A stretch of DNA of 55,818 nt from Phycisphaerae bacterium (lineage in GTDB: Bacteria; Planctomycetota; Phycisphaerae; Sedimentisphaerales; Anaerobacaceae). Shown here one piece after another: positions 1 through 55,818 of this stretch. The notes under the pieces were generated by a model. That model was not told the DNA's origin. It made no database searches and saw nothing but the letters and a program-made list of their open reading frames with translations. The DNA is taken from assembly GCA_017993835.1 (NCBI GenBank), contig JAGOLX010000041.1:1-55818 (forward strand), read 5' to 3'. The position numbers and the translations under genes are program-made. Numbering within the stretch: the first letter of the stretch is position 1; every line of letters begins with the position of its first letter.

Positions 1-216
1 GCGACGATCACCGGCGCGACGGTCGAGCTGTACAGCACCGACGGCTCCCAGGGCGCCGCCCGCGGCGCGGGGATCGGCGCCAGGTTCTACTGCGGTCCCG
101 AGGACGCCTTCGTCGGTCTCAAGCCCGTCCGCACGGTCGAGCCCAACAAACAACTGAAGAAGGCCTATCAGGGCGCCTATGAGAACTGGGTCTCGGTCCT
201 GAACCAACAGTCGTGA
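1..216 (+). CDS. Xylulokinase-like FGGY sugar kinase, C-terminal fragment
   Basis: The window opens inside a reading frame that runs in frame 1 to a TGA at 214-216 and gives 71 residues. The stretch VELYSTDGSQGAARGAGIGA matches the C-terminal glycine-rich segment of FGGY carbohydrate kinases, in particular xylulokinase (XylB), which phosphorylates D-xylulose in the cytoplasm. The sugar-binding and most of the ATP-binding lobes lie outside the window, so substrate specificity cannot be checked. A pentose role would fit the arabinofuranosidase and the rhamnose-mutarotase-type lipoprotein downstream. The next gene starts 13 bases after the stop. Confidence 0.72.
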   Translation, partial: ATITGATVELYSTDGSQGAARGAGIGARFYCGPEDAFVGLKPVRTVEPNKQLKKAYQGAYENWVSVLNQQS

Positions 217-229
217 ATCGGCCTTCGCA

Positions 230-976
230 ATGCCAGAGGATTCGACAACTCGCGACTCGTTCCAAGACGGGCGGTTCGCCACGACCCGCTGGACCATGGT
301 GGTCGCCGCGGGAGGGGAGGATTCGCCCAACGCGCGGCAAGCTCTGGAGTTTCTGTGCCGTCGGTACTGGTCTCCGCTCTACTTCTACCTCCGCAGACGA
401 GGCTACGACAAGTCCTCCGCGGAAGACTCCGTGCAGGGGTTCTTCGCCCACCTGCTGGAGAAACACGGTCTGCAGAGCGTCAGACCGCGAGAGTTCAAAT
501 TCCGATCGTTTCTCCTGGCTTCCCTGAAGAACTTCGTGTCGGACGAGTGGCGTCGGACCCAGACCGAGCGGCGAGGCGGCGGCAAACGCGTCCTGCCCTT
601 GGAGTTCGAGCAGGCGGAAACCCGCTATTCGCTGGAACCCAGCGACGCCCTCTCCGCCGACAAGCTGTTCGACCGATCCTGGGCGATGACCATGATCGGC
701 AGAGCGGTCGAGTCGCTCCGAGGCGAGTACGCCAAGGCGGGCAAGGCGGAACTCTTCGACCAGTTGAAGAGCCAGATCACGACCGAGGCCGAAGCAGGCT
801 TCTACCGACAGGCCGCGGATCGCCTGGGCATGAGCGAAGGCGCCTTGCGGGTAGCCGTGCATCGTCTCCGCCAGCGGTTGCGGGAACTGATTCGCGACGA
901 AATCGCGGAGACGGTGACAACCCCCGAGCAGCTCGAAGAGGAAATCGCGGACCTGTTCGCTGCGTTCGAGCATTGA
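230..976 (+). CDS. ECF-like RNA polymerase sigma factor (planctomycete type)
   Basis: A 248-residue protein. The N-terminal TTRWTMVVAA segment, a region-2-like helix set (about residues 40-110, including SAEDSVQGFFAHLLE and SFLLASLKNFVSDEWRR) and a C-terminal helix-turn-helix (about 185-225, AADRLGMSEGALRVAVHRLR) are the pattern of the extended ECF-like sigma factors abundant in Planctomycetota. It would direct RNA polymerase to a small regulon. The ribosome binding site is weak, but the conserved N-terminus fixes the start near here. The kinase gene follows after 82 bases on the same strand. Sigma/kinase pairing is common in this phylum, so the kinase or its signal probably controls this factor; that link is inferred. 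Confidence 0.88.
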   Translation: MPEDSTTRDSFQDGRFATTRWTMVVAAGGEDSPNARQALEFLCRRYWSPLYFYLRRRGYDKSSAEDSVQGFFAHLLEKHGLQSVRPREFKFRSFLLASLKNFVSDEWRRTQTERRGGGKRVLPLEFEQAETRYSLEPSDALSADKLFDRSWAMTMIGRAVESLRGEYAKAGKAELFDQLKSQITTEAEAGFYRQAADRLGMSEGALRVAVHRLRQRLRELIRDEIAETVTTPEQLEEEIADLFAAFEH

Positions 977-1058
977 ACCTCCAGATTGGTGTAACAATCG
1001 AACGGTTTTCCCGTATGCAGGGGCGCGTGCCCGTGAGGCACCCAGACCGGAGATGGTT

Positions 1059-4000
1059 ATGAGCCAGGAAAAGCAGTGTCCTCAGTGCGGCGGGGTCCTC
1101 CCGGCCGGTGCGCCGGAAGGACAGTGCCCCCGATGCATTCTGAAGCTTGTCGCATACCCCGAGACCCTGGGCGGCGACACCCGTTCGGCTGTCGGCTCCA
1201 TCGAGGGCCCCGGCACGGTGATCGGCCCGTACAAGCTCCTGGAGAAGATCGGCGAAGGGGGCATGGCGGTCGTCTACATGGCCGAGCAGGAGAGGCCGCT
1301 CCGCAGGCGGGTGGCACTGAAGGTCATCAAGCTGGGGATGGACACCCGTCAGGTCGTCGCCCGCTTCGACGCCGAGCGACAAGCGCTGGCCATGATGGAC
1401 CACCCGAACATCGCCAGGGTCTTCGACGCCGGCGCGACTGACGCCGGGCGGCCTTACTTCGTCATGGAACTGGTGCGAGGCCTCTCCATTACCGAGTACT
1501 GCGACCGGAACCGCCTGACCATGCAGGAGCGTCTGAACCTGTTCATTCCCGTCTGCAACGCGGTCCACCACGCACACCAGAAGGGGATCATCCACCGGGA
1601 CCTGAAGCCTTCGAACATCATGGTGACCCTCCATGACGGCGAACCGGTGCCCAAGGTGATCGACTTCGGGATCGCGAAGGCCACGAATCAGCGACTGACC
1701 GAGCGGACGGTGTTCACCCGGTACGCCGAGATGATCGGGACGCCGGAGTATATGAGTCCCGAACAGGCCGAGATGAGCGGGCTGGACATCGACACCCGGA
1801 CGGACATCTACTCGCTCGGGGTCGTGCTCTACGAGTTGCTGACCGGTGCCCTGCCCTTCGATCCGGCGACGCTCCGTTCCGCCGCTCTGGGCGAGGTGCA
1901 GCGGATCATCCGCGAGGAAGAGCCGCTGCGCCCCAGCACGCGGATCTCGACCCTGGGCGAAACTGCGGAGCGGATCGCCGAAGCTCGTCGGACCGATGTC
2001 GCCACCCTGTCCAAGTCCCTGCAGAGAGAGCTGGAATGGATTCCGCTCAAGGCCATGCGCAAGGACCGCACGCGCCGGTATCGCTCCGCCTACGAGTTCG
2101 CCGACGACATCCGCAACTACATCAACGGCGCTCCGTTGATAGCCGGCCCGGAATCGACCGCATACCGCCTTCGCAAGCTGCTCCGCAAGCATCGCGTCCC
2201 CATCGCCACGGCGGCCATCCTCGTCGCCACCCTGCTTGCGGGATTCACGATCAGCACCTATCTCTATGTCCGTGTCCGCCAGGCGCAGAGTGCGGTCGTG
2301 GAACTGGAGCACAGTGTTCAGATCGATCGCATGCTCTCTCGGGCACAACAGCTCCAGGCCCAGGGCCGCTACGGGCAGGCGCTGGGCGAACTGGATGACT
2401 ACCTGACCACGGAGCGGGCCGAACCCGCCACGCGGTTGTTGCACGCCAACTTGTTGTATGCCCTCGACCGATTTGACGAGGCCCAGGCGGAACTCACCCA
2501 ACTGCTCGACTGCCCACCCCAGATCGCGGGTCCGGCGCACTGCCTGCTGGCCACGATCCACATGGCCAGCGATCCGGCCAAGGCTCAGAGCCACCAGCAG
2601 GCCGGCGAATCCTTGCTTCCGCAGACGGCGGAAGCGTACACGCTGCGAGGCATCACCGCTGACACATCGACGACATCGCATGAGTGGCTGTCGAAGGCCC
2701 TGGAGCTGGACCCGGCGTACTACCCCGCGCGTCAAGCGAGGGCCCTGGCGTGCGACGCCGTGGGGGACTACGCAGCAATGACGACCGATGCCGAAGCCAT
2801 GATTGTCCTGAGGCCCAAGGACGCGCTCGGATACGCCCTGCGGGCAGTGGCCCGACGGCAGGCGGGACAATGTGAAGCCGCGATGGAGGACCACAATCGC
2901 GCGGTCTCCCTGTGCGAGAGTCAAGCCGAACGGTTCGAGCTCCATGACCAGCGGCGCGAGACCCTCGTGCAGATGCACGATTACCAGGCCGCCTTGCGAG
3001 ATGCGAGGTACTGCGCCGAACTGAGGCCGGACGACCTCCGCACCGGCTTCGAGCTGTTCGCGGCCCTGGTCCTGGCGAGCGACTACGACGGAGCCAGGGA
3101 TCAGCATGTCCGCCTGACCCGGCACCCGGATTACGGTTTCTTCCGTCTGTGGATCTACCGATGCACCTTCAAGCTCCTCCTCGCGGGGCATTCGCTGGAG
3201 CTGCCCGAGGCGGTCGCCCGCACGGAACCGTTCTCCCTCATGCGCAAGGCCGTCGAGCAGTATCGTGTGTGCCAGACCTTCGGGAGATGCCTGGTTCCCT
3301 CGGCATTCGGCATGTCGTCATGGTCCCCCGACGGCAAAGAGCTGGCCTACGGGCGGATCGATCTGTACGGGATGCGCAGCAGTTGCGCGACCTCGGGTTC
3401 GCCCCTCGTCAACGAGTCGGGCAGGCTCGAAGCGTTGGATGTCGCCAGCGGGCAGGTCCGCGTCCTGGCCTCGTCCGGCAAGGACTGCGCCTGGTCGCCG
3501 GACGGGCGGTGGATTGCGTTCGGTCGAGCGCCGAATCGCGGCCCTTCCGGCTGCGCCACGGAGCTGTGGATGGTCCCCGCTGCCGGCGGCGGACCACGAT
3601 TCCTGTCGCGCGGCGCCTGGCCCGTCTGGGCGGGCGAGGCCGGACGGGTGTTCTATCAGTCCGGCGGCGAGGCCTGGTCCCTTGACGTGGACAATCCGCT
3701 CGGTAAGCCGGAACCGGTTCTTCCGGGCCCCTCCTACTTCGCCGTGTCGCCCGACGCCAGGCATCTGGCCTATGTGGACGGAGACAGACTCTGCATCGTA
3801 GAGATCCCCGGCGGCCGGGTGAAATCCACCTGGACGGCCCCCCCACCGGACGGCCATCACGGCATGGGCCTCAAGTGGACGCGGAATGGAAAGGAGATCC
3901 TCGCCGGAGGATTTCACAACGGGGAATTGGGGCTCTGGAGCTACGACGTCGAGCAAGGCAAGGCCTGGCAGCTCTTCCCCTCCCCCGCGATTCTGGGCTC

Positions 4001-5678
4001 CCCCTCGCCCGATGGATCGAAGATGGCGATCGAGATTCGCGACTGGTACGGCAGCATCTGGCTGGCCCAGCTCGACCCGGCCGATTCAATGCACGAGGCC
4101 GTCCGTTCCGCCATCACGGAAGAGCAGTACCTTCGTCGCAGTTGTCGCGACTTCGCCGGTGCGATTCGGCGCGGGACGTACCGCGCCGATGCACGCACCT
4201 ATCTGGCCGGCTTCATCACGCGAGTCGGCACACTGTGCGAAAACTACTACCGACAGGGACAATACGAGGATGCCCTCGATACGTTCGGCTCGCTGGAAGA
4301 CCTCTGCAACGCGCTCGGCCGGCAGCCGGCTGGTTCCAGTCTGGCGGTGGCCGCCATGTCCCTGAAGCAACTGGGCCGGCAGCGGGAGGCCGGGGAGACA
4401 CTGGCGAGGTTGCATGGGCTCCCGGAAGACGACGCCGAAGCACCCCAGGAGAGCCTGCTCTACGAAGCCCGCAAGACCGTAGCGGGTCAGGATACCGAGA
4501 TCGGCGGGCTGTGGCGATATCTCGAAGAAGCGAGAATCGACGAAGCGTCAGAGAAGCTCCTTGCGATGGAACCGAACGAGGAGATCGACGAGGTCCGGGA
4601 TGCGACAGCCGAGGCATTCTACCAGCGAGGCCGGCAACGCAAACACCATGGCGCGGACTACCGCGATGCCGTGCAGGACTATGCGAAGGCCGTACAGCTC
4701 GATCCAAACCACGTGCAAGCGCGATGCGATCTGGCCTGGCTGCAGGCCGCGTGCCCCGTGGCTGAGGTTTGCGACAAGGAGCAGGCCATCGCGAACTCCA
4801 CGAAGGCGTGTGAGCTGACGAACTGGAAGAATCACCGGTGCCTCGCCACACTGGCGGCAGTCTGTGCCCAGGTGGGGGATTTCACCGCGGCGGTGTCGTG
4901 GCAGGAGAAGGCTATCGAACTGCTCGCTGGCGAGTCGTCTCGATGGCAAGGAGACTACGCAGCACGCTTGCGTCTCTATACCTCCGGCCGGCCTTATGCA
5001 CAGGGGAGTCTGTGGAGCTTCTCGACCGGCGTCTTGCTGGGCTGGTGGAAACTCGATGAGTCCTCGGGCAGTACGGCAGCCGACACCTCCGGAAACGGCC
5101 ATTCGGGCGTCGTCACGGGGACTGCGCAGTGGCAACCGTCGGGCGGTCGGATCGGCGGCGCCCTGTTGCCAGCCGACGGGGCCGTGCGGATCGTCGAGGA
5201 AGCTCCGTTCGACATCACCGATGAGATCACCATCTCGACGTGGACCCGAATCGACGCTCTCAACCGATGGTGGCAGGCGCTCGTCACAAAAGGCGATACT
5301 GCATGGCGGCTCCACAGGTCCGGCGACGCCCGCAGCCTGGAATTCGCCTGTAGCGGATTGCAGTCGCCCGACGGGGCATCGGCCAGCGCGCAAGGGAGTC
5401 GGATCGTCGACGACAGCCGGTGGCACCACATTGTCGCGACATATGACGGCAATCGGATCGCACTGTACGTCGATGGGGACCTGGATGCGTCACGCCCGGC
5501 GTGGGGAAGGATCCGAACGAACGACTCTCCCGTGGTAATCGGCGACAACGCCGAACAGCCAAAGCGATGCTGGAACGGCTGGATCGACGACACGCGTATC
5601 TACAGCTACGCCCTCAGCGAAGACGAGATCGTAGAACTCTTCAAGGCCGGACAGCAATCCGTAACATCCTCTCGTTGA
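1059..5678 (+). CDS. Giant Ser/Thr protein kinase with TPR, beta-propeller and LamG domains
   Basis: A 1539-residue protein. The ATG at 1059 has GGAG six bases upstream; an alternative ATG lies at 1053. Residues 7-26 form a CxxC...CxxC zinc ribbon. A PknB-type kinase domain spans about 57-355, with the GEGG loop (66-69), Lys88, HRD at 179-181 and DFG at 202-204. A single membrane segment lies at about 380-405. The exterior part has TPR-like helices (about 410-720), TolB/WD40-like repeats with WSPDG signatures (about 750-1000), more TPR helices, and a C-terminal LamG/concanavalin-like domain (about 1330-1530, starting GWWKLDESSGS). The layout suggests a membrane receptor kinase sensing an outside ligand, perhaps a polysaccharide, and signalling inwards, plausibly to the adjacent sigma factor. 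Confidence 0.9.
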   Translation: MSQEKQCPQCGGVLPAGAPEGQCPRCILKLVAYPETLGGDTRSAVGSIEGPGTVIGPYKLLEKIGEGGMAVVYMAEQERPLRRRVALKVIKLGMDTRQVVARFDAERQALAMMDHPNIARVFDAGATDAGRPYFVMELVRGLSITEYCDRNRLTMQERLNLFIPVCNAVHHAHQKGIIHRDLKPSNIMVTLHDGEPVPKVIDFGIAKATNQRLTERTVFTRYAEMIGTPEYMSPEQAEMSGLDIDTRTDIYSLGVVLYELLTGALPFDPATLRSAALGEVQRIIREEEPLRPSTRISTLGETAERIAEARRTDVATLSKSLQRELEWIPLKAMRKDRTRRYRSAYEFADDIRNYINGAPLIAGPESTAYRLRKLLRKHRVPIATAAILVATLLAGFTISTYLYVRVRQAQSAVVELEHSVQIDRMLSRAQQLQAQGRYGQALGELDDYLTTERAEPATRLLHANLLYALDRFDEAQAELTQLLDCPPQIAGPAHCLLATIHMASDPAKAQSHQQAGESLLPQTAEAYTLRGITADTSTTSHEWLSKALELDPAYYPARQARALACDAVGDYAAMTTDAEAMIVLRPKDALGYALRAVARRQAGQCEAAMEDHNRAVSLCESQAERFELHDQRRETLVQMHDYQAALRDARYCAELRPDDLRTGFELFAALVLASDYDGARDQHVRLTRHPDYGFFRLWIYRCTFKLLLAGHSLELPEAVARTEPFSLMRKAVEQYRVCQTFGRCLVPSAFGMSSWSPDGKELAYGRIDLYGMRSSCATSGSPLVNESGRLEALDVASGQVRVLASSGKDCAWSPDGRWIAFGRAPNRGPSGCATELWMVPAAGGGPRFLSRGAWPVWAGEAGRVFYQSGGEAWSLDVDNPLGKPEPVLPGPSYFAVSPDARHLAYVDGDRLCIVEIPGGRVKSTWTAPPPDGHHGMGLKWTRNGKEILAGGFHNGELGLWSYDVEQGKAWQLFPSPAILGSPSPDGSKMAIEIRDWYGSIWLAQLDPADSMHEAVRSAITEEQYLRRSCRDFAGAIRRGTYRADARTYLAGFITRVGTLCENYYRQGQYEDALDTFGSLEDLCNALGRQPAGSSLAVAAMSLKQLGRQREAGETLARLHGLPEDDAEAPQESLLYEARKTVAGQDTEIGGLWRYLEEARIDEASEKLLAMEPNEEIDEVRDATAEAFYQRGRQRKHHGADYRDAVQDYAKAVQLDPNHVQARCDLAWLQAACPVAEVCDKEQAIANSTKACELTNWKNHRCLATLAAVCAQVGDFTAAVSWQEKAIELLAGESSRWQGDYAARLRLYTSGRPYAQGSLWSFSTGVLLGWWKLDESSGSTAADTSGNGHSGVVTGTAQWQPSGGRIGGALLPADGAVRIVEEAPFDITDEITISTWTRIDALNRWWQALVTKGDTAWRLHRSGDARSLEFACSGLQSPDGASASAQGSRIVDDSRWHHIVATYDGNRIALYVDGDLDASRPAWGRIRTNDSPVVIGDNAEQPKRCWNGWIDDTRIYSYALSEDEIVELFKAGQQSVTSSR

Positions 5679-5844
5679 CGACAGTGCAACTCCTCAATGT
5701 GTGACCCGCCGCGGTCACTCCCCGGAGCCATCTCGCCGCGCACAGATTCTCGCAGAATCCCTGTAACAGTCGCCACGGAATCGCGTGGTTACCGGTGAGA
5801 TATCGTGTCAGGAACAACAACCATTCTGATTGAGGAGTCCACCG

Positions 5845-6087
5845 ATGCAAAAGAGAAAGATCAAGTCGATGTTGATGGCCCGCAGGCTGGAAGCCCTGGC
5901 AACGGCTCTGGCCGCACTGGCCTGTGTCGTCTCCTGGTTTCAAACAGATCCGCGGATGTTCTCTATGGTGATCGGTGCGTTCGCGGTGAACTTAACCATG
6001 TATGCCCTCCTCGACCAGAAGATCTCGCTTCTGAGAGACGCCGGCGCCCTCGGCGGCGCGGCACCCGCGGAGGGGCAAGCCACGTGA
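5845..6087 (+). CDS. Small membrane protein of unknown function
   Basis: An 80-residue protein. The ATG at 5845 follows a GAGGAG ribosome site and starts MQKRKIKSMLMARRLE. A positively charged N-terminus is followed by two hydrophobic segments (about residues 18-35 and 40-58), so it is probably an inner-membrane protein with two passes. I do not recognise a family. It lies 166 bases after the kinase gene and 74 bases before the secreted PA14 protein, on the same strand. Confidence 0.6.
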   Translation: MQKRKIKSMLMARRLEALATALAALACVVSWFQTDPRMFSMVIGAFAVNLTMYALLDQKISLLRDAGALGGAAPAEGQAT

Positions 6088-6161
6088 TGACAGCCCGAGC
6101 ACACGCATCACCGTTGTCGGTGAGCACAAACACCCTGATCCTATTCGGAAGGAGAAACATC

Positions 6162-8021
6162 ATGAGGCATGTGAAACTACGAGATGTAGCTGTGGTTCTA
6201 CTGCTGCTCGGCTCCGCCGTGCAGGCGGCACACGATGTCACGAGCCCGGACGACGTCATCATCGGCGTCCCGAACGATGGCGATTGGCCCAGCCAGGAGC
6301 GTCCGGCCCTGGCCATCGACGACCACGTGAACACGAAGTACCTTCATTTCAAGGGGGATCGCCGCCCGGACGCGGGTCCCACGGGTTTCCGCGTCACGCC
6401 GGCGGCCGGGCCTGCCGTGGTATCCGGGATGACCTTCACCAGCGCCAACGACAGTCCGGCCCGGGACCCGATCGAGTTCGAGCTCTATGGCTCCAACGAG
6501 AGCATCGACGGACCGTACACGCTGATCGCGGTGGGCCCGATTGAGGACTTCTGCCAGTCCTGGCCGTGGCCTCGCTATACGAAAACCCAGACGCCCATCG
6601 TGTTCTCCAACGACGTGGCCTACGCGCACTACCAGGTGCTGTTCCCTGCCATCCGCAATCCGGCCGATTCCAGCGCCAACAGCATGCAGATTGCCGAGGT
6701 CGAGCTTCTGGAAATCACCTTCCAGGCCACCGCACCGGAACCCGCGGTGGGCGCCGTCGTCACGAGTCCCCTGGTGCTCTGGTGGACCGCCGGCGAGACA
6801 GCGACGCTGCACGACGTGTATCTTGGTGTGACGGCTGAACTGACTGAGGCGGACCGCGTGGCCTCCCGTCAGCCCGCTTCGAACGCGATGTACCTGATCT
6901 CATCTGAACTGGAGCCCGGCGTGACCTACTATTGGCGGGCGGACCAGATCGACGACGCCGGGACGGTCTACCTCGGTGACGTGTGGTCCTTTGTCGCAGC
7001 GCCCACCGCGGCGTACTCGCCCAGCCCTCGGGATGGCGACAAATGGATCGAGACGCAGACCGTTTTGAGCTGGATGCCGGGGGTGACCGCAACGACGCAC
7101 GAAGTGTTCTTCGGCGCCGACCGGCAGGCGGTGGCTGCCCGCGATGCGAGCGCGTTCCTGACCAGTTGCGTCGCCCAGATCTGCGATCCCGGGCCCCTCG
7201 ATCCCGGCGTCACGTATTACTGGGCGGTCGACGAGATGGATAGCACCGGCAGGCACGAGGGTCCCGTTTGGAGCTTCACGACGTTCAATGGCGGTGGCGT
7301 GAAGGCCGAGTACTTCCCCAACAAGACGCTCTCGGGCGAGCCGATCCTCACGCAAATCGAAGCTCAGGTCAACCACTCCTGGGAAGGCGTGATCGTCGGG
7401 ACATACAGCGACGGCGTTTCGGGCCGGTGGACCGCCGACCTGGAGATCGCGATCACAGGCACCTATGCGTTCATCACCACAAGCGACGACGGCGTTCGCC
7501 TCTGGCTCGACGGCAAGCAACTCATCGACAACTGGACGGATCACGGTCCCATGGACGACTACAGTAAGCCCGTGCAACTGGCTCCCGGCGTCTACAGCCT
7601 GCGGCTGGAATGGTACGACTTGCAGGCGGGCTCGACGATCCAACTGTGGTGGCAGACGCCCGACACGGATCGCCAGATCCTCCCCGCCGGGCCCCTGCAA
7701 CCGCCCCTGCGAGCCAAGCTGCCCGATCCCGCCAGTGGCGACATGAATGTCCCTTGCGATGTCGCGCTCACGTGGTCCGCGGGCGACCTGGCTGTCACAC
7801 ACGATGTGTACTTCGGCCTGGACGCCGACGCGGTCGCCACGGCCACGCCAGCCGACGCGACCATCTATCGCGGGAGCCTCCCGCTCGAGCAGACGACCTG
7901 GACGGCAGGCCCCCTGGAGCCAAACCAGACGTACTACTGGCGAATCGACGAAGTGAATCCGGAAGACCCCAACAGCCCGTGGAAGACCCAGGTCTGGACC
8001 TTCACCACGGCAGACCTCTGA
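6162..8021 (+). CDS. Secreted PA14 / fibronectin-III-like carbohydrate-associated protein
   Basis: A 619-residue protein. The start at 6162 has GGAAGGAG upstream and a clear signal peptide (MRHVKLRDVAVVLLLLGSAVQA). An F5/8-type-C-like sandwich (about 25-190) is followed by fibronectin-like repeats with the recurring signature PGVTYYWRADQID / PGVTYYWAVDEMD / PNQTYYWRIDEVN (around residues 190-380 and 520-615). Between the repeats lies a PA14-like domain (about 385-510, DDGVRLWLDGKQLIDNW). PA14 domains bind carbohydrate; no catalytic site is visible. It is probably exported and binds polysaccharide, in keeping with the convergent arabinofuranosidase gene. Confidence 0.82.
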   Translation: MRHVKLRDVAVVLLLLGSAVQAAHDVTSPDDVIIGVPNDGDWPSQERPALAIDDHVNTKYLHFKGDRRPDAGPTGFRVTPAAGPAVVSGMTFTSANDSPARDPIEFELYGSNESIDGPYTLIAVGPIEDFCQSWPWPRYTKTQTPIVFSNDVAYAHYQVLFPAIRNPADSSANSMQIAEVELLEITFQATAPEPAVGAVVTSPLVLWWTAGETATLHDVYLGVTAELTEADRVASRQPASNAMYLISSELEPGVTYYWRADQIDDAGTVYLGDVWSFVAAPTAAYSPSPRDGDKWIETQTVLSWMPGVTATTHEVFFGADRQAVAARDASAFLTSCVAQICDPGPLDPGVTYYWAVDEMDSTGRHEGPVWSFTTFNGGGVKAEYFPNKTLSGEPILTQIEAQVNHSWEGVIVGTYSDGVSGRWTADLEIAITGTYAFITTSDDGVRLWLDGKQLIDNWTDHGPMDDYSKPVQLAPGVYSLRLEWYDLQAGSTIQLWWQTPDTDRQILPAGPLQPPLRAKLPDPASGDMNVPCDVALTWSAGDLAVTHDVYFGLDADAVATATPADATIYRGSLPLEQTTWTAGPLEPNQTYYWRIDEVNPEDPNSPWKTQVWTFTTADL

Positions 8022-8038
8022 TCGCGGACGCCTCCTGG

Positions 8039-8053
8039 CCGGAGATTCTCCGG
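8039..8053. terminator. Short perfect inverted repeat between convergent genes
   Basis: CCGGAGA-T-TCTCCGG lies in the 59-base gap between two convergent genes. It could act as a weak bidirectional terminator. It has no T-tract, and a one-base loop would force the central pairs open. Confidence 0.3.
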
Positions 8054-8080
8054 AGAACGAGATCGTAGCCGGCGCCCTCT

Positions 8081-10579
8081 TCAAGAGTCCGGTGGGCTGG
8101 AATCGGCCTGCTGGACTCTCACAATTGTGAACGAATTTGCCGGGAACGCATAGTTGATTTGAACACCGTTGGCATCCATCGAGAGAGGCCATACGCTTGG
8201 CGCGGGGATAATCCGTTTGGGCTGGTCCGGCGTGTTGATTTCCTCCAGTCCACCGGTCAGCGCTGTAACCTCGGCTGTGTCCGTTTGGGGCGAATAGCCC
8301 GCGAATCGGATGTGGGTTTCGATCTGACGCGGGGCCACGTTCACAACGCTGAGGACCATCGTGCGTCCGTCTTCGCTCCTCTTGGCTGTGACATCGAGCG
8401 TTTCGGGCGGGCATTGGACCATCGTCTCCAGACGCTGCGGCGCGTAGTGCGTGGACACCATCTGCGTGACATAGTACGGCGGCTGAGCCCAAACCTGTGA
8501 TGGATCGAGGAACAACAGGCCCTGGTCCCAGCCGTTCTCATTCTGCCGGTAGGGCTGGAGACAATTGGCCGAGCAGACCACCGGCACATCATCCCCCAGA
8601 CGCTCCAACTCGTTGATCGCGTGCGCGTTGGACAGGGCCCGACGCAAAGCATGGTTGCCCGCGTTCAGCTCGAAAACCGCCACCTTGAATCTGGCCTCAG
8701 GACTGATCCGCCGCAGCGCCTCGATGAAGCTGGGAATGCCGCCCAGGCCGTCGGGGTCGTTCGGCTGATCGGTCCCGACGTGGACGTCGAACCAGACCTC
8801 TCGATTGTGCTGGACCGCAAGGTCCAGGATCTTCTTCTGGATCGCCAGGCTCTTGATTCGCGGGGCGCCCTCGAAGTCGTACGGATCACGGATCGGCCGG
8901 CCATAGGCGAAATCGCCCACCACGAGGGTGACATTCGGATCTCGTTGCCAGATCGCCTCGGCCATGGGTTTGAATCGCCGCCAATACTCCTCATCGACGG
9001 ACTCCTCGTTGCCGAGCTGCATGTATCGCAGGCGATACGGCTGCGGATGCCCGTCTTCCGCCCGCCTGCGTCCCCATCCGCTCGTGGCGGGTCCGTTGGC
9101 GTACTCGATGAAGTCGGCCATATCCTCGGGCGTCTCGCCCATGTGGAAGGCGGGAATGCACAGGAAACCCGCCGCCCGGCAGAAATCCATGAAGTCGATG
9201 ATACCCCACCCGTTGCTGGAATGCTCGAACCAGAAGCCCTTGTACGGCGGACGCAGATCTCGCGGGCCGATCATGTTCTTCCAGCGATAGGTGTCGATAT
9301 TGACCATGCAGCCGCCGTAACGCAGGACGGTGAGACCTTGCGAGATGAGCGCCTCGGCCACGTCCTTGCGGACCGGGAGGTCCTTGAAGCGTCCCCATGG
9401 GCCGGGCTGCAGAAATGCATACCCCAGGACGACGGAGCCGCTCTGAGCAAGCTTGACGGCGAAGCGTGCGTTCTTGTCCGTCGTGTCGGGCGTGAGCGTG
9501 AAGGCTAGTCGCTTCCAGCCGCCGGATTCGGCGGTCAGACGGGTTTCGGCGTAGACCCTTTGGCCGTCGGCACTCTCCAGTGCCACGGTCAGAGGAGTCG
9601 GCGTCTCACAGCGGGCCCAGAGAACGCCCTCGTAGGGCTTGCCCGCCTGGACGTACAGACCCCTGCGGTTGAGGCCCTGATTCTCGATGCCCACTTCGCC
9701 GCTGCCCGATGTGAATGTCACTCGCTGGCTCTGCTGGCCTTTGAAGGGATCGTTCGTCTCAATGTCATAGGCACCCTGGGCCGATCCTCGCTGGATGGGA
9801 CGCCACATACGGCTGACGCGAGGCTGGTTCTCCTCGGGCTTCAGGGACAGTCGCGTCTCGCGCCCGTCCTGGCGAATCAAGAGATCCCGGAACTGTGCAT
9901 CCACGTCCCAAGTCCGCAGCCCGACGCTGCCAGGCTCCAGCGGGTGCTCCACGTCCTCATATCGTGCGACGCGTTCGCCGTCCACCTGGACATCGAGGAC
10001 CGCCCCACTGCAGGAGACCAACAGGCGTATCCACTGATTGACGGGCACACTGCACGGTGTGTCGCTGATGAACTCCCAGTTGCGTCGGTGACGGCCGAGC
10101 CGCAGGACCTGGCGGGCGGGATTCAGGGCGATCTCGTAGCCGACGAACGCATCCGCTCCGGTCGCGGCCTGCCGCACCTTGACGATCAGGCCCGCAAAGC
10201 CGTCCTGCTTCTTGGGCAGGCGAATGCCGAGATCAATCTGCCCGTCGCCAAGCGATACGTTCTTGGCAACGATCTTGGCGCCCTGGTTGGCCGACAGCGT
10301 GAGGCCGTTGTCCGCGGCCGTCCACTGGCCGCCATACACGTTGAACTGCTGAAACGTCGGCCCGGGGACCGGTTCCTGGAAGCTCTCGCCGTACAGCATC
10401 TGGCTGTAGATGCCGCCGTAGACCTCATGGTTGACGTCTTCCAGGCAGGCGCCGGTCATGAACCGACTGATGCGATTGCACACCCGGTCGCCGACCGTGA
10501 TCGTCGCCGACTCATCGCCCCAAGAAATCGCCGCCAGTCCACCCATCACCAGCAGGCTCGCCACACCTATTCGACTCAT
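8081..10579 (-). CDS. GH51-type alpha-L-arabinofuranosidase, secreted
   Basis: An 832-residue protein. The ATG at 10579 has AGGAG eight bases upstream and begins a signal peptide (MSRIGVASLLVMGGLAAISWG). The N-terminal 200 residues look like a laminin-G/CBM sandwich, followed by a second carbohydrate-binding-like domain. The catalytic barrel has the acid/base motif QLGNEESVDEEYW and a putative nucleophile in VAVFELNAGNHA, as in GH51. A C-terminal beta domain carries TMVLSVVNVAPRQIETHI. The family releases terminal arabinose from arabinan and arabinoxylan; here it is likely periplasmic or outside the cell. The glutamate assignments are by motif only. Confidence 0.88.
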   Translation of the reverse strand: MSRIGVASLLVMGGLAAISWGDESATITVGDRVCNRISRFMTGACLEDVNHEVYGGIYSQMLYGESFQEPVPGPTFQQFNVYGGQWTAADNGLTLSANQGAKIVAKNVSLGDGQIDLGIRLPKKQDGFAGLIVKVRQAATGADAFVGYEIALNPARQVLRLGRHRRNWEFISDTPCSVPVNQWIRLLVSCSGAVLDVQVDGERVARYEDVEHPLEPGSVGLRTWDVDAQFRDLLIRQDGRETRLSLKPEENQPRVSRMWRPIQRGSAQGAYDIETNDPFKGQQSQRVTFTSGSGEVGIENQGLNRRGLYVQAGKPYEGVLWARCETPTPLTVALESADGQRVYAETRLTAESGGWKRLAFTLTPDTTDKNARFAVKLAQSGSVVLGYAFLQPGPWGRFKDLPVRKDVAEALISQGLTVLRYGGCMVNIDTYRWKNMIGPRDLRPPYKGFWFEHSSNGWGIIDFMDFCRAAGFLCIPAFHMGETPEDMADFIEYANGPATSGWGRRRAEDGHPQPYRLRYMQLGNEESVDEEYWRRFKPMAEAIWQRDPNVTLVVGDFAYGRPIRDPYDFEGAPRIKSLAIQKKILDLAVQHNREVWFDVHVGTDQPNDPDGLGGIPSFIEALRRISPEARFKVAVFELNAGNHALRRALSNAHAINELERLGDDVPVVCSANCLQPYRQNENGWDQGLLFLDPSQVWAQPPYYVTQMVSTHYAPQRLETMVQCPPETLDVTAKRSEDGRTMVLSVVNVAPRQIETHIRFAGYSPQTDTAEVTALTGGLEEINTPDQPKRIIPAPSVWPLSMDANGVQINYAFPANSFTIVRVQQADSSPPDS

Positions 10580-10735
10580 CGCCGACCATCTCCTTGAAGT
10601 CTTCGGGCCGTCGAGAGTGCTGGCGAGGTGCTCATCCAGACAGTGCACTGTCGCGATGCGCCCGGCCTCATGATGAATACAGGACTTTTCATCACCAAGG
10701 AAGTCAATCGGCTTTGGAGATTGCCCGAATCAGCG

Positions 10736-10791
10736 AAAAAAAATCGGAGGAGAAGGCCGCGATGAGAGCCATCGTATTCTCAGCCTTCTCC
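10736..10791 (-). terminator. Intrinsic terminator of the exported-protein gene
   Basis: GGAGAAGGC (10749-10757) pairs with GCCTTCTCC (10783-10791), with an inner CGATG/CATCG stem. On the minus strand the stem is followed by a run of eight T (A-run at 10736-10743). It sits directly downstream of the minus-strand gene ending at 10851. Confidence 0.75.
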
Positions 10792-10850
10792 CCCGAGGAA
10801 CTTGCCGGTCGACACCATTCCTCGCGTGCATACGCGAAGTGGCGTGACGC

Positions 10851-11564
10851 CTACAGCATTCTCCGCCTGCGCATGCCGGCGACAACACTGGCACCGAGCG
10901 CGGCGAGAACCACTGCACCGGGAACGGGAACGGTCGTTCCTGCGCCGGCCGCATCCACAGTTGCCGCCACAAGGAAGGGCACGCCACTGGCGCCGTCGGC
11001 GCCCGATGTGAAGCGAATGGTCGTGAGCGTCTCGTCGGCAAACGCCGCGGGCAGCGTATAGATTTGCATGTCGAGTCGGGCCCGACCGCCACCAACGTAG
11101 AAAGCGGACACTGCCGTAACACCGTCGATGACGTTGACAAATGCCCCGTCATAGTGGTCACGCAGGTTGGTGCCCTGGACGAGCGACACGGCGTGGTAGG
11201 CGCCGTCGGACCCAAAGAACTCCACCATGCCGTCCGTCGTGCCCAGGCTTCCCCACTTGCTGTTGATAATCGTGTATGCAGTGGTCACGCCGAAGACGTC
11301 CACGGCAATGTCCAGGGATTCCGCCGCACTGCCGGACGTGATCCAGGCGTTGTAGCCGGTCTCTGCGTCCTCAACCAGGTTGAAGGTCACACCGTTCCAC
11401 GTCTGGGTGCTGGGCAGCAGCGACGTGTACGTGCCGCCATCCGTCAGCAGCGTCATGTCCATGTTCAGATCCGGCAACAGCAACTGGGTCTGAACCGCCT
11501 GCGCACCGGCGCACAGACACAACACGAGTCCGGCAACAACTACGATTTTCTTTCCATTGCTCAT
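10851..11564 (-). CDS. Exported protein with PEP-CTERM-like sorting tail
   Basis: A 237-residue protein. The ATG at 11564 follows a GGGGAG ribosome site, and a signal peptide follows (MSNGKKIVVVAGLVLCLCAGAQA). The body is a beta-rich domain with no family I recognise. The C-terminus reads VPVPGAVVLAALGASVVAG and then MRRRRML: a short VPxPGA motif, a hydrophobic helix and an arginine cluster. This is the layout of PEP-CTERM/exosortase substrates, here in a VPVPGA variant. The protein is probably exported, cleaved and surface-attached. It lies upstream of the GH51 gene on the same strand but has its own terminator. Confidence 0.75.
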   Translation of the reverse strand: MSNGKKIVVVAGLVLCLCAGAQAVQTQLLLPDLNMDMTLLTDGGTYTSLLPSTQTWNGVTFNLVEDAETGYNAWITSGSAAESLDIAVDVFGVTTAYTIINSKWGSLGTTDGMVEFFGSDGAYHAVSLVQGTNLRDHYDGAFVNVIDGVTAVSAFYVGGGRARLDMQIYTLPAAFADETLTTIRFTSGADGASGVPFLVAATVDAAGAGTTVPVPGAVVLAALGASVVAGMRRRRML

Positions 11565-11985
11565 CGCGTCTCCCCTTATCTCTGATGTCTTCGATACTGT
11601 TCCTGCGGAGCCGCCGCCATGCTGGGGCATCCGCACACTGCCTAGCCTACGTCTTGTCGATATTCGTTGGCCCCCCCCGGCCGATGCATACCAAGGCCGT
11701 AACACATCCTCCATGAGAGACTCTCTTCACGTGACGTGTGCTATTCTACTGGCTCCCTCCAGTACAGTCAACCCGAAATGGCATGATATCCGGGTTCTTT
11801 TTCGTCCTGGCGCACCACTTCGCCAGCGACCCATGTTCGGTCGATCCGAATCCGCCAAATGAAAAACAAGGCATTCCCCAAACCCCCGATGCCATGGAGA
11901 CCAGCTTGCCAAAAAGGTCGCCAGAGCACAGCGACAACTCCCAGGCATGGCGAATAGACTGTCATCGTGCTATGATACATGGACG
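11565..11985. other. Intergenic region between divergent genes
   Basis: This 421-base gap separates the minus-strand exported-protein gene from the plus-strand XPB helicase gene and must hold both promoters. A TATGAT hexamer at 11971-11976 with TGGCGA 17 bases upstream would place an XPB transcript start about 3 bases before its ATG. Short frames exist here on both strands, but none has a ribosome site or a recognisable product. Confidence 0.5.
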
Positions 11986-13404
11986 ATGGCCGATCCTGGA
12001 TCACAATCGCAAGTTGTTCTTTCGTTCGACCGGGGGACGCTCCTGTTGACCGGGCCGCAACCGCAGGACCTCTCTGTGGCGTCCGGGAGCGGCGTGTGGA
12101 AGTGGGATGCCCGCGTGGGAGCGTGGCGGTGCGACGCGATTCACTACGCAACGATGCGGGTTGCGCTGAGCCGGCGGTTTGGGTCTCGCTTCCGCGACGA
12201 GGTGCCTGCGCCGGCGCGGGTATCGTGGCCCAAGAGGGATTTGCCCGAGCCTCGTGCCGAGCAGCGGGAGGCCCTCGTCGCCTGGGTTCGTGCGGGCCGG
12301 CGGGGACAGGTCATCATGCCGACGGGCACCGGCAAGACGGAGGTGGCCTTCGCGGCGATGGCCGAGACGCAGGTGGCGACGCTCGTCGTAGCGCCCGTGC
12401 GAGACCTGATGTACCAGTGGCACCGGCGGATTCAGAAGGCATTCGGCTACGACGCCGGCATCGTGGGCGACACGACCTTCGACATCCGCCCGGTGACGGT
12501 GACGACCTACGACAGCGCGTATATCCACATGGACAAGATGGGCGCGGGTTTCGGCCTGCTGATCTTCGACGAGGAGCACCACCTGCCCGGGCGGTGCCGG
12601 CGCGAAGCGGCGATCCTCAGCGCCGCACCGATGCGGTTGGGACTGACCGCCACGCCGCAGCGGTCGGACGGCCTGCACACCGATCTCGATTGGCTCATCG
12701 GCCCGGTCGTGTACGACCTTCCGTTCCACCATGTGCGGGGTTCGACGCTCGCGGAGTTCGACGTGGTCCGCATCCCGGTGGCCCTGACGGACGTCGAGCA
12801 GGCGACGTACGACCAATGCAGCCGGACCGTGCAGCACTTCATCATGTCCCGACGGAAAGAGCTGCCCGGCTACTCCTGGCAGGACTTGTGCAAGGAGACT
12901 GGCAAGGACCCGCAGGCCCGCCACGCGCAGAAAGCCTACTATCTCAAGCAGTCCATCGAGGACCGGGCAGCCGAAAAGCTCCGCGTCCTGGAGGACCTCT
13001 TCCGGCTCCACTATGGCCAGCAGACCATCGTCTTTGCAGGCTCCAACCCGATGGCGATCGAGGTCTCGAAGCGGTTCCTCGTGCCGAGTATCCTGTCGCA
13101 CACGCCGAAGCGGGAACGGCTGGCGGTGCTCGACGGATTCGCCAGGGGCCAGTTCACTGTGCTGGTGGCCAATCGCGTGCTCGACGAGGGCGTCGATGTC
13201 CCCGAGGCCAAGGTGGCGGTCGTCATCGGCGGACAGGCGTCGACTCGCCAGGCGACGCAGCGGCTCGGGCGGGTCCTGCGACGCTCGGGCGACGCACGGG
13301 CCACGCTGTATGAGGTCGTCTGCGAGGACACGAAAGACGTGGAACGGTCCCGCAAGAGGCGAAGAACCGATGCTTACGAGCGAACAGTCCATCGTCGAGT
13401 ATAG
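11986..13404 (+). CDS. XPB/Rad25-type SF2 DNA helicase
   Basis: A 472-residue protein from the ATG at 11986 (an upstream in-frame ATG lies at 11947). The N-terminus VVLSFDRGTLLLTG resembles the damage-recognition-type domain of archaeal XPB. Helicase motifs follow: MPTGTGKTE (Walker A), FDEEHH (DEEH box), LGLTATPQRSDG (motif III), and a C-terminal RecA domain with VANRVLDEGVDVP and QRLGRVLRRSG (motifs V and VI). XPB unwinds DNA in nucleotide excision repair. The next gene overlaps by 35 bases and encodes the Bax1 nuclease partner, so the two probably act as a helicase-nuclease complex, as shown for archaeal XPB-Bax1. There is no clear ribosome site; translation may be nearly leaderless. Confidence 0.9.
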   Translation: MADPGSQSQVVLSFDRGTLLLTGPQPQDLSVASGSGVWKWDARVGAWRCDAIHYATMRVALSRRFGSRFRDEVPAPARVSWPKRDLPEPRAEQREALVAWVRAGRRGQVIMPTGTGKTEVAFAAMAETQVATLVVAPVRDLMYQWHRRIQKAFGYDAGIVGDTTFDIRPVTVTTYDSAYIHMDKMGAGFGLLIFDEEHHLPGRCRREAAILSAAPMRLGLTATPQRSDGLHTDLDWLIGPVVYDLPFHHVRGSTLAEFDVVRIPVALTDVEQATYDQCSRTVQHFIMSRRKELPGYSWQDLCKETGKDPQARHAQKAYYLKQSIEDRAAEKLRVLEDLFRLHYGQQTIVFAGSNPMAIEVSKRFLVPSILSHTPKRERLAVLDGFARGQFTVLVANRVLDEGVDVPEAKVAVVIGGQASTRQATQRLGRVLRRSGDARATLYEVVCEDTKDVERSRKRRRTDAYERTVHRRV

Positions 13405-14635
13405 GGACGGGCGGGCGCTGCCCGACCGCCTGACGCAGGGGACACATCGGCACTATCGCGACTACGCCGAGCGGATGCTCGATGTCTATCGCAACGGCGC
13501 CGGCCGGCAACGCCGCACGCTGCACAAGGAGATCGAGGCAATCTTCGCGGACGAGCCTGACTGCCCGGTCCGACGCATCCAGGCGTTCTGCAAACTGCTC
13601 GACGACGCGAGCGTCTATGAAGCCGATTCCGCAGGCACGGCATCGAAGCTCCGGCTGGAAGTCTTCTCAAGAGCCGCCAGGTTCCATCCGCTCGTGCAGG
13701 AACCAGACCGGCTCTTCGAGCACCAGGAGAGCCACGCCAAGGCGCAGCTCGCAGAGGAACTCGCCTTGCCCTGGGACCAGATCGAGCGAGGGCTGTATGC
13801 GGATGTCATTTCGTTCCAGCAGCTCGAGAGCTTCCCAGGCTATCCTGACGCCGGCGCGTTTCTGTCGCGATACAATGTCGCACAACTCCAGGCAGCGCTC
13901 TATCGCGCCGAGACGATGACCGTCGCCGCGACCGCGGACCTCAAGACAATCATCCGCTACGCGAAGCTCGCCCGGCTGCTGCACGAGATCACCGTAGCAC
14001 GGGCATCTTGCCCGTGTCCTCATGGGCGGGACGCCCATGCTACGTATCGAATCGTCTTTTCCGGCCCGGCTTCCGTGCTACACGAGACCCGCCGATACGG
14101 GGTGAACTTCGCCCGCTTTCTGCCGGCGCTGCTGGCGTGCCAGGGCTGGGAATTGACGGCTGTCCTGCAGACACCCTGGAAGGCCAAGGTCCATCTCGTG
14201 ATTTCCGACGCGGACCGGTTCACGAGCCACCTGCCGGCGCCGGAGGAGTTCGACTCGGGTCTGGAGGAATCCTTCGCGAGCAAGTTCGGTCCCGCTCGCG
14301 ACGGCTGGCAGCTCATCCGCGAGGGCGACATCCTGTACGAACACCAGGCGACGTTCATCCCGGACTTCACGTTTCATCACGAGGATGGCACGGAGGTCTA
14401 CATGGAAATCGTCGGCTTCTGGACGCCGGAATACTTGGAGCACAAGCGAGAAACGCTCCGCCGATTCCACAAGCACAGGGTTCTCCTGGCCGTGCCGCAA
14501 AGCTCGCTCCGCGAGGGTGCCGCCATCGGGGACAACGTCCTGATCTACAAGACCGCCCTGAAGATCGAACCGGTCCTGGCAGCCCTCGAGGCCGCACGGA
14601 GCGGATGCCCTGTCCAACACCAGAACAAGACTTGA
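13370..14635 (+). CDS. Bax1-type nuclease (DUF790), XPB partner
   Basis: A 421-residue protein starting MLTSEQSIVEYRDGRALPDR at 13370, inside the end of the XPB gene. The DUF790/Bax1 family forms a structure-specific endonuclease with XPB in archaea. The C-terminal half carries a PD-(D/E)XK-like core: IPDFTFHHEDG, then VYMEIVGFWTPEYLEHK, giving Asp, Glu and Lys in the expected order. Around residues 209-224 the protein is interrupted by ARASCPCPHGRDAHAT, encoded by a double-hairpin repeat (13994-14043) that preserves the frame. The inserted peptide lies upstream of the nuclease core, so the enzyme may still work. Overlap with the helicase gene implies translational coupling. Confidence 0.85.
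   Translation: MLTSEQSIVEYRDGRALPDRLTQGTHRHYRDYAERMLDVYRNGAGRQRRTLHKEIEAIFADEPDCPVRRIQAFCKLLDDASVYEADSAGTASKLRLEVFSRAARFHPLVQEPDRLFEHQESHAKAQLAEELALPWDQIERGLYADVISFQQLESFPGYPDAGAFLSRYNVAQLQAALYRAETMTVAATADLKTIIRYAKLARLLHEITVARASCPCPHGRDAHATYRIVFSGPASVLHETRRYGVNFARFLPALLACQGWELTAVLQTPWKAKVHLVISDADRFTSHLPAPEEFDSGLEESFASKFGPARDGWQLIREGDILYEHQATFIPDFTFHHEDGTEVYMEIVGFWTPEYLEHKRETLRRFHKHRVLLAVPQSSLREGAAIGDNVLIYKTALKIEPVLAALEAARSGCPVQHQNKT
13994..14043. repeat. Double-hairpin palindromic repeat inserted in the Bax1 gene
   Basis: A 50-base palindromic unit. Outer arms are GTAGCA / TGCTAC. The left hairpin is CACGGGCA-tct-TGCCCGTG (13998-14016) and the right hairpin CATGGGCG-gga-CGCCCATG (14021-14039). 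Similar ACGGGCATCTTGCCCGT / GGGCGGGACGCCC elements are dispersed in many planctomycete and related genomes; that statement is from memory. Here it sits inside a coding region and is read in frame. Confidence 0.85.
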
Positions 14636-15018
14636 CGGCCGGGTGCATGTGTATCATGATAGCTATCGGAATCAACAGCGAAGAAATTCAAGACCACCCG
14701 CTCGGCCTTCACGCGAGAAGCTCTTCGCGAGGCACTCGACCGCCTTACGATCCGACTGAGGTCATCTTGTCGGAGCGGGACGGCATGCCGCGAGACTGCG
14801 CCGTCAATTGCGATCACATCCAAACCGTCGCCAAAAGCAGGATCGGGCCGACCATTGCGATGCTGCCCACCGACAGGATGGAACAGATCAGACTGGCTAT
14901 CGCCTTTGCCCTGGATGTGTGAGGAGGAATGCGGGGTTGCTTTTTGCCGTTGGAAGCCTATACTGCACCAGCAATTGGTTTGGGGGTCCTGGACAGGCAG
15001 TGTGAAAGGGCGTCGGAT
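14636..15018. other. Intergenic region before the symporter
   Basis: This 383-base gap follows the Bax1 stop. It holds the MazF remnant and the presumed promoter of the symporter gene, though no convincing -35/-10 pair is seen. A GAGGAGG at about 14922 is followed almost at once by an in-frame ATG (14929), too close to be a good start. Confidence 0.5.
14740..14922 (+). pseudogene. Remnant of a MazF/PemK-like toxin
   Basis: The last 55 or so codons before a TGA at 14920-14922 read VILSERDGMPRDCAVNCDHI, then QTVAKSRIGPTIAMLPTDRM and EQIRLAIAFALDV. This matches the C-terminal half of MazF-family mRNA interferases (a V.L...DGL..DS.V...Q..T..KSR pattern and a final helix). The N-terminal half with the catalytic Arg/Thr is missing: upstream codons do not match and there is no ribosome site. 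I read it as a decayed toxin gene; no antitoxin is visible. Confidence 0.5.
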
Positions 15019-16878
15019 ATGACGGCAGGGATTCTCGCGGCGGGCAGGATGGCCATCGGGCCCATTGACATGGCCGTGATCGTTCTGTATCTGGTGGTCA
15101 TCGTCGGCATCGGCTGCTGGGTGGGCCTCCGACGCCGCAAAGGCGAAGCGGATCGCAGCTATTTCCTTGCCGGCGGCACGTTGACCTGGCCGGTTATCGG
15201 ACTGGCCTTATTCTCGACGAACATCTCGACGATCCATCTCGTCAGCCAAGCCCAAGAAGGGTATCTGAATGGCCTTGCCTACGGCAATTTCGAATGGATG
15301 GCTCCCTTCCTGCTGATCACCCTTTCCCTGTTCTTCGCGCCGTTCTACTTCCGGTCGAAGGTCGCGACGTTGCCCGACTTCCTGGAGCAGCGATACAGCC
15401 GGGGGTGCCGCGACTGGCTGGCGGCGCTGTCCATCGTCTCAGCCATCGTGATTCATATCGGCTTCACGCTCTACACGGGTGCAGTCGTGCTGGAAGTCAT
15501 GTTCGGCATCGACAAGTGGACCAGCATCATCGGCACCGCGATCCTGACGGGCATCTATACCGTCGTCGGCGGCCTGCTGGCCGTGGTTCTGACCGAGTCG
15601 CTGCAGACTATCATCCTGCTGATTGGAGCGATCTCCATCACGTTGATCGGGCTCCATCATGTTGGGGGCTGGTCGGGCGTTGCATCCAACGTCGATCCGG
15701 TCAAGCTGACCGTGCTGCGCAGCGCGCAGGACCCCGCCGGCCTGCCCTGGTACTCGGTGCTGCTCGGGTACCCAATCATCGGCCTGTGGTACTGGTGCGC
15801 CGACCAGACCATCGTACAGCGGGTGCTCGGCGCCAAGGACGAGAATCACGCGCGGGTCGGGCCCTTGTTCGCGGGCTTCATCAAAATCCTGCCGGTGTTC
15901 ATCTTCGTCTTCCCAGGGACGATCATGCTCGCCCTGCTGCACCAGCACAAGGTCACGGCGTTGCCCGTGTCGAGAGTCGAAGCGGATCAGACCGTTCAGG
16001 TGGAACTGTCCCCCGCAGAGAAACAGGTGTATCAGGCAATCCAGGACTACGATGGTCCCGAGAAAGACGTCCGTGTGGACTACGTCGTGGAGCAGACCGG
16101 CCTCCAGAAGCAGCAGGTAAGCGAGACCATGACCTCGCTGGTCGAGCGTAAGGTGCTCAAGGCCAAGTCCGACGCGGTATACGCCCACATGATCCTGGAG
16201 CTGTTGCCGGTGGGCATGCGCGGCGTCCTGGCGGCGGCCCTGCTGGCCGCTCTGATGAGCACGGTCTCCGGCGCGTTGAACTCCATCGCGACGCTGTTCA
16301 GCTACGATCTATATCGCCGATGGCGGCCGGGAACTTCGGATCGCAAGCTGGTCGTCATCGGTCGGATCGCCACCGTCGTCGCGATGCTTCTGGCGATCGT
16401 ATGGTCGCCGTTCATCGCGAAGTTCGAGAGCATCTACAAGGGCTCGAACACCGTCATTTGCTATCTGGCGCCTCCGATCACGACGGTCTTCCTCTGGGGC
16501 GTCTTCTGGCGTCGGGCCTCCAGCCGCGGCGCTCTGGCGACGCTGGCCATCGGGTCGCTGCTCGGGCTCACCGTTTTCCTGCTGGACTGGTATAAGGAAT
16601 ACACGCACTGGAACGTGCAGTTCATGATGGCTTCGTTCTACCTGTTCATGATCTGCTCCGTGGTCCTTGTGGCAGCCTCGTTGATCTGGCCGCACAAGCA
16701 CACGGCGCAGAGCGAGCGGCTGGTGTGGAAGAATCCGCTCCACGCCCTCCACGATCCCGGCTGGAAAGGCATCCTCAACTACAAGCTGTTGGCCGGACTG
16801 CTGTTTGTGATCATGATCTGTCTGTACATCGTCTTCTCCACGGAGGCGACGCAGCGGTTCTTCGGATCGGTCAAGTGA
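15019..16878 (+). CDS. Sodium:solute symporter (SSS/SGLT family) with inserted helical segment
   Basis: A 619-residue membrane protein taken from the ATG at 15019 (the frame is open from an ATG at 14929). About 14 hydrophobic helices and SSS signatures such as SYFLAGGTLTWPVIGLALFS and LGYPIIGLWYWCADQTIVQR place it with SGLT-type sugar transporters. A soluble segment at about residues 330-384 (SPAEKQVYQAIQDYDG... QQVSETMTSLVERKVLKA) interrupts the helices and has the helix and turn pattern of a winged-helix domain. It would import a sugar with sodium across the inner membrane. The mutarotase-like lipoprotein gene starts 32 bases downstream, so the two probably form a sugar-uptake operon. Confidence 0.88.
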   Translation: MTAGILAAGRMAIGPIDMAVIVLYLVVIVGIGCWVGLRRRKGEADRSYFLAGGTLTWPVIGLALFSTNISTIHLVSQAQEGYLNGLAYGNFEWMAPFLLITLSLFFAPFYFRSKVATLPDFLEQRYSRGCRDWLAALSIVSAIVIHIGFTLYTGAVVLEVMFGIDKWTSIIGTAILTGIYTVVGGLLAVVLTESLQTIILLIGAISITLIGLHHVGGWSGVASNVDPVKLTVLRSAQDPAGLPWYSVLLGYPIIGLWYWCADQTIVQRVLGAKDENHARVGPLFAGFIKILPVFIFVFPGTIMLALLHQHKVTALPVSRVEADQTVQVELSPAEKQVYQAIQDYDGPEKDVRVDYVVEQTGLQKQQVSETMTSLVERKVLKAKSDAVYAHMILELLPVGMRGVLAAALLAALMSTVSGALNSIATLFSYDLYRRWRPGTSDRKLVVIGRIATVVAMLLAIVWSPFIAKFESIYKGSNTVICYLAPPITTVFLWGVFWRRASSRGALATLAIGSLLGLTVFLLDWYKEYTHWNVQFMMASFYLFMICSVVLVAASLIWPHKHTAQSERLVWKNPLHALHDPGWKGILNYKLLAGLLFVIMICLYIVFSTEATQRFFGSVK

Positions 16879-16910
16879 ACAACGTCAGTTTAATCTCAGG
16901 AGGCTCTCAA

Positions 16911-17714
16911 ATGCCCAGGAACGGGAAGATCGCAGTCCTTGCGGCTGCAAGTCTTTGTCTGGTTTCGCTTTGCGGGTGCAAGTGCAATTTCCAAGTGTCC
17001 GTCGCCAAACCCAAGATCCAGCGGCACGGGTCGGTGATCGCCATCCCCGAGGCGAGCATCGGGGAGTACAAGAAGCTCCATGCGGAGACCTGGCCCGGCG
17101 TGCTCAAGATGATCGACAAGGCCAACATCGACAACTACTCGATCTATCTGGGCGAGGTCTCGCCAAGCGAGCACTACCTGTTCAGCTACTACGAGTACAC
17201 AGGCAAGAACTTCGACGCCGACATGGCCAAGATGAAAAAAGACAAGACCACCCAGGAGTGGTGGAAGAACACAGACCCCCTCCAGAAGCCCCTGCCGACC
17301 GCAAAAGAAGGCGAATGGTGGGCCAGTTGGGAGGAGGTGTTCCACCACAGCGGGCCGGCGTATAAGGCAAGCCAGGTGAAGTCGCGTCACGGCTCGATCA
17401 TCGGGATGCCCGAGAAGAACATCCTCGCCTACACCCAGATGCACGCGGTCGTCTGGCCCGGCGTGCTCGCGGCCATCGAACGGGCCAATATCCGCAACTA
17501 CTCCATCTACCTGGGCCAGATCAAGCCCGGCGAGTACCTCCTGTTCAGCTACTTCGAGTACGTAGGCGACGACTTCAAGGCCGACATGGCCGGCATCGCC
17601 GACGAAGTGACCAAGACCTGGTGGAAGTACACCGATCCGCTGCAGGTCCGCCTGCCCGGCACGCCGGACGGAGAACAGTGGAAGGGGATGGAGGAGGTGT
17701 TCCGCACAGATTGA
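16911..17714 (+). CDS. Lipoprotein with two L-rhamnose mutarotase-like domains
   Basis: A 267-residue protein with CAGGAGG before the ATG at 16911. The N-terminus is a signal sequence ending LVSLCGC, a plausible lipobox. Two homologous copies of the RhaM fold follow (about 35-130 and 145-265). Each has HGSxIxxPE, a (H)A..WPGVL helix, NYSIYLG, LFSYxEY and a closing EEVF motif. RhaM interconverts alpha and beta anomers of L-rhamnose and is usually a single-domain cytoplasmic dimer. A tandem, exported version beside a symporter suggests anomer conversion in the periplasm before uptake. The substrate is not proven by sequence. Confidence 0.85.
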   Translation: MPRNGKIAVLAAASLCLVSLCGCKCNFQVSVAKPKIQRHGSVIAIPEASIGEYKKLHAETWPGVLKMIDKANIDNYSIYLGEVSPSEHYLFSYYEYTGKNFDADMAKMKKDKTTQEWWKNTDPLQKPLPTAKEGEWWASWEEVFHHSGPAYKASQVKSRHGSIIGMPEKNILAYTQMHAVVWPGVLAAIERANIRNYSIYLGQIKPGEYLLFSYFEYVGDDFKADMAGIADEVTKTWWKYTDPLQVRLPGTPDGEQWKGMEEVFRTD

Positions 17715-19176
17715 CGAGGGCTGGTGGCTGACATCGGCAGTTTTTTGCTTGCCCAAACGTGAATGCAAGGTACAATAACGCCGATAGTTGCGCAGAGGCT
17801 CCTGCGCAGGGTCGCTCGGTGCAGTCCATCGCACAGACGGCCCTCGGAAGAACCACACGGAGAGGTGTCGGAGTGGCTGATCGAGCTGGTTTCGAAAACC
17901 AGTGTGCCCTTACGGGTACCGCGGGTTCGAATCCCGCCCTCTCCGTTATTCCTGCGAGGCATTCTACAAGTCCCTGTACTTCAGGGACTTGTAGCGTTTT
18001 CTCGATTCTTGACGGGCTCATTGCCCTCAAGTTGCCCTCAGACGGAGAATCTTCCTGCCCCTCATCGGCTCCCATACCGGCCGATTCCGCCAGGGCCTCC
18101 ATGGCCCGTTGGCTATCCTCATCATGCAGGTGATAGTACAGGTCCAGCATCTGCGATGAACTGTGCCCCAGCCACGCCAGGGCCTTGCGGTATGCGACGT
18201 TGTGGTTGGCACAGAGGCTGGCGAAGTGATGACGAAACGAATGGAGCTTGTACTGCCTGGGGTCCTCGAAGCCACAGGTCTGACAAAGCTCCTTGACCTG
18301 TTTGAGCAATTGACGCTCGGTGATCGCCTTGAACACCCTGCCGGTCCGCTTCGCCGGTGACCCCAAGAGTGGTGTGATGGCGATGTGGACGGGCACGAAA
18401 CGGTCATCCTTATCCTTTGTCGTCCCGGCTGAACCGCCTCGCCTCACGTGAATCATCGTGAAGCGGCCACCGCCCGCGTGCAGATCGTCCCACTGCAACT
18501 GCTCGACCTCCCCAATACGCAGGCCCGCGTAGCCCATCAGGGCACAGGCGAGTTTCTCCTCGCCCTTCGCGGCGTCGATCAAAGCATTGACCTGCCCGGA
18601 TGTGAAACAGGGCTGTGGTTGGGCCTTGGCCTTGGGGAAGGAGGCCCCGGCGAGCCGGTAGTCCCTCAGCAGTCGCCGCCGCCACGCCCACTTGAACATC
18701 TGCTTGGCCAGGACCACGGCCGCTTCTACGGTCTTGTCAGCGTAGCCCTGCTCCTTCAACGAGGCTCGATAGGAATACAGATCATTCTCCGAGAACCGAC
18801 TGGCCAACCTGATCGGTGCCTCCAGGCAGTAGTCCTCCAGCTTGTTCAAGTCGGCTCGATACTTCCACTTCGTCTTGGGTGCGACACCCTTGGCGTCCAT
18901 GGCCTGGAGATACGCGACGATGAGGTCTTTGACGGTGAGATGGGACTCCGGGACCCGTACGACCCCGGACTCCAACTCCTGCTGAAGCTCGATCGCCTTG
19001 CGTCGGGCCTCGGCCCGGCTGCGAGTACCAAGGTTGCGGCACACCTGTCTTCCGTCGAGGTCCCGGTACTCGGAGGCGTAGCACTTGGACGTGCAATTCT
19101 TCTTGTTCCGGTAGTATACACGACGGCCGATTGTGACACTCGTGCCGTCGACGCGTTCGCGGTCTGCGAGTTTCAT
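17575..19176 (-). CDS. Tyrosine recombinase (integrase) with read-through tail over attL
   Basis: A 533-residue frame. The ATG at 19176 has GGAG nine bases upstream. A lysine/cysteine-rich N-terminal arm, a SAM-like core-binding domain (about 80-170) and the catalytic domain follow, with the RHRHY set: Arg220 in YAGLRIGEVE, HSFRHH (His312, Arg315), His338 in LGHSSS, and Tyr347/348. The core protein ends near residue 400. The frame then continues through the hairpin, antisense through the whole tRNA-Ser (ERAGFEPAVPVR) and into the lipoprotein gene, stopping at 17575. This tail is almost certainly a by-product of integration: the original stop would lie across the attachment core. It would integrate and excise the element at tRNA-Ser. 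Confidence 0.88.
   Translation of the reverse strand: MKLADRERVDGTSVTIGRRVYYRNKKNCTSKCYASEYRDLDGRQVCRNLGTRSRAEARRKAIELQQELESGVVRVPESHLTVKDLIVAYLQAMDAKGVAPKTKWKYRADLNKLEDYCLEAPIRLASRFSENDLYSYRASLKEQGYADKTVEAAVVLAKQMFKWAWRRRLLRDYRLAGASFPKAKAQPQPCFTSGQVNALIDAAKGEEKLACALMGYAGLRIGEVEQLQWDDLHAGGGRFTMIHVRRGGSAGTTKDKDDRFVPVHIAITPLLGSPAKRTGRVFKAITERQLLKQVKELCQTCGFEDPRQYKLHSFRHHFASLCANHNVAYRKALAWLGHSSSQMLDLYYHLHDEDSQRAMEALAESAGMGADEGQEDSPSEGNLRAMSPSRIEKTLQVPEVQGLVECLAGITERAGFEPAVPVRAHWFSKPARSATPTPLRVVLPRAVCAMDCTERPCAGASAQLSALLYLAFTFGQAKNCRCQPPALVNLCGTPPPSPSTVLRPACRAGGPAADRCTSTRSWSLRRRCRPCRP
17749..17776 (+). promoter_or_regulatory. Putative promoter of tRNA-Ser
   Basis: TTGCCC (17749-17754), a 16-base spacer and TACAAT (17771-17776) lie about 80 bases upstream of the tRNA on the same strand. 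This is a reasonable sigma70-type promoter. Confidence 0.5.
17859..17945 (+). tRNA. tRNA-Ser (CGA)
   Basis: An 87-base class II tRNA. The acceptor stem GGAGAGG (17859-17865) pairs with CCTCTCC (17938-17944), with discriminator G at 17945. The anticodon stem CTGGT/ACCAG encloses loop TTCGAAA, giving anticodon CGA, which reads UCG. A long variable arm (GTGCCCTTACGGGTACC region) and T arm GCGGG-TTCGAAT-CCCGC complete the fold. CCA is not encoded. An integrase gene on the opposite strand begins its catalytic region just downstream, so the 3' part of this gene is the likely attachment site of the mobile element. Confidence 0.96.
17964..17994. terminator. Perfect 13-bp stem-loop after tRNA-Ser
   Basis: CTACAAGTCCCTG pairs with CAGGGACTTGTAG around a TACTT loop and is followed on the + strand by CGTTTT. 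It could terminate the tRNA transcript. It also lies inside the 3' part of the integrase frame on the other strand. Confidence 0.6.
18021..18040. repeat. Short direct repeat near attL
   Basis: TTGCCCTCA occurs at 18021-18029 and again at 18032-18040, an 11-base period. It lies about 80 bases inside the element from the tRNA, where arm-type integrase sites often occur. It is also within the integrase coding frame, so chance is possible. Confidence 0.35.
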
Positions 19177-19297
19177 ATCATTCACTCCTACATCGGCCCG
19201 TCACGCCGAAGGCGCAACGGCAGTTGGTATTTGATGGCTCCATTGTAGCGCATGTTCAATCCAGCGCAACTATTTTCAAAAAATCTGACAGGATTCG

Positions 19298-19361
19298 GAC
19301 GATCACCGAACGGTAATCGGCAGGCTTTCGAGCCCTTGGCGACGATCACCGGACGGAAATC
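19298..19361. repeat. 21-base direct repeats between integrase and HTH gene
   Basis: GACGATCACCGAACGGTAATC (19298-19318) and a copy with two changes (19341-19361) are 43 bases apart, start to start, about four helical turns. They lie between the integrase start and the end of the neighbouring HTH gene. They are likely binding sites for an element regulator or excisionase. Confidence 0.6.
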
Positions 19362-19801
19362 TATCGCTCCCTAACGAAATGCAGGTACAGGTCGCGAATC
19401 ATCGACTCCTCGCCGACTCCCATGGTCGATCCCTTGGGATAAAGCTCCGTGACGGCCTTCCGGACGTGCTGGCTGGTCACCCGCAGTCCCATTCCCCGCA
19501 GCGTCCGCGTGAGTTCGTCATAGTCGATCTGGGGCTGATCGCCGTGTTCGCCTCGCTTACGAGGAGCGTTGAACACGACCGGCTGGGCCGCCAAACCGAC
19601 TCCCGTCTTGCGAATCTCGACACATTTCTTCTGCAGATCCAACGGATAGAACGGTCGCTTCGTCCGCAGACTGTAGACCGGCTGGGGAAACACCCCTTCC
19701 TTCATAAGCTCGTAGAACCTCGCCCGGGACAAACCGACCTGGGCGGCCACGGCCGTCACCGAGCAAATGGCCATGGTCTCGTGATCGATTGGCTCTTGCA
19801 T
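19361..19801 (-). CDS. Helix-turn-helix regulator
   Basis: A 146-residue protein with AAGGAG upstream of its ATG. Residues about 14-45 (VTAVAAQVGLSRARFYELMKEGVFP) form a MerR/excisionase-like winged helix-turn-helix, followed by a basic middle part and a helical C-terminus (about 90-146) that may dimerise. Located next to the integrase, it probably regulates integration/excision or the element's early genes. The 21-base direct repeats overlap its 3' end and are candidate binding sites. Confidence 0.65.
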   Translation of the reverse strand: MQEPIDHETMAICSVTAVAAQVGLSRARFYELMKEGVFPQPVYSLRTKRPFYPLDLQKKCVEIRKTGVGLAAQPVVFNAPRKRGEHGDQPQIDYDELTRTLRGMGLRVTSQHVRKAVTELYPKGSTMGVGEESMIRDLYLHFVRER

Positions 19802-19948
19802 CGTTCGATCTCCTTCGCTGCGTCAGCACAGGGCAGTCGGTCGTGCCCTCCGCCCGTGTCATGTGGCAGCACACTCACGGCAGATCGACCGCGGCGGCGG
19901 GAGCCCCTATTCGGCGCATCCCGCCACCGGCAGGTCGATGCTGTCATG

Positions 19949-20158
19949 TCATTCCATAAACTCCTGGATCAATCTGTCTCGCCAGAAACGCAGTGGCTTA
20001 CCCCTTTTGACTGCTGCCCGGTACCGTCCTTCGGACACGTGCCGGTACAACGTCGAGATCTTGACCCGCAGCAGCCGCGCAGCTTCCTCTGGCGTCAGGA
20101 CCGGCGGTATGCTGCTGAGGGCAACGGTAAGCTCCACTTGTGTCAGCTTTCTGTTCAT
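19949..20158 (-). CDS. Excisionase-family HTH protein
   Basis: A 69-residue protein with AAGGGG before its ATG. The sequence PPVLTPEEAARLLRVKISTL with YRHVSEGRYRAA and KPLRFWRDRLIQEF is the standard excisionase/AlpA-type helix-turn-helix: helix, recognition helix, wing and a tail. Small proteins of this kind bind near attachment sites and steer the integrase towards excision, or act as repressors. The position, two genes from the integrase, fits an Xis role. Confidence 0.75.
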   Translation of the reverse strand: MNRKLTQVELTVALSSIPPVLTPEEAARLLRVKISTLYRHVSEGRYRAAVKRGKPLRFWRDRLIQEFME

Positions 20159-20183
20159 CAGAGCGCCCCTTCACAAAGCGCAG

Positions 20184-20648
20184 TTATTGCTGGATATGTC
20201 GAACTCGATGTGGACAACGTCTTTTCGGCGTCAGTTCACCGTCCGCTTTGGGGCCGTGCACCCCAGATCGGTCCAGCCTTTGGCGGCCGGCCTCGACGGG
20301 TCTGTCGCGGTGGCTCCCGCGGAACCGCCTGGATATCCAGGCCAAGAGAGTCATCAGAACTATGGCCACCGCCAACGCCGCATAGGGCAGGAGGATGAGC
20401 TCGATGTAGATGTTGTGCCCGACGGCGGGTCTGGGCTGTGGGGACATCGGCGGTGGCGCTGCCGTGAATTGCAGCAAACCCAGCACCGACAGCAGGGCAA
20501 CACACCCCGCCAGCACAAAGCTTCCCGGAGACTCATAGAGCCGCATCTTCCTCAGTACGTGGTACGTCGTGACGAACACGATTAGGAACACCGCCACAAG
20601 GATAATCGTGGCGGCATCGCCGATCGGTAGTGGAAACATGGTAGACAT
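20184..20648 (-). CDS. Membrane protein of unknown function
   Basis: A 154-residue protein with AAAGGG before its ATG. Three hydrophobic segments are visible (about 11-30, 43-62 and 80-102), then a basic C-terminal tail of about 45 residues (RRFRGSHRDRPVEAGRQR). The tail probably faces the cytoplasm. I do not recognise a family. It is the last gene of the minus-strand series that includes the VWA protein. Confidence 0.55.
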   Translation of the reverse strand: MSTMFPLPIGDAATIILVAVFLIVFVTTYHVLRKMRLYESPGSFVLAGCVALLSVLGLLQFTAAPPPMSPQPRPAVGHNIYIELILLPYAALAVAIVLMTLLAWISRRFRGSHRDRPVEAGRQRLDRSGVHGPKADGELTPKRRCPHRVRHIQQ

Positions 20649-20774
20649 GGAGAACCCTTTCCAAATCAGTGTTGATATAGTCTTCGCTCTGGAATCACTT
20701 CGGCAGAGGTTCTGCAGAGTGATGTTGAGGAACGTAGGGGTGTCACCTCGGAGGGATCATTGATCCGATCGGCC

Positions 20775-21068
20775 TCAGAGAAGGCCGGTGATACCGACCA
20801 GAATCAGCCGTATCGCCTCAAGGATCAACAACCCAATGATGTACTTGCCCCGCGGGCTCAGGGACCGAAGATGGAATCGTGCCCACCAACGACCCACCAA
20901 TCCCGTGTAGCCGTTCACCAAGGCCCTGCCCGCCTGATGAAAGGGACGCAGCCACGAGACATCCTTCATGAGCATTACGATGCTGACGACGATGAAGAAT
21001 GCCGTGACATCAATGGCAAGCACGAATAGGTTCAGGGCATTGCATACGATTGTTCTGTAGATAACCAT
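20775..21068 (-). CDS. Small membrane protein of unknown function
   Basis: A 97-residue protein. The ATG at 21068 has GAGGAG nine bases upstream; an ATG at 21077 is too close to it. Two membrane segments (about 10-35 and 75-95) flank a central amphipathic, aromatic and arginine-rich part (HQAGRALVNGYTGLVGRWWAR). It starts 14 bases after the VWA gene stop, so the two are probably co-transcribed. No family recognised. Confidence 0.55.
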   Translation of the reverse strand: MVIYRTIVCNALNLFVLAIDVTAFFIVVSIVMLMKDVSWLRPFHQAGRALVNGYTGLVGRWWARFHLRSLSPRGKYIIGLLILEAIRLILVGITGLL

Positions 21069-21081
21069 TGCGATCATCTCC

Positions 21082-21801
21082 TCAAGCACAGCGGATGTGA
21101 CGAGCCAGATCCTGGTACTTCTTCAGCAAAGCATCGCTGTCGCCGATGAAGCAGTAGCGAATGCTGCCATCGGGATTCCGGGACGCGATCTCCTTGAGCA
21201 GGTCCTCGTCGACACTGTCAGGACTGCCGGCAATCCCGATACAGTCGATAACGACACCAGCCCGCTTGAGCCGAGACGCCACCGTGACTGGGGAAGGACC
21301 GGTATTGTGTTCACCATCCGACAAGAGCACGATCCGCTTGACGGCATCCACGGGGCACTGTCCTTGGGACAGACCCGCCCCTTTCGGAGTGCCCGTTTCA
21401 TAGAGCAGCCTCGACAGCATCCGTGAGACGGACCCTACTTGATGCCATGGATGCCCCGGAAACAGGCACTCTTCCGCCATTTCCAGGGCCGCGGTGAAAT
21501 TGGTTCCGTAACCACCGTCAGTGTCCTGCAATGCCTGACGCAGAGCAGGCAACGAACCTTTCACAACGACCGGGTCAAGAAGAACACGGGCTGTCGCACT
21601 GAATGCGATCACGCCGACATGATCGTTCGGATGGTGCTGGGCCTTGACTTCCGCGAGCTTGATGTTGGCCTGGACCGCCGCCACCTTCCTCGTAGGGGCA
21701 AGGTCCTGCTCATCCATCGAAGGCGATTCGTCCACGAGCATCACGGTGGTCTCCACCCCGCCACCCGGCTGCACACGATTGGCCATGTTCAGATAGTTCA
21801 T
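21082..21801 (-). CDS. von Willebrand factor A domain protein
   Basis: A 239-residue protein. The ATG at 21801 has GAGGAG upstream. The domain begins with MLVDESPSMDEQDLAPTRKV, which carries the DxSxS part of the metal-ion-dependent adhesion site. It continues through VGVIAFSATARVLLDP, the TNFTAAL threonine segment and IVLLSDGEHNTGP. There is no signal peptide, so it is cytoplasmic. Such stand-alone VWA proteins often pair with ATPases or chaperones as assembly factors. Here it is just downstream of the Hsp70 gene, separated by a terminator, and upstream of two small membrane proteins. Confidence 0.88.
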   Translation of the reverse strand: MNYLNMANRVQPGGGVETTVMLVDESPSMDEQDLAPTRKVAAVQANIKLAEVKAQHHPNDHVGVIAFSATARVLLDPVVVKGSLPALRQALQDTDGGYGTNFTAALEMAEECLFPGHPWHQVGSVSRMLSRLLYETGTPKGAGLSQGQCPVDAVKRIVLLSDGEHNTGPSPVTVASRLKRAGVVIDCIGIAGSPDSVDEDLLKEIASRNPDGSIRYCFIGDSDALLKKYQDLARHIRCA

Positions 21802-21815
21802 ATCGATCACTCCTC

Positions 21816-21856
21816 AAAAAAGAAGGCGGCAGATGATGACGTCACCATCTGCCGCC
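21816..21856 (-). terminator. Intrinsic terminator after the Hsp70 gene
   Basis: GGCGGCAGATG (21825-21835) pairs with CATCTGCCGCC (21846-21856), an 11-bp stem with a 10-base loop. On the minus strand it is followed by TTCTTTTTT. It separates the Hsp70 gene from the VWA gene. Confidence 0.85.
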
Positions 21857-21879
21857 GTTCAGTTGATTGCTCACACGAT

Positions 21880-23394
21880 TCAGGCTGCCGTTCGGGCGAC
21901 CGTGCCGGAGCCACTGTTGACTTCGTAGTCGATCTGCAACTCAGCTGTTGCCCCGCTGGCGTTGTCGCGCGCCTTGGCGGAGAGCAAGCCACTGCTGTCC
22001 AGCGAGAACGTCACCTCGATTCGACCGATGACGTCCGGCCTCGGGGGCAGATCGTTGAGGTCGAAGTGGCCGAGCACGAGGCAGTCGCCGGCCCGTTGGC
22101 CGTCCTCGCCCTGCAGGATCTGGATCGTCGCCGCCGTCTGGTTGGGCTCGCTGAGCTTGAACAGCTTCGTCTGGATCGACGGGATCGGGGTGCTCTTCGG
22201 CAAGATCGGAGCACAGACTTCCTGGTTGTCCTCGTTCAGGGCCATGACCCCGATGGAGTGGCTGAGGATGTCATGGAGAATCACGCCCGGGGGCGGCAGT
22301 GCGACACTGCCACTGGTGTACACCCGGCCTTGCCGTTCATATTCGATGCGTCCGGCGAGGACGGCGCCCAGGGCGGCGGCGGAATGCGGTTCACACCGGC
22401 GGGACACCTTCTTGCCGGTCAGTTTCTCCAGCAGCTCCACGACAATGGGCATCGTGGAACCCCCACCGACGGGGTAGATCTCGTCGATCTCCGCAAAGGT
22501 CAGACCCGCGTCCCGGACCGTCTGCTGGGTCCTGATCATGGTCTCTTCGACGAGGTCCATCACCCACGAGTCGAACTGGCTTCTCGTGATCGGCATTTGC
22601 AGCTGCTTGCCCCGGCAGAACACCACGGTTGAGGTTTGGGGCTGGGCCGAGAGGGCGATCTTGGCCTGCTCGATCCGCTGGGCCATCTCCTGGTGGAAGA
22701 CCGGGTCGTTCTCCTGGCTCGGCCTGAACCCATGCTTGGACTCGAACTCCGCGAGGATCTTGTCGGCCACACGGTCGTTGAAATCCCGACCGCCGATGGC
22801 CGGCTCGCCGCCCGTGGCGATGATGTCACAGACGCCGCCCCTGGAGCGGACGATCGAGACATCAAACGTCCCGCCGCCGAGGTCGTAGACCAGGGCGGTG
22901 CAGTTCTTCCGCTTGTGCAGGTCATTGCCGAGCGCCGCCGCAGTCGGCTCATGGGGCAGCAGAATGACCTTGATCCCGGCCTCTGCGCCGGCGTCCTTGG
23001 TCTGCTGTTTCTGGGCATCGTTGTAGTTGGCCGGCACGCAGACCACTGCCTCATTGACCACCTCGCCCGTCTTGGCCTCGATATTGTCCTTGGCGTCCTT
23101 GAGCAGGATAGCCAGGATGTCCATGGCGGCATACTCGGTGCCATCGTCACCCACATACAGGGGCTTTGTCGTACCCATATCGCGTTTCCAGTTGACCACC
23201 AGTCGCGACGGGTCCACAAAGCCGGCGTTGAGGGCCTCTGTGCCGACAATGATGCTCCCATCCGGCGCGAAGTACACAGCGCTCGGGGTGAACGACTCAC
23301 CGAAACGGTTCGTGACCAATCTCGGCTGGCCGGCGATATCCGGCACGGCACATTTGAAACGCGAGTTTCCTGCATCAATTCCTGGGATGCTCAT
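21880..23394 (-). CDS. Hsp70-family chaperone lacking the helical lid
   Basis: A 504-residue protein, against about 640 for DnaK. The actin-like ATPase domain is complete: phosphate-1 loop PGIDAGNSRF (4-13; DnaK has GIDLGTT), phosphate-2 loop VYDLGGGTFDV (169-179) and adenosine motif VGGGSTMPIVVELL. A beta substrate-binding domain follows (about 370-490, ending SSGLLSAKARDNASGATAEL). The alpha-helical lid and EEVD-type tail are absent. The gene overlaps the end of the GrpE-like gene by 20 bases, so ATPase and exchange factor are translationally coupled. No DnaJ is seen in the window; the J-partner may come from the host, or the VWA protein may take that place. Confidence 0.9.
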   Translation of the reverse strand: MSIPGIDAGNSRFKCAVPDIAGQPRLVTNRFGESFTPSAVYFAPDGSIIVGTEALNAGFVDPSRLVVNWKRDMGTTKPLYVGDDGTEYAAMDILAILLKDAKDNIEAKTGEVVNEAVVCVPANYNDAQKQQTKDAGAEAGIKVILLPHEPTAAALGNDLHKRKNCTALVYDLGGGTFDVSIVRSRGGVCDIIATGGEPAIGGRDFNDRVADKILAEFESKHGFRPSQENDPVFHQEMAQRIEQAKIALSAQPQTSTVVFCRGKQLQMPITRSQFDSWVMDLVEETMIRTQQTVRDAGLTFAEIDEIYPVGGGSTMPIVVELLEKLTGKKVSRRCEPHSAAALGAVLAGRIEYERQGRVYTSGSVALPPPGVILHDILSHSIGVMALNEDNQEVCAPILPKSTPIPSIQTKLFKLSEPNQTAATIQILQGEDGQRAGDCLVLGHFDLNDLPPRPDVIGRIEVTFSLDSSGLLSAKARDNASGATAELQIDYEVNSGSGTVARTAA

Positions 23395-24091
23395 CTTCTT
23401 CCCTTTCGTTGGATGTCGTGGTTTCGATTTGGGCGGGACAGTGTTTATAGAGGCTTACCGTCTCCAATCTCAGCAGCCGATCCTCACCCCGTCGGAAGCC
23501 GACCTGCAGGCACCTGGCGACCAGTCCATCCAGACTCCTGTTGCTCGTTGCGTGCACCTTGACGGGCCTCATGAGCCGGGCGTCGAATCGGGCGTGCGGC
23601 TGATGGCCGATGATCTCCACCTCATACTGGAGCAGGAACTGCCGCAACTGAGTCCAGATCGCATCGGCGAAGGCCATGAACTGGTCGCCGGTGGACTCAT
23701 CCGCCTCTCTCCAGGACACCTTGGCATCGTACACAAGGTCAAGAATGGGGAACAAAGAGCGGACCATCGGCTGGATCACATGCTCTTCGTAGTGCTGATC
23801 GCCCAGGATCTGATTCTCCACGCTTGCGTTCTCAAGCAGCTTGTGCGTGGTGAGCAGGTTTTCGAACTGCTTGTGCATGGCCTCCAGTTCGTGAAGGGCC
23901 TGCTGCTGCTTGACCTGGACCTGCCCCAACTCATGGAAGAGCGGCGTAGCCTGCTTGGCCAGATCCTGGATCGCACGATCGCGTTCCCGTTCGATCATCT
24001 GGCTGAGACCTTCGGCCACCAGCGCCGTGGGACCATCTGGCTCCAATGCCGGCGGGGCCTTGTTTACATCTTGCCTGTGTTCTTCGCGCAT
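23375..24091 (-). CDS. GrpE-like nucleotide exchange factor
   Basis: A 238-residue protein with AAGGAG before its ATG. A long coiled coil at about 30-110 (ERDRAIQDLAKQATPLFHEL... QKQQALHELEAMHKQFE) is followed by a compact domain at about 150-215. This reads LRQFLLQYEVEIIGHQPHAR, FDARLMRPVKV, LVARCLQVGFRRGEDRLLRL and ETVSLYK, the arrangement of the GrpE head (long helix, FDP..H-like turn, V....GY, closing strands). The identification rests on this pattern and on the overlap with the Hsp70 gene. It would exchange ADP on the element's Hsp70. Confidence 0.72.
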   Translation of the reverse strand: MREEHRQDVNKAPPALEPDGPTALVAEGLSQMIERERDRAIQDLAKQATPLFHELGQVQVKQQQALHELEAMHKQFENLLTTHKLLENASVENQILGDQHYEEHVIQPMVRSLFPILDLVYDAKVSWREADESTGDQFMAFADAIWTQLRQFLLQYEVEIIGHQPHARFDARLMRPVKVHATSNRSLDGLVARCLQVGFRRGEDRLLRLETVSLYKHCPAQIETTTSNEREEDEHPRN

Positions 24092-24133
24092 AGATTGTCT
24101 CCTTCAGAATAGAAATGGGGGAATGTGAGGTTC

Positions 24134-24153
24134 CCGGACTTGATCAAGTCCGG
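24134..24153. repeat. Perfect 20-base palindrome
   Basis: CCGGACTTGATCAAGTCCGG is fully self-complementary, and the flanking bases extend the pairing partly. It lies between a small membrane-protein gene and the GrpE-like gene. It may be a terminator-like stem, a regulator site or a dispersed repeat. Confidence 0.6.
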
Positions 24154-24173
24154 AACAGGGTCTTGCTTGCCAA

Positions 24174-24389
24174 TCAGTGTCTGTTGCTCGATATGATTCG
24201 GGCGACGCCGACGACGGTGATGCAGATGATGCCCAGCGCCAGAATGCCGATTGCCGGATCGTCGGTGCCGTGGTAGACGGTCCCGAGGTCCGCCGACAAT
24301 CGGCGAAGCGCGTCCGGCATGTGGAACAACAGGACGATGAGCGTGATGATCAACGCCGGAATGATGATGTTCTCCCATCGGACTCTCAT
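24174..24389 (-). CDS. Small two-pass membrane protein
   Basis: A 71-residue protein. The ATG at 24389 has AAGGAG seven bases upstream. Two hydrophobic segments (about 8-23 and 44-62) are separated by a polar loop. It resembles the other small membrane proteins of this block in size and layout. It lies between a nuclease-like gene and the GrpE-like gene; no family recognised. Confidence 0.55.
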   Translation of the reverse strand: MRVRWENIIIPALIITLIVLLFHMPDALRRLSADLGTVYHGTDDPAIGILALGIICITVVGVARIISSNRH

Positions 24390-24400
24390 AGTGTTCTCCT

Positions 24401-24793
24401 TCAATAATGCTGGTTCTTCATTGACTGACCCGTCACATGATGGGCCAGTTCACTCTCGATCTCGCCGAGGAGCAGGACTTTTACATTTTCGCCGCCCGTG
24501 ACGAGGCAGATGTCCAGTCTGCGAACGATCTGACGCTTTGTCTGTCGCCTTGGCACAATGAACATCACCGGCACACCAACGGCATGGGCTTTTCGCGCGT
24601 TGTCGAGTGCGTGGCGGGCCGTGGTCTCAATCTCGAAGGCGATCCTCTGCCCATCTCTGATCGCGAAGAGGTCGAAGTACGCCGTGGTCCCGGCGGCCAC
24701 AAGCCTCTTCTCCATCCAGACCCGCCAGCCCAAACGTTCGAGAAGGACTCGTACCTTCCGAGCCAGCTCATTGTGGAATGGATCTCCTCGCAT
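24401..24793 (-). CDS. PD-(D/E)XK nuclease-like protein
   Basis: A 130-residue protein. It opens with an amphipathic helix (FHNELARKVRVLLERLGWRV) and carries TTAYFDLFAIRDGQRIAFEI followed by ETTAR. An acidic residue after a helix and an E-x-E on the next strand is the usual core of small PD-(D/E)XK nucleases (restriction-endonuclease fold), but the lysine position is replaced. The start lies three bases past the stop of the HerA/VirD4-like ATPase gene, so it is probably translated with it. A nuclease or DNA-binding role beside the ATPase is plausible; the activity is unproven. Confidence 0.6.
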   Translation of the reverse strand: MRGDPFHNELARKVRVLLERLGWRVWMEKRLVAAGTTAYFDLFAIRDGQRIAFEIETTARHALDNARKAHAVGVPVMFIVPRRQTKRQIVRRLDICLVTGGENVKVLLLGEIESELAHHVTGQSMKNQHY

Positions 24794-24796
24794 GGC

Positions 24797-26488
24797 TCAA
24801 CTCCCCCCACCCGAGGTAGCCCCGGCCACTGCTCTTCGGGCCGGCTCTAATGGCTCCCAGATGCGAGCCCCGCGTCCTCGGCCGCTCTTTTCCAGCACGT
24901 GCTCGCGGATGAAACCCTTTCCAATGAGGATGGGACGCAGCTTTCGCAGGGTGTTGGGACTGATCTGGGCGAGTTTGACATATTCGCTGGAGGGCCGCAT
25001 CGGATAGTTGACCACCGCCTGCAGAAGCCGCAATTCACCGGGACCAAGGCCCTGGGTTTCACAGGGCTTGTCCTGGGCATCTGTCACGACCGTGACGCTT
25101 GGCACGGCCGACCACGTGGTGAATTCGACCGGCTCGACCTGAAGATTCGCCAGCGACTTGAGGCTCTCATCCGCCTCCCAATCGCTCACGGGTCTGAGCT
25201 TGTTCAGCTTGGGAATCCTGAACAAGAAGGGATATCGCCACGGTCCTTCGCTGACCTGGCCGACAAAGAGCCCTGGGACCATGTGGTGGACGCACCACAT
25301 GATTTGATCAGCGGTAAGGCCCATGAATCGACCGGCTTCGGTGTACTCGCCGACCGAGCCACATCGGCCGATGATCCGCGTCGAAGTTAGGCTCGGGATC
25401 CGAGTGGAAAGGTCGTCAGGGGTCAGGACCGACACGTACAGCCCGATCCCGGCCCCCCTGACCAGACCGGCCAGATCGGTGATCGAGTTGCCACTGTGAC
25501 CGGCCAACTCCTTCTTCTGTGAAAACAGCCTCTGGCCCTCATCGATGTTCATCCAAAGGTCCATCCCTGGATTGGAGATGCCTCTCGAAACCCGGGATAT
25601 GAACTCCGACAGGACCAGGTAGTTTAAGATCAAGTCTTTGCCCGCCTCGGGCTGGCCTGTATACTCGAACACCATGGGCCGTTTGGCCAATTCGTCCACC
25701 GGCCAACCCCTGTAGTAGCCGAGCACTTCCGGGCCCAGGGCAACCAGCACGGCCTCCAAATTGTCGAGGATCGCCTGGCGGGCTTGGGCGTTGGCCCCGC
25801 GGTCCTTGCGTACGGCCTCATATAGATGAAAGAGAGTCGGATACTTGCGGCCCCCTCGGAAGATGCCATACTCCTCATAGAGTTTCACCATGGTGCTCGT
25901 CAGCAAGACGGCGGCACGGGGAGGCAGATTCAGGACCTTGACGAGGGTGTCTGAGAGCACGGAGGCGAACTCACGAGGATCGGTATCCCTGGCAACCTGC
26001 ATCGGATTGACCCGGAACTTACGGCTCCGGACGACCGTCAGATCAAGTCCCTGCTTGGCCAACTCCGGTCGTAGGAGCCGGAATTCCCGCTTCCTGACGT
26101 CGGTGAGCCACATGCCCCGGACACGATGGGCCATCTGGGCGGCATGGAAACAGGCGAGCGTCGTTTTGCCGGACCCCGTATTCGCCACGGTGAGCGAGCC
26201 GGCGTTCAGCCACTGAAATGGGACACAAATCGGGTTGCCACGCTCGTCGAAACCGAGGATGAGGTCACCCTTGCGAAGTCGAGATTCGTGGAAGGGGACA
26301 GTCGAGAATGCCTCTTCCCGCAGCTTCCTGCGGACCCGATTGGTGATGCTGCCGACGACCCAGGAGTCGAGGATGCCATGGCGGTACAGCCGCAACAGCG
26401 CACGGCCAACGCGGTCCTCGAAGACTCCTTTTTCCATCCCGGCCAAGACCAGCTTGTCCAGATCGTTCAGTACACTCGGCTCAGTCAT
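24797..26488 (-). CDS. HerA/VirD4-like P-loop ATPase with C-terminal winged helix
   Basis: A 563-residue protein. The ATG at 26488 follows GAGGAG and overlaps the upstream gene by eight bases. Walker A is VANTGSGKTTL (about residues 102-112), and a Walker B-like strand lies in MDLWMNIDEGQRLF (about 338-351), followed by a sensor-like segment TSTRIIGRCG. The C-terminal 90 residues (LGPGELRLLQAVVNYPMRPS through FIREHVLEKSGRGRGARIWE) look like a winged helix. The fold is that of DNA-pumping ATPases (FtsK/HerA, TraG/VirD4 coupling proteins). No transmembrane helix is seen, unlike VirD4. Neighbours are a nuclease-like protein and a zinc-finger protein. Confidence 0.82.
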   Translation of the reverse strand: MTEPSVLNDLDKLVLAGMEKGVFEDRVGRALLRLYRHGILDSWVVGSITNRVRRKLREEAFSTVPFHESRLRKGDLILGFDERGNPICVPFQWLNAGSLTVANTGSGKTTLACFHAAQMAHRVRGMWLTDVRKREFRLLRPELAKQGLDLTVVRSRKFRVNPMQVARDTDPREFASVLSDTLVKVLNLPPRAAVLLTSTMVKLYEEYGIFRGGRKYPTLFHLYEAVRKDRGANAQARQAILDNLEAVLVALGPEVLGYYRGWPVDELAKRPMVFEYTGQPEAGKDLILNYLVLSEFISRVSRGISNPGMDLWMNIDEGQRLFSQKKELAGHSGNSITDLAGLVRGAGIGLYVSVLTPDDLSTRIPSLTSTRIIGRCGSVGEYTEAGRFMGLTADQIMWCVHHMVPGLFVGQVSEGPWRYPFLFRIPKLNKLRPVSDWEADESLKSLANLQVEPVEFTTWSAVPSVTVVTDAQDKPCETQGLGPGELRLLQAVVNYPMRPSSEYVKLAQISPNTLRKLRPILIGKGFIREHVLEKSGRGRGARIWEPLEPARRAVAGATSGGGS

Positions 26489-26915
26489 CGTGTCGCTCCT
26501 CTTCCACCAACGAATCCAAGAGCAATCGGCCCGCGAACTGCCACCGCTGTTTTCGGACGGCCTTTCCATAGCACTGCCTGCAGAAAGGCACCGTCTGGCC
26601 CGACGGGAGAGTCAGCACATGGGTGTGTTCACGACACAACGGCTTGCCACAGCCCATCGGGTGCGGGTTTTCGGTGCCGCCGCAGTGCTTGTGACACTTC
26701 ACGCAGCTGATCGCACCGCATTCGCTGCATCGGCCGCCCGGGGGCAGAAAACACCCACAAGCGCGGTTGAACACCTGCTTGACATAGGTGCTCTCGGCCG
26801 CATCGTCCACGTCCGACAGACTGTGGATCTCGTCGTCGGACTCCAGACTATCGACCGTGTTGTTGTCCGGATTGGGACTTACAAACAGTTTTCGGATCTT
26901 CCTGAGCACACCCAT
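26481..26915 (-). CDS. Zinc-finger protein of unknown function
   Basis: A 144-residue protein. The ATG at 26915 has AAGGAG upstream. After an acidic N-terminal half, residues about 53-120 hold many Cys/His: CGCFLPPGG, RCSECGAISCVKCHKHCGG, GCGKPLCREH and FCRQCYGKAVRK. The spacing suggests two or three zinc sites, like B-box or RING-type cross-brace domains. No signal peptide. The ATPase gene overlaps its stop (ATGACTGA), so the two proteins are probably made together. It could link the ATPase block to the ubiquitin-like system, but that is only a guess from the cysteine pattern. Confidence 0.65.
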   Translation of the reverse strand: MGVLRKIRKLFVSPNPDNNTVDSLESDDEIHSLSDVDDAAESTYVKQVFNRACGCFLPPGGRCSECGAISCVKCHKHCGGTENPHPMGCGKPLCREHTHVLTLPSGQTVPFCRQCYGKAVRKQRWQFAGRLLLDSLVEEERHDD

Positions 26916-26929
26916 ATCACATCTCCTTA

Positions 26930-27109
26930 TCAATACCAGGGTCCGTTGAAGAGTCTGTGATCCAGCCACCCGCTCAGGTGCCAGATGAATTTCGCGACAA
27001 ACCAGAAGCTGAAGGCAGACAGAACAATCACGTCAAAGGCCAGAAACACATAGCCTGCGAAACGCAGCAGACCGGCCACCCCGTCTGAGAATTTCATTTT
27101 CCAGTGCAT
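26930..27109 (-). CDS. Small membrane protein
   Basis: A 59-residue protein from the ATG at 27109, which follows AAAGGG (an in-frame ATG at 27124 lacks a ribosome site). One long hydrophobic segment or a tight pair (about 14-45) is rich in aromatics, and the C-terminus reads WLDHRLFNGPWY. It is the first gene of the block that continues with the zinc-finger protein and the ATPase. No family recognised. Confidence 0.5.
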   Translation of the reverse strand: MHWKMKFSDGVAGLLRFAGYVFLAFDVIVLSAFSFWFVAKFIWHLSGWLDHRLFNGPWY

Positions 27110-27311
27110 CGGTGTCCCTTTCATGAGGATTATCAACTTGCCCCCGAATCGGTGAGGGGCTCTGAGATACATGTTCCAGGGAAGGACCTCGGCGTAGACG
27201 ACGGACGGAGATTTTGTGGAAAGAGATTTGCGCCCAGCGCAGACGGGTACACTCTGCGGAGAAACTAGCCGTGTGGCTATGCGGAAGGGCTACTGGTTTG
27301 GTGGCTCACCT

Positions 27312-30089
27312 TCAGATTCGCAGGCTGGCGAGTTCTGCCTCGAGCGCCGCGGCGATCCTATCGGCAAGAAGATCCGTTCGTTCCGGATGAAAGAGAGAAA
27401 TGCCTCGCTCTTTGAGGATGTGGTATGCATAGACAGCATGATGGATGTTCTCGGCATTGTGCGCGACATTCGTGAGGAGGAGCCTGTCCAGCTCCAGGGA
27501 TAGCCACTGGCCAGCGGAGTTCGCCATCTCCTCATCAAGACCGCCGAGCGTTTCCGCAGTCGCCAGGCAGTAACGGACAGCGTCCAGTTGTCCCTTCTCG
27601 ACACCCTCCGAGAACAACGTCTGCCGGACATAATCCAGACACTGAGCTCGCGCTTGTCCCTCGAGATCCGAGCGCAATATGGCGAAAGAAGAGACGGCAA
27701 AGAAGGTATCCTCCCATTTGGGCCTATAGCTCCAGGGGCCTCGGAAGGACCCGTCGGCCGTTCGAAGGCCGAGTATCCAGAGAACATGGTGGCTCGGATC
27801 GGACAACTGGATCCCGCCGGTCTTCTCGAGCACCTGCAGGCACTGATACGTGGAGGATAACCGAGGGCCACTGTGGGGCCAAACACCGAAACCGCCTTGG
27901 GTTTCACAGGCAATAGCCCACTGTCGGGCTTGCTCCAATATCCCGCGTCCTGACTGCTCACATCGTGATGCCAGCATACACAGGTCTGCCATCTTTTCCG
28001 TCGTCATAGTGGCAAGACCGCCGGATTTGTTGGCCTGGACCTGGAGACCATCGAGGATTCTGTTAATGAGCCTGCTGGACTCCGTTGAGAGCTCGCTCCG
28101 CAAGAGAGCCTGGGACTCCAGAAGCGCGCAGATCTTCTGCCGGCCAGTCTCGCGCAGTCGTCTGGGCCATCGCCAGCTGAGAATCACAAAAATGCCACAC
28201 CCGAGCAAGAGCACGACCACCACTACAGCAAGGTTGGCGATATGCCCAAGAGACCGATACCACAGTGCATGGAGGATCACCGATGTGACGCCCGCCGGGA
28301 CCAAACAGAGCACGATCATAAGCAGAGAACCCACCAGCGGAGACCACCTCTTATAGACGCTGCCCTCCAGACGGATGCCCACAGACAGCAGAGAAAGCAC
28401 CATGTACTGCTCTGTTCGGCAGCTTCGGCTATCCCTGGTGACCAGGAGAAAGACGAACAGACCGGCGAGAAGACCAATGATGATACATCCTCCGGTGAAG
28501 ACGCGGGTACCCAACAAGAGGACCAGTCCATATGTGAAGTAGCCGAGGATAGCAAGCAATCCTATGCTGAACGAATACAGGATGGACGCCAAATCGATGT
28601 AGAAGTGTCTCTGTTTGTATCGCAGAGTCAGCCATAGGCTCAGCATGACAATTTCCACAACAATGCCCATGAGCAGAGTGACGAGCACCCAGAATATGCT
28701 CAGAACCAATAGGATCTTGACCTCAATATGCGACCAACCACCCAGAAGGATGAATGGCTGAACACAGCAGGCCCCGAGAAGTCCGTATAGAGAACGGGCC
28801 AGGAGATGAGCCAGGTTTCTTCCGGCGGCCACATGGGGATGAAGAGAAGACCACGCCGGCAAGGCAAAGAATAATGCGATGAGGGCAGCCAGGAGAGGAC
28901 CAGTTGAGACCCAGCAGTCGTAGGATAGGAGGACGATCTGTTCGTCATCTTCCCATCCCAGAAGGAACTTCCCCGTCCAAAACCCACCGAGGGCAATGAG
29001 AACGCCGAGAAACCCAAGCGTCAATCCCGCCCAGAATGCCTCTGTGCCTCTGACCCGGGAAGCGTCCGCACTGGCCCAATGTCTGCTACGGATTGCCGCC
29101 AATCGCGCGGAAACGGGGGGATGGGTGGGGACCGCCAACTCCGCGAGTCGTGCGACTGCCTTCCAGAACCTTGCCCCCCTGGAGAACATCGCTTTGTCCA
29201 TGAGCCAGCTTCTGATCCGGAGAATCGTGTCTGGCGAGTTCGTATCGGAGTGACGAAGACCCGTTGACGGGGCAAGCAGTATCTCATCGAAAGTCCGGGC
29301 GATCTTGCCAGAGTCGATCAGCATGGCCACCGTCGAGTCTGCCAACAGCTCCCTGCTCCGTACGACGGTATTCGTCAGAAACCACAGGATAAGCAGGCAT
29401 GCCACGTACAGCACCGCCGCCCGTGGGAGATACTCCTGACGGCTGAATAACGACGCAAGCATGACAACGGGCGACAGCAAGAGCAACCACTTCAGGTCGT
29501 GTAGGAAGGCAGACGACCATGTCATGAAACCCACGTCAGAGTTCCTGATGTGAGCGAGCTCATGGCAGAGCATGACATGTCTATTGTTGGCCTCCACGGA
29601 ACTCCACGTGTCGGGAATGACGATGCAAGCCGTCCTGGAACTGAGGCCAAACACGAACGGCGTTCGATGCAAAGGTGAAGACAATATCCGTGGCGCCTGA
29701 ATCCCCATCACTTCCACCACGGCCGATATTTCCATGCGGTCTTCTTTGGTGCCAAGGGGTGTCACGCCGGACTGCCGCATTATCCTGCCCGGCGCGCTGG
29801 CGTAGATCCATATGGTTCTTATGGGCAGGATTAGAAGAGACAATGCCACGGCGAGGCCCAGCACGTGGAATCCTCCTGGTGTCAGAACACCACGGAGGCC
29901 CACGGCGCCAAGCAGCAGGAGCATCAGGACGACAATTCCGGTGTTGATCACGGCGGAGAAGATGAGAATGCGACCGCCATAACGTTCGACACCCGCCTTG
30001 TGGATCCCACGTGCAACGTGCAAGCAGATCGCGGCCGCAATGAGGGCCGACACGATGATCGGACCTGCGTCAAATAGAATGGCATGCAT
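27312..30089 (-). CDS. M56/BlaR1-type membrane metalloprotease fused to a terpenoid-cyclase-like toroid
   Basis: A 925-residue protein whose ATG lies 20 bases inside the anti-sigma gene. The first 340 residues have several membrane helices and the zinc-protease signature HVMLCHELAHIRNSD (HExxH at 176-180). This is the M56/M48 layout of BlaR1-like proteins, which cleave regulators on the cytoplasmic side. A second membrane block covers about 350-640. The last 260 residues carry prenyltransferase/squalene-cyclase-like alpha-alpha repeats (GGFGVWPHSGPRLSSTYQCL, ADGSFRGPWSYRPKWEDTFF). The catalytic DxDD motif of cyclases is not seen, so the toroid may bind rather than convert. With sigma and anti-sigma genes upstream, it likely releases the sigma factor by proteolysis. 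Confidence 0.78.
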   Translation of the reverse strand: MHAILFDAGPIIVSALIAAAICLHVARGIHKAGVERYGGRILIFSAVINTGIVVLMLLLLGAVGLRGVLTPGGFHVLGLAVALSLLILPIRTIWIYASAPGRIMRQSGVTPLGTKEDRMEISAVVEVMGIQAPRILSSPLHRTPFVFGLSSRTACIVIPDTWSSVEANNRHVMLCHELAHIRNSDVGFMTWSSAFLHDLKWLLLLSPVVMLASLFSRQEYLPRAAVLYVACLLILWFLTNTVVRSRELLADSTVAMLIDSGKIARTFDEILLAPSTGLRHSDTNSPDTILRIRSWLMDKAMFSRGARFWKAVARLAELAVPTHPPVSARLAAIRSRHWASADASRVRGTEAFWAGLTLGFLGVLIALGGFWTGKFLLGWEDDEQIVLLSYDCWVSTGPLLAALIALFFALPAWSSLHPHVAAGRNLAHLLARSLYGLLGACCVQPFILLGGWSHIEVKILLVLSIFWVLVTLLMGIVVEIVMLSLWLTLRYKQRHFYIDLASILYSFSIGLLAILGYFTYGLVLLLGTRVFTGGCIIIGLLAGLFVFLLVTRDSRSCRTEQYMVLSLLSVGIRLEGSVYKRWSPLVGSLLMIVLCLVPAGVTSVILHALWYRSLGHIANLAVVVVVLLLGCGIFVILSWRWPRRLRETGRQKICALLESQALLRSELSTESSRLINRILDGLQVQANKSGGLATMTTEKMADLCMLASRCEQSGRGILEQARQWAIACETQGGFGVWPHSGPRLSSTYQCLQVLEKTGGIQLSDPSHHVLWILGLRTADGSFRGPWSYRPKWEDTFFAVSSFAILRSDLEGQARAQCLDYVRQTLFSEGVEKGQLDAVRYCLATAETLGGLDEEMANSAGQWLSLELDRLLLTNVAHNAENIHHAVYAYHILKERGISLFHPERTDLLADRIAAALEAELASLRI

Positions 30090-30849
30090 CAGGATCGCCG
30101 TAGAATTTCAGCAATAGCGGCGGGATCATCTCCACAAGCCTCCTGTGCAACTCCTTGCCGGCGCCAAACGCCCGGGCCGCCTCTCGGACAGCCGCCTCCA
30201 CTGCCTGGGGGGTCGCCTCGACGTCGCCATCGGTGATCCGCTGGGCCACGAAGAGCGCTGTGATAAGAATGACGGACGTCGCCGTTGTCTCGGCGTCGGG
30301 AGCTCCTGCAAACCCGAGGGCACCGGCCAGCTGGCCGGGTGGCCCAAACTTCGGCCAATGTGCGGTCGTCTTGGTCTTGAGGTCAAGGGCCAATCGCCAG
30401 GCGGAATCCAAGTACCTGTCCAGGAATTCAAGTCCGATGGGCAGAAGGGTGGCGAGGGCCTCCCGTGCCGCCTCATATCCGACAGTTCTGGCCCTCTCTT
30501 GATGATAGGCACGCTCCTCCTGGGCCTGCCACTGGGCCACTTCCGCTTCCGGGGCCGTCAGGAGCCAGATGGTGGTCCGGCACGCGTTGCAGAATTCGAC
30601 ATGCTTTCGGATGGCTGCCATTCGCTCGGCAGTGAGGGCGTTCTCCGTATACTCCTTAAGCGTAGTATTGGGCGGGCATGCGTCTTGGGCTACCGCAGCG
30701 TGGAGCCCTTCATTGAGTGCCAGGATCTCTGAGAACTCTCTCCTGCACCTATCGCAAGACCTGATGTGCGCGACGGCTTGGGCCGCTTCACGGTCGCCCA
30801 ATTCCCCGTCGACCAAGTTCTCCAGGACTTCCTTCTGTATGCATGCCAT
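30070..30849 (-). CDS. Anti-sigma factor with two zinc-finger motifs
   Basis: A 259-residue protein. The ATG at 30849 has GAGGA upstream. Two HxxxCxxC motifs, HIRSCDRCRREF (about 28-39) and HVEFCNACRTTIW (about 83-95), mark tandem anti-sigma zinc-finger (ZAS-type) domains. The C-terminal part is alpha-helical with a weakly hydrophobic stretch (ATSVILITALFVAQ, about 187-200) that could be a membrane anchor. It lies 44 bases downstream of a sigma-like gene and overlaps the membrane protease gene by 20 bases. The arrangement points to binding of the sigma factor and loss of that hold when the protease is activated. Confidence 0.78.
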   Translation of the reverse strand: MACIQKEVLENLVDGELGDREAAQAVAHIRSCDRCRREFSEILALNEGLHAAVAQDACPPNTTLKEYTENALTAERMAAIRKHVEFCNACRTTIWLLTAPEAEVAQWQAQEERAYHQERARTVGYEAAREALATLLPIGLEFLDRYLDSAWRLALDLKTKTTAHWPKFGPPGQLAGALGFAGAPDAETTATSVILITALFVAQRITDGDVEATPQAVEAAVREAARAFGAGKELHRRLVEMIPPLLLKFYGDPDACHSI

Positions 30850-30893
30850 ACGCAGTCCTCGCACAATTGAAATGAGACTATTAAAACCCCCGA

Positions 30894-31487
30894 TCAGTTC
30901 CCGTCGTCCATGCCAAAACGTTGTCCGATGCTGGCGCGAATGAGACGGGCGTCATGCCAATACACCGTCTTGCACTGGTCAGCAGTCCTGCCAAGTATCG
31001 TAGCGATCTCTTGATACGAAGAGCCTCTCGTCCGTTCGGCTACCGCCGTCTTGGAACCCTCTTCATGCTTGGCCAGTTCCTCCCAGATACTCCCCAAAGC
31101 CTCGTTGTCCGCGGCCTTCTCATCTGGTCGTTTCTCGGGATGGGCGCCTATGGTCCGCGGCGAGTATGGGATCCCGCACTCTTCGATGGCCTTCCTGAGC
31201 TTCTCCTGACGGATTTCGCGGTCCACCCGCCGGCAATGGTCCCGAAAAGCGTTCGGGAGCCAGACCGTGAAGGTTCGGCCCAACACCTTCTGCCGGGAAA
31301 TGCCATCGGACACAGCGGCGGCGGCAAGCTCGTCAATGACGATTCTCTTCGTCACCCGCCAAAAGCCGTATCGTCGTTTCACACTCATGAGGTAGGGTAT
31401 GCACATTTGTACCAGTGTCTGGTACAAATCCCTGTTCTCACCTTTGATGATCCGATCCGCAAGTTGGTCGGCTACCCGGAAATCCAC
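30894..31487 (-). CDS. ECF-like sigma factor of the element
   Basis: A 197-residue protein starting at GTG (31487) with AAGGGGA seven bases upstream. An N-terminal region-2-like helical part (ENRDLYQTLVQMCIPYLMSV... FTVWLPNAFRDHCRRVDREI) is followed by a linker. The C-terminal helix-turn-helix reads RGSSYQEIATILGRTADQCK then TVYWHDARLIR, a region-4 pattern. It heads a three-gene unit with the anti-sigma factor and the M56-type protease. Its targets are unknown; the flanking defence operon is an obvious candidate, although that operon has its own housekeeping-type promoter. Confidence 0.72.
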   Translation of the reverse strand: MDFRVADQLADRIIKGENRDLYQTLVQMCIPYLMSVKRRYGFWRVTKRIVIDELAAAAVSDGISRQKVLGRTFTVWLPNAFRDHCRRVDREIRQEKLRKAIEECGIPYSPRTIGAHPEKRPDEKAADNEALGSIWEELAKHEEGSKTAVAERTRGSSYQEIATILGRTADQCKTVYWHDARLIRASIGQRFGMDDGN

Positions 31488-32202
31488 GACAAGTCCCCTT
31501 CAAAGGTACCCGTGCACTGACAAGTTGTCGAAATCATACCACCTCGCATATCCCCGTGGAAGGCTATTCTCTGGGGTGCTGCAATGGGGGAGATGCATGG
31601 AACGCCTATGCCATGACTCGAGACTCCAGGAAACCAACTATCCCCGGAAGTCCTTCATAAATATCGAGTTAAGAACTGTCTATTCGCAATCGTTCTGGCT
31701 AATAGTGCGAAGAATAGAGAATAGATTAATGAGCGAGCGCCGGCCGTGCCAACCCCGACGCGCCCTCAGCTCAGACCGCACCAACATGGCGCAGCACTGA
31801 TGCTATGGCGAACCTGGAAAGCCCCATTACCTCGGAAGGACTTCACGCGGAGAAGGAATGCAACCCGCGCGAGCATTCATGCCGAAATTGTGATTCCCTA
31901 TGGATACTGTAGGGTATTGGGCAATTGGATTGCTGTCGCACACCCTGCACATACGGAGGTCTGTCCAGGGAATAGAAGAGCCTCGCATGACTCGAATAGA
32001 TGCCGGGAATTCGATATGCCTTCTGGCTCGGGTTCCGTGGCAACATTCTCAGGGGAATGGCTATGACTGTGGCTCAACAGCGACGCATAGTGGCCGCAGT
32101 TCGGCGAGCCCGGCCTCAGTCTGTCGCTCAGGCAGATCCATGGTTGGTCTCCACTTCCGCATAGAAGATGCCGGAGACAGTGCGCAACGTCACCACATCA
32201 TT
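31488..32202. other. Gene-poor gap between sigma unit and defence operon
   Basis: This 715-base stretch is lower in G+C than its surroundings, and I find no gene with a ribosome site on either strand. Apart from the sigma-unit promoter it holds a loose repeat, CGGAAGTCCTTCA near 31637 and CGGAAGGACTTCA near 31833, where the second copy partly inverts the first. It may be a junction between two separately acquired modules. Confidence 0.5.
31533..31561 (-). promoter_or_regulatory. Putative promoter of the sigma/anti-sigma/protease unit
   Basis: On the minus strand TTCCAC (31556-31561), 17 bases, then TATGAT (31533-31538) lie about 46 bases upstream of the GTG start. The -10 is good and the -35 weak. 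Confidence 0.4.
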
Positions 32203-35025
32203 TCAATGCAGCTCGGCCCACCCGATCAGATGCATTCCCAGCGAGCAGCCTTCGCGCAGCAGGCCGCGGTGTTCGACCTCTCGGCGCAACATCTCGGGAA
32301 GAATGGAGGCAACCAACCCGTCGCGCATCAGTCGATTCAGAACTGCGTCCAGCGCCGGTTGGACATCGCGAAGGCCAGCCAGCATTGCATCGCCTGTTGG
32401 CAGGCGGTGTCCTTCAGCATTCACCGCCAAGGGGATGATGCTCTGGCAGAAGTAGCCACCGGGCCCATGAATCTCAACTCGCCAGACGGCTAGTACGCAG
32501 GGGTTGCCACCCACTCGCTCTGACCGGCACATGACTGCACGCTCGCCTGGAGCAAGGCTACGGCCGCCATCAAGCATGTGGCGGACCAGCGGGTGCTCTA
32601 AGCCCAGTAGGCCGAGATCATCATTGTCCTTCGCCGTGTTGCGGTTGGTAGTAAAGAGGTACGATCCGCCATCGGGGAGTACCACCCTGTAGATCCCGTC
32701 TTCGGCTTGCCGAATCTCAGCCTTCAAAGCCTGTGCACAGTCGCGTACAAATGCCAGCAGACGATTCATGCCAGCGCCGCCATCATCGAACTTGCGGTAA
32801 TCCTCAAGGTTGAAGGTGTCCAAGTCCTGGAACAACTCGAATACGACGTTTCTCGCCAGTTTCGCATTCTCCAGGGCAACTTCCAGTTCCTGTTTGGTCC
32901 GTTTCAGCGTAGGGTCACGTACTGCGTCCTGATAGAGCTGATCGTAGGACACTCGCTCTGCCAATTGTCCGAGGACCTGGCTTCTCAGGTCCTCGGTGAC
33001 CTGGCCGTACTCGTCAACCTTCCCCAGCGTTTGTGCGATGGCCAGCAGCTTTTGTTCCAGAAGAAGGAATATCTGCCCCTCGATAGTGTCGGCGGAGACG
33101 ATGTTGTAGACTTGCGCTGTATCTCGTTGACCGTACCGGTGGATACGCCCGATACGCTGCTCCATATCCATCGGGTTCCACGGCAGGTCGTGATTGAACA
33201 GCACGCGAGCGAATTGCAGGTTGATCCCTTCGCGGCCAGCGGCCGTGCAGACGAGCACACGCGGGCCATCGTGCCTGCGGAACCGTTTCTCCGCGGCAAT
33301 CTTCGCGCCGTGGTCGCCTCCTTTGAGCACCTCGACGCCCTTGCCTGGAAACTGCGAATCGATGGCGGCCCGAAGCGTGTCCACGCTGCCAAGGTACGTC
33401 GTGAAGACGACCACCTTCTCCTGCGGATTAGACCGCCAGAGATCCCCCAGCCCGCGCAGCAACTCTTCGGTCTTGCTCTCGGTGCCAGCGGGCAGTTCTG
33501 CCAGCAGCGTGCGGATGCGTTTCCTCTCCTCGGGCAATGCCACCGCAACCAGTGCTGCTGCGGATTCTTCGTCTCCTATCGCCGCGGCTTCCGTGTCGGC
33601 TCGTTGCGGGATGACCTTCTCCCCCAGTTTCTTGAGGAGTTGGAGTTTGGCATCCGCAAGCAGCCGATCCACGCTTGCCCGACCCATCAGGTCATCGGCT
33701 ATGCCGTGCATCGACCGGAGCAGTTCCCTCGCCTCCGTGAAAGCCCGGTCCCGCCCATCGGTGTCGAGGTTCTCATCGCAGACCAGCGCCTCGTGGACGG
33801 TCAACATCAACAACCGCCGACAAAGCGTTGACGCGACGGCCGCGAAGCTCGACGATGCGATCTTTTGGAAGATCGTCATCACAAACCCGAGTGCCTGGCC
33901 CTTCGAGCCCGCTGCCGCCGCGAGGTTGTATCCGTCGCGCAGGTAATCCATGAGAGCTTTGTAGAACTTCTGTTCCACCGCCGTCAGATGGAATGCGCTC
34001 GTATGGACCTGCCGTCGCGAAAACAGCGGCTCACCATTGGCATCGCACGCGTCCGCCTGGGTCCGACGGAAGACGACGGCGTTGAGCCGATGGCGGTTGT
34101 CAACCATGTCACCCGTGTTCTCGAACAATCGCGGGTCCAGAAGACGAATGAGCATCCAGAATCTAAAATGGTCGCCCTGGTGAGGCGTTGCCGAGAGCAG
34201 GAGAAGATCGCGGCTGTGTTCCCGCAAAGCCTCCCCCAGCTTGAAGTTCTGAGTCTTGTGGACTTTCTTGCCCGATTCGTTGGCCGTGAGGTGGTGAGCT
34301 TCATCAAACACGATCAAATCCCAGCGAGGGGCTTCCAGCAGCCGTTTCACCCGTGCGGGGCGTTTCAGCGTGTCGATGCTGGCAATCAGGCGGTGATGCT
34401 TGGCGAAGGCGTTGCTTCTTCGGTCGGTGACATCGCCTTCCGGGCCGAACACCTCGAAGTCAAGACTGAATGTCTCGTTCAGTTCCCGCCGCCAGTTATC
34501 CACCAAGCCCGCCGGCACGACCATGAGGGCACGTGTCAGCTCTCCCCGCGACGCCAGCTCGCGGAGGATCAGGGCTGTCTCGATGGTCTTGCCCAGACCC
34601 ACGGCGTCCGCGATCAGGAACCGCCGGGGCGAAGCGTTGGCGATCTTGTAGGTCAGGACAATCTGGTGCGGCAGCAAATCGACTTTGGCGCTGGTCAGCG
34701 TCGCGGCGCTATCCATGAGCGGGAGCCGTTCGGCTTCGATGGCCAGCCACAAGCGGCGCACGGCTTCAGGTGTTGCCGGCTGCAACGATGCGACCACTTG
34801 CTCGTTCCACGTAGCGGCACGGGCGAGAGACGAAACCAGCACCTGCCGTTCGCCGTGTGCCCGGAAGAACGCACGTGCGTATCCGCCCCCCTCGATGCGC
34901 AACAGCACACCCTCGCCCAGTTCCGCGTGAATGACCGTGTCGCCGGGGGAGAACCCGCCAATAGCGCAGTGCTGAGCACTTGCCATGTCAGGAGAAGCCG
35001 GATATGTTTTGCCTTGCTCCTTCAT
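32203..35025 (-). CDS. SNF2-type helicase of the BREX-like operon (BrxHII/DrmD-like)
   Basis: A 940-residue protein. The first RecA domain has Walker A LIADAVGLGKTIETALIL (about 137-154), DEAH box LIVFDEAHHL (about 237-246) and LLLSATPHQGDHF. The second has LLFNHDLPWNPMDMEQRIGR then IHRYGQRD, the motif VI of SNF2/RapA helicases. The length and the C-terminal extension fit COG0553-type helicases found in BREX type 3/5 (BrxHII) and DISARM (DrmD). It is the last gene of the five-gene operon and starts five bases after the 170-residue gene. The start at 35025 has only a weak ribosome site, so coupling to the upstream gene is likely. Confidence 0.88.
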   Translation of the reverse strand: MKEQGKTYPASPDMASAQHCAIGGFSPGDTVIHAELGEGVLLRIEGGGYARAFFRAHGERQVLVSSLARAATWNEQVVASLQPATPEAVRRLWLAIEAERLPLMDSAATLTSAKVDLLPHQIVLTYKIANASPRRFLIADAVGLGKTIETALILRELASRGELTRALMVVPAGLVDNWRRELNETFSLDFEVFGPEGDVTDRRSNAFAKHHRLIASIDTLKRPARVKRLLEAPRWDLIVFDEAHHLTANESGKKVHKTQNFKLGEALREHSRDLLLLSATPHQGDHFRFWMLIRLLDPRLFENTGDMVDNRHRLNAVVFRRTQADACDANGEPLFSRRQVHTSAFHLTAVEQKFYKALMDYLRDGYNLAAAAGSKGQALGFVMTIFQKIASSSFAAVASTLCRRLLMLTVHEALVCDENLDTDGRDRAFTEARELLRSMHGIADDLMGRASVDRLLADAKLQLLKKLGEKVIPQRADTEAAAIGDEESAAALVAVALPEERKRIRTLLAELPAGTESKTEELLRGLGDLWRSNPQEKVVVFTTYLGSVDTLRAAIDSQFPGKGVEVLKGGDHGAKIAAEKRFRRHDGPRVLVCTAAGREGINLQFARVLFNHDLPWNPMDMEQRIGRIHRYGQRDTAQVYNIVSADTIEGQIFLLLEQKLLAIAQTLGKVDEYGQVTEDLRSQVLGQLAERVSYDQLYQDAVRDPTLKRTKQELEVALENAKLARNVVFELFQDLDTFNLEDYRKFDDGGAGMNRLLAFVRDCAQALKAEIRQAEDGIYRVVLPDGGSYLFTTNRNTAKDNDDLGLLGLEHPLVRHMLDGGRSLAPGERAVMCRSERVGGNPCVLAVWRVEIHGPGGYFCQSIIPLAVNAEGHRLPTGDAMLAGLRDVQPALDAVLNRLMRDGLVASILPEMLRREVEHRGLLREGCSLGMHLIGWAELH

Positions 35026-35029
35026 CGTG

Positions 35030-35542
35030 TTATGACAACCACCTTACGAAATACCCGCCCACCTCGCCGGTACCCTCGACCAATATCTGGTACGCTCCTG
35101 CGCCCGATGCGGCGCCGTTCCAGATCGCCAGCGAGAGCATGACCTTCTTGCTGCGGTCCCGGCCACGACCGAAATAGACGATCTCGTCGCCTTCATTGAA
35201 CTCGAAGAGCGAGCCCGGCCCATCCATCACAAAGACCAGCCCCACGTCTGGCCAGTGCGATTTCCACGCCCGCACCGCCGCGAGGGCGTGGTTTCGCAGC
35301 CAGTCGGCCACAGCATCCGGCGTAGTGGTCTGCATCATGGTCTCAACGGCCGTTTGCAGTCCGCCCACGAGCACCGTTTGTTTTCCGCCGGGCGGGTCTT
35401 CCGGGAAACCTGCCTTGAGCCAGCCGATCAGAGTCCGCAGCGGCGTTGGCTCAATGTCGCGTATGAGGTCGGCCAACAAATCCGGGTGCCAGATGATACT
35501 GCTGCCCGTGCGTTTCCATTTGCTTGCCGTCATCTCCTGCAT
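35030..35542 (-). CDS. 170-residue protein of the BREX-like operon, unknown family
   Basis: The ATG at 35542 has an excellent AAAGGAGG six bases upstream, within 12 bases of the methyltransferase stop. The N-terminal half is helical (DLLADLIRDIEPTPLRTLIG and AVADWLRNHALAAVRAWKSH). The C-terminal half looks like beta strands (VGLVFVMDGPGSLFEFNEGD, EIVYFGRGRDRSKKVMLSLA). No catalytic motif is obvious. It may be a small accessory subunit comparable in position to DUF3780-type proteins of DUF499/DUF1156 cassettes, but I cannot confirm that family. Confidence 0.65.
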   Translation of the reverse strand: MQEMTASKWKRTGSSIIWHPDLLADLIRDIEPTPLRTLIGWLKAGFPEDPPGGKQTVLVGGLQTAVETMMQTTTPDAVADWLRNHALAAVRAWKSHWPDVGLVFVMDGPGSLFEFNEGDEIVYFGRGRDRSKKVMLSLAIWNGAASGAGAYQILVEGTGEVGGYFVRWLS

Positions 35543-35553
35543 GGCTGCCTCCT

Positions 35554-38500
35554 TTAGACGGTGTCTGCACTCGCTCTCCATTCCTCATTAAGCCACGGCT
35601 GTTCCGCTGCGATCTTGGCCCGATGCGCCTCGAACGCTGCCCGCAGCAGTTGCAGCGCGATTCCCGCGGCTTTCGGCACGCCCGGTTCGTCCGGCCCTGC
35701 GGGCGTCTTAGTGTACCAATCCAACAGTGCCTCCACGCCGGGGCGTATCAGGAACGTCTCTCGCTCCAGTTCCTTCTCGATGTTCACGCCGGTGTCGCCT
35801 TCTTTCACAGGCATCGCCGCACCGATCAGGAAGTGGGCCTGGTCGAGTTCCGTCTTGAGCTCGCGACGTGAACGCTGTCGCATCTTCTTGAAGCGGTCAT
35901 AGATGGGCACACGCGTGACGACCTTGTCCTCCTCCACGGTCCACGGCGTACTGCCCGTATGCTCGAAATCCCGAGGCTGAATGGCGGTACCTCGTAGAAG
36001 CTTGGACACTTCATCCCGGCTGTAGGACACCTTAGCGCCGAAGAGCCGCAGGTACTGGTACACCACGGGTTGAACAATGGTGGGCGGGCGTTCGCCCGGC
36101 GTACCGCTCAACTCGTCGAGAAGCTGGTTGATGCCCAGCAGTGCGTCGCGGATCGAAAGAACCGAATCCTCGCCGCCCGACGCTGAGATCGTGACCGTGC
36201 CATAATGGCGGCTGAAGAACTCCAACGCCTTGCCCCGGAGGATGACGCGGATATCGGCGTCGGACAGGCCGCGATTCTTGAACGACTCGAGCAAGGGACG
36301 CAGACGAGCCATCTCCGCCTTGACCCACTGTCGCATCTTGGGCCACGAGACCGGTTTGGGCTCCTCCAAACGCTTGCGGCAGACGTGGATGATGTCGTAC
36401 TCGATCTTGCGGGAGCCGAACTGCCCCCCCTCGCCCTTGGTTTCATCGCTGCGGATCGGATATGTGGCCTCCAGCAACCATCCGGCGTCGAAGAGGCTTT
36501 GAAGGATCGACATCCACGGTTCGTCGGCGCTATGGTGGAAGGTGAAGGCCAGAACGCCGCCGTCCTTCATCACGCGGCGACACTCGGCCCAACAATCGGT
36601 CATAATCCGCTGGTAAGCCGTGTTGGCGGCGGACATGACCTGTTCCTCCGACTCCGCATCGGTCACACCGCCATCCCCGGTGCCGGCGTTCGGGAAGCGG
36701 GACCGATCCGCCACGGCTTCTTGAAAGCGGGGTACAAACTCGGGGCCGAACTCGCGTGGATACCTGTCCTTCAGTGCGAGGCGCAGCCACACGTAGAAGA
36801 AATTGGAGAGGTCACCATAGAAGACGTTATCACCAAACGGCGGATCAGTGATAACGCCATCGAATGAGCCAACCCAATCAGTGGGCATTTCGGTGGCCGA
36901 CGCCTGAAAAGCTGAACAAGAGCCTGGTACGATTGGATCCTCCGTCTGAAGGTGACCACTCTTGGTCTGGCCTTCCTCGATTGCTTCGGTCTTTTCCCAG
37001 GGTACACTGGCCCATCCTGCTGCCTCTACCAACGTGCCAACGCTGGACAACCAGTTCCCCCGTCCCAGCAATCCGAAGACACTGTTCTCGACGACCTGCT
37101 GTTTGGGGTGATAGTGAGCCTGCGAGAAGAATGGCTCCATCTTGTCGGCCCCATAGTTCCAGAAGCAAAACATGTTCTGGTTGCGCAGATACTGTTGAAA
37201 TGCACCAAGCACGAAGTCACGCTCAACAATGGGCCGGGCAGACTTCCGAATCGCCATGAGAAGCTGCGCATGAACGAGTAATTGCCTCGGGTTGAAGAAC
37301 TTGTACCAATGCGTGAAGCCCCAGTTGGGAATACCCCCGTTGAGGTGGTGTGTCATCCATGTGTAGGGGAGGGCCGACCGAGGCCAGAAGCCCTTAAGGT
37401 CGGCTTCTCGCCGCGTGGCCCATTCTCGCTCGGCAGCGATCAACCGCTCAATATCGCCTGCGTCCGGGACCTTGAAGTACCGTCCCCCGTATGGGTGTCC
37501 TTCGGCATCGCGTTGGGGATCGTAGCATTGAAGACAGTAGACCATCACGGGAGCCGACCGTTGGGCGGTCGCATCCTGCGTCTTCATCCGGACACGGTTG
37601 GTATAGCCTTTCACGCTCTCCAGTAGGTCGGCAAGTTGGCCGCAACTGCCGCATGTAAATGCTGATCTCCTGGGCACCGTGCCACGCCCTGTCTCGATCT
37701 TCCGCCCATCACGAAGAACGATTGTCTCGGGGAGCCACGACTTCCTGCTATCGGCATCATCGCTACCATCTTCGTCCATCACATTCTCATCGGTCGTAGC
37801 TGGATTCTCGTCCCCCGCATCGGGCACGATGCCCCCGGCAACCCCGCGGATTTCGATCAATCGCAGATCCTTCAATCGTTCCCGGCACCAAACCTCAGTC
37901 GAGTCAATCGGGGCATCAATGAAGCCTCCCACCTCCTTGCCAGTCTGTTCTCCCGGTGAGCCCTTGAGCCATTCGGGGTCAATCAACAGTGTGCAGTAGA
38001 CGGGCTTCTTGCCGCTGCGCGCCGGTAGGATGCCGAAATGCTTCTTGTCGATGTCGGCCACTCGCATCGCTTGACGGTGCATTGCGAGTACGTCGCGGAC
38101 TGTCTGACCGGACCAGGTACCGCATTTCGGGCAGTTGAAGCCTGTCTCGGTTTCGACCACATCGGAAAGCTCCTGGATGCGGAACTGCTTGTCGCCCTTG
38201 TTGCCGCTACTGTACTCCAGCAGGCGTTTGGCAAAACCGGGCGAGACCACCGTATAGGGATGCTCGTTCTCAAGAACGACGTGTTCGGCGTCAGGCGCAA
38301 CGCGGGCGTCGCCCAGCTCGGCATCGAAGGCAATGCCGCACTGTTTGTTCTTGCAGGTGCAGGGGATGTACTTCACGCCGAGTTTCTTGGTTGCCACGAT
38401 GGGCGAGCGGAAGACGGGTGTACGATGTCCACAACCGGGCTTGATGCACGGGCCATGCTTGGCCCAGAAGGTGTAGATGACCTCCGGACCTTCGTACTGG

Positions 38501-39315
38501 TAGCCCTTGCGTTGGTCGGGCGGCAGCGTGATGGGATCGAAGCCAGTCGGCATCTGCTCCCGCTTGCCATCGGCGATGACTCTGTACCACGTGCCTTTGC
38601 GCCCGCCCACGCCATCAGTTACATAGAAGGGCTGGATCTGCGGCTTGACCTCAGCCTCGATCTGATCGAAGAACGCCTTGACCTCCTTCGGATCAGTGCA
38701 AGCCAATTCGTTCTTGACGATGAACCAGGCAACCGGGTTGAGATCGACGCCGGCAACCTGGAAGCCCAGCCGCGAACCCTCGACCAACGTGGTGCCGCCG
38801 CCCATGAAGGGGTCAAGCACCTTGATGTGCTTGAAGTTCCCGGCAGCTTGGTGGTTCGCGTAGTACGTGTCCCATACGACCTGATCCGCAGTATCTTCGT
38901 CGATGATCGGCTTGCCATCCGGGCCAAGCATGGGTTTCCCATCCGGATGGCGGCGGATCGGAGCCTCCATCGCTGCGGCAAGAAGCATCGCCCGGAACAC
39001 GCACGAGCGGCGACGCGCCCACCACTTGCTCATCTGGTAGATTGGCTTGCCCGCGTTGCCCTCCAGCGCCGAGAGCGCATTGATCGGCACCAGCGGGAAA
39101 TCGACCTCCAGGCACGTCTTGGGCCGGTTAGGGTCGGAGAAGTCAGGCACCTTGACCTTGAGCGGCTTGCCCAGGTTCGGCGGCAAGTGGTCTTCGAGTG
39201 CGGAATCAGCAGTAGCCGATTTACGTGCGCGTGGCTTTTTCGCCGGCTCCACTGGCAATTCAATGCCAGGAAAAGCTGGGGTGTCGTCGCGTGCAGTATT
39301 CTTAGCCTTGGACAT
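35554..39315 (-). CDS. DUF1156-type adenine-specific DNA methyltransferase (PglXI-like)
   Basis: A 1253-residue protein. The N-terminal DUF1156 segment reads DFPLVPINALSALEGNAGKP then IYQMSKWWARRRSCVFRAML (about 72-111). The S-adenosylmethionine motif is LDPFMGGGTTLVEG (167-180). The catalytic motif TDPPFGDN lies near residue 820, a DPPF variant of the DPPY of N6-adenine methyltransferases. Between them are several CxxC pairs (CPKCGTWSG, CGSCGQLADLLE, VYCLQCYDPQRDA) that likely bind zinc. In BREX type 3 such a protein methylates host DNA so that the system spares self. It is preceded by the PglZ-like gene (6-base gap). Confidence 0.9.
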   Translation of the reverse strand: MSKAKNTARDDTPAFPGIELPVEPAKKPRARKSATADSALEDHLPPNLGKPLKVKVPDFSDPNRPKTCLEVDFPLVPINALSALEGNAGKPIYQMSKWWARRRSCVFRAMLLAAAMEAPIRRHPDGKPMLGPDGKPIIDEDTADQVVWDTYYANHQAAGNFKHIKVLDPFMGGGTTLVEGSRLGFQVAGVDLNPVAWFIVKNELACTDPKEVKAFFDQIEAEVKPQIQPFYVTDGVGGRKGTWYRVIADGKREQMPTGFDPITLPPDQRKGYQYEGPEVIYTFWAKHGPCIKPGCGHRTPVFRSPIVATKKLGVKYIPCTCKNKQCGIAFDAELGDARVAPDAEHVVLENEHPYTVVSPGFAKRLLEYSSGNKGDKQFRIQELSDVVETETGFNCPKCGTWSGQTVRDVLAMHRQAMRVADIDKKHFGILPARSGKKPVYCTLLIDPEWLKGSPGEQTGKEVGGFIDAPIDSTEVWCRERLKDLRLIEIRGVAGGIVPDAGDENPATTDENVMDEDGSDDADSRKSWLPETIVLRDGRKIETGRGTVPRRSAFTCGSCGQLADLLESVKGYTNRVRMKTQDATAQRSAPVMVYCLQCYDPQRDAEGHPYGGRYFKVPDAGDIERLIAAEREWATRREADLKGFWPRSALPYTWMTHHLNGGIPNWGFTHWYKFFNPRQLLVHAQLLMAIRKSARPIVERDFVLGAFQQYLRNQNMFCFWNYGADKMEPFFSQAHYHPKQQVVENSVFGLLGRGNWLSSVGTLVEAAGWASVPWEKTEAIEEGQTKSGHLQTEDPIVPGSCSAFQASATEMPTDWVGSFDGVITDPPFGDNVFYGDLSNFFYVWLRLALKDRYPREFGPEFVPRFQEAVADRSRFPNAGTGDGGVTDAESEEQVMSAANTAYQRIMTDCWAECRRVMKDGGVLAFTFHHSADEPWMSILQSLFDAGWLLEATYPIRSDETKGEGGQFGSRKIEYDIIHVCRKRLEEPKPVSWPKMRQWVKAEMARLRPLLESFKNRGLSDADIRVILRGKALEFFSRHYGTVTISASGGEDSVLSIRDALLGINQLLDELSGTPGERPPTIVQPVVYQYLRLFGAKVSYSRDEVSKLLRGTAIQPRDFEHTGSTPWTVEEDKVVTRVPIYDRFKKMRQRSRRELKTELDQAHFLIGAAMPVKEGDTGVNIEKELERETFLIRPGVEALLDWYTKTPAGPDEPGVPKAAGIALQLLRAAFEAHRAKIAAEQPWLNEEWRASADTV

Positions 39316-39321
39316 TCAGTC

Positions 39322-40344
39322 TCACAATGGTGGCAATTCGATAACGGGCACGGCCGCCTCCAACAAAGACAGACCGCGATGGCACAATGTTGGGAATCCG
39401 CCCCGCACTTTCCATTTTCGTTGGCCCAGCACGACGAGCCAAGTTCCACCGGCATCGGCAAAACGCAGAACGCGCGGCGGCAGGTCCCGCCGGGGCCAGG
39501 GCTGGGCCGGGTCTTCGCGGACCGCCCGCTGTGCTCCAAACGCACCGGCGAACAATCGGATGCTCGCCTCGTCGCGGACCTCGCTGGAGAACTCGGACGC
39601 CGTTCCGTAGCCGTGGTCTCCAGCGATCAGCAGCCGCCGTCCCTGCCGCAAGCAGTTGACCAACTTCCAGAAATCCTCGGAGGTCAGCGTCCGTTTCGCC
39701 TCGGCGGCAACGACGGCGCCGCCGTCCGGACGCTCAGCGTGCAAATGAATCAGGGGCTCATCAGGCCATTTGTGCCAGATGAAGAGGCGGGCTTTTGCCG
39801 GGATGCGTTCCACACAATCGGCAAAGGGCTCCTCCAGCACGTCGGTGTGTACGTCCTGCCCTGCGAAGATGAACGACTGCGGAGGCTGGTTGTTGAAGAG
39901 CTTGGAGCGGCTTGGCAGGCCCAGTGTGGCCGCAAAACCATCTGTTTCAGACGGCACCTGACTGCCGCGTACGGCGATGCTCACAGGTGCAACGCCATGC
40001 TTGCGAGCGGTCGCAACGATCAGAGGCAATTCGCGGAGAGACAGGCCGTCCAGGATCAAGATCGCGGTCCCGGCACTGGCGGCAGGCGCGGCCCAGAAGC
40101 TGCGAAGTGCATCCGTGACTTTGGGTGCTGCGGCGGGAAACGACTGCCACAGATCCCAGGCGCTCTCGGCCAGGAGCCGGTCGGGAATGATCGTCTCGCG
40201 ATGCAGCGCCGCCGGGGACGGTGCGGATAGCGAGATTTCGCCCAGACGCGTGAAGATATCGGTCCAGACGGCCGATGCGGGACGCTCCGACAGAATCAGC
40301 GATTCCCAACTCTGAGCAGCGGAGGTGGTCGGCGCAGATGTCAT
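39322..40344 (-). CDS. Compact PglZ-like alkaline-phosphatase-fold protein
   Basis: A 340-residue protein whose ATG overlaps the DUF499 stop (ATGA). Metal-site motifs of the PglZ/alkaline phosphatase superfamily are visible: AILILDGLSLRELPLIV (Asp99, first metal/nucleophile strand) and LLIAGDHGYG (Asp243-His244, second site). A helical N-terminus and a short beta C-terminus flank the fold. BREX PglZ proteins are commonly about 650-900 residues, so this is half-size, with the core only. Its place between the ATPase and the methyltransferase differs from BREX type 3, where pglZ follows the helicase. The assignment rests on two motifs and context. Confidence 0.68.
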   Translation of the reverse strand: MTSAPTTSAAQSWESLILSERPASAVWTDIFTRLGEISLSAPSPAALHRETIIPDRLLAESAWDLWQSFPAAAPKVTDALRSFWAAPAASAGTAILILDGLSLRELPLIVATARKHGVAPVSIAVRGSQVPSETDGFAATLGLPSRSKLFNNQPPQSFIFAGQDVHTDVLEEPFADCVERIPAKARLFIWHKWPDEPLIHLHAERPDGGAVVAAEAKRTLTSEDFWKLVNCLRQGRRLLIAGDHGYGTASEFSSEVRDEASIRLFAGAFGAQRAVREDPAQPWPRRDLPPRVLRFADAGGTWLVVLGQRKWKVRGGFPTLCHRGLSLLEAAVPVIELPPL

Positions 40345-43133
40345 TTGCCATTGCCTCCTTGCGGGTCAGGATTCGATGTGATTTGCAGCTCCGCCAGCAA
40401 CTTCATTGGCAGCCTGGTGCACAGCTCTCGCAACTCCTTGACGGTCAGACCACGCATGGTCAGCGTTGCGATGGTCAGGCACTCCTGATCGGGCAGCCCC
40501 CACCGTTCGATGTCGCCCAGCAGATTGATGCCGCTCTTGGCGCCATTGGATTGGCGGATGATCGGCGTGGGAGCGACAGGCACAACAGACACGGGCGGTA
40601 CAGTGGTCGGTGGGGTCGTTACCCCGCCGGCGGACGTCACGGGCGGCGTGACCGGTGGCACAACCGGCGTCGTGGGTGGGAACAGAATGCCGGCGCCGGC
40701 CGGCGGTTTGACTGGGCCAACCGCGACGCCACCGCTGCCGACCTGGCCGGGCAAGCCAAGCAGAACCTCCTCGAGTTCACGGCCTGTGCGGAAGCAGGAC
40801 CGTTTCAGCCGGGCAAGAGTCTGATCCGGAGTCTCGCCGGGTTCGGCTCGATGCCACGTGTTGCCGACGTTGAGTGCGATACGATCTCTTGCCACCACGC
40901 TCATCGTCTGTTCGTACATCGCGTGGTCGCCCAGATACGGGATGGCATCCTGATCTGGCTTGGCGGGCGGCTCGCGGAGCTGGGCCAGCACCTGCTTCAT
41001 GGTCTCCCCGCGCTGGGCAGCCGCAATGATGAAGGGTTCGAAATCCTCCGGGGCGAAGTAGTTGGCCCGAACGCTATCCTCCACTGCTTTGGCCATTTCC
41101 TTGGCGGCAGTCACGCACGGCTCTGTGGCGAAGACGCATGTTGCGGGCTTCTGGAAGTTCCAGCGACGGAGCAGTACATAGCGGTCGAACCGATTGCCCA
41201 GTTCACGCCGCAGATCCGTATCGAATTTCTTGAAGATGCCGGCGTAGACCGGCTCGTTGTCTTTCCACGCCTTGGCCAAATAGGCACAGCGAGAGAGGCG
41301 GCGGAGGTCCGCGTCATCGTAAATACACGGCGAACCGGCCTTGGGCAGCAGGAATCGCACCATGTTTCGTTTGATCGTGACGTGCTTGGCCAACCACGGA
41401 CCCAGCGTGGTGTTGGCATCAGCAGGTGCAACGGGGATGACCAGCAGAACCGGCTTATCCCACCGCTCCGGCTGGTCTGGGGCAAGGATGTTGGCCCACG
41501 GCGATGTCTCCCAGTTGGGGTCGAGCACGATGACGCGCGACGGCGGTTCGCTGGTCGCCTCCGGTGATCGAAGCTCGTGTTCGAGGACTTGGCGAATGAA
41601 CGCCTGGTCTTTCATTACAGGAAGCAAGCCTGGCACAGTCGGCGAATCGGGCTCGAACAGTTTGTCGTTCTTCGCCATGGCCCTGACCTTCGACAGCGGG
41701 TTCTCTTCCAGCTTGAAGCAATATCGCTTGTCGGCAGTGCCGACCTCGTGGATGTTGAAGCTGTTCTCAACGATGGTTGCCAGTTCCGCGGTGAAGCCGT
41801 TGTCGTCGATTGCCCTGGATCGGGTGAGGTCAAGCTGCAATTCCTCACGGGTGCCACCAAGAACGTTGGTCGCTGAGAGGGAGCGAATCCAGATACCACT
41901 GATGGCCTCGCGAGCGTGCTCGGCCTGAACACCGGCAGCTTGCAGGGCGTCGAGATTCCGGATTGCCTTCTCCCGCAGGTGCTCCTGATCAGCCGTCGTG
42001 GCGAAGGAATCCATGAGTGTGAGGACACCGCACTTGTCGTCATTCACGAGGAAATCGCAGGGTGTCAGCAGAGGGACGTGCTCACCGCGCGACCGGAATA
42101 GCTCGGCCAGCACGCGGATGAGATCTCGCTTGTCCTGGGCGGATTCAGCCATGAGGATATGGTCATCAAGCAGCATCAGCAGGTCGGGCGAGAACGGCCA
42201 TGCATCAACCACTTCGCGGCGCAGCCGCTCCTTCTCTGCATCGGACTTGTCAGCATGCAACAACCGTACCCGCTCCTGAGCATAAGCTGCGACGAGCTGC
42301 TCAATGGCTGGCGCGGCAAATTGTGCGCGGTTCTCGAAGAGACGATGCAGCAGCAGCCGCTTGCGATCTTCTTTCGCCGTTTCGCCTTTGAAATCGATGA
42401 CCACGGGGCCGATGCGATGAATCTGCCGATACCCCTCCGTCGTGGTGTCCCGGACGGATACGATCAACATGAGGAGGTCTGGACGCTCCTTGGCCAGTTC
42501 AGACAGGATTTGGACGAAGTTGAAAGCCCATTGCCGGCGCTTTGCGCCGGTGTCACCGGGATCGTCATGCAGGCCGTCGAACCATGTCTGGAATTCGTCG
42601 AGGATGAGAGTGGTCGGACGTTCCGCAAACAAGTCCTGCATCAGGGATTTGGCCGGAATAGACGTGCCTGACGCTTCATGCTTGCCCCGGTAGTAGGTGC
42701 CCCTTGGGTGCCGGTCAAAGACCAAGTCCCACAGCGTGCGGTATTCCTGATTCGAGAGGGTTTCCGTAATTGCGACGAAGCCCTTCGGAAGTACGAGTTC
42801 TGCCAAGGGTGCGAAACCGGGTTTGGTACCCCATTCCCTCGCCCAGCCCTGAACCTTGTCCGGCGATTCGATGGCGTGGTGGAGCAACGCCATGATGTGA
42901 GATTTGCCGCGACCACGTTGGCCGAGAAAGACAAGTGGGCATCCTTGTGCCCGAGTGGAGACGCCACTGAGGGCTCTTTGCACATCGGTTGTCGGGTACG
43001 TGATTCCCAGAAGCTCAGCGGGGTCGCGCTGTGTCCAGCCTGTGCCTTGTCGATTGCGCAGCTCAATAGCGGTTCCCCGCATGTGGGCGGACAAGAATTC
43101 CTTTCGCAACTCAAGCGACAGATTCGCAGGCAT
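40341..43133 (-). CDS. DUF499-type ATPase (BrxC/PglY-like)
   Basis: A 930-residue protein. The ATG at 43133 has AAGGGA upstream. Walker A is FLGQRGRGKSHIMALLHHAI (70-89) and Walker B PTTLILDEFQTWF (173-185). A helical middle part follows, and near residues 790-860 a Pro/Thr/Val-rich linker (PPTTPVVPPVTPPVT) precedes a small C-terminal domain. DUF499 proteins are the large ATPases of BREX (PglY/BrxC) and related DUF1156 cassettes and probably form the motor or scaffold. It is the first gene of the operon, 80 bases or so from a strong promoter. Confidence 0.88.
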   Translation of the reverse strand: MPANLSLELRKEFLSAHMRGTAIELRNRQGTGWTQRDPAELLGITYPTTDVQRALSGVSTRAQGCPLVFLGQRGRGKSHIMALLHHAIESPDKVQGWAREWGTKPGFAPLAELVLPKGFVAITETLSNQEYRTLWDLVFDRHPRGTYYRGKHEASGTSIPAKSLMQDLFAERPTTLILDEFQTWFDGLHDDPGDTGAKRRQWAFNFVQILSELAKERPDLLMLIVSVRDTTTEGYRQIHRIGPVVIDFKGETAKEDRKRLLLHRLFENRAQFAAPAIEQLVAAYAQERVRLLHADKSDAEKERLRREVVDAWPFSPDLLMLLDDHILMAESAQDKRDLIRVLAELFRSRGEHVPLLTPCDFLVNDDKCGVLTLMDSFATTADQEHLREKAIRNLDALQAAGVQAEHAREAISGIWIRSLSATNVLGGTREELQLDLTRSRAIDDNGFTAELATIVENSFNIHEVGTADKRYCFKLEENPLSKVRAMAKNDKLFEPDSPTVPGLLPVMKDQAFIRQVLEHELRSPEATSEPPSRVIVLDPNWETSPWANILAPDQPERWDKPVLLVIPVAPADANTTLGPWLAKHVTIKRNMVRFLLPKAGSPCIYDDADLRRLSRCAYLAKAWKDNEPVYAGIFKKFDTDLRRELGNRFDRYVLLRRWNFQKPATCVFATEPCVTAAKEMAKAVEDSVRANYFAPEDFEPFIIAAAQRGETMKQVLAQLREPPAKPDQDAIPYLGDHAMYEQTMSVVARDRIALNVGNTWHRAEPGETPDQTLARLKRSCFRTGRELEEVLLGLPGQVGSGGVAVGPVKPPAGAGILFPPTTPVVPPVTPPVTSAGGVTTPPTTVPPVSVVPVAPTPIIRQSNGAKSGINLLGDIERWGLPDQECLTIATLTMRGLTVKELRELCTRLPMKLLAELQITSNPDPQGGNGK

Positions 43134-43219
43134 ACAGACTCCCTTACGAGTCACAGAAGCCCGACCGGACCAGACAACGGACTCCTGCGACCTCCAACCA
43201 TGAATTTCATCAAGAAGAG

Positions 43220-43248
43220 ATTCTACCCCATTGCCCCGCCATGGGCAA
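43220..43248 (-). promoter_or_regulatory. Sigma70-type promoter of the BREX-like operon
   Basis: On the minus strand TTGCCC (43243-43248), exactly 17 bases, then TAGAAT (43220-43225). The start of transcription would be near 43213, giving a leader of about 80 bases before the DUF499 ATG. Confidence 0.7.
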
Positions 43249-43343
43249 CGAGATAACCGTCCAATGCCGATTGTGAGAGTGTTGGTGAATCACGGATCTT
43301 GAAGCCGAGTCTCATGGCTTCACAGCACCGCCAAGAATGCAGG

Positions 43344-45008
43344 TCATAACAATGCCCGGCCGTCTGCTGTCAGTTCAATCGCGACCATTCGGCCCATATG
43401 GGTCATCACCGTCTTCTCCTGGATCAGCCCTGCCTCTATGAGCTCGTCCTTCACCTGCTGCCCCTGTCTGACGGAGAGGCCGAGCCGCTTGTATCGAGCC
43501 GCAACTCCACTGCCAGGGTATTCCAGAATATCCCTGAGGAAGAGTGTTTTGACGTCCGTCAAGGCCCCGGGTGTATCCGCGGGTACATCTGAGACGGCGG
43601 CAGTTATGTCTTCGGTCACGATAGGTCCCGCGTTCATGGAGACAGACACGTCAGTCTTCATCTGCTGCCTCAGACAGTCGTCCGTAATATGACCCTTATC
43701 GATCATGAACTCTGGAACGAGGATCTGGAACGGCCGTGCGATCCGCCCCTGGAGCTTGACCACGGCCTGACCGATATCCAACATCCCGAGGAGGTCTCTC
43801 TCTTTGTCGAGTAGAAGGCATTGGCTTATGGCGTTGATGTCGGTCTTATGCTTGAGGCCCAGGCAAATCGTGGTGTAGGTGTTTCCCAGGGCAGGCAGGC
43901 TGATCTTGGAGGGGTGCTGATCCAGAAGAATCAGACTCTCCCCAAACTCCCTGATTTCCCGAAAAACGATCTCCATCACGGACTGGCCTCCGACCAGACT
44001 GTGTCGTTCATCCGACAGGATATGGTGGGCCTCTTCGATGATTATGGCGTGCTTGAAGCTCTCCCGCCGTTGCTCCGTCATTCTTCTGTGATGGATCCAG
44101 AGCAGCAGGGCCTCGGCGAAGAAGACCTTGTCCGATTGGGTGAGGGCGTCCAACTCAAGGATAACGGATTTCTCCAGGATATGCTCGAGGCTCCTATTGC
44201 TATCCGCGTTCAGCAAGTGGTCCATGTCGCCAAAACACAGCGAGGACAAAGCCCTCAGAGTCGAGGACAGCCAGCCGGCCTCTCTGCCGCGGCTGTCCAT
44301 CTTCCGGGCCTTGAGGAGGACATCTTTGAAGGTCGGCCACCTTTGGACCGTGCCATCATAGACGCCGGCCTCTTCGTAAACGGCATCCACCGCTTGCTGG
44401 AGCAAGAACAGGACACCGTTGCCCAGGCAGTAGGAATGCGCGATTACCTCATTGAGCTTCTTGAGCCACGTCTTCGGATTGGTGCCGGGTGGTGGGATCA
44501 GTGGATTGAACGTCAGAGGGGCAACGTTCCGCCCTATGGTGTAGACCTCAACGCCTCTGAATTCGGGCAAAGCCAGCAGGTCTCGATAGTTCCTCTTCCA
44601 GTCGAACACCAGGAAGGGCTTGCTTTTTTTTCTGAGTTCCCGGAGTAGAATGAAACCAATATTGGTCTTGCCCGCCCCTGAACGGCCAAGGACTGCCACA
44701 TGCTGGATCCACTCATCTTCGCGAAGGCCAAACTCGTAGAGGTTCTTCCCTGCGTAGTGCACATTACCTATGGTGTAGTCACCCTTGGCCTGCGTCTGCG
44801 ACGGCGGTATCAACACCATGTCGCCTTCCCCCAATTCATGGGGAAGATGCCGGGCGGCCAACACCTCCAGGTAATGTTGAATCTGCGCTCTGCCGTCATC
44901 GTCCTCAGCGAGAAAGGCGTCATAGATGGCCTGCGCTCTCTCGCCCAGAATGGGCCTGAGCTGAAAACACATCTGCCGGACGTTCGCCAGGTTAGTACTC
45001 TCGACCAT
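43344..45008 (-). CDS. HerA/DUF87-type ATPase
   Basis: A 554-residue protein overlapping its upstream neighbour by 17 bases. A beta-rich HAS-barrel-like N-terminal part (MVLIPPSQTQAKGDYTIGNV) leads into Walker A VAVLGRSGAGKTNIGFILL (about 104-122). The Walker B region is HAIIIEEAHHILSDERHSLV (about 328-347), followed by an arginine-finger-like FREIREFGESLILLDQHPSK. This is the HerA/DUF87 DNA-translocase pattern known from archaeal repair and from defence systems. The C-terminal 80 residues resemble a winged helix (ILEYPGSGVAARYKRLGLSV... VKDELIEAGLIQEKTVMTHM). With the 187-residue partner it forms its own two-gene unit. Confidence 0.85.
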   Translation of the reverse strand: MVESTNLANVRQMCFQLRPILGERAQAIYDAFLAEDDDGRAQIQHYLEVLAARHLPHELGEGDMVLIPPSQTQAKGDYTIGNVHYAGKNLYEFGLREDEWIQHVAVLGRSGAGKTNIGFILLRELRKKSKPFLVFDWKRNYRDLLALPEFRGVEVYTIGRNVAPLTFNPLIPPPGTNPKTWLKKLNEVIAHSYCLGNGVLFLLQQAVDAVYEEAGVYDGTVQRWPTFKDVLLKARKMDSRGREAGWLSSTLRALSSLCFGDMDHLLNADSNRSLEHILEKSVILELDALTQSDKVFFAEALLLWIHHRRMTEQRRESFKHAIIIEEAHHILSDERHSLVGGQSVMEIVFREIREFGESLILLDQHPSKISLPALGNTYTTICLGLKHKTDINAISQCLLLDKERDLLGMLDIGQAVVKLQGRIARPFQILVPEFMIDKGHITDDCLRQQMKTDVSVSMNAGPIVTEDITAAVSDVPADTPGALTDVKTLFLRDILEYPGSGVAARYKRLGLSVRQGQQVKDELIEAGLIQEKTVMTHMGRMVAIELTADGRALL

Positions 45009-45555
45009 GTTCTACCTCCACGCCGGCGAAAACCGAGTACCGATGCTTGGCATCCCTGTATCGGGCGGCGCCTTCAAACAGCTTCTCTCTCAGATCCGCG
45101 GTGTCTTTCCAGAAGGCGAGCTCTTCATCCCGCCTCTGTCCCTCCAATTGGAGCAGTTGGGTCTCCAGCGTCGATTGGCGTTTCGCCTTGTCGGGGAAGT
45201 TGTTGATCACGACTCCGAAGAGCTTCTCCTGGGCCTGCATGTGCCGATGGTCGATATCTTGAACGTGTTGTTTGTGGAGCCTGCAACGTTCGTAGAAGAG
45301 GTTGGCCAGATGTCTCAGACCGACATATTCATGCTGTTTCTGGGTCCCGAAGATCTGGTCTGCAATCGTGTACAGATTGGAGGCTTCAGGAGATCGCATC
45401 GCTTCGTGCAGCAGTTCTGCATCCGGCCTGAACGCTTCGAAATAGCCGGCCTTGGGCCATGAGAGCAACCCGTACGAGTAAGGGCCCCTCTCACGACAGT
45501 CCCAGCTCTGTCTGTAATGCAGATTCGGCAGGTCGTATACTTGGTTGTATGCCAT
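44992..45555 (-). CDS. Helical partner of the HerA-like ATPase, unknown family
   Basis: A 187-residue protein. GGAGAG lies 13 bases before the ATG. The N-terminus is aromatic (YNQVYDLPNLHYRQSWDCRE, GPYSYGLLSWPK). From about residue 90 on it is a long charged helix or coiled coil (RCRLHKQHVQDIDHRHMQAQ ... QSTLETQLLQLEGQRRDEEL). There is no nuclease motif, so it is not an obvious NurA. The ATPase gene overlaps its end by 17 bases, so they probably form a complex. A TATA-like sequence (45599-45615) lies 44 bases upstream. Confidence 0.65.
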   Translation of the reverse strand: MAYNQVYDLPNLHYRQSWDCRERGPYSYGLLSWPKAGYFEAFRPDAELLHEAMRSPEASNLYTIADQIFGTQKQHEYVGLRHLANLFYERCRLHKQHVQDIDHRHMQAQEKLFGVVINNFPDKAKRQSTLETQLLQLEGQRRDEELAFWKDTADLREKLFEGAARYRDAKHRYSVFAGVEVEHGREY

Positions 45556-45598
45556 TTTCGTTTCGTAACTCTCCAGTGGTACTACCAGGAATCAGGGG

Positions 45599-45615
45599 TT
45601 AATAAACCTTCCGGT
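45599..45615 (-). promoter_or_regulatory. TATA-like repeated sequence, copy 1
   Basis: On the minus strand ACCGGAAGGTTTATTAA, identical over 17 bases to the copy at 55667-55683. It lies 44-60 bases upstream of the HerA-partner start. The purine run plus TTTATTAA looks like an archaeal BRE/TATA pair, or an operator shared by both units. Confidence 0.5.
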
Positions 45616-45789
45616 CGCCGGCCGGACACACGTGTCCATGTGATCTGGCTCCGGAGAAGTCACAGGAGGGGAAGAAACAGGAAAAGAGGATGCATGAACG
45701 GCCCAGCCATTCTCTGGCGGCCGCCTTACAGACATCGATATGGGCGCTGCCATGTCGCAGTGACCCCGCGAGTCAGGAGGCATGCTCGT

Positions 45790-46116
45790 TTAGAGCATGC
45801 CGAGGGTCTTACGCACATTCATGCTGTAGACCTCTTGCTCGATCTTTCGAAGTGCTCTCGTGAAATCGATCCGGTCGGGTTTCCGGGCCGCCACGGGGTC
45901 ACTGCCAAGAGCTACGTGGATCCTGCCAGATGTGGCCAGGAAGCACGAATATTCATCTCTCAGGTCTGCCAGCGTTGGATCATAGACATCGAATCCCGGT
46001 GCGCTCCCGGGCTTGGCTTCCGCTTGCTTGAATGCGTGCCAAGCCAATAGATCCCGCATCCGGTCCAGACTGCCTTGAAGATTTGCCAATTCGACTTTGA
46101 GATGGGTCCTTTTCAT
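45790..46116 (-). CDS. Hypothetical helical protein
   Basis: A 108-residue protein from the ATG at 46116; an in-frame GTG lies at 46134 and neither start has a strong ribosome site. The sequence MKRTHLKVELANLQGSLDRM, then RDLLAWHAFKQAE and ending IDFTRALRKIEQEVYSMNVR, is mostly alpha-helical with a loop around 45-80. No family recognised. It sits between the HerA pair and the ubiquitin-like cassette. Confidence 0.45.
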   Translation of the reverse strand: MKRTHLKVELANLQGSLDRMRDLLAWHAFKQAEAKPGSAPGFDVYDPTLADLRDEYSCFLATSGRIHVALGSDPVAARKPDRIDFTRALRKIEQEVYSMNVRKTLGML

Positions 46117-46216
46117 GACCAACCCAGGAGTCACTGCTATAAAAGTCTTTTGGTGCCTGTGCGGCCATCATGGGTCGCGTCAGTGAGCGACCGATCGCTT
46201 TTGAACAAGGGTCCCC

Positions 46217-46417
46217 CTAATGGTACATATCATCATTCTCATAGAGGTCCCGCCAGTCAACCGCGTCGGGATCATAGTCATCGGTTTGCTCTGCATACTC
46301 ATGCAGATGATCGAAAATACGGTTCACCACCCTGCGAATGGCCCGTGTGTTCTCACAGATTTCCTCCAGGTTGCGGACGGTTTCCTCCTGTCTTGATGGG
46401 TCTTCTTGTGTTGTCAT
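46217..46417 (-). CDS. Small acidic protein
   Basis: A 66-residue protein: an N-terminal helix (EETVRNLEEICENTRAIRRV), a second helix, and a very acidic C-terminus (DDYDPDAVDWRDLYENDD). There is no ribosome site, but a TATA-like CCTTAAAAACCC lies 22-34 bases before the ATG, so the transcript could be leaderless. The first four codons (ATGACAACACAA) also occur 21 bases downstream of the TATA-like copy at 55667, by the 52-residue gene. No family recognised. Confidence 0.5.
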   Translation of the reverse strand: MTTQEDPSRQEETVRNLEEICENTRAIRRVVNRIFDHLHEYAEQTDDYDPDAVDWRDLYENDDMYH

Positions 46418-46438
46418 TCTGGCATGATAACGGCCCCA

Positions 46439-46451
46439 GGGTTTTTAAGGT
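46439..46451 (-). promoter_or_regulatory. TATA-like sequence
   Basis: On the minus strand ACCTTAAAAACCC, 22-34 bases upstream of the 66-residue gene's ATG. The distance matches an archaeal TATA box with a leaderless transcript. It could also be an ordinary AT-rich operator. Confidence 0.35.
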
Positions 46452-46510
46452 TATCGGTAGCGCGAAACATGGGATAGAAAACATATGCTGGAATTCACCG
46501 CACTAAGAAT

Positions 46511-46538
46511 GGGGAGGGCCTTCACGTCGGCCCTCCCC
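46511..46538 (-). terminator. Stem-loop after the E1 gene
   Basis: GGGGAGGGCC-TTCACGTC-GGCCCTCCCC, a perfect 10-bp G+C-rich stem, lies 18 bases past the E1 stop. On the minus strand it is followed by ATTCTTAG, a weak T-tract. It probably ends the ubiquitin-like operon. Confidence 0.65.
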
Positions 46539-46555
46539 GTGTTCGCCTGCCTCAC

Positions 46556-47221
46556 CTACGGGCAGGCCGCTGCGACATTCAGCTCCGAAGCCAGCAGATT
46601 CAGTTGGATATCGGGTTCGATGGGCAGTCGCCGCAGGTACTTTGTGAACTGGGAGACCATCAGGCCGGCTGCGATATTGGCGCAGTAGATCGTGGTCTTG
46701 GCCGTGCACGGGCCGGCAAAGGCCTCTTCCGTGCGGAACAAGGTGGTTGGATAGTGCGTCCTCGACTTGGAGTCACAGACGGTCAGGACCCGCAGGACCT
46801 CGGCGCTCATGCGGGCATCGCAGAAGAAGCCGACCTTGTCCTTGACGGCTTCCCAGATGAGCCGGCGAACGTCGATGCTGTCCACACAGGTGAAGACCGC
46901 CGTGCCGATCTCCATACTGCGGCGGAATCGCTCGGGCATGGCGGCAGTCTCCAGATTGGAGTTCACCTTCATGCAGAGTGCAGCCGTGGCTTGGACCTTG
47001 GGCTTGCCAAGGTCTTCTTCGAAGTAACCCTGGCTGGCGAGGTTGGACACCTCGATCAGATCAAAGTCCACCAATTGAAGCGACGGGATTCCGATGGCCG
47101 TGAGCTGTAAGGCCGCCTGGCGGCCAATGGCGCCGACGCCGATAACCGTCGCCTTGCAGGCGGCAATCCGTTCGGCCGGCACGATGTCCTTCTGGCGGCT
47201 GTAGCGTTCTTCATCTCTCAT
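46556..47221 (-). CDS. E1-like (ThiF-family) activating enzyme
   Basis: A 221-residue protein. It has the Rossmann motif [15 protein letters not shown] (26-40), then [18 protein letters not shown] (50-67) with the acidic and Asn/Gln residues used for adenylation, Lys73, and [10 protein letters not shown] (Asp114). The segment [20 protein letters not shown] gives Cys172 and Cys180 as candidate thioester cysteines. The zinc-binding CxxC pairs of ThiF/MoeB are absent. It would adenylate the C-terminus of the cassette's ubiquitin-like protein and pass it on. ATGA overlap with the JAMM gene shows tight coupling. Confidence 0.9.
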
Positions 47222-48021
47222 AGGAAAAGCACCTCCTGTTCATTGTTCCACAGATCCGGCCGTTCAGCCAGCTCATCGAGGACCAGTTGCCGTTCGAGCG
47301 GTCCCAGCTTCTCCAGCTCATTGATGAGACCCTCGGGCGTGGCGCAGTTCTGGACAGGGGCGGCTTCCGCGGGTTTTGGGCCTGCCAAGAGGGGCGGACT
47401 GAACCAGTCCACGGCCCTGACATGCGCCGCGTACTCGGCATCCCAGGCCGGGCGGTCAGTTGCCCCGAATTCCCGGGAGTAGTCCACCTCGGTCGGGATC
47501 GGGATCTGTCCGCCCGGACCGATATTGAAACTCAGGCGGGCATAAGTGCTGCTATCCCGGGCGACGATGGCCATGATGGCCCACTGGCACGACCCGAAAA
47601 CCCGTTTGAACGTCTCCTCGTCGACAGAGCTGGGCTCAGGCGAGTCGCCAGGATGGGAATGCAGCCACACGCGGGCGAATTGCTCGGGCTTTCGGCCGAG
47701 GTCCACTTGCTCATCGAAGAACCGGCTCACCGCTTCGTCGTCGAACTTGACGCTGACGGGACTGACTTCCTGGCTGACTGTGACGAAGTCCTGTACATAC
47801 AGCAGGTCATCGGCCGCCGAGATGCCGAACCCGCCGACCTCGTTCTCGGACTTGTCCCGCAGGTACAGCAGCTTGGCCCAGGCCGTCGGGCTGAATCGCA
47901 GCGTGGGCGCCGCCGGCTGTTCTTCTTCATCCAGCCAATCGTCATCCCAGATTGGTTGGCTGAGGCTGACTTGTGTTCGGGATCTCATCTGTCTCTTCAA
48001 TCTTCTGTTCTTCATCTTCAT
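47218..48021 (-). CDS. JAMM/MPN metalloprotease (deubiquitinase-like)
   Basis: A 267-residue protein. The ATG at 48021 follows AGGAAG, inside the end of the E2-like gene (80-base overlap). The JAMM motif is intact: Glu61 in [27 protein letters not shown] with His121, His123 and Asp134. In related systems the enzyme trims the Ubl precursor or removes Ubl from targets. The Ubl here ends in Ala-Ala after Gly, so precursor trimming is possible. The C-terminal 90 residues are an unassigned extension with two helices. Confidence 0.9.
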
Positions 48022-48982
48022 TTTCGTTCTTCCTTTCTTCCCTGCAGTCGGGGCATAGTCCGTCTGTGATACAGGATTCGCAGCAGGTCGATTCACAGTC
48101 CGCGCACTTGGTCTTGGCGCACGCGGGGCAAAGGGATCGTTCGCAGATTTCGCAGACACTGGCACACTCGCCGCAGACGATCTCGCCACAGTTGGTGCAG
48201 ACCCTGGAGCAGTCGTCGCAAATTGGGTTACCGCAGCGGCTGCAGGAGTACACGTTCTCGTCGTCCATCACGTAGCCGCAGTCATAGCAGGGTGTGCCGT
48301 CCCAATCCGCCAGGGGCACGTAGGGGCTGTCCGGGTTGTAGGTCTGAAGGATACTGCGGACCATGCTGAAGAAGTCCGCCAGTCTGCCCTGTTCCACGGC
48401 TGCCCGGATCGCCGCAGCACCGTCGCCTTCGCACAGTCCATCATTGCTGACGTGCGGATGAGTGATCGCCTCATCTTTCGCAGAGGGATGGGGCTCCAGG
48501 GCGAAGACGTGGTACGGGACAAAGTGCTGCATCTGGTGCAGCTTGCCCAGGGACAGGGCAATCCGGAAGGGACCCAGGTAGGTATCTTCCAGCGTGATGG
48601 GCTCCGTGATCACGGAGAGGGAGTTCTCTTCCCCATCGAATTCAATCCCGCCGAATTCGGCGCTGGCTGCCCTGATCTCCTGGACGAGATCCGACAGGGA
48701 GGGAATCCCTCCTTGTCGCTTGCTCAGAAGCAGTTCGAGTCGGGAGACCGTGTACGGGATGTCGCTCAACTGCCTGGCAACGTCTACACAGCATTCTTCC
48801 GCTGCGGCGAGCCAATCGCGGGACAGGGCCAGTCCAAGCCTGCCCGACTGGTGGACGATCGTGTGGATGGCGCTCGTGAACAGGCCCAACTGCCGTATGC
48901 ACTCGACATAGCGGGTCTTCTGGAACATAAGGAGGGAATCTCGAATGTCCCCGGCAACACGTATGAGTTCTTTGTCGTTCAT
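47942..48982 (-). CDS. E2-like conjugating protein with C-terminal zinc ribbons
   Basis: A 346-residue protein with AAAGGA before its ATG. Residues 1-110 are helical. Residues about 115-222 read like a ubiquitin-conjugating fold: [29 protein letters not shown], then [20 protein letters not shown], with Cys184 at the position of the E2 active site, and [19 protein letters not shown] after it. Residues 232-313 hold about ten CxxC pairs ([43 protein letters not shown]). They would bind several zinc ions, perhaps as a built-in E3-like or substrate-binding module. The C-terminus is acidic. Placement between Ubl and JAMM supports the E2 role. Confidence 0.75.
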
Positions 48983-49001
48983 GTTAGATCCTTTCCAATG
49001 G

Positions 49002-49040
49002 AAAAGGGCATCTGCCTATCGCCAAGACAAGCAGATGCCC
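49002..49040 (-). terminator. Intrinsic terminator/attenuator between Ubl and E2 genes
   Basis: GGGCATCTGC (49006-49015) pairs with GCAGATGCCC (49031-49040) and on the minus strand is followed by TTTTCC. It lies in the 84-base gap after the Ubl stop. Partial read-through would give more Ubl than E2, JAMM and E1. Confidence 0.75.
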
Positions 49041-49066
49041 TCGTTGACACTCGCGGCCTGCAACGA

Positions 49067-49288
49067 CTATGCAGCGCCCTCGATCTTTACTGGGGTCACT
49101 GTCACGCGGTCGTTCTCCTGGAGGACGTAGTCCCGCGGGACCGGCTGGCGGTTGACGCGGATGAGGTAGTCCTCGGGCCGTTCGTGGGGCATCCTGTCCT
49201 TGAAGAACTGGGCCACCGTTGTCCCATCGTTGACGTCCACGTAATCCGCATAGCCGCCGCCCAGGTTGTTGATGTAGAGTATACGCAT
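49067..49288 (-). CDS. Ubiquitin-like beta-grasp protein
   Basis: A 73-residue protein with AAAGG upstream. MRILYINNLGGGYADYVDVN and DGTTVAQFFKDRM are the first two strands and helix of a ThiS/MoaD/ubiquitin-type beta-grasp. LIRVNRQPVPRDYVLQENDR then VTVTPVKIEGAA gives the remaining strands. The tail ends Glu-Gly-Ala-Ala; activated Ubls usually end Gly-Gly, so either the chain is trimmed to the Gly by the JAMM protease or a single-Gly end is used. It is first in the E2/JAMM/E1 cassette. It could in principle be a sulfur carrier, but the E2 neighbour argues for protein conjugation. Confidence 0.8.
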   Translation of the reverse strand: MRILYINNLGGGYADYVDVNDGTTVAQFFKDRMPHERPEDYLIRVNRQPVPRDYVLQENDRVTVTPVKIEGAA

Positions 49289-49313
49289 CGGAATAGCCTT
49301 TCACAAATAGAGG

Positions 49314-49397
49314 TCATGTACTGGGTGATATGTGATCCATGTGATGATGGTGCGGTCTCTGTGGTGGTCCCCGCGCAGGGTATCTCCCGTTGTGCAT
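49314..49397 (-). CDS. Possible histidine-rich leader peptide
   Basis: A 27-codon frame upstream of the Ubl gene with GAAAGGA seven bases before its ATG. The product is MHNGRYPARGPPQRPHHHHM plus DHISPST. Four consecutive histidines plus one more recall attenuation leaders or metal-responsive peptides. The Ubl start is 25 bases after its stop. It may also be an accidental frame. Confidence 0.35.
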   Translation of the reverse strand: MHNGRYPARGPPQRPHHHHMDHISPST

Positions 49398-49480
49398 GGT
49401 GTGTCCTTTCAATATTGGCGATGTGGGGGTAAGTTAGGTGGTGTGCGAGGTGATGAGGTATTCGAGTGCAAGGACTGGGA

Positions 49481-49834
49481 TCAGCCCTTCTCACAGACTC
49501 CGAAATCCGCGAGGAACTGGAGCAACCGGGCCAGATCGCACTTCATGAACGGCGCATCTGCTGCGGTCTTCTCGAACGTGCCGTCAAACCATTGTGCGAT
49601 GGGCAAGGCCGGCAAGGTGGCGGTCAAGTCCTGGGCCTCAATGGCCAGTCGCTCCAGCTTTCGGGAGATGCGGCAACGCCGGAGCGTCTCGTCGAGCGAA
49701 TCGGCGGCGGGCTCGGGATAGCTCAGCAGTTCCTTGAGCATCCTGATCTCCTCGGCGAACGCGAGGGACTGCTCGCCTCCGGCGTCGAGACTCTCCAGGA
49801 TAGCCTCGATTGTGTCATACACTTCGTTCAGCAT
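49481..49834 (-). CDS. Hypothetical acidic helical protein
   Basis: A 117-residue protein with AGAGGAG before its ATG. Nearly all helical and acidic (MLNEVYDTIEAILESLDAGG, RCRISRKLERLAIEAQDL, ending LARLLQFLADFGVCEKG). No family recognised. It lies between the zinc-knuckle genes and the Ubl operon on the same strand, so it may be an accessory or target of that system. Confidence 0.55.
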   Translation of the reverse strand: MLNEVYDTIEAILESLDAGGEQSLAFAEEIRMLKELLSYPEPAADSLDETLRRCRISRKLERLAIEAQDLTATLPALPIAQWFDGTFEKTAADAPFMKCDLARLLQFLADFGVCEKG

Positions 49835-49877
49835 GGCAATCTCCTCTGGTCGATTGAATTCGTTTTTGGTCTTGAGC

Positions 49878-50156
49878 TCACTGTTCAGACAGGTCGATCC
49901 GCGTCAGTCGGCCCCTGGAATCGATGACATCCAGGACCGGCGGCATGGATTGCGGGTCCTTCATGATCTCGTGGGCCCGTTCGGCCGCCTGTCTTGCGTT
50001 CATGGCGTTGACATCGATGGTGTAGACCACGCGGTAGAGCGGTTGCGACCCCCTCTCTTGGGGCGGGGGCGAAATGGCGAATCCCTGCAACGGGGACATC
50101 CACTCGGCCCGTGCTTTGCCTTTCTGGCACTGCGGATTTCGACAACAGTCCTTCAT
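49878..50156 (-). CDS. Small protein with N-terminal cysteine knuckle (copy B)
   Basis: A 92-residue protein with AGGAG before its ATG. The first ten residues, MKDCCRNPQCQ, match MEKYCQNPLCE of the next gene upstream. The rest is a small alpha/beta domain: YRVVYTIDVNAMNARQAAER, AHEIMKDPQSMPPVLDVIDS, then RGRLTRIDL. This helix-plus-strand pattern recurs in plasmid accessory proteins whose job is unknown. Only one half of a zinc site is present, so zinc binding would need a partner or a dimer. Confidence 0.6.
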   Translation of the reverse strand: MKDCCRNPQCQKGKARAEWMSPLQGFAISPPPQERGSQPLYRVVYTIDVNAMNARQAAERAHEIMKDPQSMPPVLDVIDSRGRLTRIDLSEQ

Positions 50157-50192
50157 AGATTGTCTCCTATCCTTTTGACGTGCTTGACGGGT

Positions 50193-50570
50193 TCAGCCCA
50201 GGTTTACGGATGCAGGAAAGACATCCACGCCCAGGCGTTCATTGTGCTCGGCAATCCAGTCGCAGATACCGGGTAAGTCACCAGGACCACGGTAACCTTC
50301 CTGGGCTCTCATGTACCGAACGAGGTCTTTCACCGCCCTCCGCCTGTTCATGAAGACTCCAGTGTGGACAGCGGCGCCCCCGTTGCTCACATGCAGCACC
50401 CAGACCTTCTTGGGCATCGACATCATCCTGCCGTGCTGGACGCCCCAGGAATATGCTTCCTCGCACACGGCACAGAGGGCCCGCTTTTGGTCCGATGGTT
50501 TGTCCACCGATACCGGTACGATCTTGGTAGACTCATTCTCGCAGAGTGGATTCTGGCAGTACTTCTCCAT
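50193..50570 (-). CDS. Small zinc-ribbon protein (copy A)
   Basis: A 125-residue protein with GGAGG before its ATG and only three bases after the DUF2958 gene stop. The N-terminus YCQNPLCENEST... ALCAVCEEAYSWG forms a full CxxxxC / CxxC zinc ribbon. The C-terminal half (VWVLHVSNGGAAVHTGVFMN, RRRAVKDLVRYMRAQEG) is an alpha/beta domain. It shares its first motif with the 92-residue protein downstream, so the two look like paralogous adaptors. Confidence 0.62.
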   Translation of the reverse strand: MEKYCQNPLCENESTKIVPVSVDKPSDQKRALCAVCEEAYSWGVQHGRMMSMPKKVWVLHVSNGGAAVHTGVFMNRRRAVKDLVRYMRAQEGYRGPGDLPGICDWIAEHNERLGVDVFPASVNLG

Positions 50571-50573
50571 AGG

Positions 50574-51479
50574 TCAGTCCTCCTCATGGTCATCTGGGGA
50601 TCGGAACATCTCGGGCGCAATCTCATCGAGTGTCTTCGGCTCCCACCAGAGGTCCCGCTCGACCGGCAGGCCCAAGGGGCCCCGGACACTCTCAAGTTCC
50701 GAAAGGGCTACATAGCCAAGTTCCTTCTCGAGTCCATCCACGAGGCCGAAGAAGTGGAAGTCCACCTCCTTGCCGCTGCCATCCGTGATCGGGGAGCCTT
50801 CGGTCAGATACCAGGTGAACGAACCATCGGGTGTGAACAGCTTCATGTGCACGATAGCCTTTCCACCCTTGTCCTCCTGGGCATACAACGGCGGCAGCTT
50901 CTTTCGTATCTCCTTAGAGAGCAGCTTCATGCCCCGCATCTTGCGGCCTGCCGATCGGGCGCCGGCCTGGATGACCCTGTTGCCGCTGATGCAGACGACG
51001 TGCTCTTTGGGCAAGTCCAACTCTGTGGCCAGTCCGCGCAGAAACTCGGCCATGTTGCGGTCCTGTTGGTCCCGCGAGATCGGGTCCGACTCACACGCCG
51101 GGATCGGCGTGCCGATCACCTCCACCTGTTGGGGCTCCAACTCGATGAGTACGCGGCCGTTCTCGTCAGAGTACCACTCGACGTACGGGTGGTTGACGTA
51201 GTCCACCGGCGGCAGTCCCGCCGTGATATCGCCGACCTTCCCGACCTGCCGGACTGCAAATCCCTCCATGGCTGCCTTGGCATCTGCCGGCGGTTGTGTC
51301 TGGGATGCATCGTGCGTGAGATGAACCTTCGCGCCGCGGATATCCCGATGGAAATCTCCTTCGAGATTCAAGGTTACGGTTTCGTTCATTCCGGCGAACC
51401 GCATCCATCCGGTGACCTTGCCGAGTTGGGTGTTGTCGAGTTCGCCCTCGATCAAATATGGACTGATTCTCCATGCCAT
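50574..51479 (-). CDS. Two-domain plasmid-type protein with C-terminal DUF2958
   Basis: A 301-residue protein. The N-terminal domain (about 1-130) is beta-rich and unassigned (LGKVTGWMRFAGMNETVTLN, PYVEWYSDENGRVLIELEPQ). The C-terminal domain (about 190-290) matches DUF2958: MKLLSKEIRKKLPPLYAQED, KLFTPDGSFTWYLTEGSP, HFFGLVDGLEKELGYVALSE and RDLWWEPKTLDEI. DUF2958 proteins are typical cargo of conjugative plasmids and ICEs and have no proven function. The fusion is unusual for a family whose members are often single-domain. Confidence 0.75.
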   Translation of the reverse strand: MAWRISPYLIEGELDNTQLGKVTGWMRFAGMNETVTLNLEGDFHRDIRGAKVHLTHDASQTQPPADAKAAMEGFAVRQVGKVGDITAGLPPVDYVNHPYVEWYSDENGRVLIELEPQQVEVIGTPIPACESDPISRDQQDRNMAEFLRGLATELDLPKEHVVCISGNRVIQAGARSAGRKMRGMKLLSKEIRKKLPPLYAQEDKGGKAIVHMKLFTPDGSFTWYLTEGSPITDGSGKEVDFHFFGLVDGLEKELGYVALSELESVRGPLGLPVERDLWWEPKTLDEIAPEMFRSPDDHEED

Positions 51480-51566
51480 GATTTCACCTCCATTAACGGG
51501 GATGGCACGCCTTGGTATCTCGGCGTGCTGTTTGATAGTGATGTGTGTTCGATGTGGGGCCGTACG

Positions 51567-53201
51567 CTACTGGACGGCCGAGAGCTCCGGCGGTTGGAGC
51601 ATCTGGGCACTGCCGTCCTTGTACGAGATCCAGACCTTGCCGCTGGACTCGACGGTGATCTGCTTCCACTGGATGCCGAAGTCCTCGATGCACTCCAGCA
51701 GTCTCTGACGCATGTATTCGCCGGGTCCCAGGATGCCCGCCCAGAACAGGTTCAACTGCTCCTCGAAGTCGGCCAACTGCGTGCCGTAAGTGTCCCCGTC
51801 CTCGGAGTATCCGCCCAGGTGATACCAGATGTCCGAGGCGTCAAGCCGTTCCCTTGCCTCCAGGGTGACCAGGATCTCCACGGTGCACCAGGAACGCCGC
51901 TTGGCGGTTTGCGGATGCCTGCGAACGGCCATCGGCACGGCCGAGCAGTAGACCCTGCCATCGCTCGTGTGCGCGATGATTTGCAGGCTCTCGACTGCGA
52001 TGAGAGTCTCGGAGCACATGGGCTCTCTGGCGAGTTCCTTGCCGGCCTTCAGCCTGGCCCGCTCCACCACAGGCAACGTGGCCCAACTGTAGCCGTCGTA
52101 TATGGGGGAGATATCCACTACGACGAACGGGCTCTTGAACTTGCCCAATGCCGACAGCAGATGGGCGTTCGCTTCGTTCGGGTCATCGGCGTCCCGGCAG
52201 GCCGGGGCCAATCGATAGCACTTCTCCAAAGGCAGGTCCGGAGGTTTCACAACCTGCACCGGCTCGATCGGTTCGTCAGAGAGGAGGCCAACCTGATACA
52301 CGGGCTGTGCCTCCGGCAGCTCGATGCCAAGCTCTTTCGCGCGGCGGTATTCACTGAACTTGAGTTTGTGAGAGCCCCGTTTCTGGATGTACCTGTATGC
52401 CTCGATCTCCAAGACGGCCTTGAGCCTCTCGAAGGCTTCGTTCTCTACCAAGCAGGTTCGCGCCGGGAGCATCAGCCGGATTCCGGTCGGTTCACCGGTC
52501 AAATCCACGAGGAACTGAAGGTGTTCGCTCACCGGCGTGTACGTCCACAAAACCACCTGCCCGTGGAAATTGACCAGCACATCCTCCGTATAGTGGTTGT
52601 GTTTCCAGTTGCTGTGCCATCGACTCAGGGCATCGCATTCCCGCACCTCGATCCTGCAGCCGAGCTCAGAATGGGGCGCCGCCACTCCCGATGAGACGAA
52701 TGGCTCGCTGACGCATAGCCTGCCGTCCACGGTCACCTTCAAACCGGTGAAGACCGCGTGCCTCTCGACGTTCTCGAAGAGCCATGGCGTATCTTCAAAG
52801 GCAAACTGCGTGCCCTGGATTGACTCATCCGCCGTCTGGACTTCGACAGCTTTGCCGGTCCATCCCTTGCCTGCGATGACCACCGTTCGGGTGCCAGAGC
52901 GGATCTGGACCTCTCGCGGCGCCAAGCAGAAGATGCCCACGCCTGCGGGGTCTTCCACCTGGTCGAGACTCTCATCCCAGCCGGACCTGCCGAGGTCCAA
53001 CAGTGCCGAGAAATCCGCAATGCCCCGGCCATTGTCCCGCACGGTGACTCGGCCATCCTGATTTACGATATGGACTTCTGTTGCCCCGGCCCGCCTGGCG
53101 TTCTGCAGGATCTCCATGATTCTGCCGTCCAGGGCGCCGGTGAACAGCCGTTCGGCTTTCGAGAGCAGGCGCGGGTTTACCTTCGCTCGTATGGTGTCCA
53201 T
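51567..53201 (-). CDS. Stand-alone GHKL (Hsp90-like) ATPase
   Basis: A 544-residue protein. The Bergerat ATP site is clear: N-box RIMEILQNARRAGATEV (Glu30, Asn34), G1 box TVRDNGRGIADF (Asp56), and PAGVGIFCLAPREV (85-98), as in Hsp90, MutL and gyrase B. The segment LDQVEDPAGVGIFC suggests a lid. The following 430 residues are alpha/beta with no transmembrane or histidine-kinase features (no H-box or receiver). It is cytoplasmic and of unknown role; GHKL ATPases of this sort occur in phage-defence and plasmid gene sets. It heads the group that includes the DUF2958 and zinc-ribbon genes. Confidence 0.82.
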   Translation of the reverse strand: MDTIRAKVNPRLLSKAERLFTGALDGRIMEILQNARRAGATEVHIVNQDGRVTVRDNGRGIADFSALLDLGRSGWDESLDQVEDPAGVGIFCLAPREVQIRSGTRTVVIAGKGWTGKAVEVQTADESIQGTQFAFEDTPWLFENVERHAVFTGLKVTVDGRLCVSEPFVSSGVAAPHSELGCRIEVRECDALSRWHSNWKHNHYTEDVLVNFHGQVVLWTYTPVSEHLQFLVDLTGEPTGIRLMLPARTCLVENEAFERLKAVLEIEAYRYIQKRGSHKLKFSEYRRAKELGIELPEAQPVYQVGLLSDEPIEPVQVVKPPDLPLEKCYRLAPACRDADDPNEANAHLLSALGKFKSPFVVVDISPIYDGYSWATLPVVERARLKAGKELAREPMCSETLIAVESLQIIAHTSDGRVYCSAVPMAVRRHPQTAKRRSWCTVEILVTLEARERLDASDIWYHLGGYSEDGDTYGTQLADFEEQLNLFWAGILGPGEYMRQRLLECIEDFGIQWKQITVESSGKVWISYKDGSAQMLQPPELSAVQ

Positions 53202-53520
53202 GGGTAATACCTCCAGTGATTAAGTGAGGATGTTGCGTCGCAGGCTGTCTGCGTGCCATCCGGGTTGATAATGTGACGACTCCCGTGCGTGGGAAGCCGC
53301 TGTGCAGCGTTCTGTGGGCAAAAGAAAAAGAGCCCCTGGAACAACCAAGGGCTCTGTGAGTTCGGATGGATGCTCGGGCGAGATGCCCGGGCATCGCAAG
53401 GAATGCCGGGGACTCGATCCACCAACCGGGATCCGTCGGGATCTTGACCTGCATCCGTCGCCGCAGGCGGGCAGAAATCTCCCTCGCCGAGGTTTCACCC
53501 CCGTTGGCCGAGCCTTGACC
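53202..53520. other. Gap between the GHKL gene and the 231-residue gene
   Basis: This 319-base gap holds a terminator (53316-53355) and a 14-base palindrome GATGCCCGGGCATC (53382-53395). Nothing coding is evident. The GHKL gene must have a promoter at its left end; none is convincing. Confidence 0.5.
53316..53355 (-). terminator. Intrinsic terminator after the 231-residue gene
   Basis: AGAGCCC-c-TGG pairs with CCA-a-GGGCTCT around AACAA. On the minus strand it is followed by T-rich sequence (A-rich run at 53320-53329). The 27-base core recurs at 54302-54328 with four changes. Confidence 0.7.
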
Positions 53521-54216
53521 CTACCGATACCTGAAGCGGCGGACGGCCAAAGTGGGGTTCTTCTTGCGATGCTTCCGCCATCTGCGATGGGTGATTCTCT
53601 GGACCATAGCGCAATTGGGTGTGAAGAACTCCTGGTCCTCCAGGACCAGATACCGGCGTTGCAGCAGGCCTATGATGATCCGGCACAATCCGGTCAGGGC
53701 TCTCCAGAAGAGACGTATGCAGTGGTACAGGCACCATCGGGCAAGGCGCCAGCATCGTGGCAGGAGGAGGGCGAGCAGAGTTCTGCACGCCGCGCAGAAA
53801 CGCTCCATCTCCTGTCGAATGGTTCTCACGGGTGCGGCACGGGATTGATCGGACTCCTGGGCAAACGACACGTGCCCGCCGGGCATGGCCAGGGATTGCA
53901 GGGCACGAAGACAGCTGCCGCCGACAAGGTCATCGGCGTACTTCCTCGCCATCTTTGCTCTGGCCGATGCAGACACGTGGGGGTACAGGATCGACACACC
54001 GGCCAGGATCTGGCGGTAGAAGGCCCGGTACCAGAGTGTCTGCCGGAATTCGAGGGCGGCAAGGAAGTGCTCGATCTCGGGGACGGCTTGGGCGACCGGA
54101 GAGTCCTGGGCGTGGAACTCGCCGAGTCTCTCCCTGGAGTCTGTGCTTGGACTGACGCCGGCGGAGCAGCAGGTGTCTCGTTGTTCGTACGGGTGTTCTG
54201 ATGTCTGTGGGGTCAT
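53521..54216 (-). CDS. Basic helical protein of unknown function
   Basis: A 231-residue protein. The ATG at 54216 has AGGAGG upstream. Helices at about 40-120 (EIEHFLAALEFRQTLWYRAF) are followed by a cysteine/tryptophan-rich, hydrophobic and basic stretch (about 130-190: CAACRTLLALLLPRCWRLAR, LFWRALTGLCRIIIGLLQRR) that could be membrane-associated. The tail is strongly basic (RRWRKHRKKNP). No family recognised. It has its own terminator and follows another terminator, so it is transcribed alone. Confidence 0.6.
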   Translation of the reverse strand: MTPQTSEHPYEQRDTCCSAGVSPSTDSRERLGEFHAQDSPVAQAVPEIEHFLAALEFRQTLWYRAFYRQILAGVSILYPHVSASARAKMARKYADDLVGGSCLRALQSLAMPGGHVSFAQESDQSRAAPVRTIRQEMERFCAACRTLLALLLPRCWRLARWCLYHCIRLFWRALTGLCRIIIGLLQRRYLVLEDQEFFTPNCAMVQRITHRRWRKHRKKNPTLAVRRFRYR

Positions 54217-54295
54217 GGTGGTACCTCCTAAGGATAGTGTTGTGGCACCTCCTGCGCGAGGGGGATACCATGGGGATATTGTGGTTCTGTGCGTA

Positions 54296-54328
54296 CAGAG
54301 AAGAGTCCTTGGGACAACCAGGGGCTCT
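54296..54328 (-). terminator. Terminator-like hairpin after the 89-residue gene
   Basis: AGAGTCCTTGG-GACAA-CCAGGGGCTCT (54302-54328) is followed on the minus strand by TCTCTG. It is a diverged copy of the hairpin at 53329-53355, in the same orientation. Confidence 0.6.
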
Positions 54329-54466
54329 GCAGGTCTGGGTATGTGCTGCGGCAAGGCGCGCGGGCACTGTGGAGATGGGATGGGTGGTGAGAAGTGCGTG
54401 AGGGCCTCCAAGTAGGAAGATTGGGAGGCGGGTCCTGCGGGTGTGCGGAAGTGGGCTTGGTGGGGC

Positions 54467-54736
54467 CTACAGGGGCTCTATTTCGGCGTCTTGCTGGGAC
54501 CCGGGGTCTTTGTGTTGGGTCAGGTACTCAAATGCTTTCTGGAGGGCCAGGATCGCCTTGGGGATGTCATTGAGGCTCAGGCTGTTGGTCCCGTTCCACT
54601 GGCCGGTCTTGTCCTTGTAGCGGACTTCAATCACGACCTTGGGCAAAGGAATCTGTCTGCCGTTGTTCACAACTATGTTCCTGAATACAGAGGCTCTGAC
54701 TGCGCCCACTTTGAAGGAGATCTCGGGTTTTACCAT
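54467..54736 (-). CDS. Small protein, possible PC4-like ssDNA-binding fold
   Basis: An 89-residue protein. The sequence FKVGAVRASVFRNIVVNNGR, QIPLPKVVIEVRYKDKTGQW, then NGTNSLSLNDIPKAILALQK and AFEYL gives four beta strands followed by a helix. This arrangement recalls PC4/p15-like single-strand-DNA-binding coactivators, and similar short proteins occur on archaeal and bacterial plasmids. The identification is tentative. The ribosome site is weak, and a TATA-like sequence (54797-54808) lies about 60-70 bases upstream. Confidence 0.55.
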   Translation of the reverse strand: MVKPEISFKVGAVRASVFRNIVVNNGRQIPLPKVVIEVRYKDKTGQWNGTNSLSLNDIPKAILALQKAFEYLTQHKDPGSQQDAEIEPL

Positions 54737-54796
54737 ATTCCGGTTATTCCATATCGATTGGTGGATACCAATCCGTACGATCGTACAAGATGATGG

Positions 54797-54808
54797 GGTA
54801 TTTATACC
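54797..54808 (-). promoter_or_regulatory. TATA-like sequence
   Basis: On the minus strand GGTATAAATACC preceded by CAAA, 61-72 bases before the 89-residue gene's ATG. It is also nearly palindromic. Confidence 0.4.
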
Positions 54809-55071
54809 TTTGGGCTGATGCTGGGAATCCTCAGGCCGAGAGAGGTCGCCAACGGAGCGACCCTTTTGGGGGAGCGATCTTGCCGGCAGAACCTCTACGA
54901 GGCCGCGGTATGGTAACCAGCATCAGCAGCAAGACCTCGATGGGCGGTGTCTTCTGGCGTGGCGACACAAAGGGGATGAGGCGGGATGTGTTCTTTCGAA
55001 CAGCAGATGGGGAGGCAGCAGGGATCGGAGCCACCGGACAGAGCAAGTGGCTGTTGGACGAGGTTGTCCGG

Positions 55072-55120
55072 TTCCAGGCTATTCCAGGGCATTCCGGGGT
55101 ATTTCAGGGTCTTCCGGGCG
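55072..55120. repeat. Degenerate 10-base tandem repeat
   Basis: About five units of ATTCCRGGGY-type sequence: TTCCAGGCT, ATTCCAGGGC, ATTCCGGGGT, ATTTCAGGGT and CTTCCGGGCG. A partial unit recurs near 55262 (TATTCCGGGTCTTCC). Confidence 0.5.
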
Positions 55121-55435
55121 GAAAACCAGAATCCCTGGGCGCGGGTTCATCGCAGAAAAAGGCAACGCACGCGTGGAGGAAGGGAGATAAGACAGAAGAA
55201 AGAAGGTGGGTGACATGGCTCTGGCTACGAGCAATGCCATTTCGGCGTGGCCTATGTCATGGTATTCCGGGTCTTCCGAGCCGGAACGAGGTGGTTTCAA
55301 GAGGCATACTGATCCAGAGTCTCAATGCGGCTGTATCTTGCCAACTGCCACGGTAGTGATATCGGCGCGTGTCAGGACGTGAGCGGTCTGTGATATCCGG
55401 GCATGTGTGCCTTTACCGTGGTCTACGTCTTTGAA

Positions 55436-55445
55436 GTTTATAAAC
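55436..55445. promoter_or_regulatory. TATA-like palindrome
   Basis: GTTTATAAAC is a perfect 10-base palindrome; the minus strand reads CAAAGGTTTATAAAC. No clear gene starts at the distance expected for a TATA box, so a protein-binding site is equally likely. Confidence 0.35.
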
Positions 55446-55477
55446 CTTTGCATTCTGGGGTGGGAGAAGAAGGGAAA

Positions 55478-55636
55478 TCAACCGGATGACGAGTATCCGC
55501 GCGGGGGTTGTCGTTCGAAGTAGTCCTTTAAGTCCGCGATCCATTCCGGCAATAGCTGTTCCAAGTCCCCAGGCTGATCCTGCGAGACATATTCGCGTTC
55601 CTTTCTGTCTGAATATTGTTCTTTGATCCGGTCCAT
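55478..55636 (-). CDS. Small acidic protein near the right edge
   Basis: A 52-residue frame: MDRIKEQYSDRKEREYVSQD, QPGDLEQLLPEWIADLKDYF, ERQPPRGYSSSG. It is charged and helical with a proline-rich tail, typical of small real proteins. There is no ribosome site, but the TATA-like copy 2 lies 31-47 bases upstream. A start at 55648 in another frame would begin MTTQ, like the 66-residue gene at 46417, but would give a different 38-residue product. Confidence 0.45.
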   Translation of the reverse strand: MDRIKEQYSDRKEREYVSQDQPGDLEQLLPEWIADLKDYFERQPPRGYSSSG

Positions 55637-55666
55637 TGTGTTGTCATATGAGAGTAGTCACGGGGC

Positions 55667-55683
55667 TTAATAAACCTTCCGGT
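55667..55683 (-). promoter_or_regulatory. TATA-like repeated sequence, copy 2
   Basis: On the minus strand ACCGGAAGGTTTATTAA, identical over 17 bases to 45599-45615. It is 31-47 bases upstream of the 52-residue gene. Confidence 0.5.
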
Positions 55684-55818
55684 TTCAGCAGGCCCGATTG
55701 ATTCGTTACAAAAGCGAGGTCAATAGCACGGGGAATCGGCCCAAGCTGGATCATTGACGGGTACTCGATACTCACGGTCGCCTGAGACGAGGGACGGCAC
55801 CACAGTTACGGAATCGGG

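Follow-up and report, generated by a model that had tools for sequence, protein, structure and literature searches.

A complete, reversible ubiquitin-like conjugation system appears to be encoded on integrative elements of Planctomycetota, a reading to which we assign a probability of about 0.7 from sequence comparison and structure modeling. The window, the whole stretch of DNA analyzed here (55,818 nucleotides), is the entire contig 20 of a 6.37-Mb Phycisphaerae genome and carries four adjoining genes for a ubiquitin-like modifier (Ubl), an E2-like protein, a JAMM metalloprotease, and a ThiF-type E1. Few systems of ubiquitin-like conjugation have been described in bacteria, and the origin of E2–E3 pairs is an open question. 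All four parts are separate, small, and intact in this cassette, and a Cys-rich module is attached to the E2, which raises the question of whether an E2 from a bacterium might bring along its own E3. Testing that idea takes three purified proteins. The ties to integrative elements and phage genomes raise a further question, namely, whether such systems first served mobile elements and not the defence of the host.

Gene Layout and Integrity

The original prediction of four consecutive minus-strand genes was confirmed at the level of the open reading frames, in the order Ubl, E2-like protein, JAMM protease, and E1. The features of the cassette are listed below.

49067..49288, minus strand: Ubl, 73-residue beta-grasp (ThiS/Ub-like) modifier; Pfam ThiS E = 6e-4, below the cut-off; sequence alignment
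47942..48982, minus strand: E2-like protein, 346 residues, with N-terminal helical hairpin, UBC domain, and Cys array
48722..48982, minus strand: residues 1–87 of the E2-like protein, a long N-terminal helical hairpin; helices 3–54 and 58–87 in the model
48290..48709, minus strand: UBC (E2) domain, residues 92–231; structure model and fold matches
48452..48460, minus strand: HPH, residues 175–177 of the E2-like protein
48431..48433, minus strand: presumed catalytic Cys184 of the E2-like protein
48044..48289, minus strand: array of ten CxxC pairs, Cys232–Cys313, directly behind the UBC domain
47218..48021, minus strand: JAMM metalloprotease; Pfam Prok-JAB E = 8e-5, just below the cut-off; nine-sequence alignment
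46556..47221, minus strand: E1, single ThiF-type adenylation domain, 221 residues; Pfam ThiF E = 7.5e-23
46706..46708, minus strand: presumed catalytic Cys172 of the E1

Stop and start codons had been predicted to overlap throughout. This holds for the E2 and JAMM genes, which share 80 nt counted from the JAMM ATG at 48021, and for the JAMM and E1 genes, which share 4 nt (ATGA). The Ubl and E2 genes are instead separated by a gap of 84 nt. The values of dN/dS between close relatives lie mostly at ~0.03–0.26 for all four genes and indicate purifying selection; the exception is one Ubl pair at 0.58, which has almost no differences. Since dN/dS is low and more than 40 loci encode these four proteins in an identical order, the cassette is not a product of chance.

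Distribution among Genomes

A protein search of 61 related genomes gave seven positives, among them the genome of the window itself and one false match (L008). The false match, found in L008 and L020, is a phosphoribosyltransferase-like protein with zinc motifs. Full-length relatives of the E2-like protein within these 61 genomes are 39–61% identical to it. When each species was represented by one genome, a profile scan returned 32 loci, nearly all labelled Planctomycetota and chiefly Phycisphaerae; the others include a SAR324 record and a bacterium without assignment. When a sample of 294 Planctomycetota genomes was examined, the cassette was detected in nine, seven of which belong to one family outside the class of the window. 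A single complete genome of this second family holds six copies.

Two checks had been named beforehand, a UBC fold around Cys184 and the conservation of the four genes together, and the cassette passed both. Every locus on a long enough contig retains the order Ubl-E2-JAMM-E1, and these loci, almost all from Planctomycetota, number more than 40. In the E1 tree, cassettes from a single genome are spread over different clades, a pattern that fits horizontal movement. The E2, E1, and JAMM proteins had no match in 72,556 plasmids, the JAMM protein had none in the phages searched, and nothing was obtained for the Ubl in viral contigs by tblastn. No family in the databases searched describes the four genes as a set.

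UBC Domain of the E2-like Protein

No E2 family was recovered for the E2-like protein in the Pfam, NCBIfam, and PDB profile searches. A model of the full-length protein, built from nine sequences, gave a mean pLDDT of 75 with values below 50 at the active site and no meaningful Foldseek match. Because this model was poor, the UBC region was folded alone using an alignment of 35 relatives, which gave a pLDDT of 88 and a pTM of 0.84. The best 50 matches of this model in a Foldseek search of the PDB are all E2s or E2 complexes, with probabilities up to 0.96, TM scores of ~0.5, and a weak best E-value of 0.021. Nearly all rows of the VIA comparison are likewise E2s, and the match to UBE2S has a Z of 6.6 (rmsd 4.0 over 124 residues), which is under 8 and in the middling range that the tool warns is common. 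In an hhalign comparison with human E2s, HPHV..C of the cassette profile was aligned with HPNI..C (HPNINSNGSIC) and NPDSPYV with NPDDPLV, although the match itself is weak (probability 8.7%, P 0.0038). HPH, Cys184, and Trp227 are invariant in 36 of 36 sequences.

Each of these scores is weak when taken singly, and E2 membership therefore rests on the agreement of several measures. The predicted UBC fold around Cys184 is shown by sequence and model together, and the putative catalytic Cys stands behind an HPN-like motif. At the C-terminus of the E2 in many of the loci L034–L038 and L072–L084, a short recurring motif is present, for example QSDSVGETRISA or QPVCLGQA, and it overlaps the JAMM gene.

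Cys Array of the E2-like Protein

About ten CxxC pairs had been predicted at the C-terminus of the E2; ten were counted. All 20 Cys residues are invariant in 34 relatives, and in the non-viral loci the array is fused right behind the UBC domain, with ~eight pairs in two of them (L081 and L082) and one truncated copy. The E2 of L055 lacks the array; this record (IMG/VR 3300005613_000166) carries a terminase and a divergent Ubl-E2-JAMM-E1 set. From L055, L081, and L082 it follows that a cassette of this type does not strictly require the array. On a 191-kb contig labelled viral, a second protein with CxxC pairs lies between Ubl and E2 (L054:7120-7974).

The best solved-structure match of the Cys-array profile is the Midline-1 B-box (E = 2.9e-4). 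FYVE and RING matches are weaker, and no RING match is significant in the profile search (E 0.03 or worse). The ten pairs would make up about five zinc sites, and the array is plausibly an E3-like module, the built-in ligase of the original prediction, or a substrate-binding module.

Ubl, JAMM Protease, and E1

The Ubl was verified to have 73 residues and to end in EGAA, in agreement with the predicted Gly-Ala-Ala tail. The core has the ending [KR]-[IVM]-x-G-A in 44 distinct Ubls, and behind it comes a tail of 0–35 residues that is not conserved. The Gly-Ala is also kept in the divergent copy of L055, which ends KGA and brings the relatives to 45 in all. A constant Gly-Ala before a freely varying tail is the pattern expected of a protease-trimmed precursor, and the JAMM protease is encoded by the next gene but one. 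The conserved Gly bears Ala and a tail, and maturation would consequently be needed; the mature end is predicted at Gly71 (KIEG/AA). The terminus has a single Gly followed by Ala, rather than Gly-Gly, which counts against a ubiquitin-like reading.

The JAMM protein contains the motif E...H-x-H-P-x6-S-x2-D, and Glu61, His121, His123, Ser131, and Asp134 are invariant in the nine-sequence alignment. The intact HSHPG...D noted originally is thus matched by H-x-H-P-x6-S-x2-D. Its likely role would be both maturation of the Ubl and deconjugation. The assignment of the E1 to the ThiF type was upheld by the Pfam match. The protein carries GxGxxG, and Cys172 and the catalytic residues are invariant in the nine-sequence alignment.

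Carrier Element and Neighboring Genes

The original prediction also placed the four-gene set on a bacterial element, and its location on a mobile element was borne out by the genes listed below.

17575..19185, minus strand: tyrosine integrase adjoining tRNA-Ser, presumed left edge of the carrier element; Phage_integrase E = 5.8e-15
17858..17946, plus strand: tRNA-Ser(CGA), presumed attachment site
43344..45008, minus strand: HerA/TraG-like ATPase, near the cassette in relatives too (8 loci); DUF87 E = 6.5e-9
49481..49834, minus strand: small protein upstream of Ubl, co-conserved in several Phycisphaerae loci
49878..50156, minus strand: small protein, co-conserved upstream in 13 loci, clustered with 49481..49834
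50193..50570, minus strand: small upstream protein, co-conserved in part of the loci
50574..51479, minus strand: DUF2958 protein, co-conserved with the cassette in 18 loci; PF11171 E = 5e-12
51567..53201, minus strand: GHKL/HATPase-like protein, co-conserved with the cassette in 11 loci; weak HATPase_c_3 match

The integrase, tRNA-Ser, and cassette occur together in L039, L052, L078, and L083 as well, which makes five genomes with the window. In the search for the other attachment site, the sole second copy of the tRNA-Ser 3′ end was part of another complete tRNA-Ser; the contig ends at 55818. No terminal overlap that would indicate a circular plasmid was detected on the contigs tested. The neighbors kept in the Phycisphaerae loci are the DUF2958 protein, the HATPase-like protein, the small proteins, and the HerA/TraG ATPase. 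In the second family (L072–L084), a different upstream module is kept, consisting of DUF1257-like and DUF2997-like proteins, three small proteins, and two proteins that we take, from reading their sequences, to be TOPRIM-like and a Ycf46-like AAA ATPase. Orc1/Cdc6-like AAA proteins with weak Cdc6_C and Cdc6_lid matches are located near the cassette in L014 (10995-12179), L015 (19055-19900), L016 (1425-2621), L032, and L042.

Three other groups of minus-strand genes were observed in the window. A cluster resembling the Hma defence system at 32203-43154 comprises an SNF2 helicase (32203-35025), a DUF1156-type methylase (35554-39315), and an AAA ATPase (40341-43154), with E-values of 9.5e-99 for HmaA and 1.8e-33 for HmaB. 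An Hsp70-GrpE gene pair is carried on the mobile element at 21880-24091. The region 27312-30864 encodes a 925-residue protein with M48/M56-like peptidase and prenyltransferase-toroid regions, which follows a zf-HC2 anti-sigma-like protein.

Proposed Mechanism and Role

In the proposed pathway, the JAMM protease would cut the Ubl behind Gly71 and so take off Ala-Ala in the window and as many as ~35 residues in relatives. The single-domain E1 would adenylate Gly71 and then hold the Ubl as a thioester on Cys172, from which it would be moved to Cys184 of the UBC domain, with His177 of HPH standing in for the Asn of HPN. The fused zinc array might serve as a built-in E3-like or substrate-binding module, such that no separate ligase gene would be needed, and the JAMM protease could also strip the tag as an eraser. 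No match to PF00227 (proteasome and HslV) was obtained in the 99%-complete host genome, with 10 of 14 controls positive in the same search. Since the host genome shows no proteasome-fold protease, the tag is unlikely to be a proteasome signal and is probably non-proteasomal.

The role that we favor, at roughly even odds, is regulation or upkeep of the carrier element. The chief competitor, to which we give somewhat less than one chance in three, is anti-phage defence, in which phage or host proteins would be tagged upon infection as by Bil and CBASS Cap2. The patchy distribution (9/294 planctomycete genomes), the mobility, and weak PADLOC E1-E2 and JAB matches are all in keeping with defence, and the Hma-like methylase/helicase/ATPase cluster adjoining at 32203-43154 is the reason to keep it under consideration. 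However, neither the Ubl nor the E2 matches any PADLOC model, and the stable neighbors in relatives are of the element type (DUF2958, HATPase, HerA, integrase, and Orc1/Cdc6-like AAA) with no known effectors among them. The related cassette of L055 sits in a record with a terminase, and an element backbone would account just as well for the genome with six copies. It is very improbable that the genes serve a ThiS/MoaD-type sulfur-carrier or cofactor pathway in place of protein conjugation. The ThiS match of the Ubl (E 6e-4) and the ThiF match of the E1 are what such a pathway would predict, and JAMM domains occur in sulfur-carrier operons too (PMC1779556). The operon nevertheless includes an E2 with an intact active site, the Ubl ends in Gly-Ala instead of Gly-Gly, and no rhodanese, SirA partner, or cofactor gene was detected among the neighbors scanned.

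Two further alternatives concern the E2-like protein within the conjugation reading. The Cys array might bind DNA or RNA, or just stabilize the protein, with the E3 being separate or absent. Many Cys4 zinc modules bind nucleic acid, and the missing RING match and the array-free E2 of L055 point the same way; against this stand the 20 Cys residues invariant in 34 relatives, the direct fusion to the UBC domain in non-viral loci, and a best solved-structure match that is the B-box of an E3 ligase. We consider this alternative possible but the less probable one. The invariant HPH in place of HPN raises the specific possibility that the E2 is UBE2W-like and links the Ubl not to lysines but to the alpha-amino group at the N-terminus of proteins, given that HPH is a hallmark of that family: it is a unique property of Ube2w among eukaryotic E2s, and the family modifies N-termini (PMC4630614). 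The HPH of Ube2W was checked against PDB entry 2mt6. The motif may have arisen independently, however, and the N-terminal activity needs an intact Ube2w C-terminus (PMC4630614), whereas here the Cys array follows the UBC core; N-terminal attachment is rated as unlikely. Equally speculative is the combined proposal that one bacterial polypeptide acts as E2 and E3 at once. With its HPH-type UBC domain and an array of five zincs, it would join a single-Gly Ubl, matured by the JAMM protease, to protein N-termini, and this activity would be central to a widespread family of integrative elements.

Comparison with Known Systems

The original prediction noted a resemblance to PRTRC cassettes and to Bil systems. 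The PRTRC cassettes of plasmids and ICEs encode Ubl, E2-like, JAB, and ThiF proteins on mobile elements. The kinship proved to be distant: the E1 scores 27.6 bits where the PRTRC_ThiF cut-off is 144.75, and the cassette E2 has no PRTRC match. No PRTRC ParB was found in the cassette cluster; only matches below the cut-off were obtained, on other contigs, and the element may extend off the contig. The best PRTRC-type ParB match in the genome (G000:C80:4746-5273) scores 123.9 bits against a cut-off of 278.6. Close kinship to Bil was not supported. Both BilABCD and the cassette consist of Ubl, E2, JAB, and E1 genes, but the Bil models have no match to the Ubl, E2, or JAMM protein, and the E1 matches BilD only weakly (E = 2e-4) and less well than the generic E1-E2 models. 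Two Ubl domains are present in BilA, a CEHH motif in BilB, and an inactive and an active adenylation domain with a Cys domain in BilD (PMC11354881); the cassette has one Ubl domain of 73 residues, an HPH...C E2, and one adenylation domain in a 221-residue E1. By the features tested, the cassette appears to be neither PRTRC nor Bil.

Five prokaryotic operon types (6a–6e) with JAB, E1, E2, and Ubl parts were described by Iyer et al. in 2006, who suggested that such operons act in a manner similar to addiction or restriction systems (PMC1779556). The cassette resembles these types in its clustered JAB, E1-like, E2-like, and beta-grasp genes and in its sporadic, mobile occurrence. No type as described there combines four separate proteins with a UBC domain that runs on into ten CxxC pairs, and the cassette E2 has the upstream His that is missing from the type 6d E2 (PMC1779556). 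The archaeal Caldiarchaeum ubiquitin operon likewise combines Ub, E1, E2, a zinc-finger (RING) protein, and precursor maturation by a JAMM protein (Rpn11) (PMC5654768). The RING E3 is separate in that operon, whereas the cassette has its Cys array joined to the E2 and only one Gly at the Ubl end. The HPH ahead of the catalytic Cys, in place of HPN, is shared with the UBE2W family, although identity to Ube2W (2mt6) is 13% over 112 aligned residues (Z 6.0), and the fused Cys array and N-terminal hairpin are found only in the cassette protein.

The nearest named E1s are those of crAss-like, Flavobacterium, and jumbo phages, at 28–31% identity. In the crAss-like and Flavobacterium phages, a JAMM-like gene and an HSH...C protein adjoin the E1, but the phage E2-like proteins have no match to the cassette E2 profile and no Cys array. 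The E1-like, JAMM-like, and HSH...C genes lie side by side in L089 (2577-6708), L090 (1640-6672), and L088 (2802-6681), with a possible beta-grasp protein upstream, and in jumbo phages the E1 is accompanied by a protein that ends in SGG. Prokaryotic RING-associated operons were reportedly surveyed by Burroughs et al. in 2011, and that survey may hold an earlier mention of this cassette. On the present comparison, the cassette may be regarded as an extension of the known Ubl-operon types.
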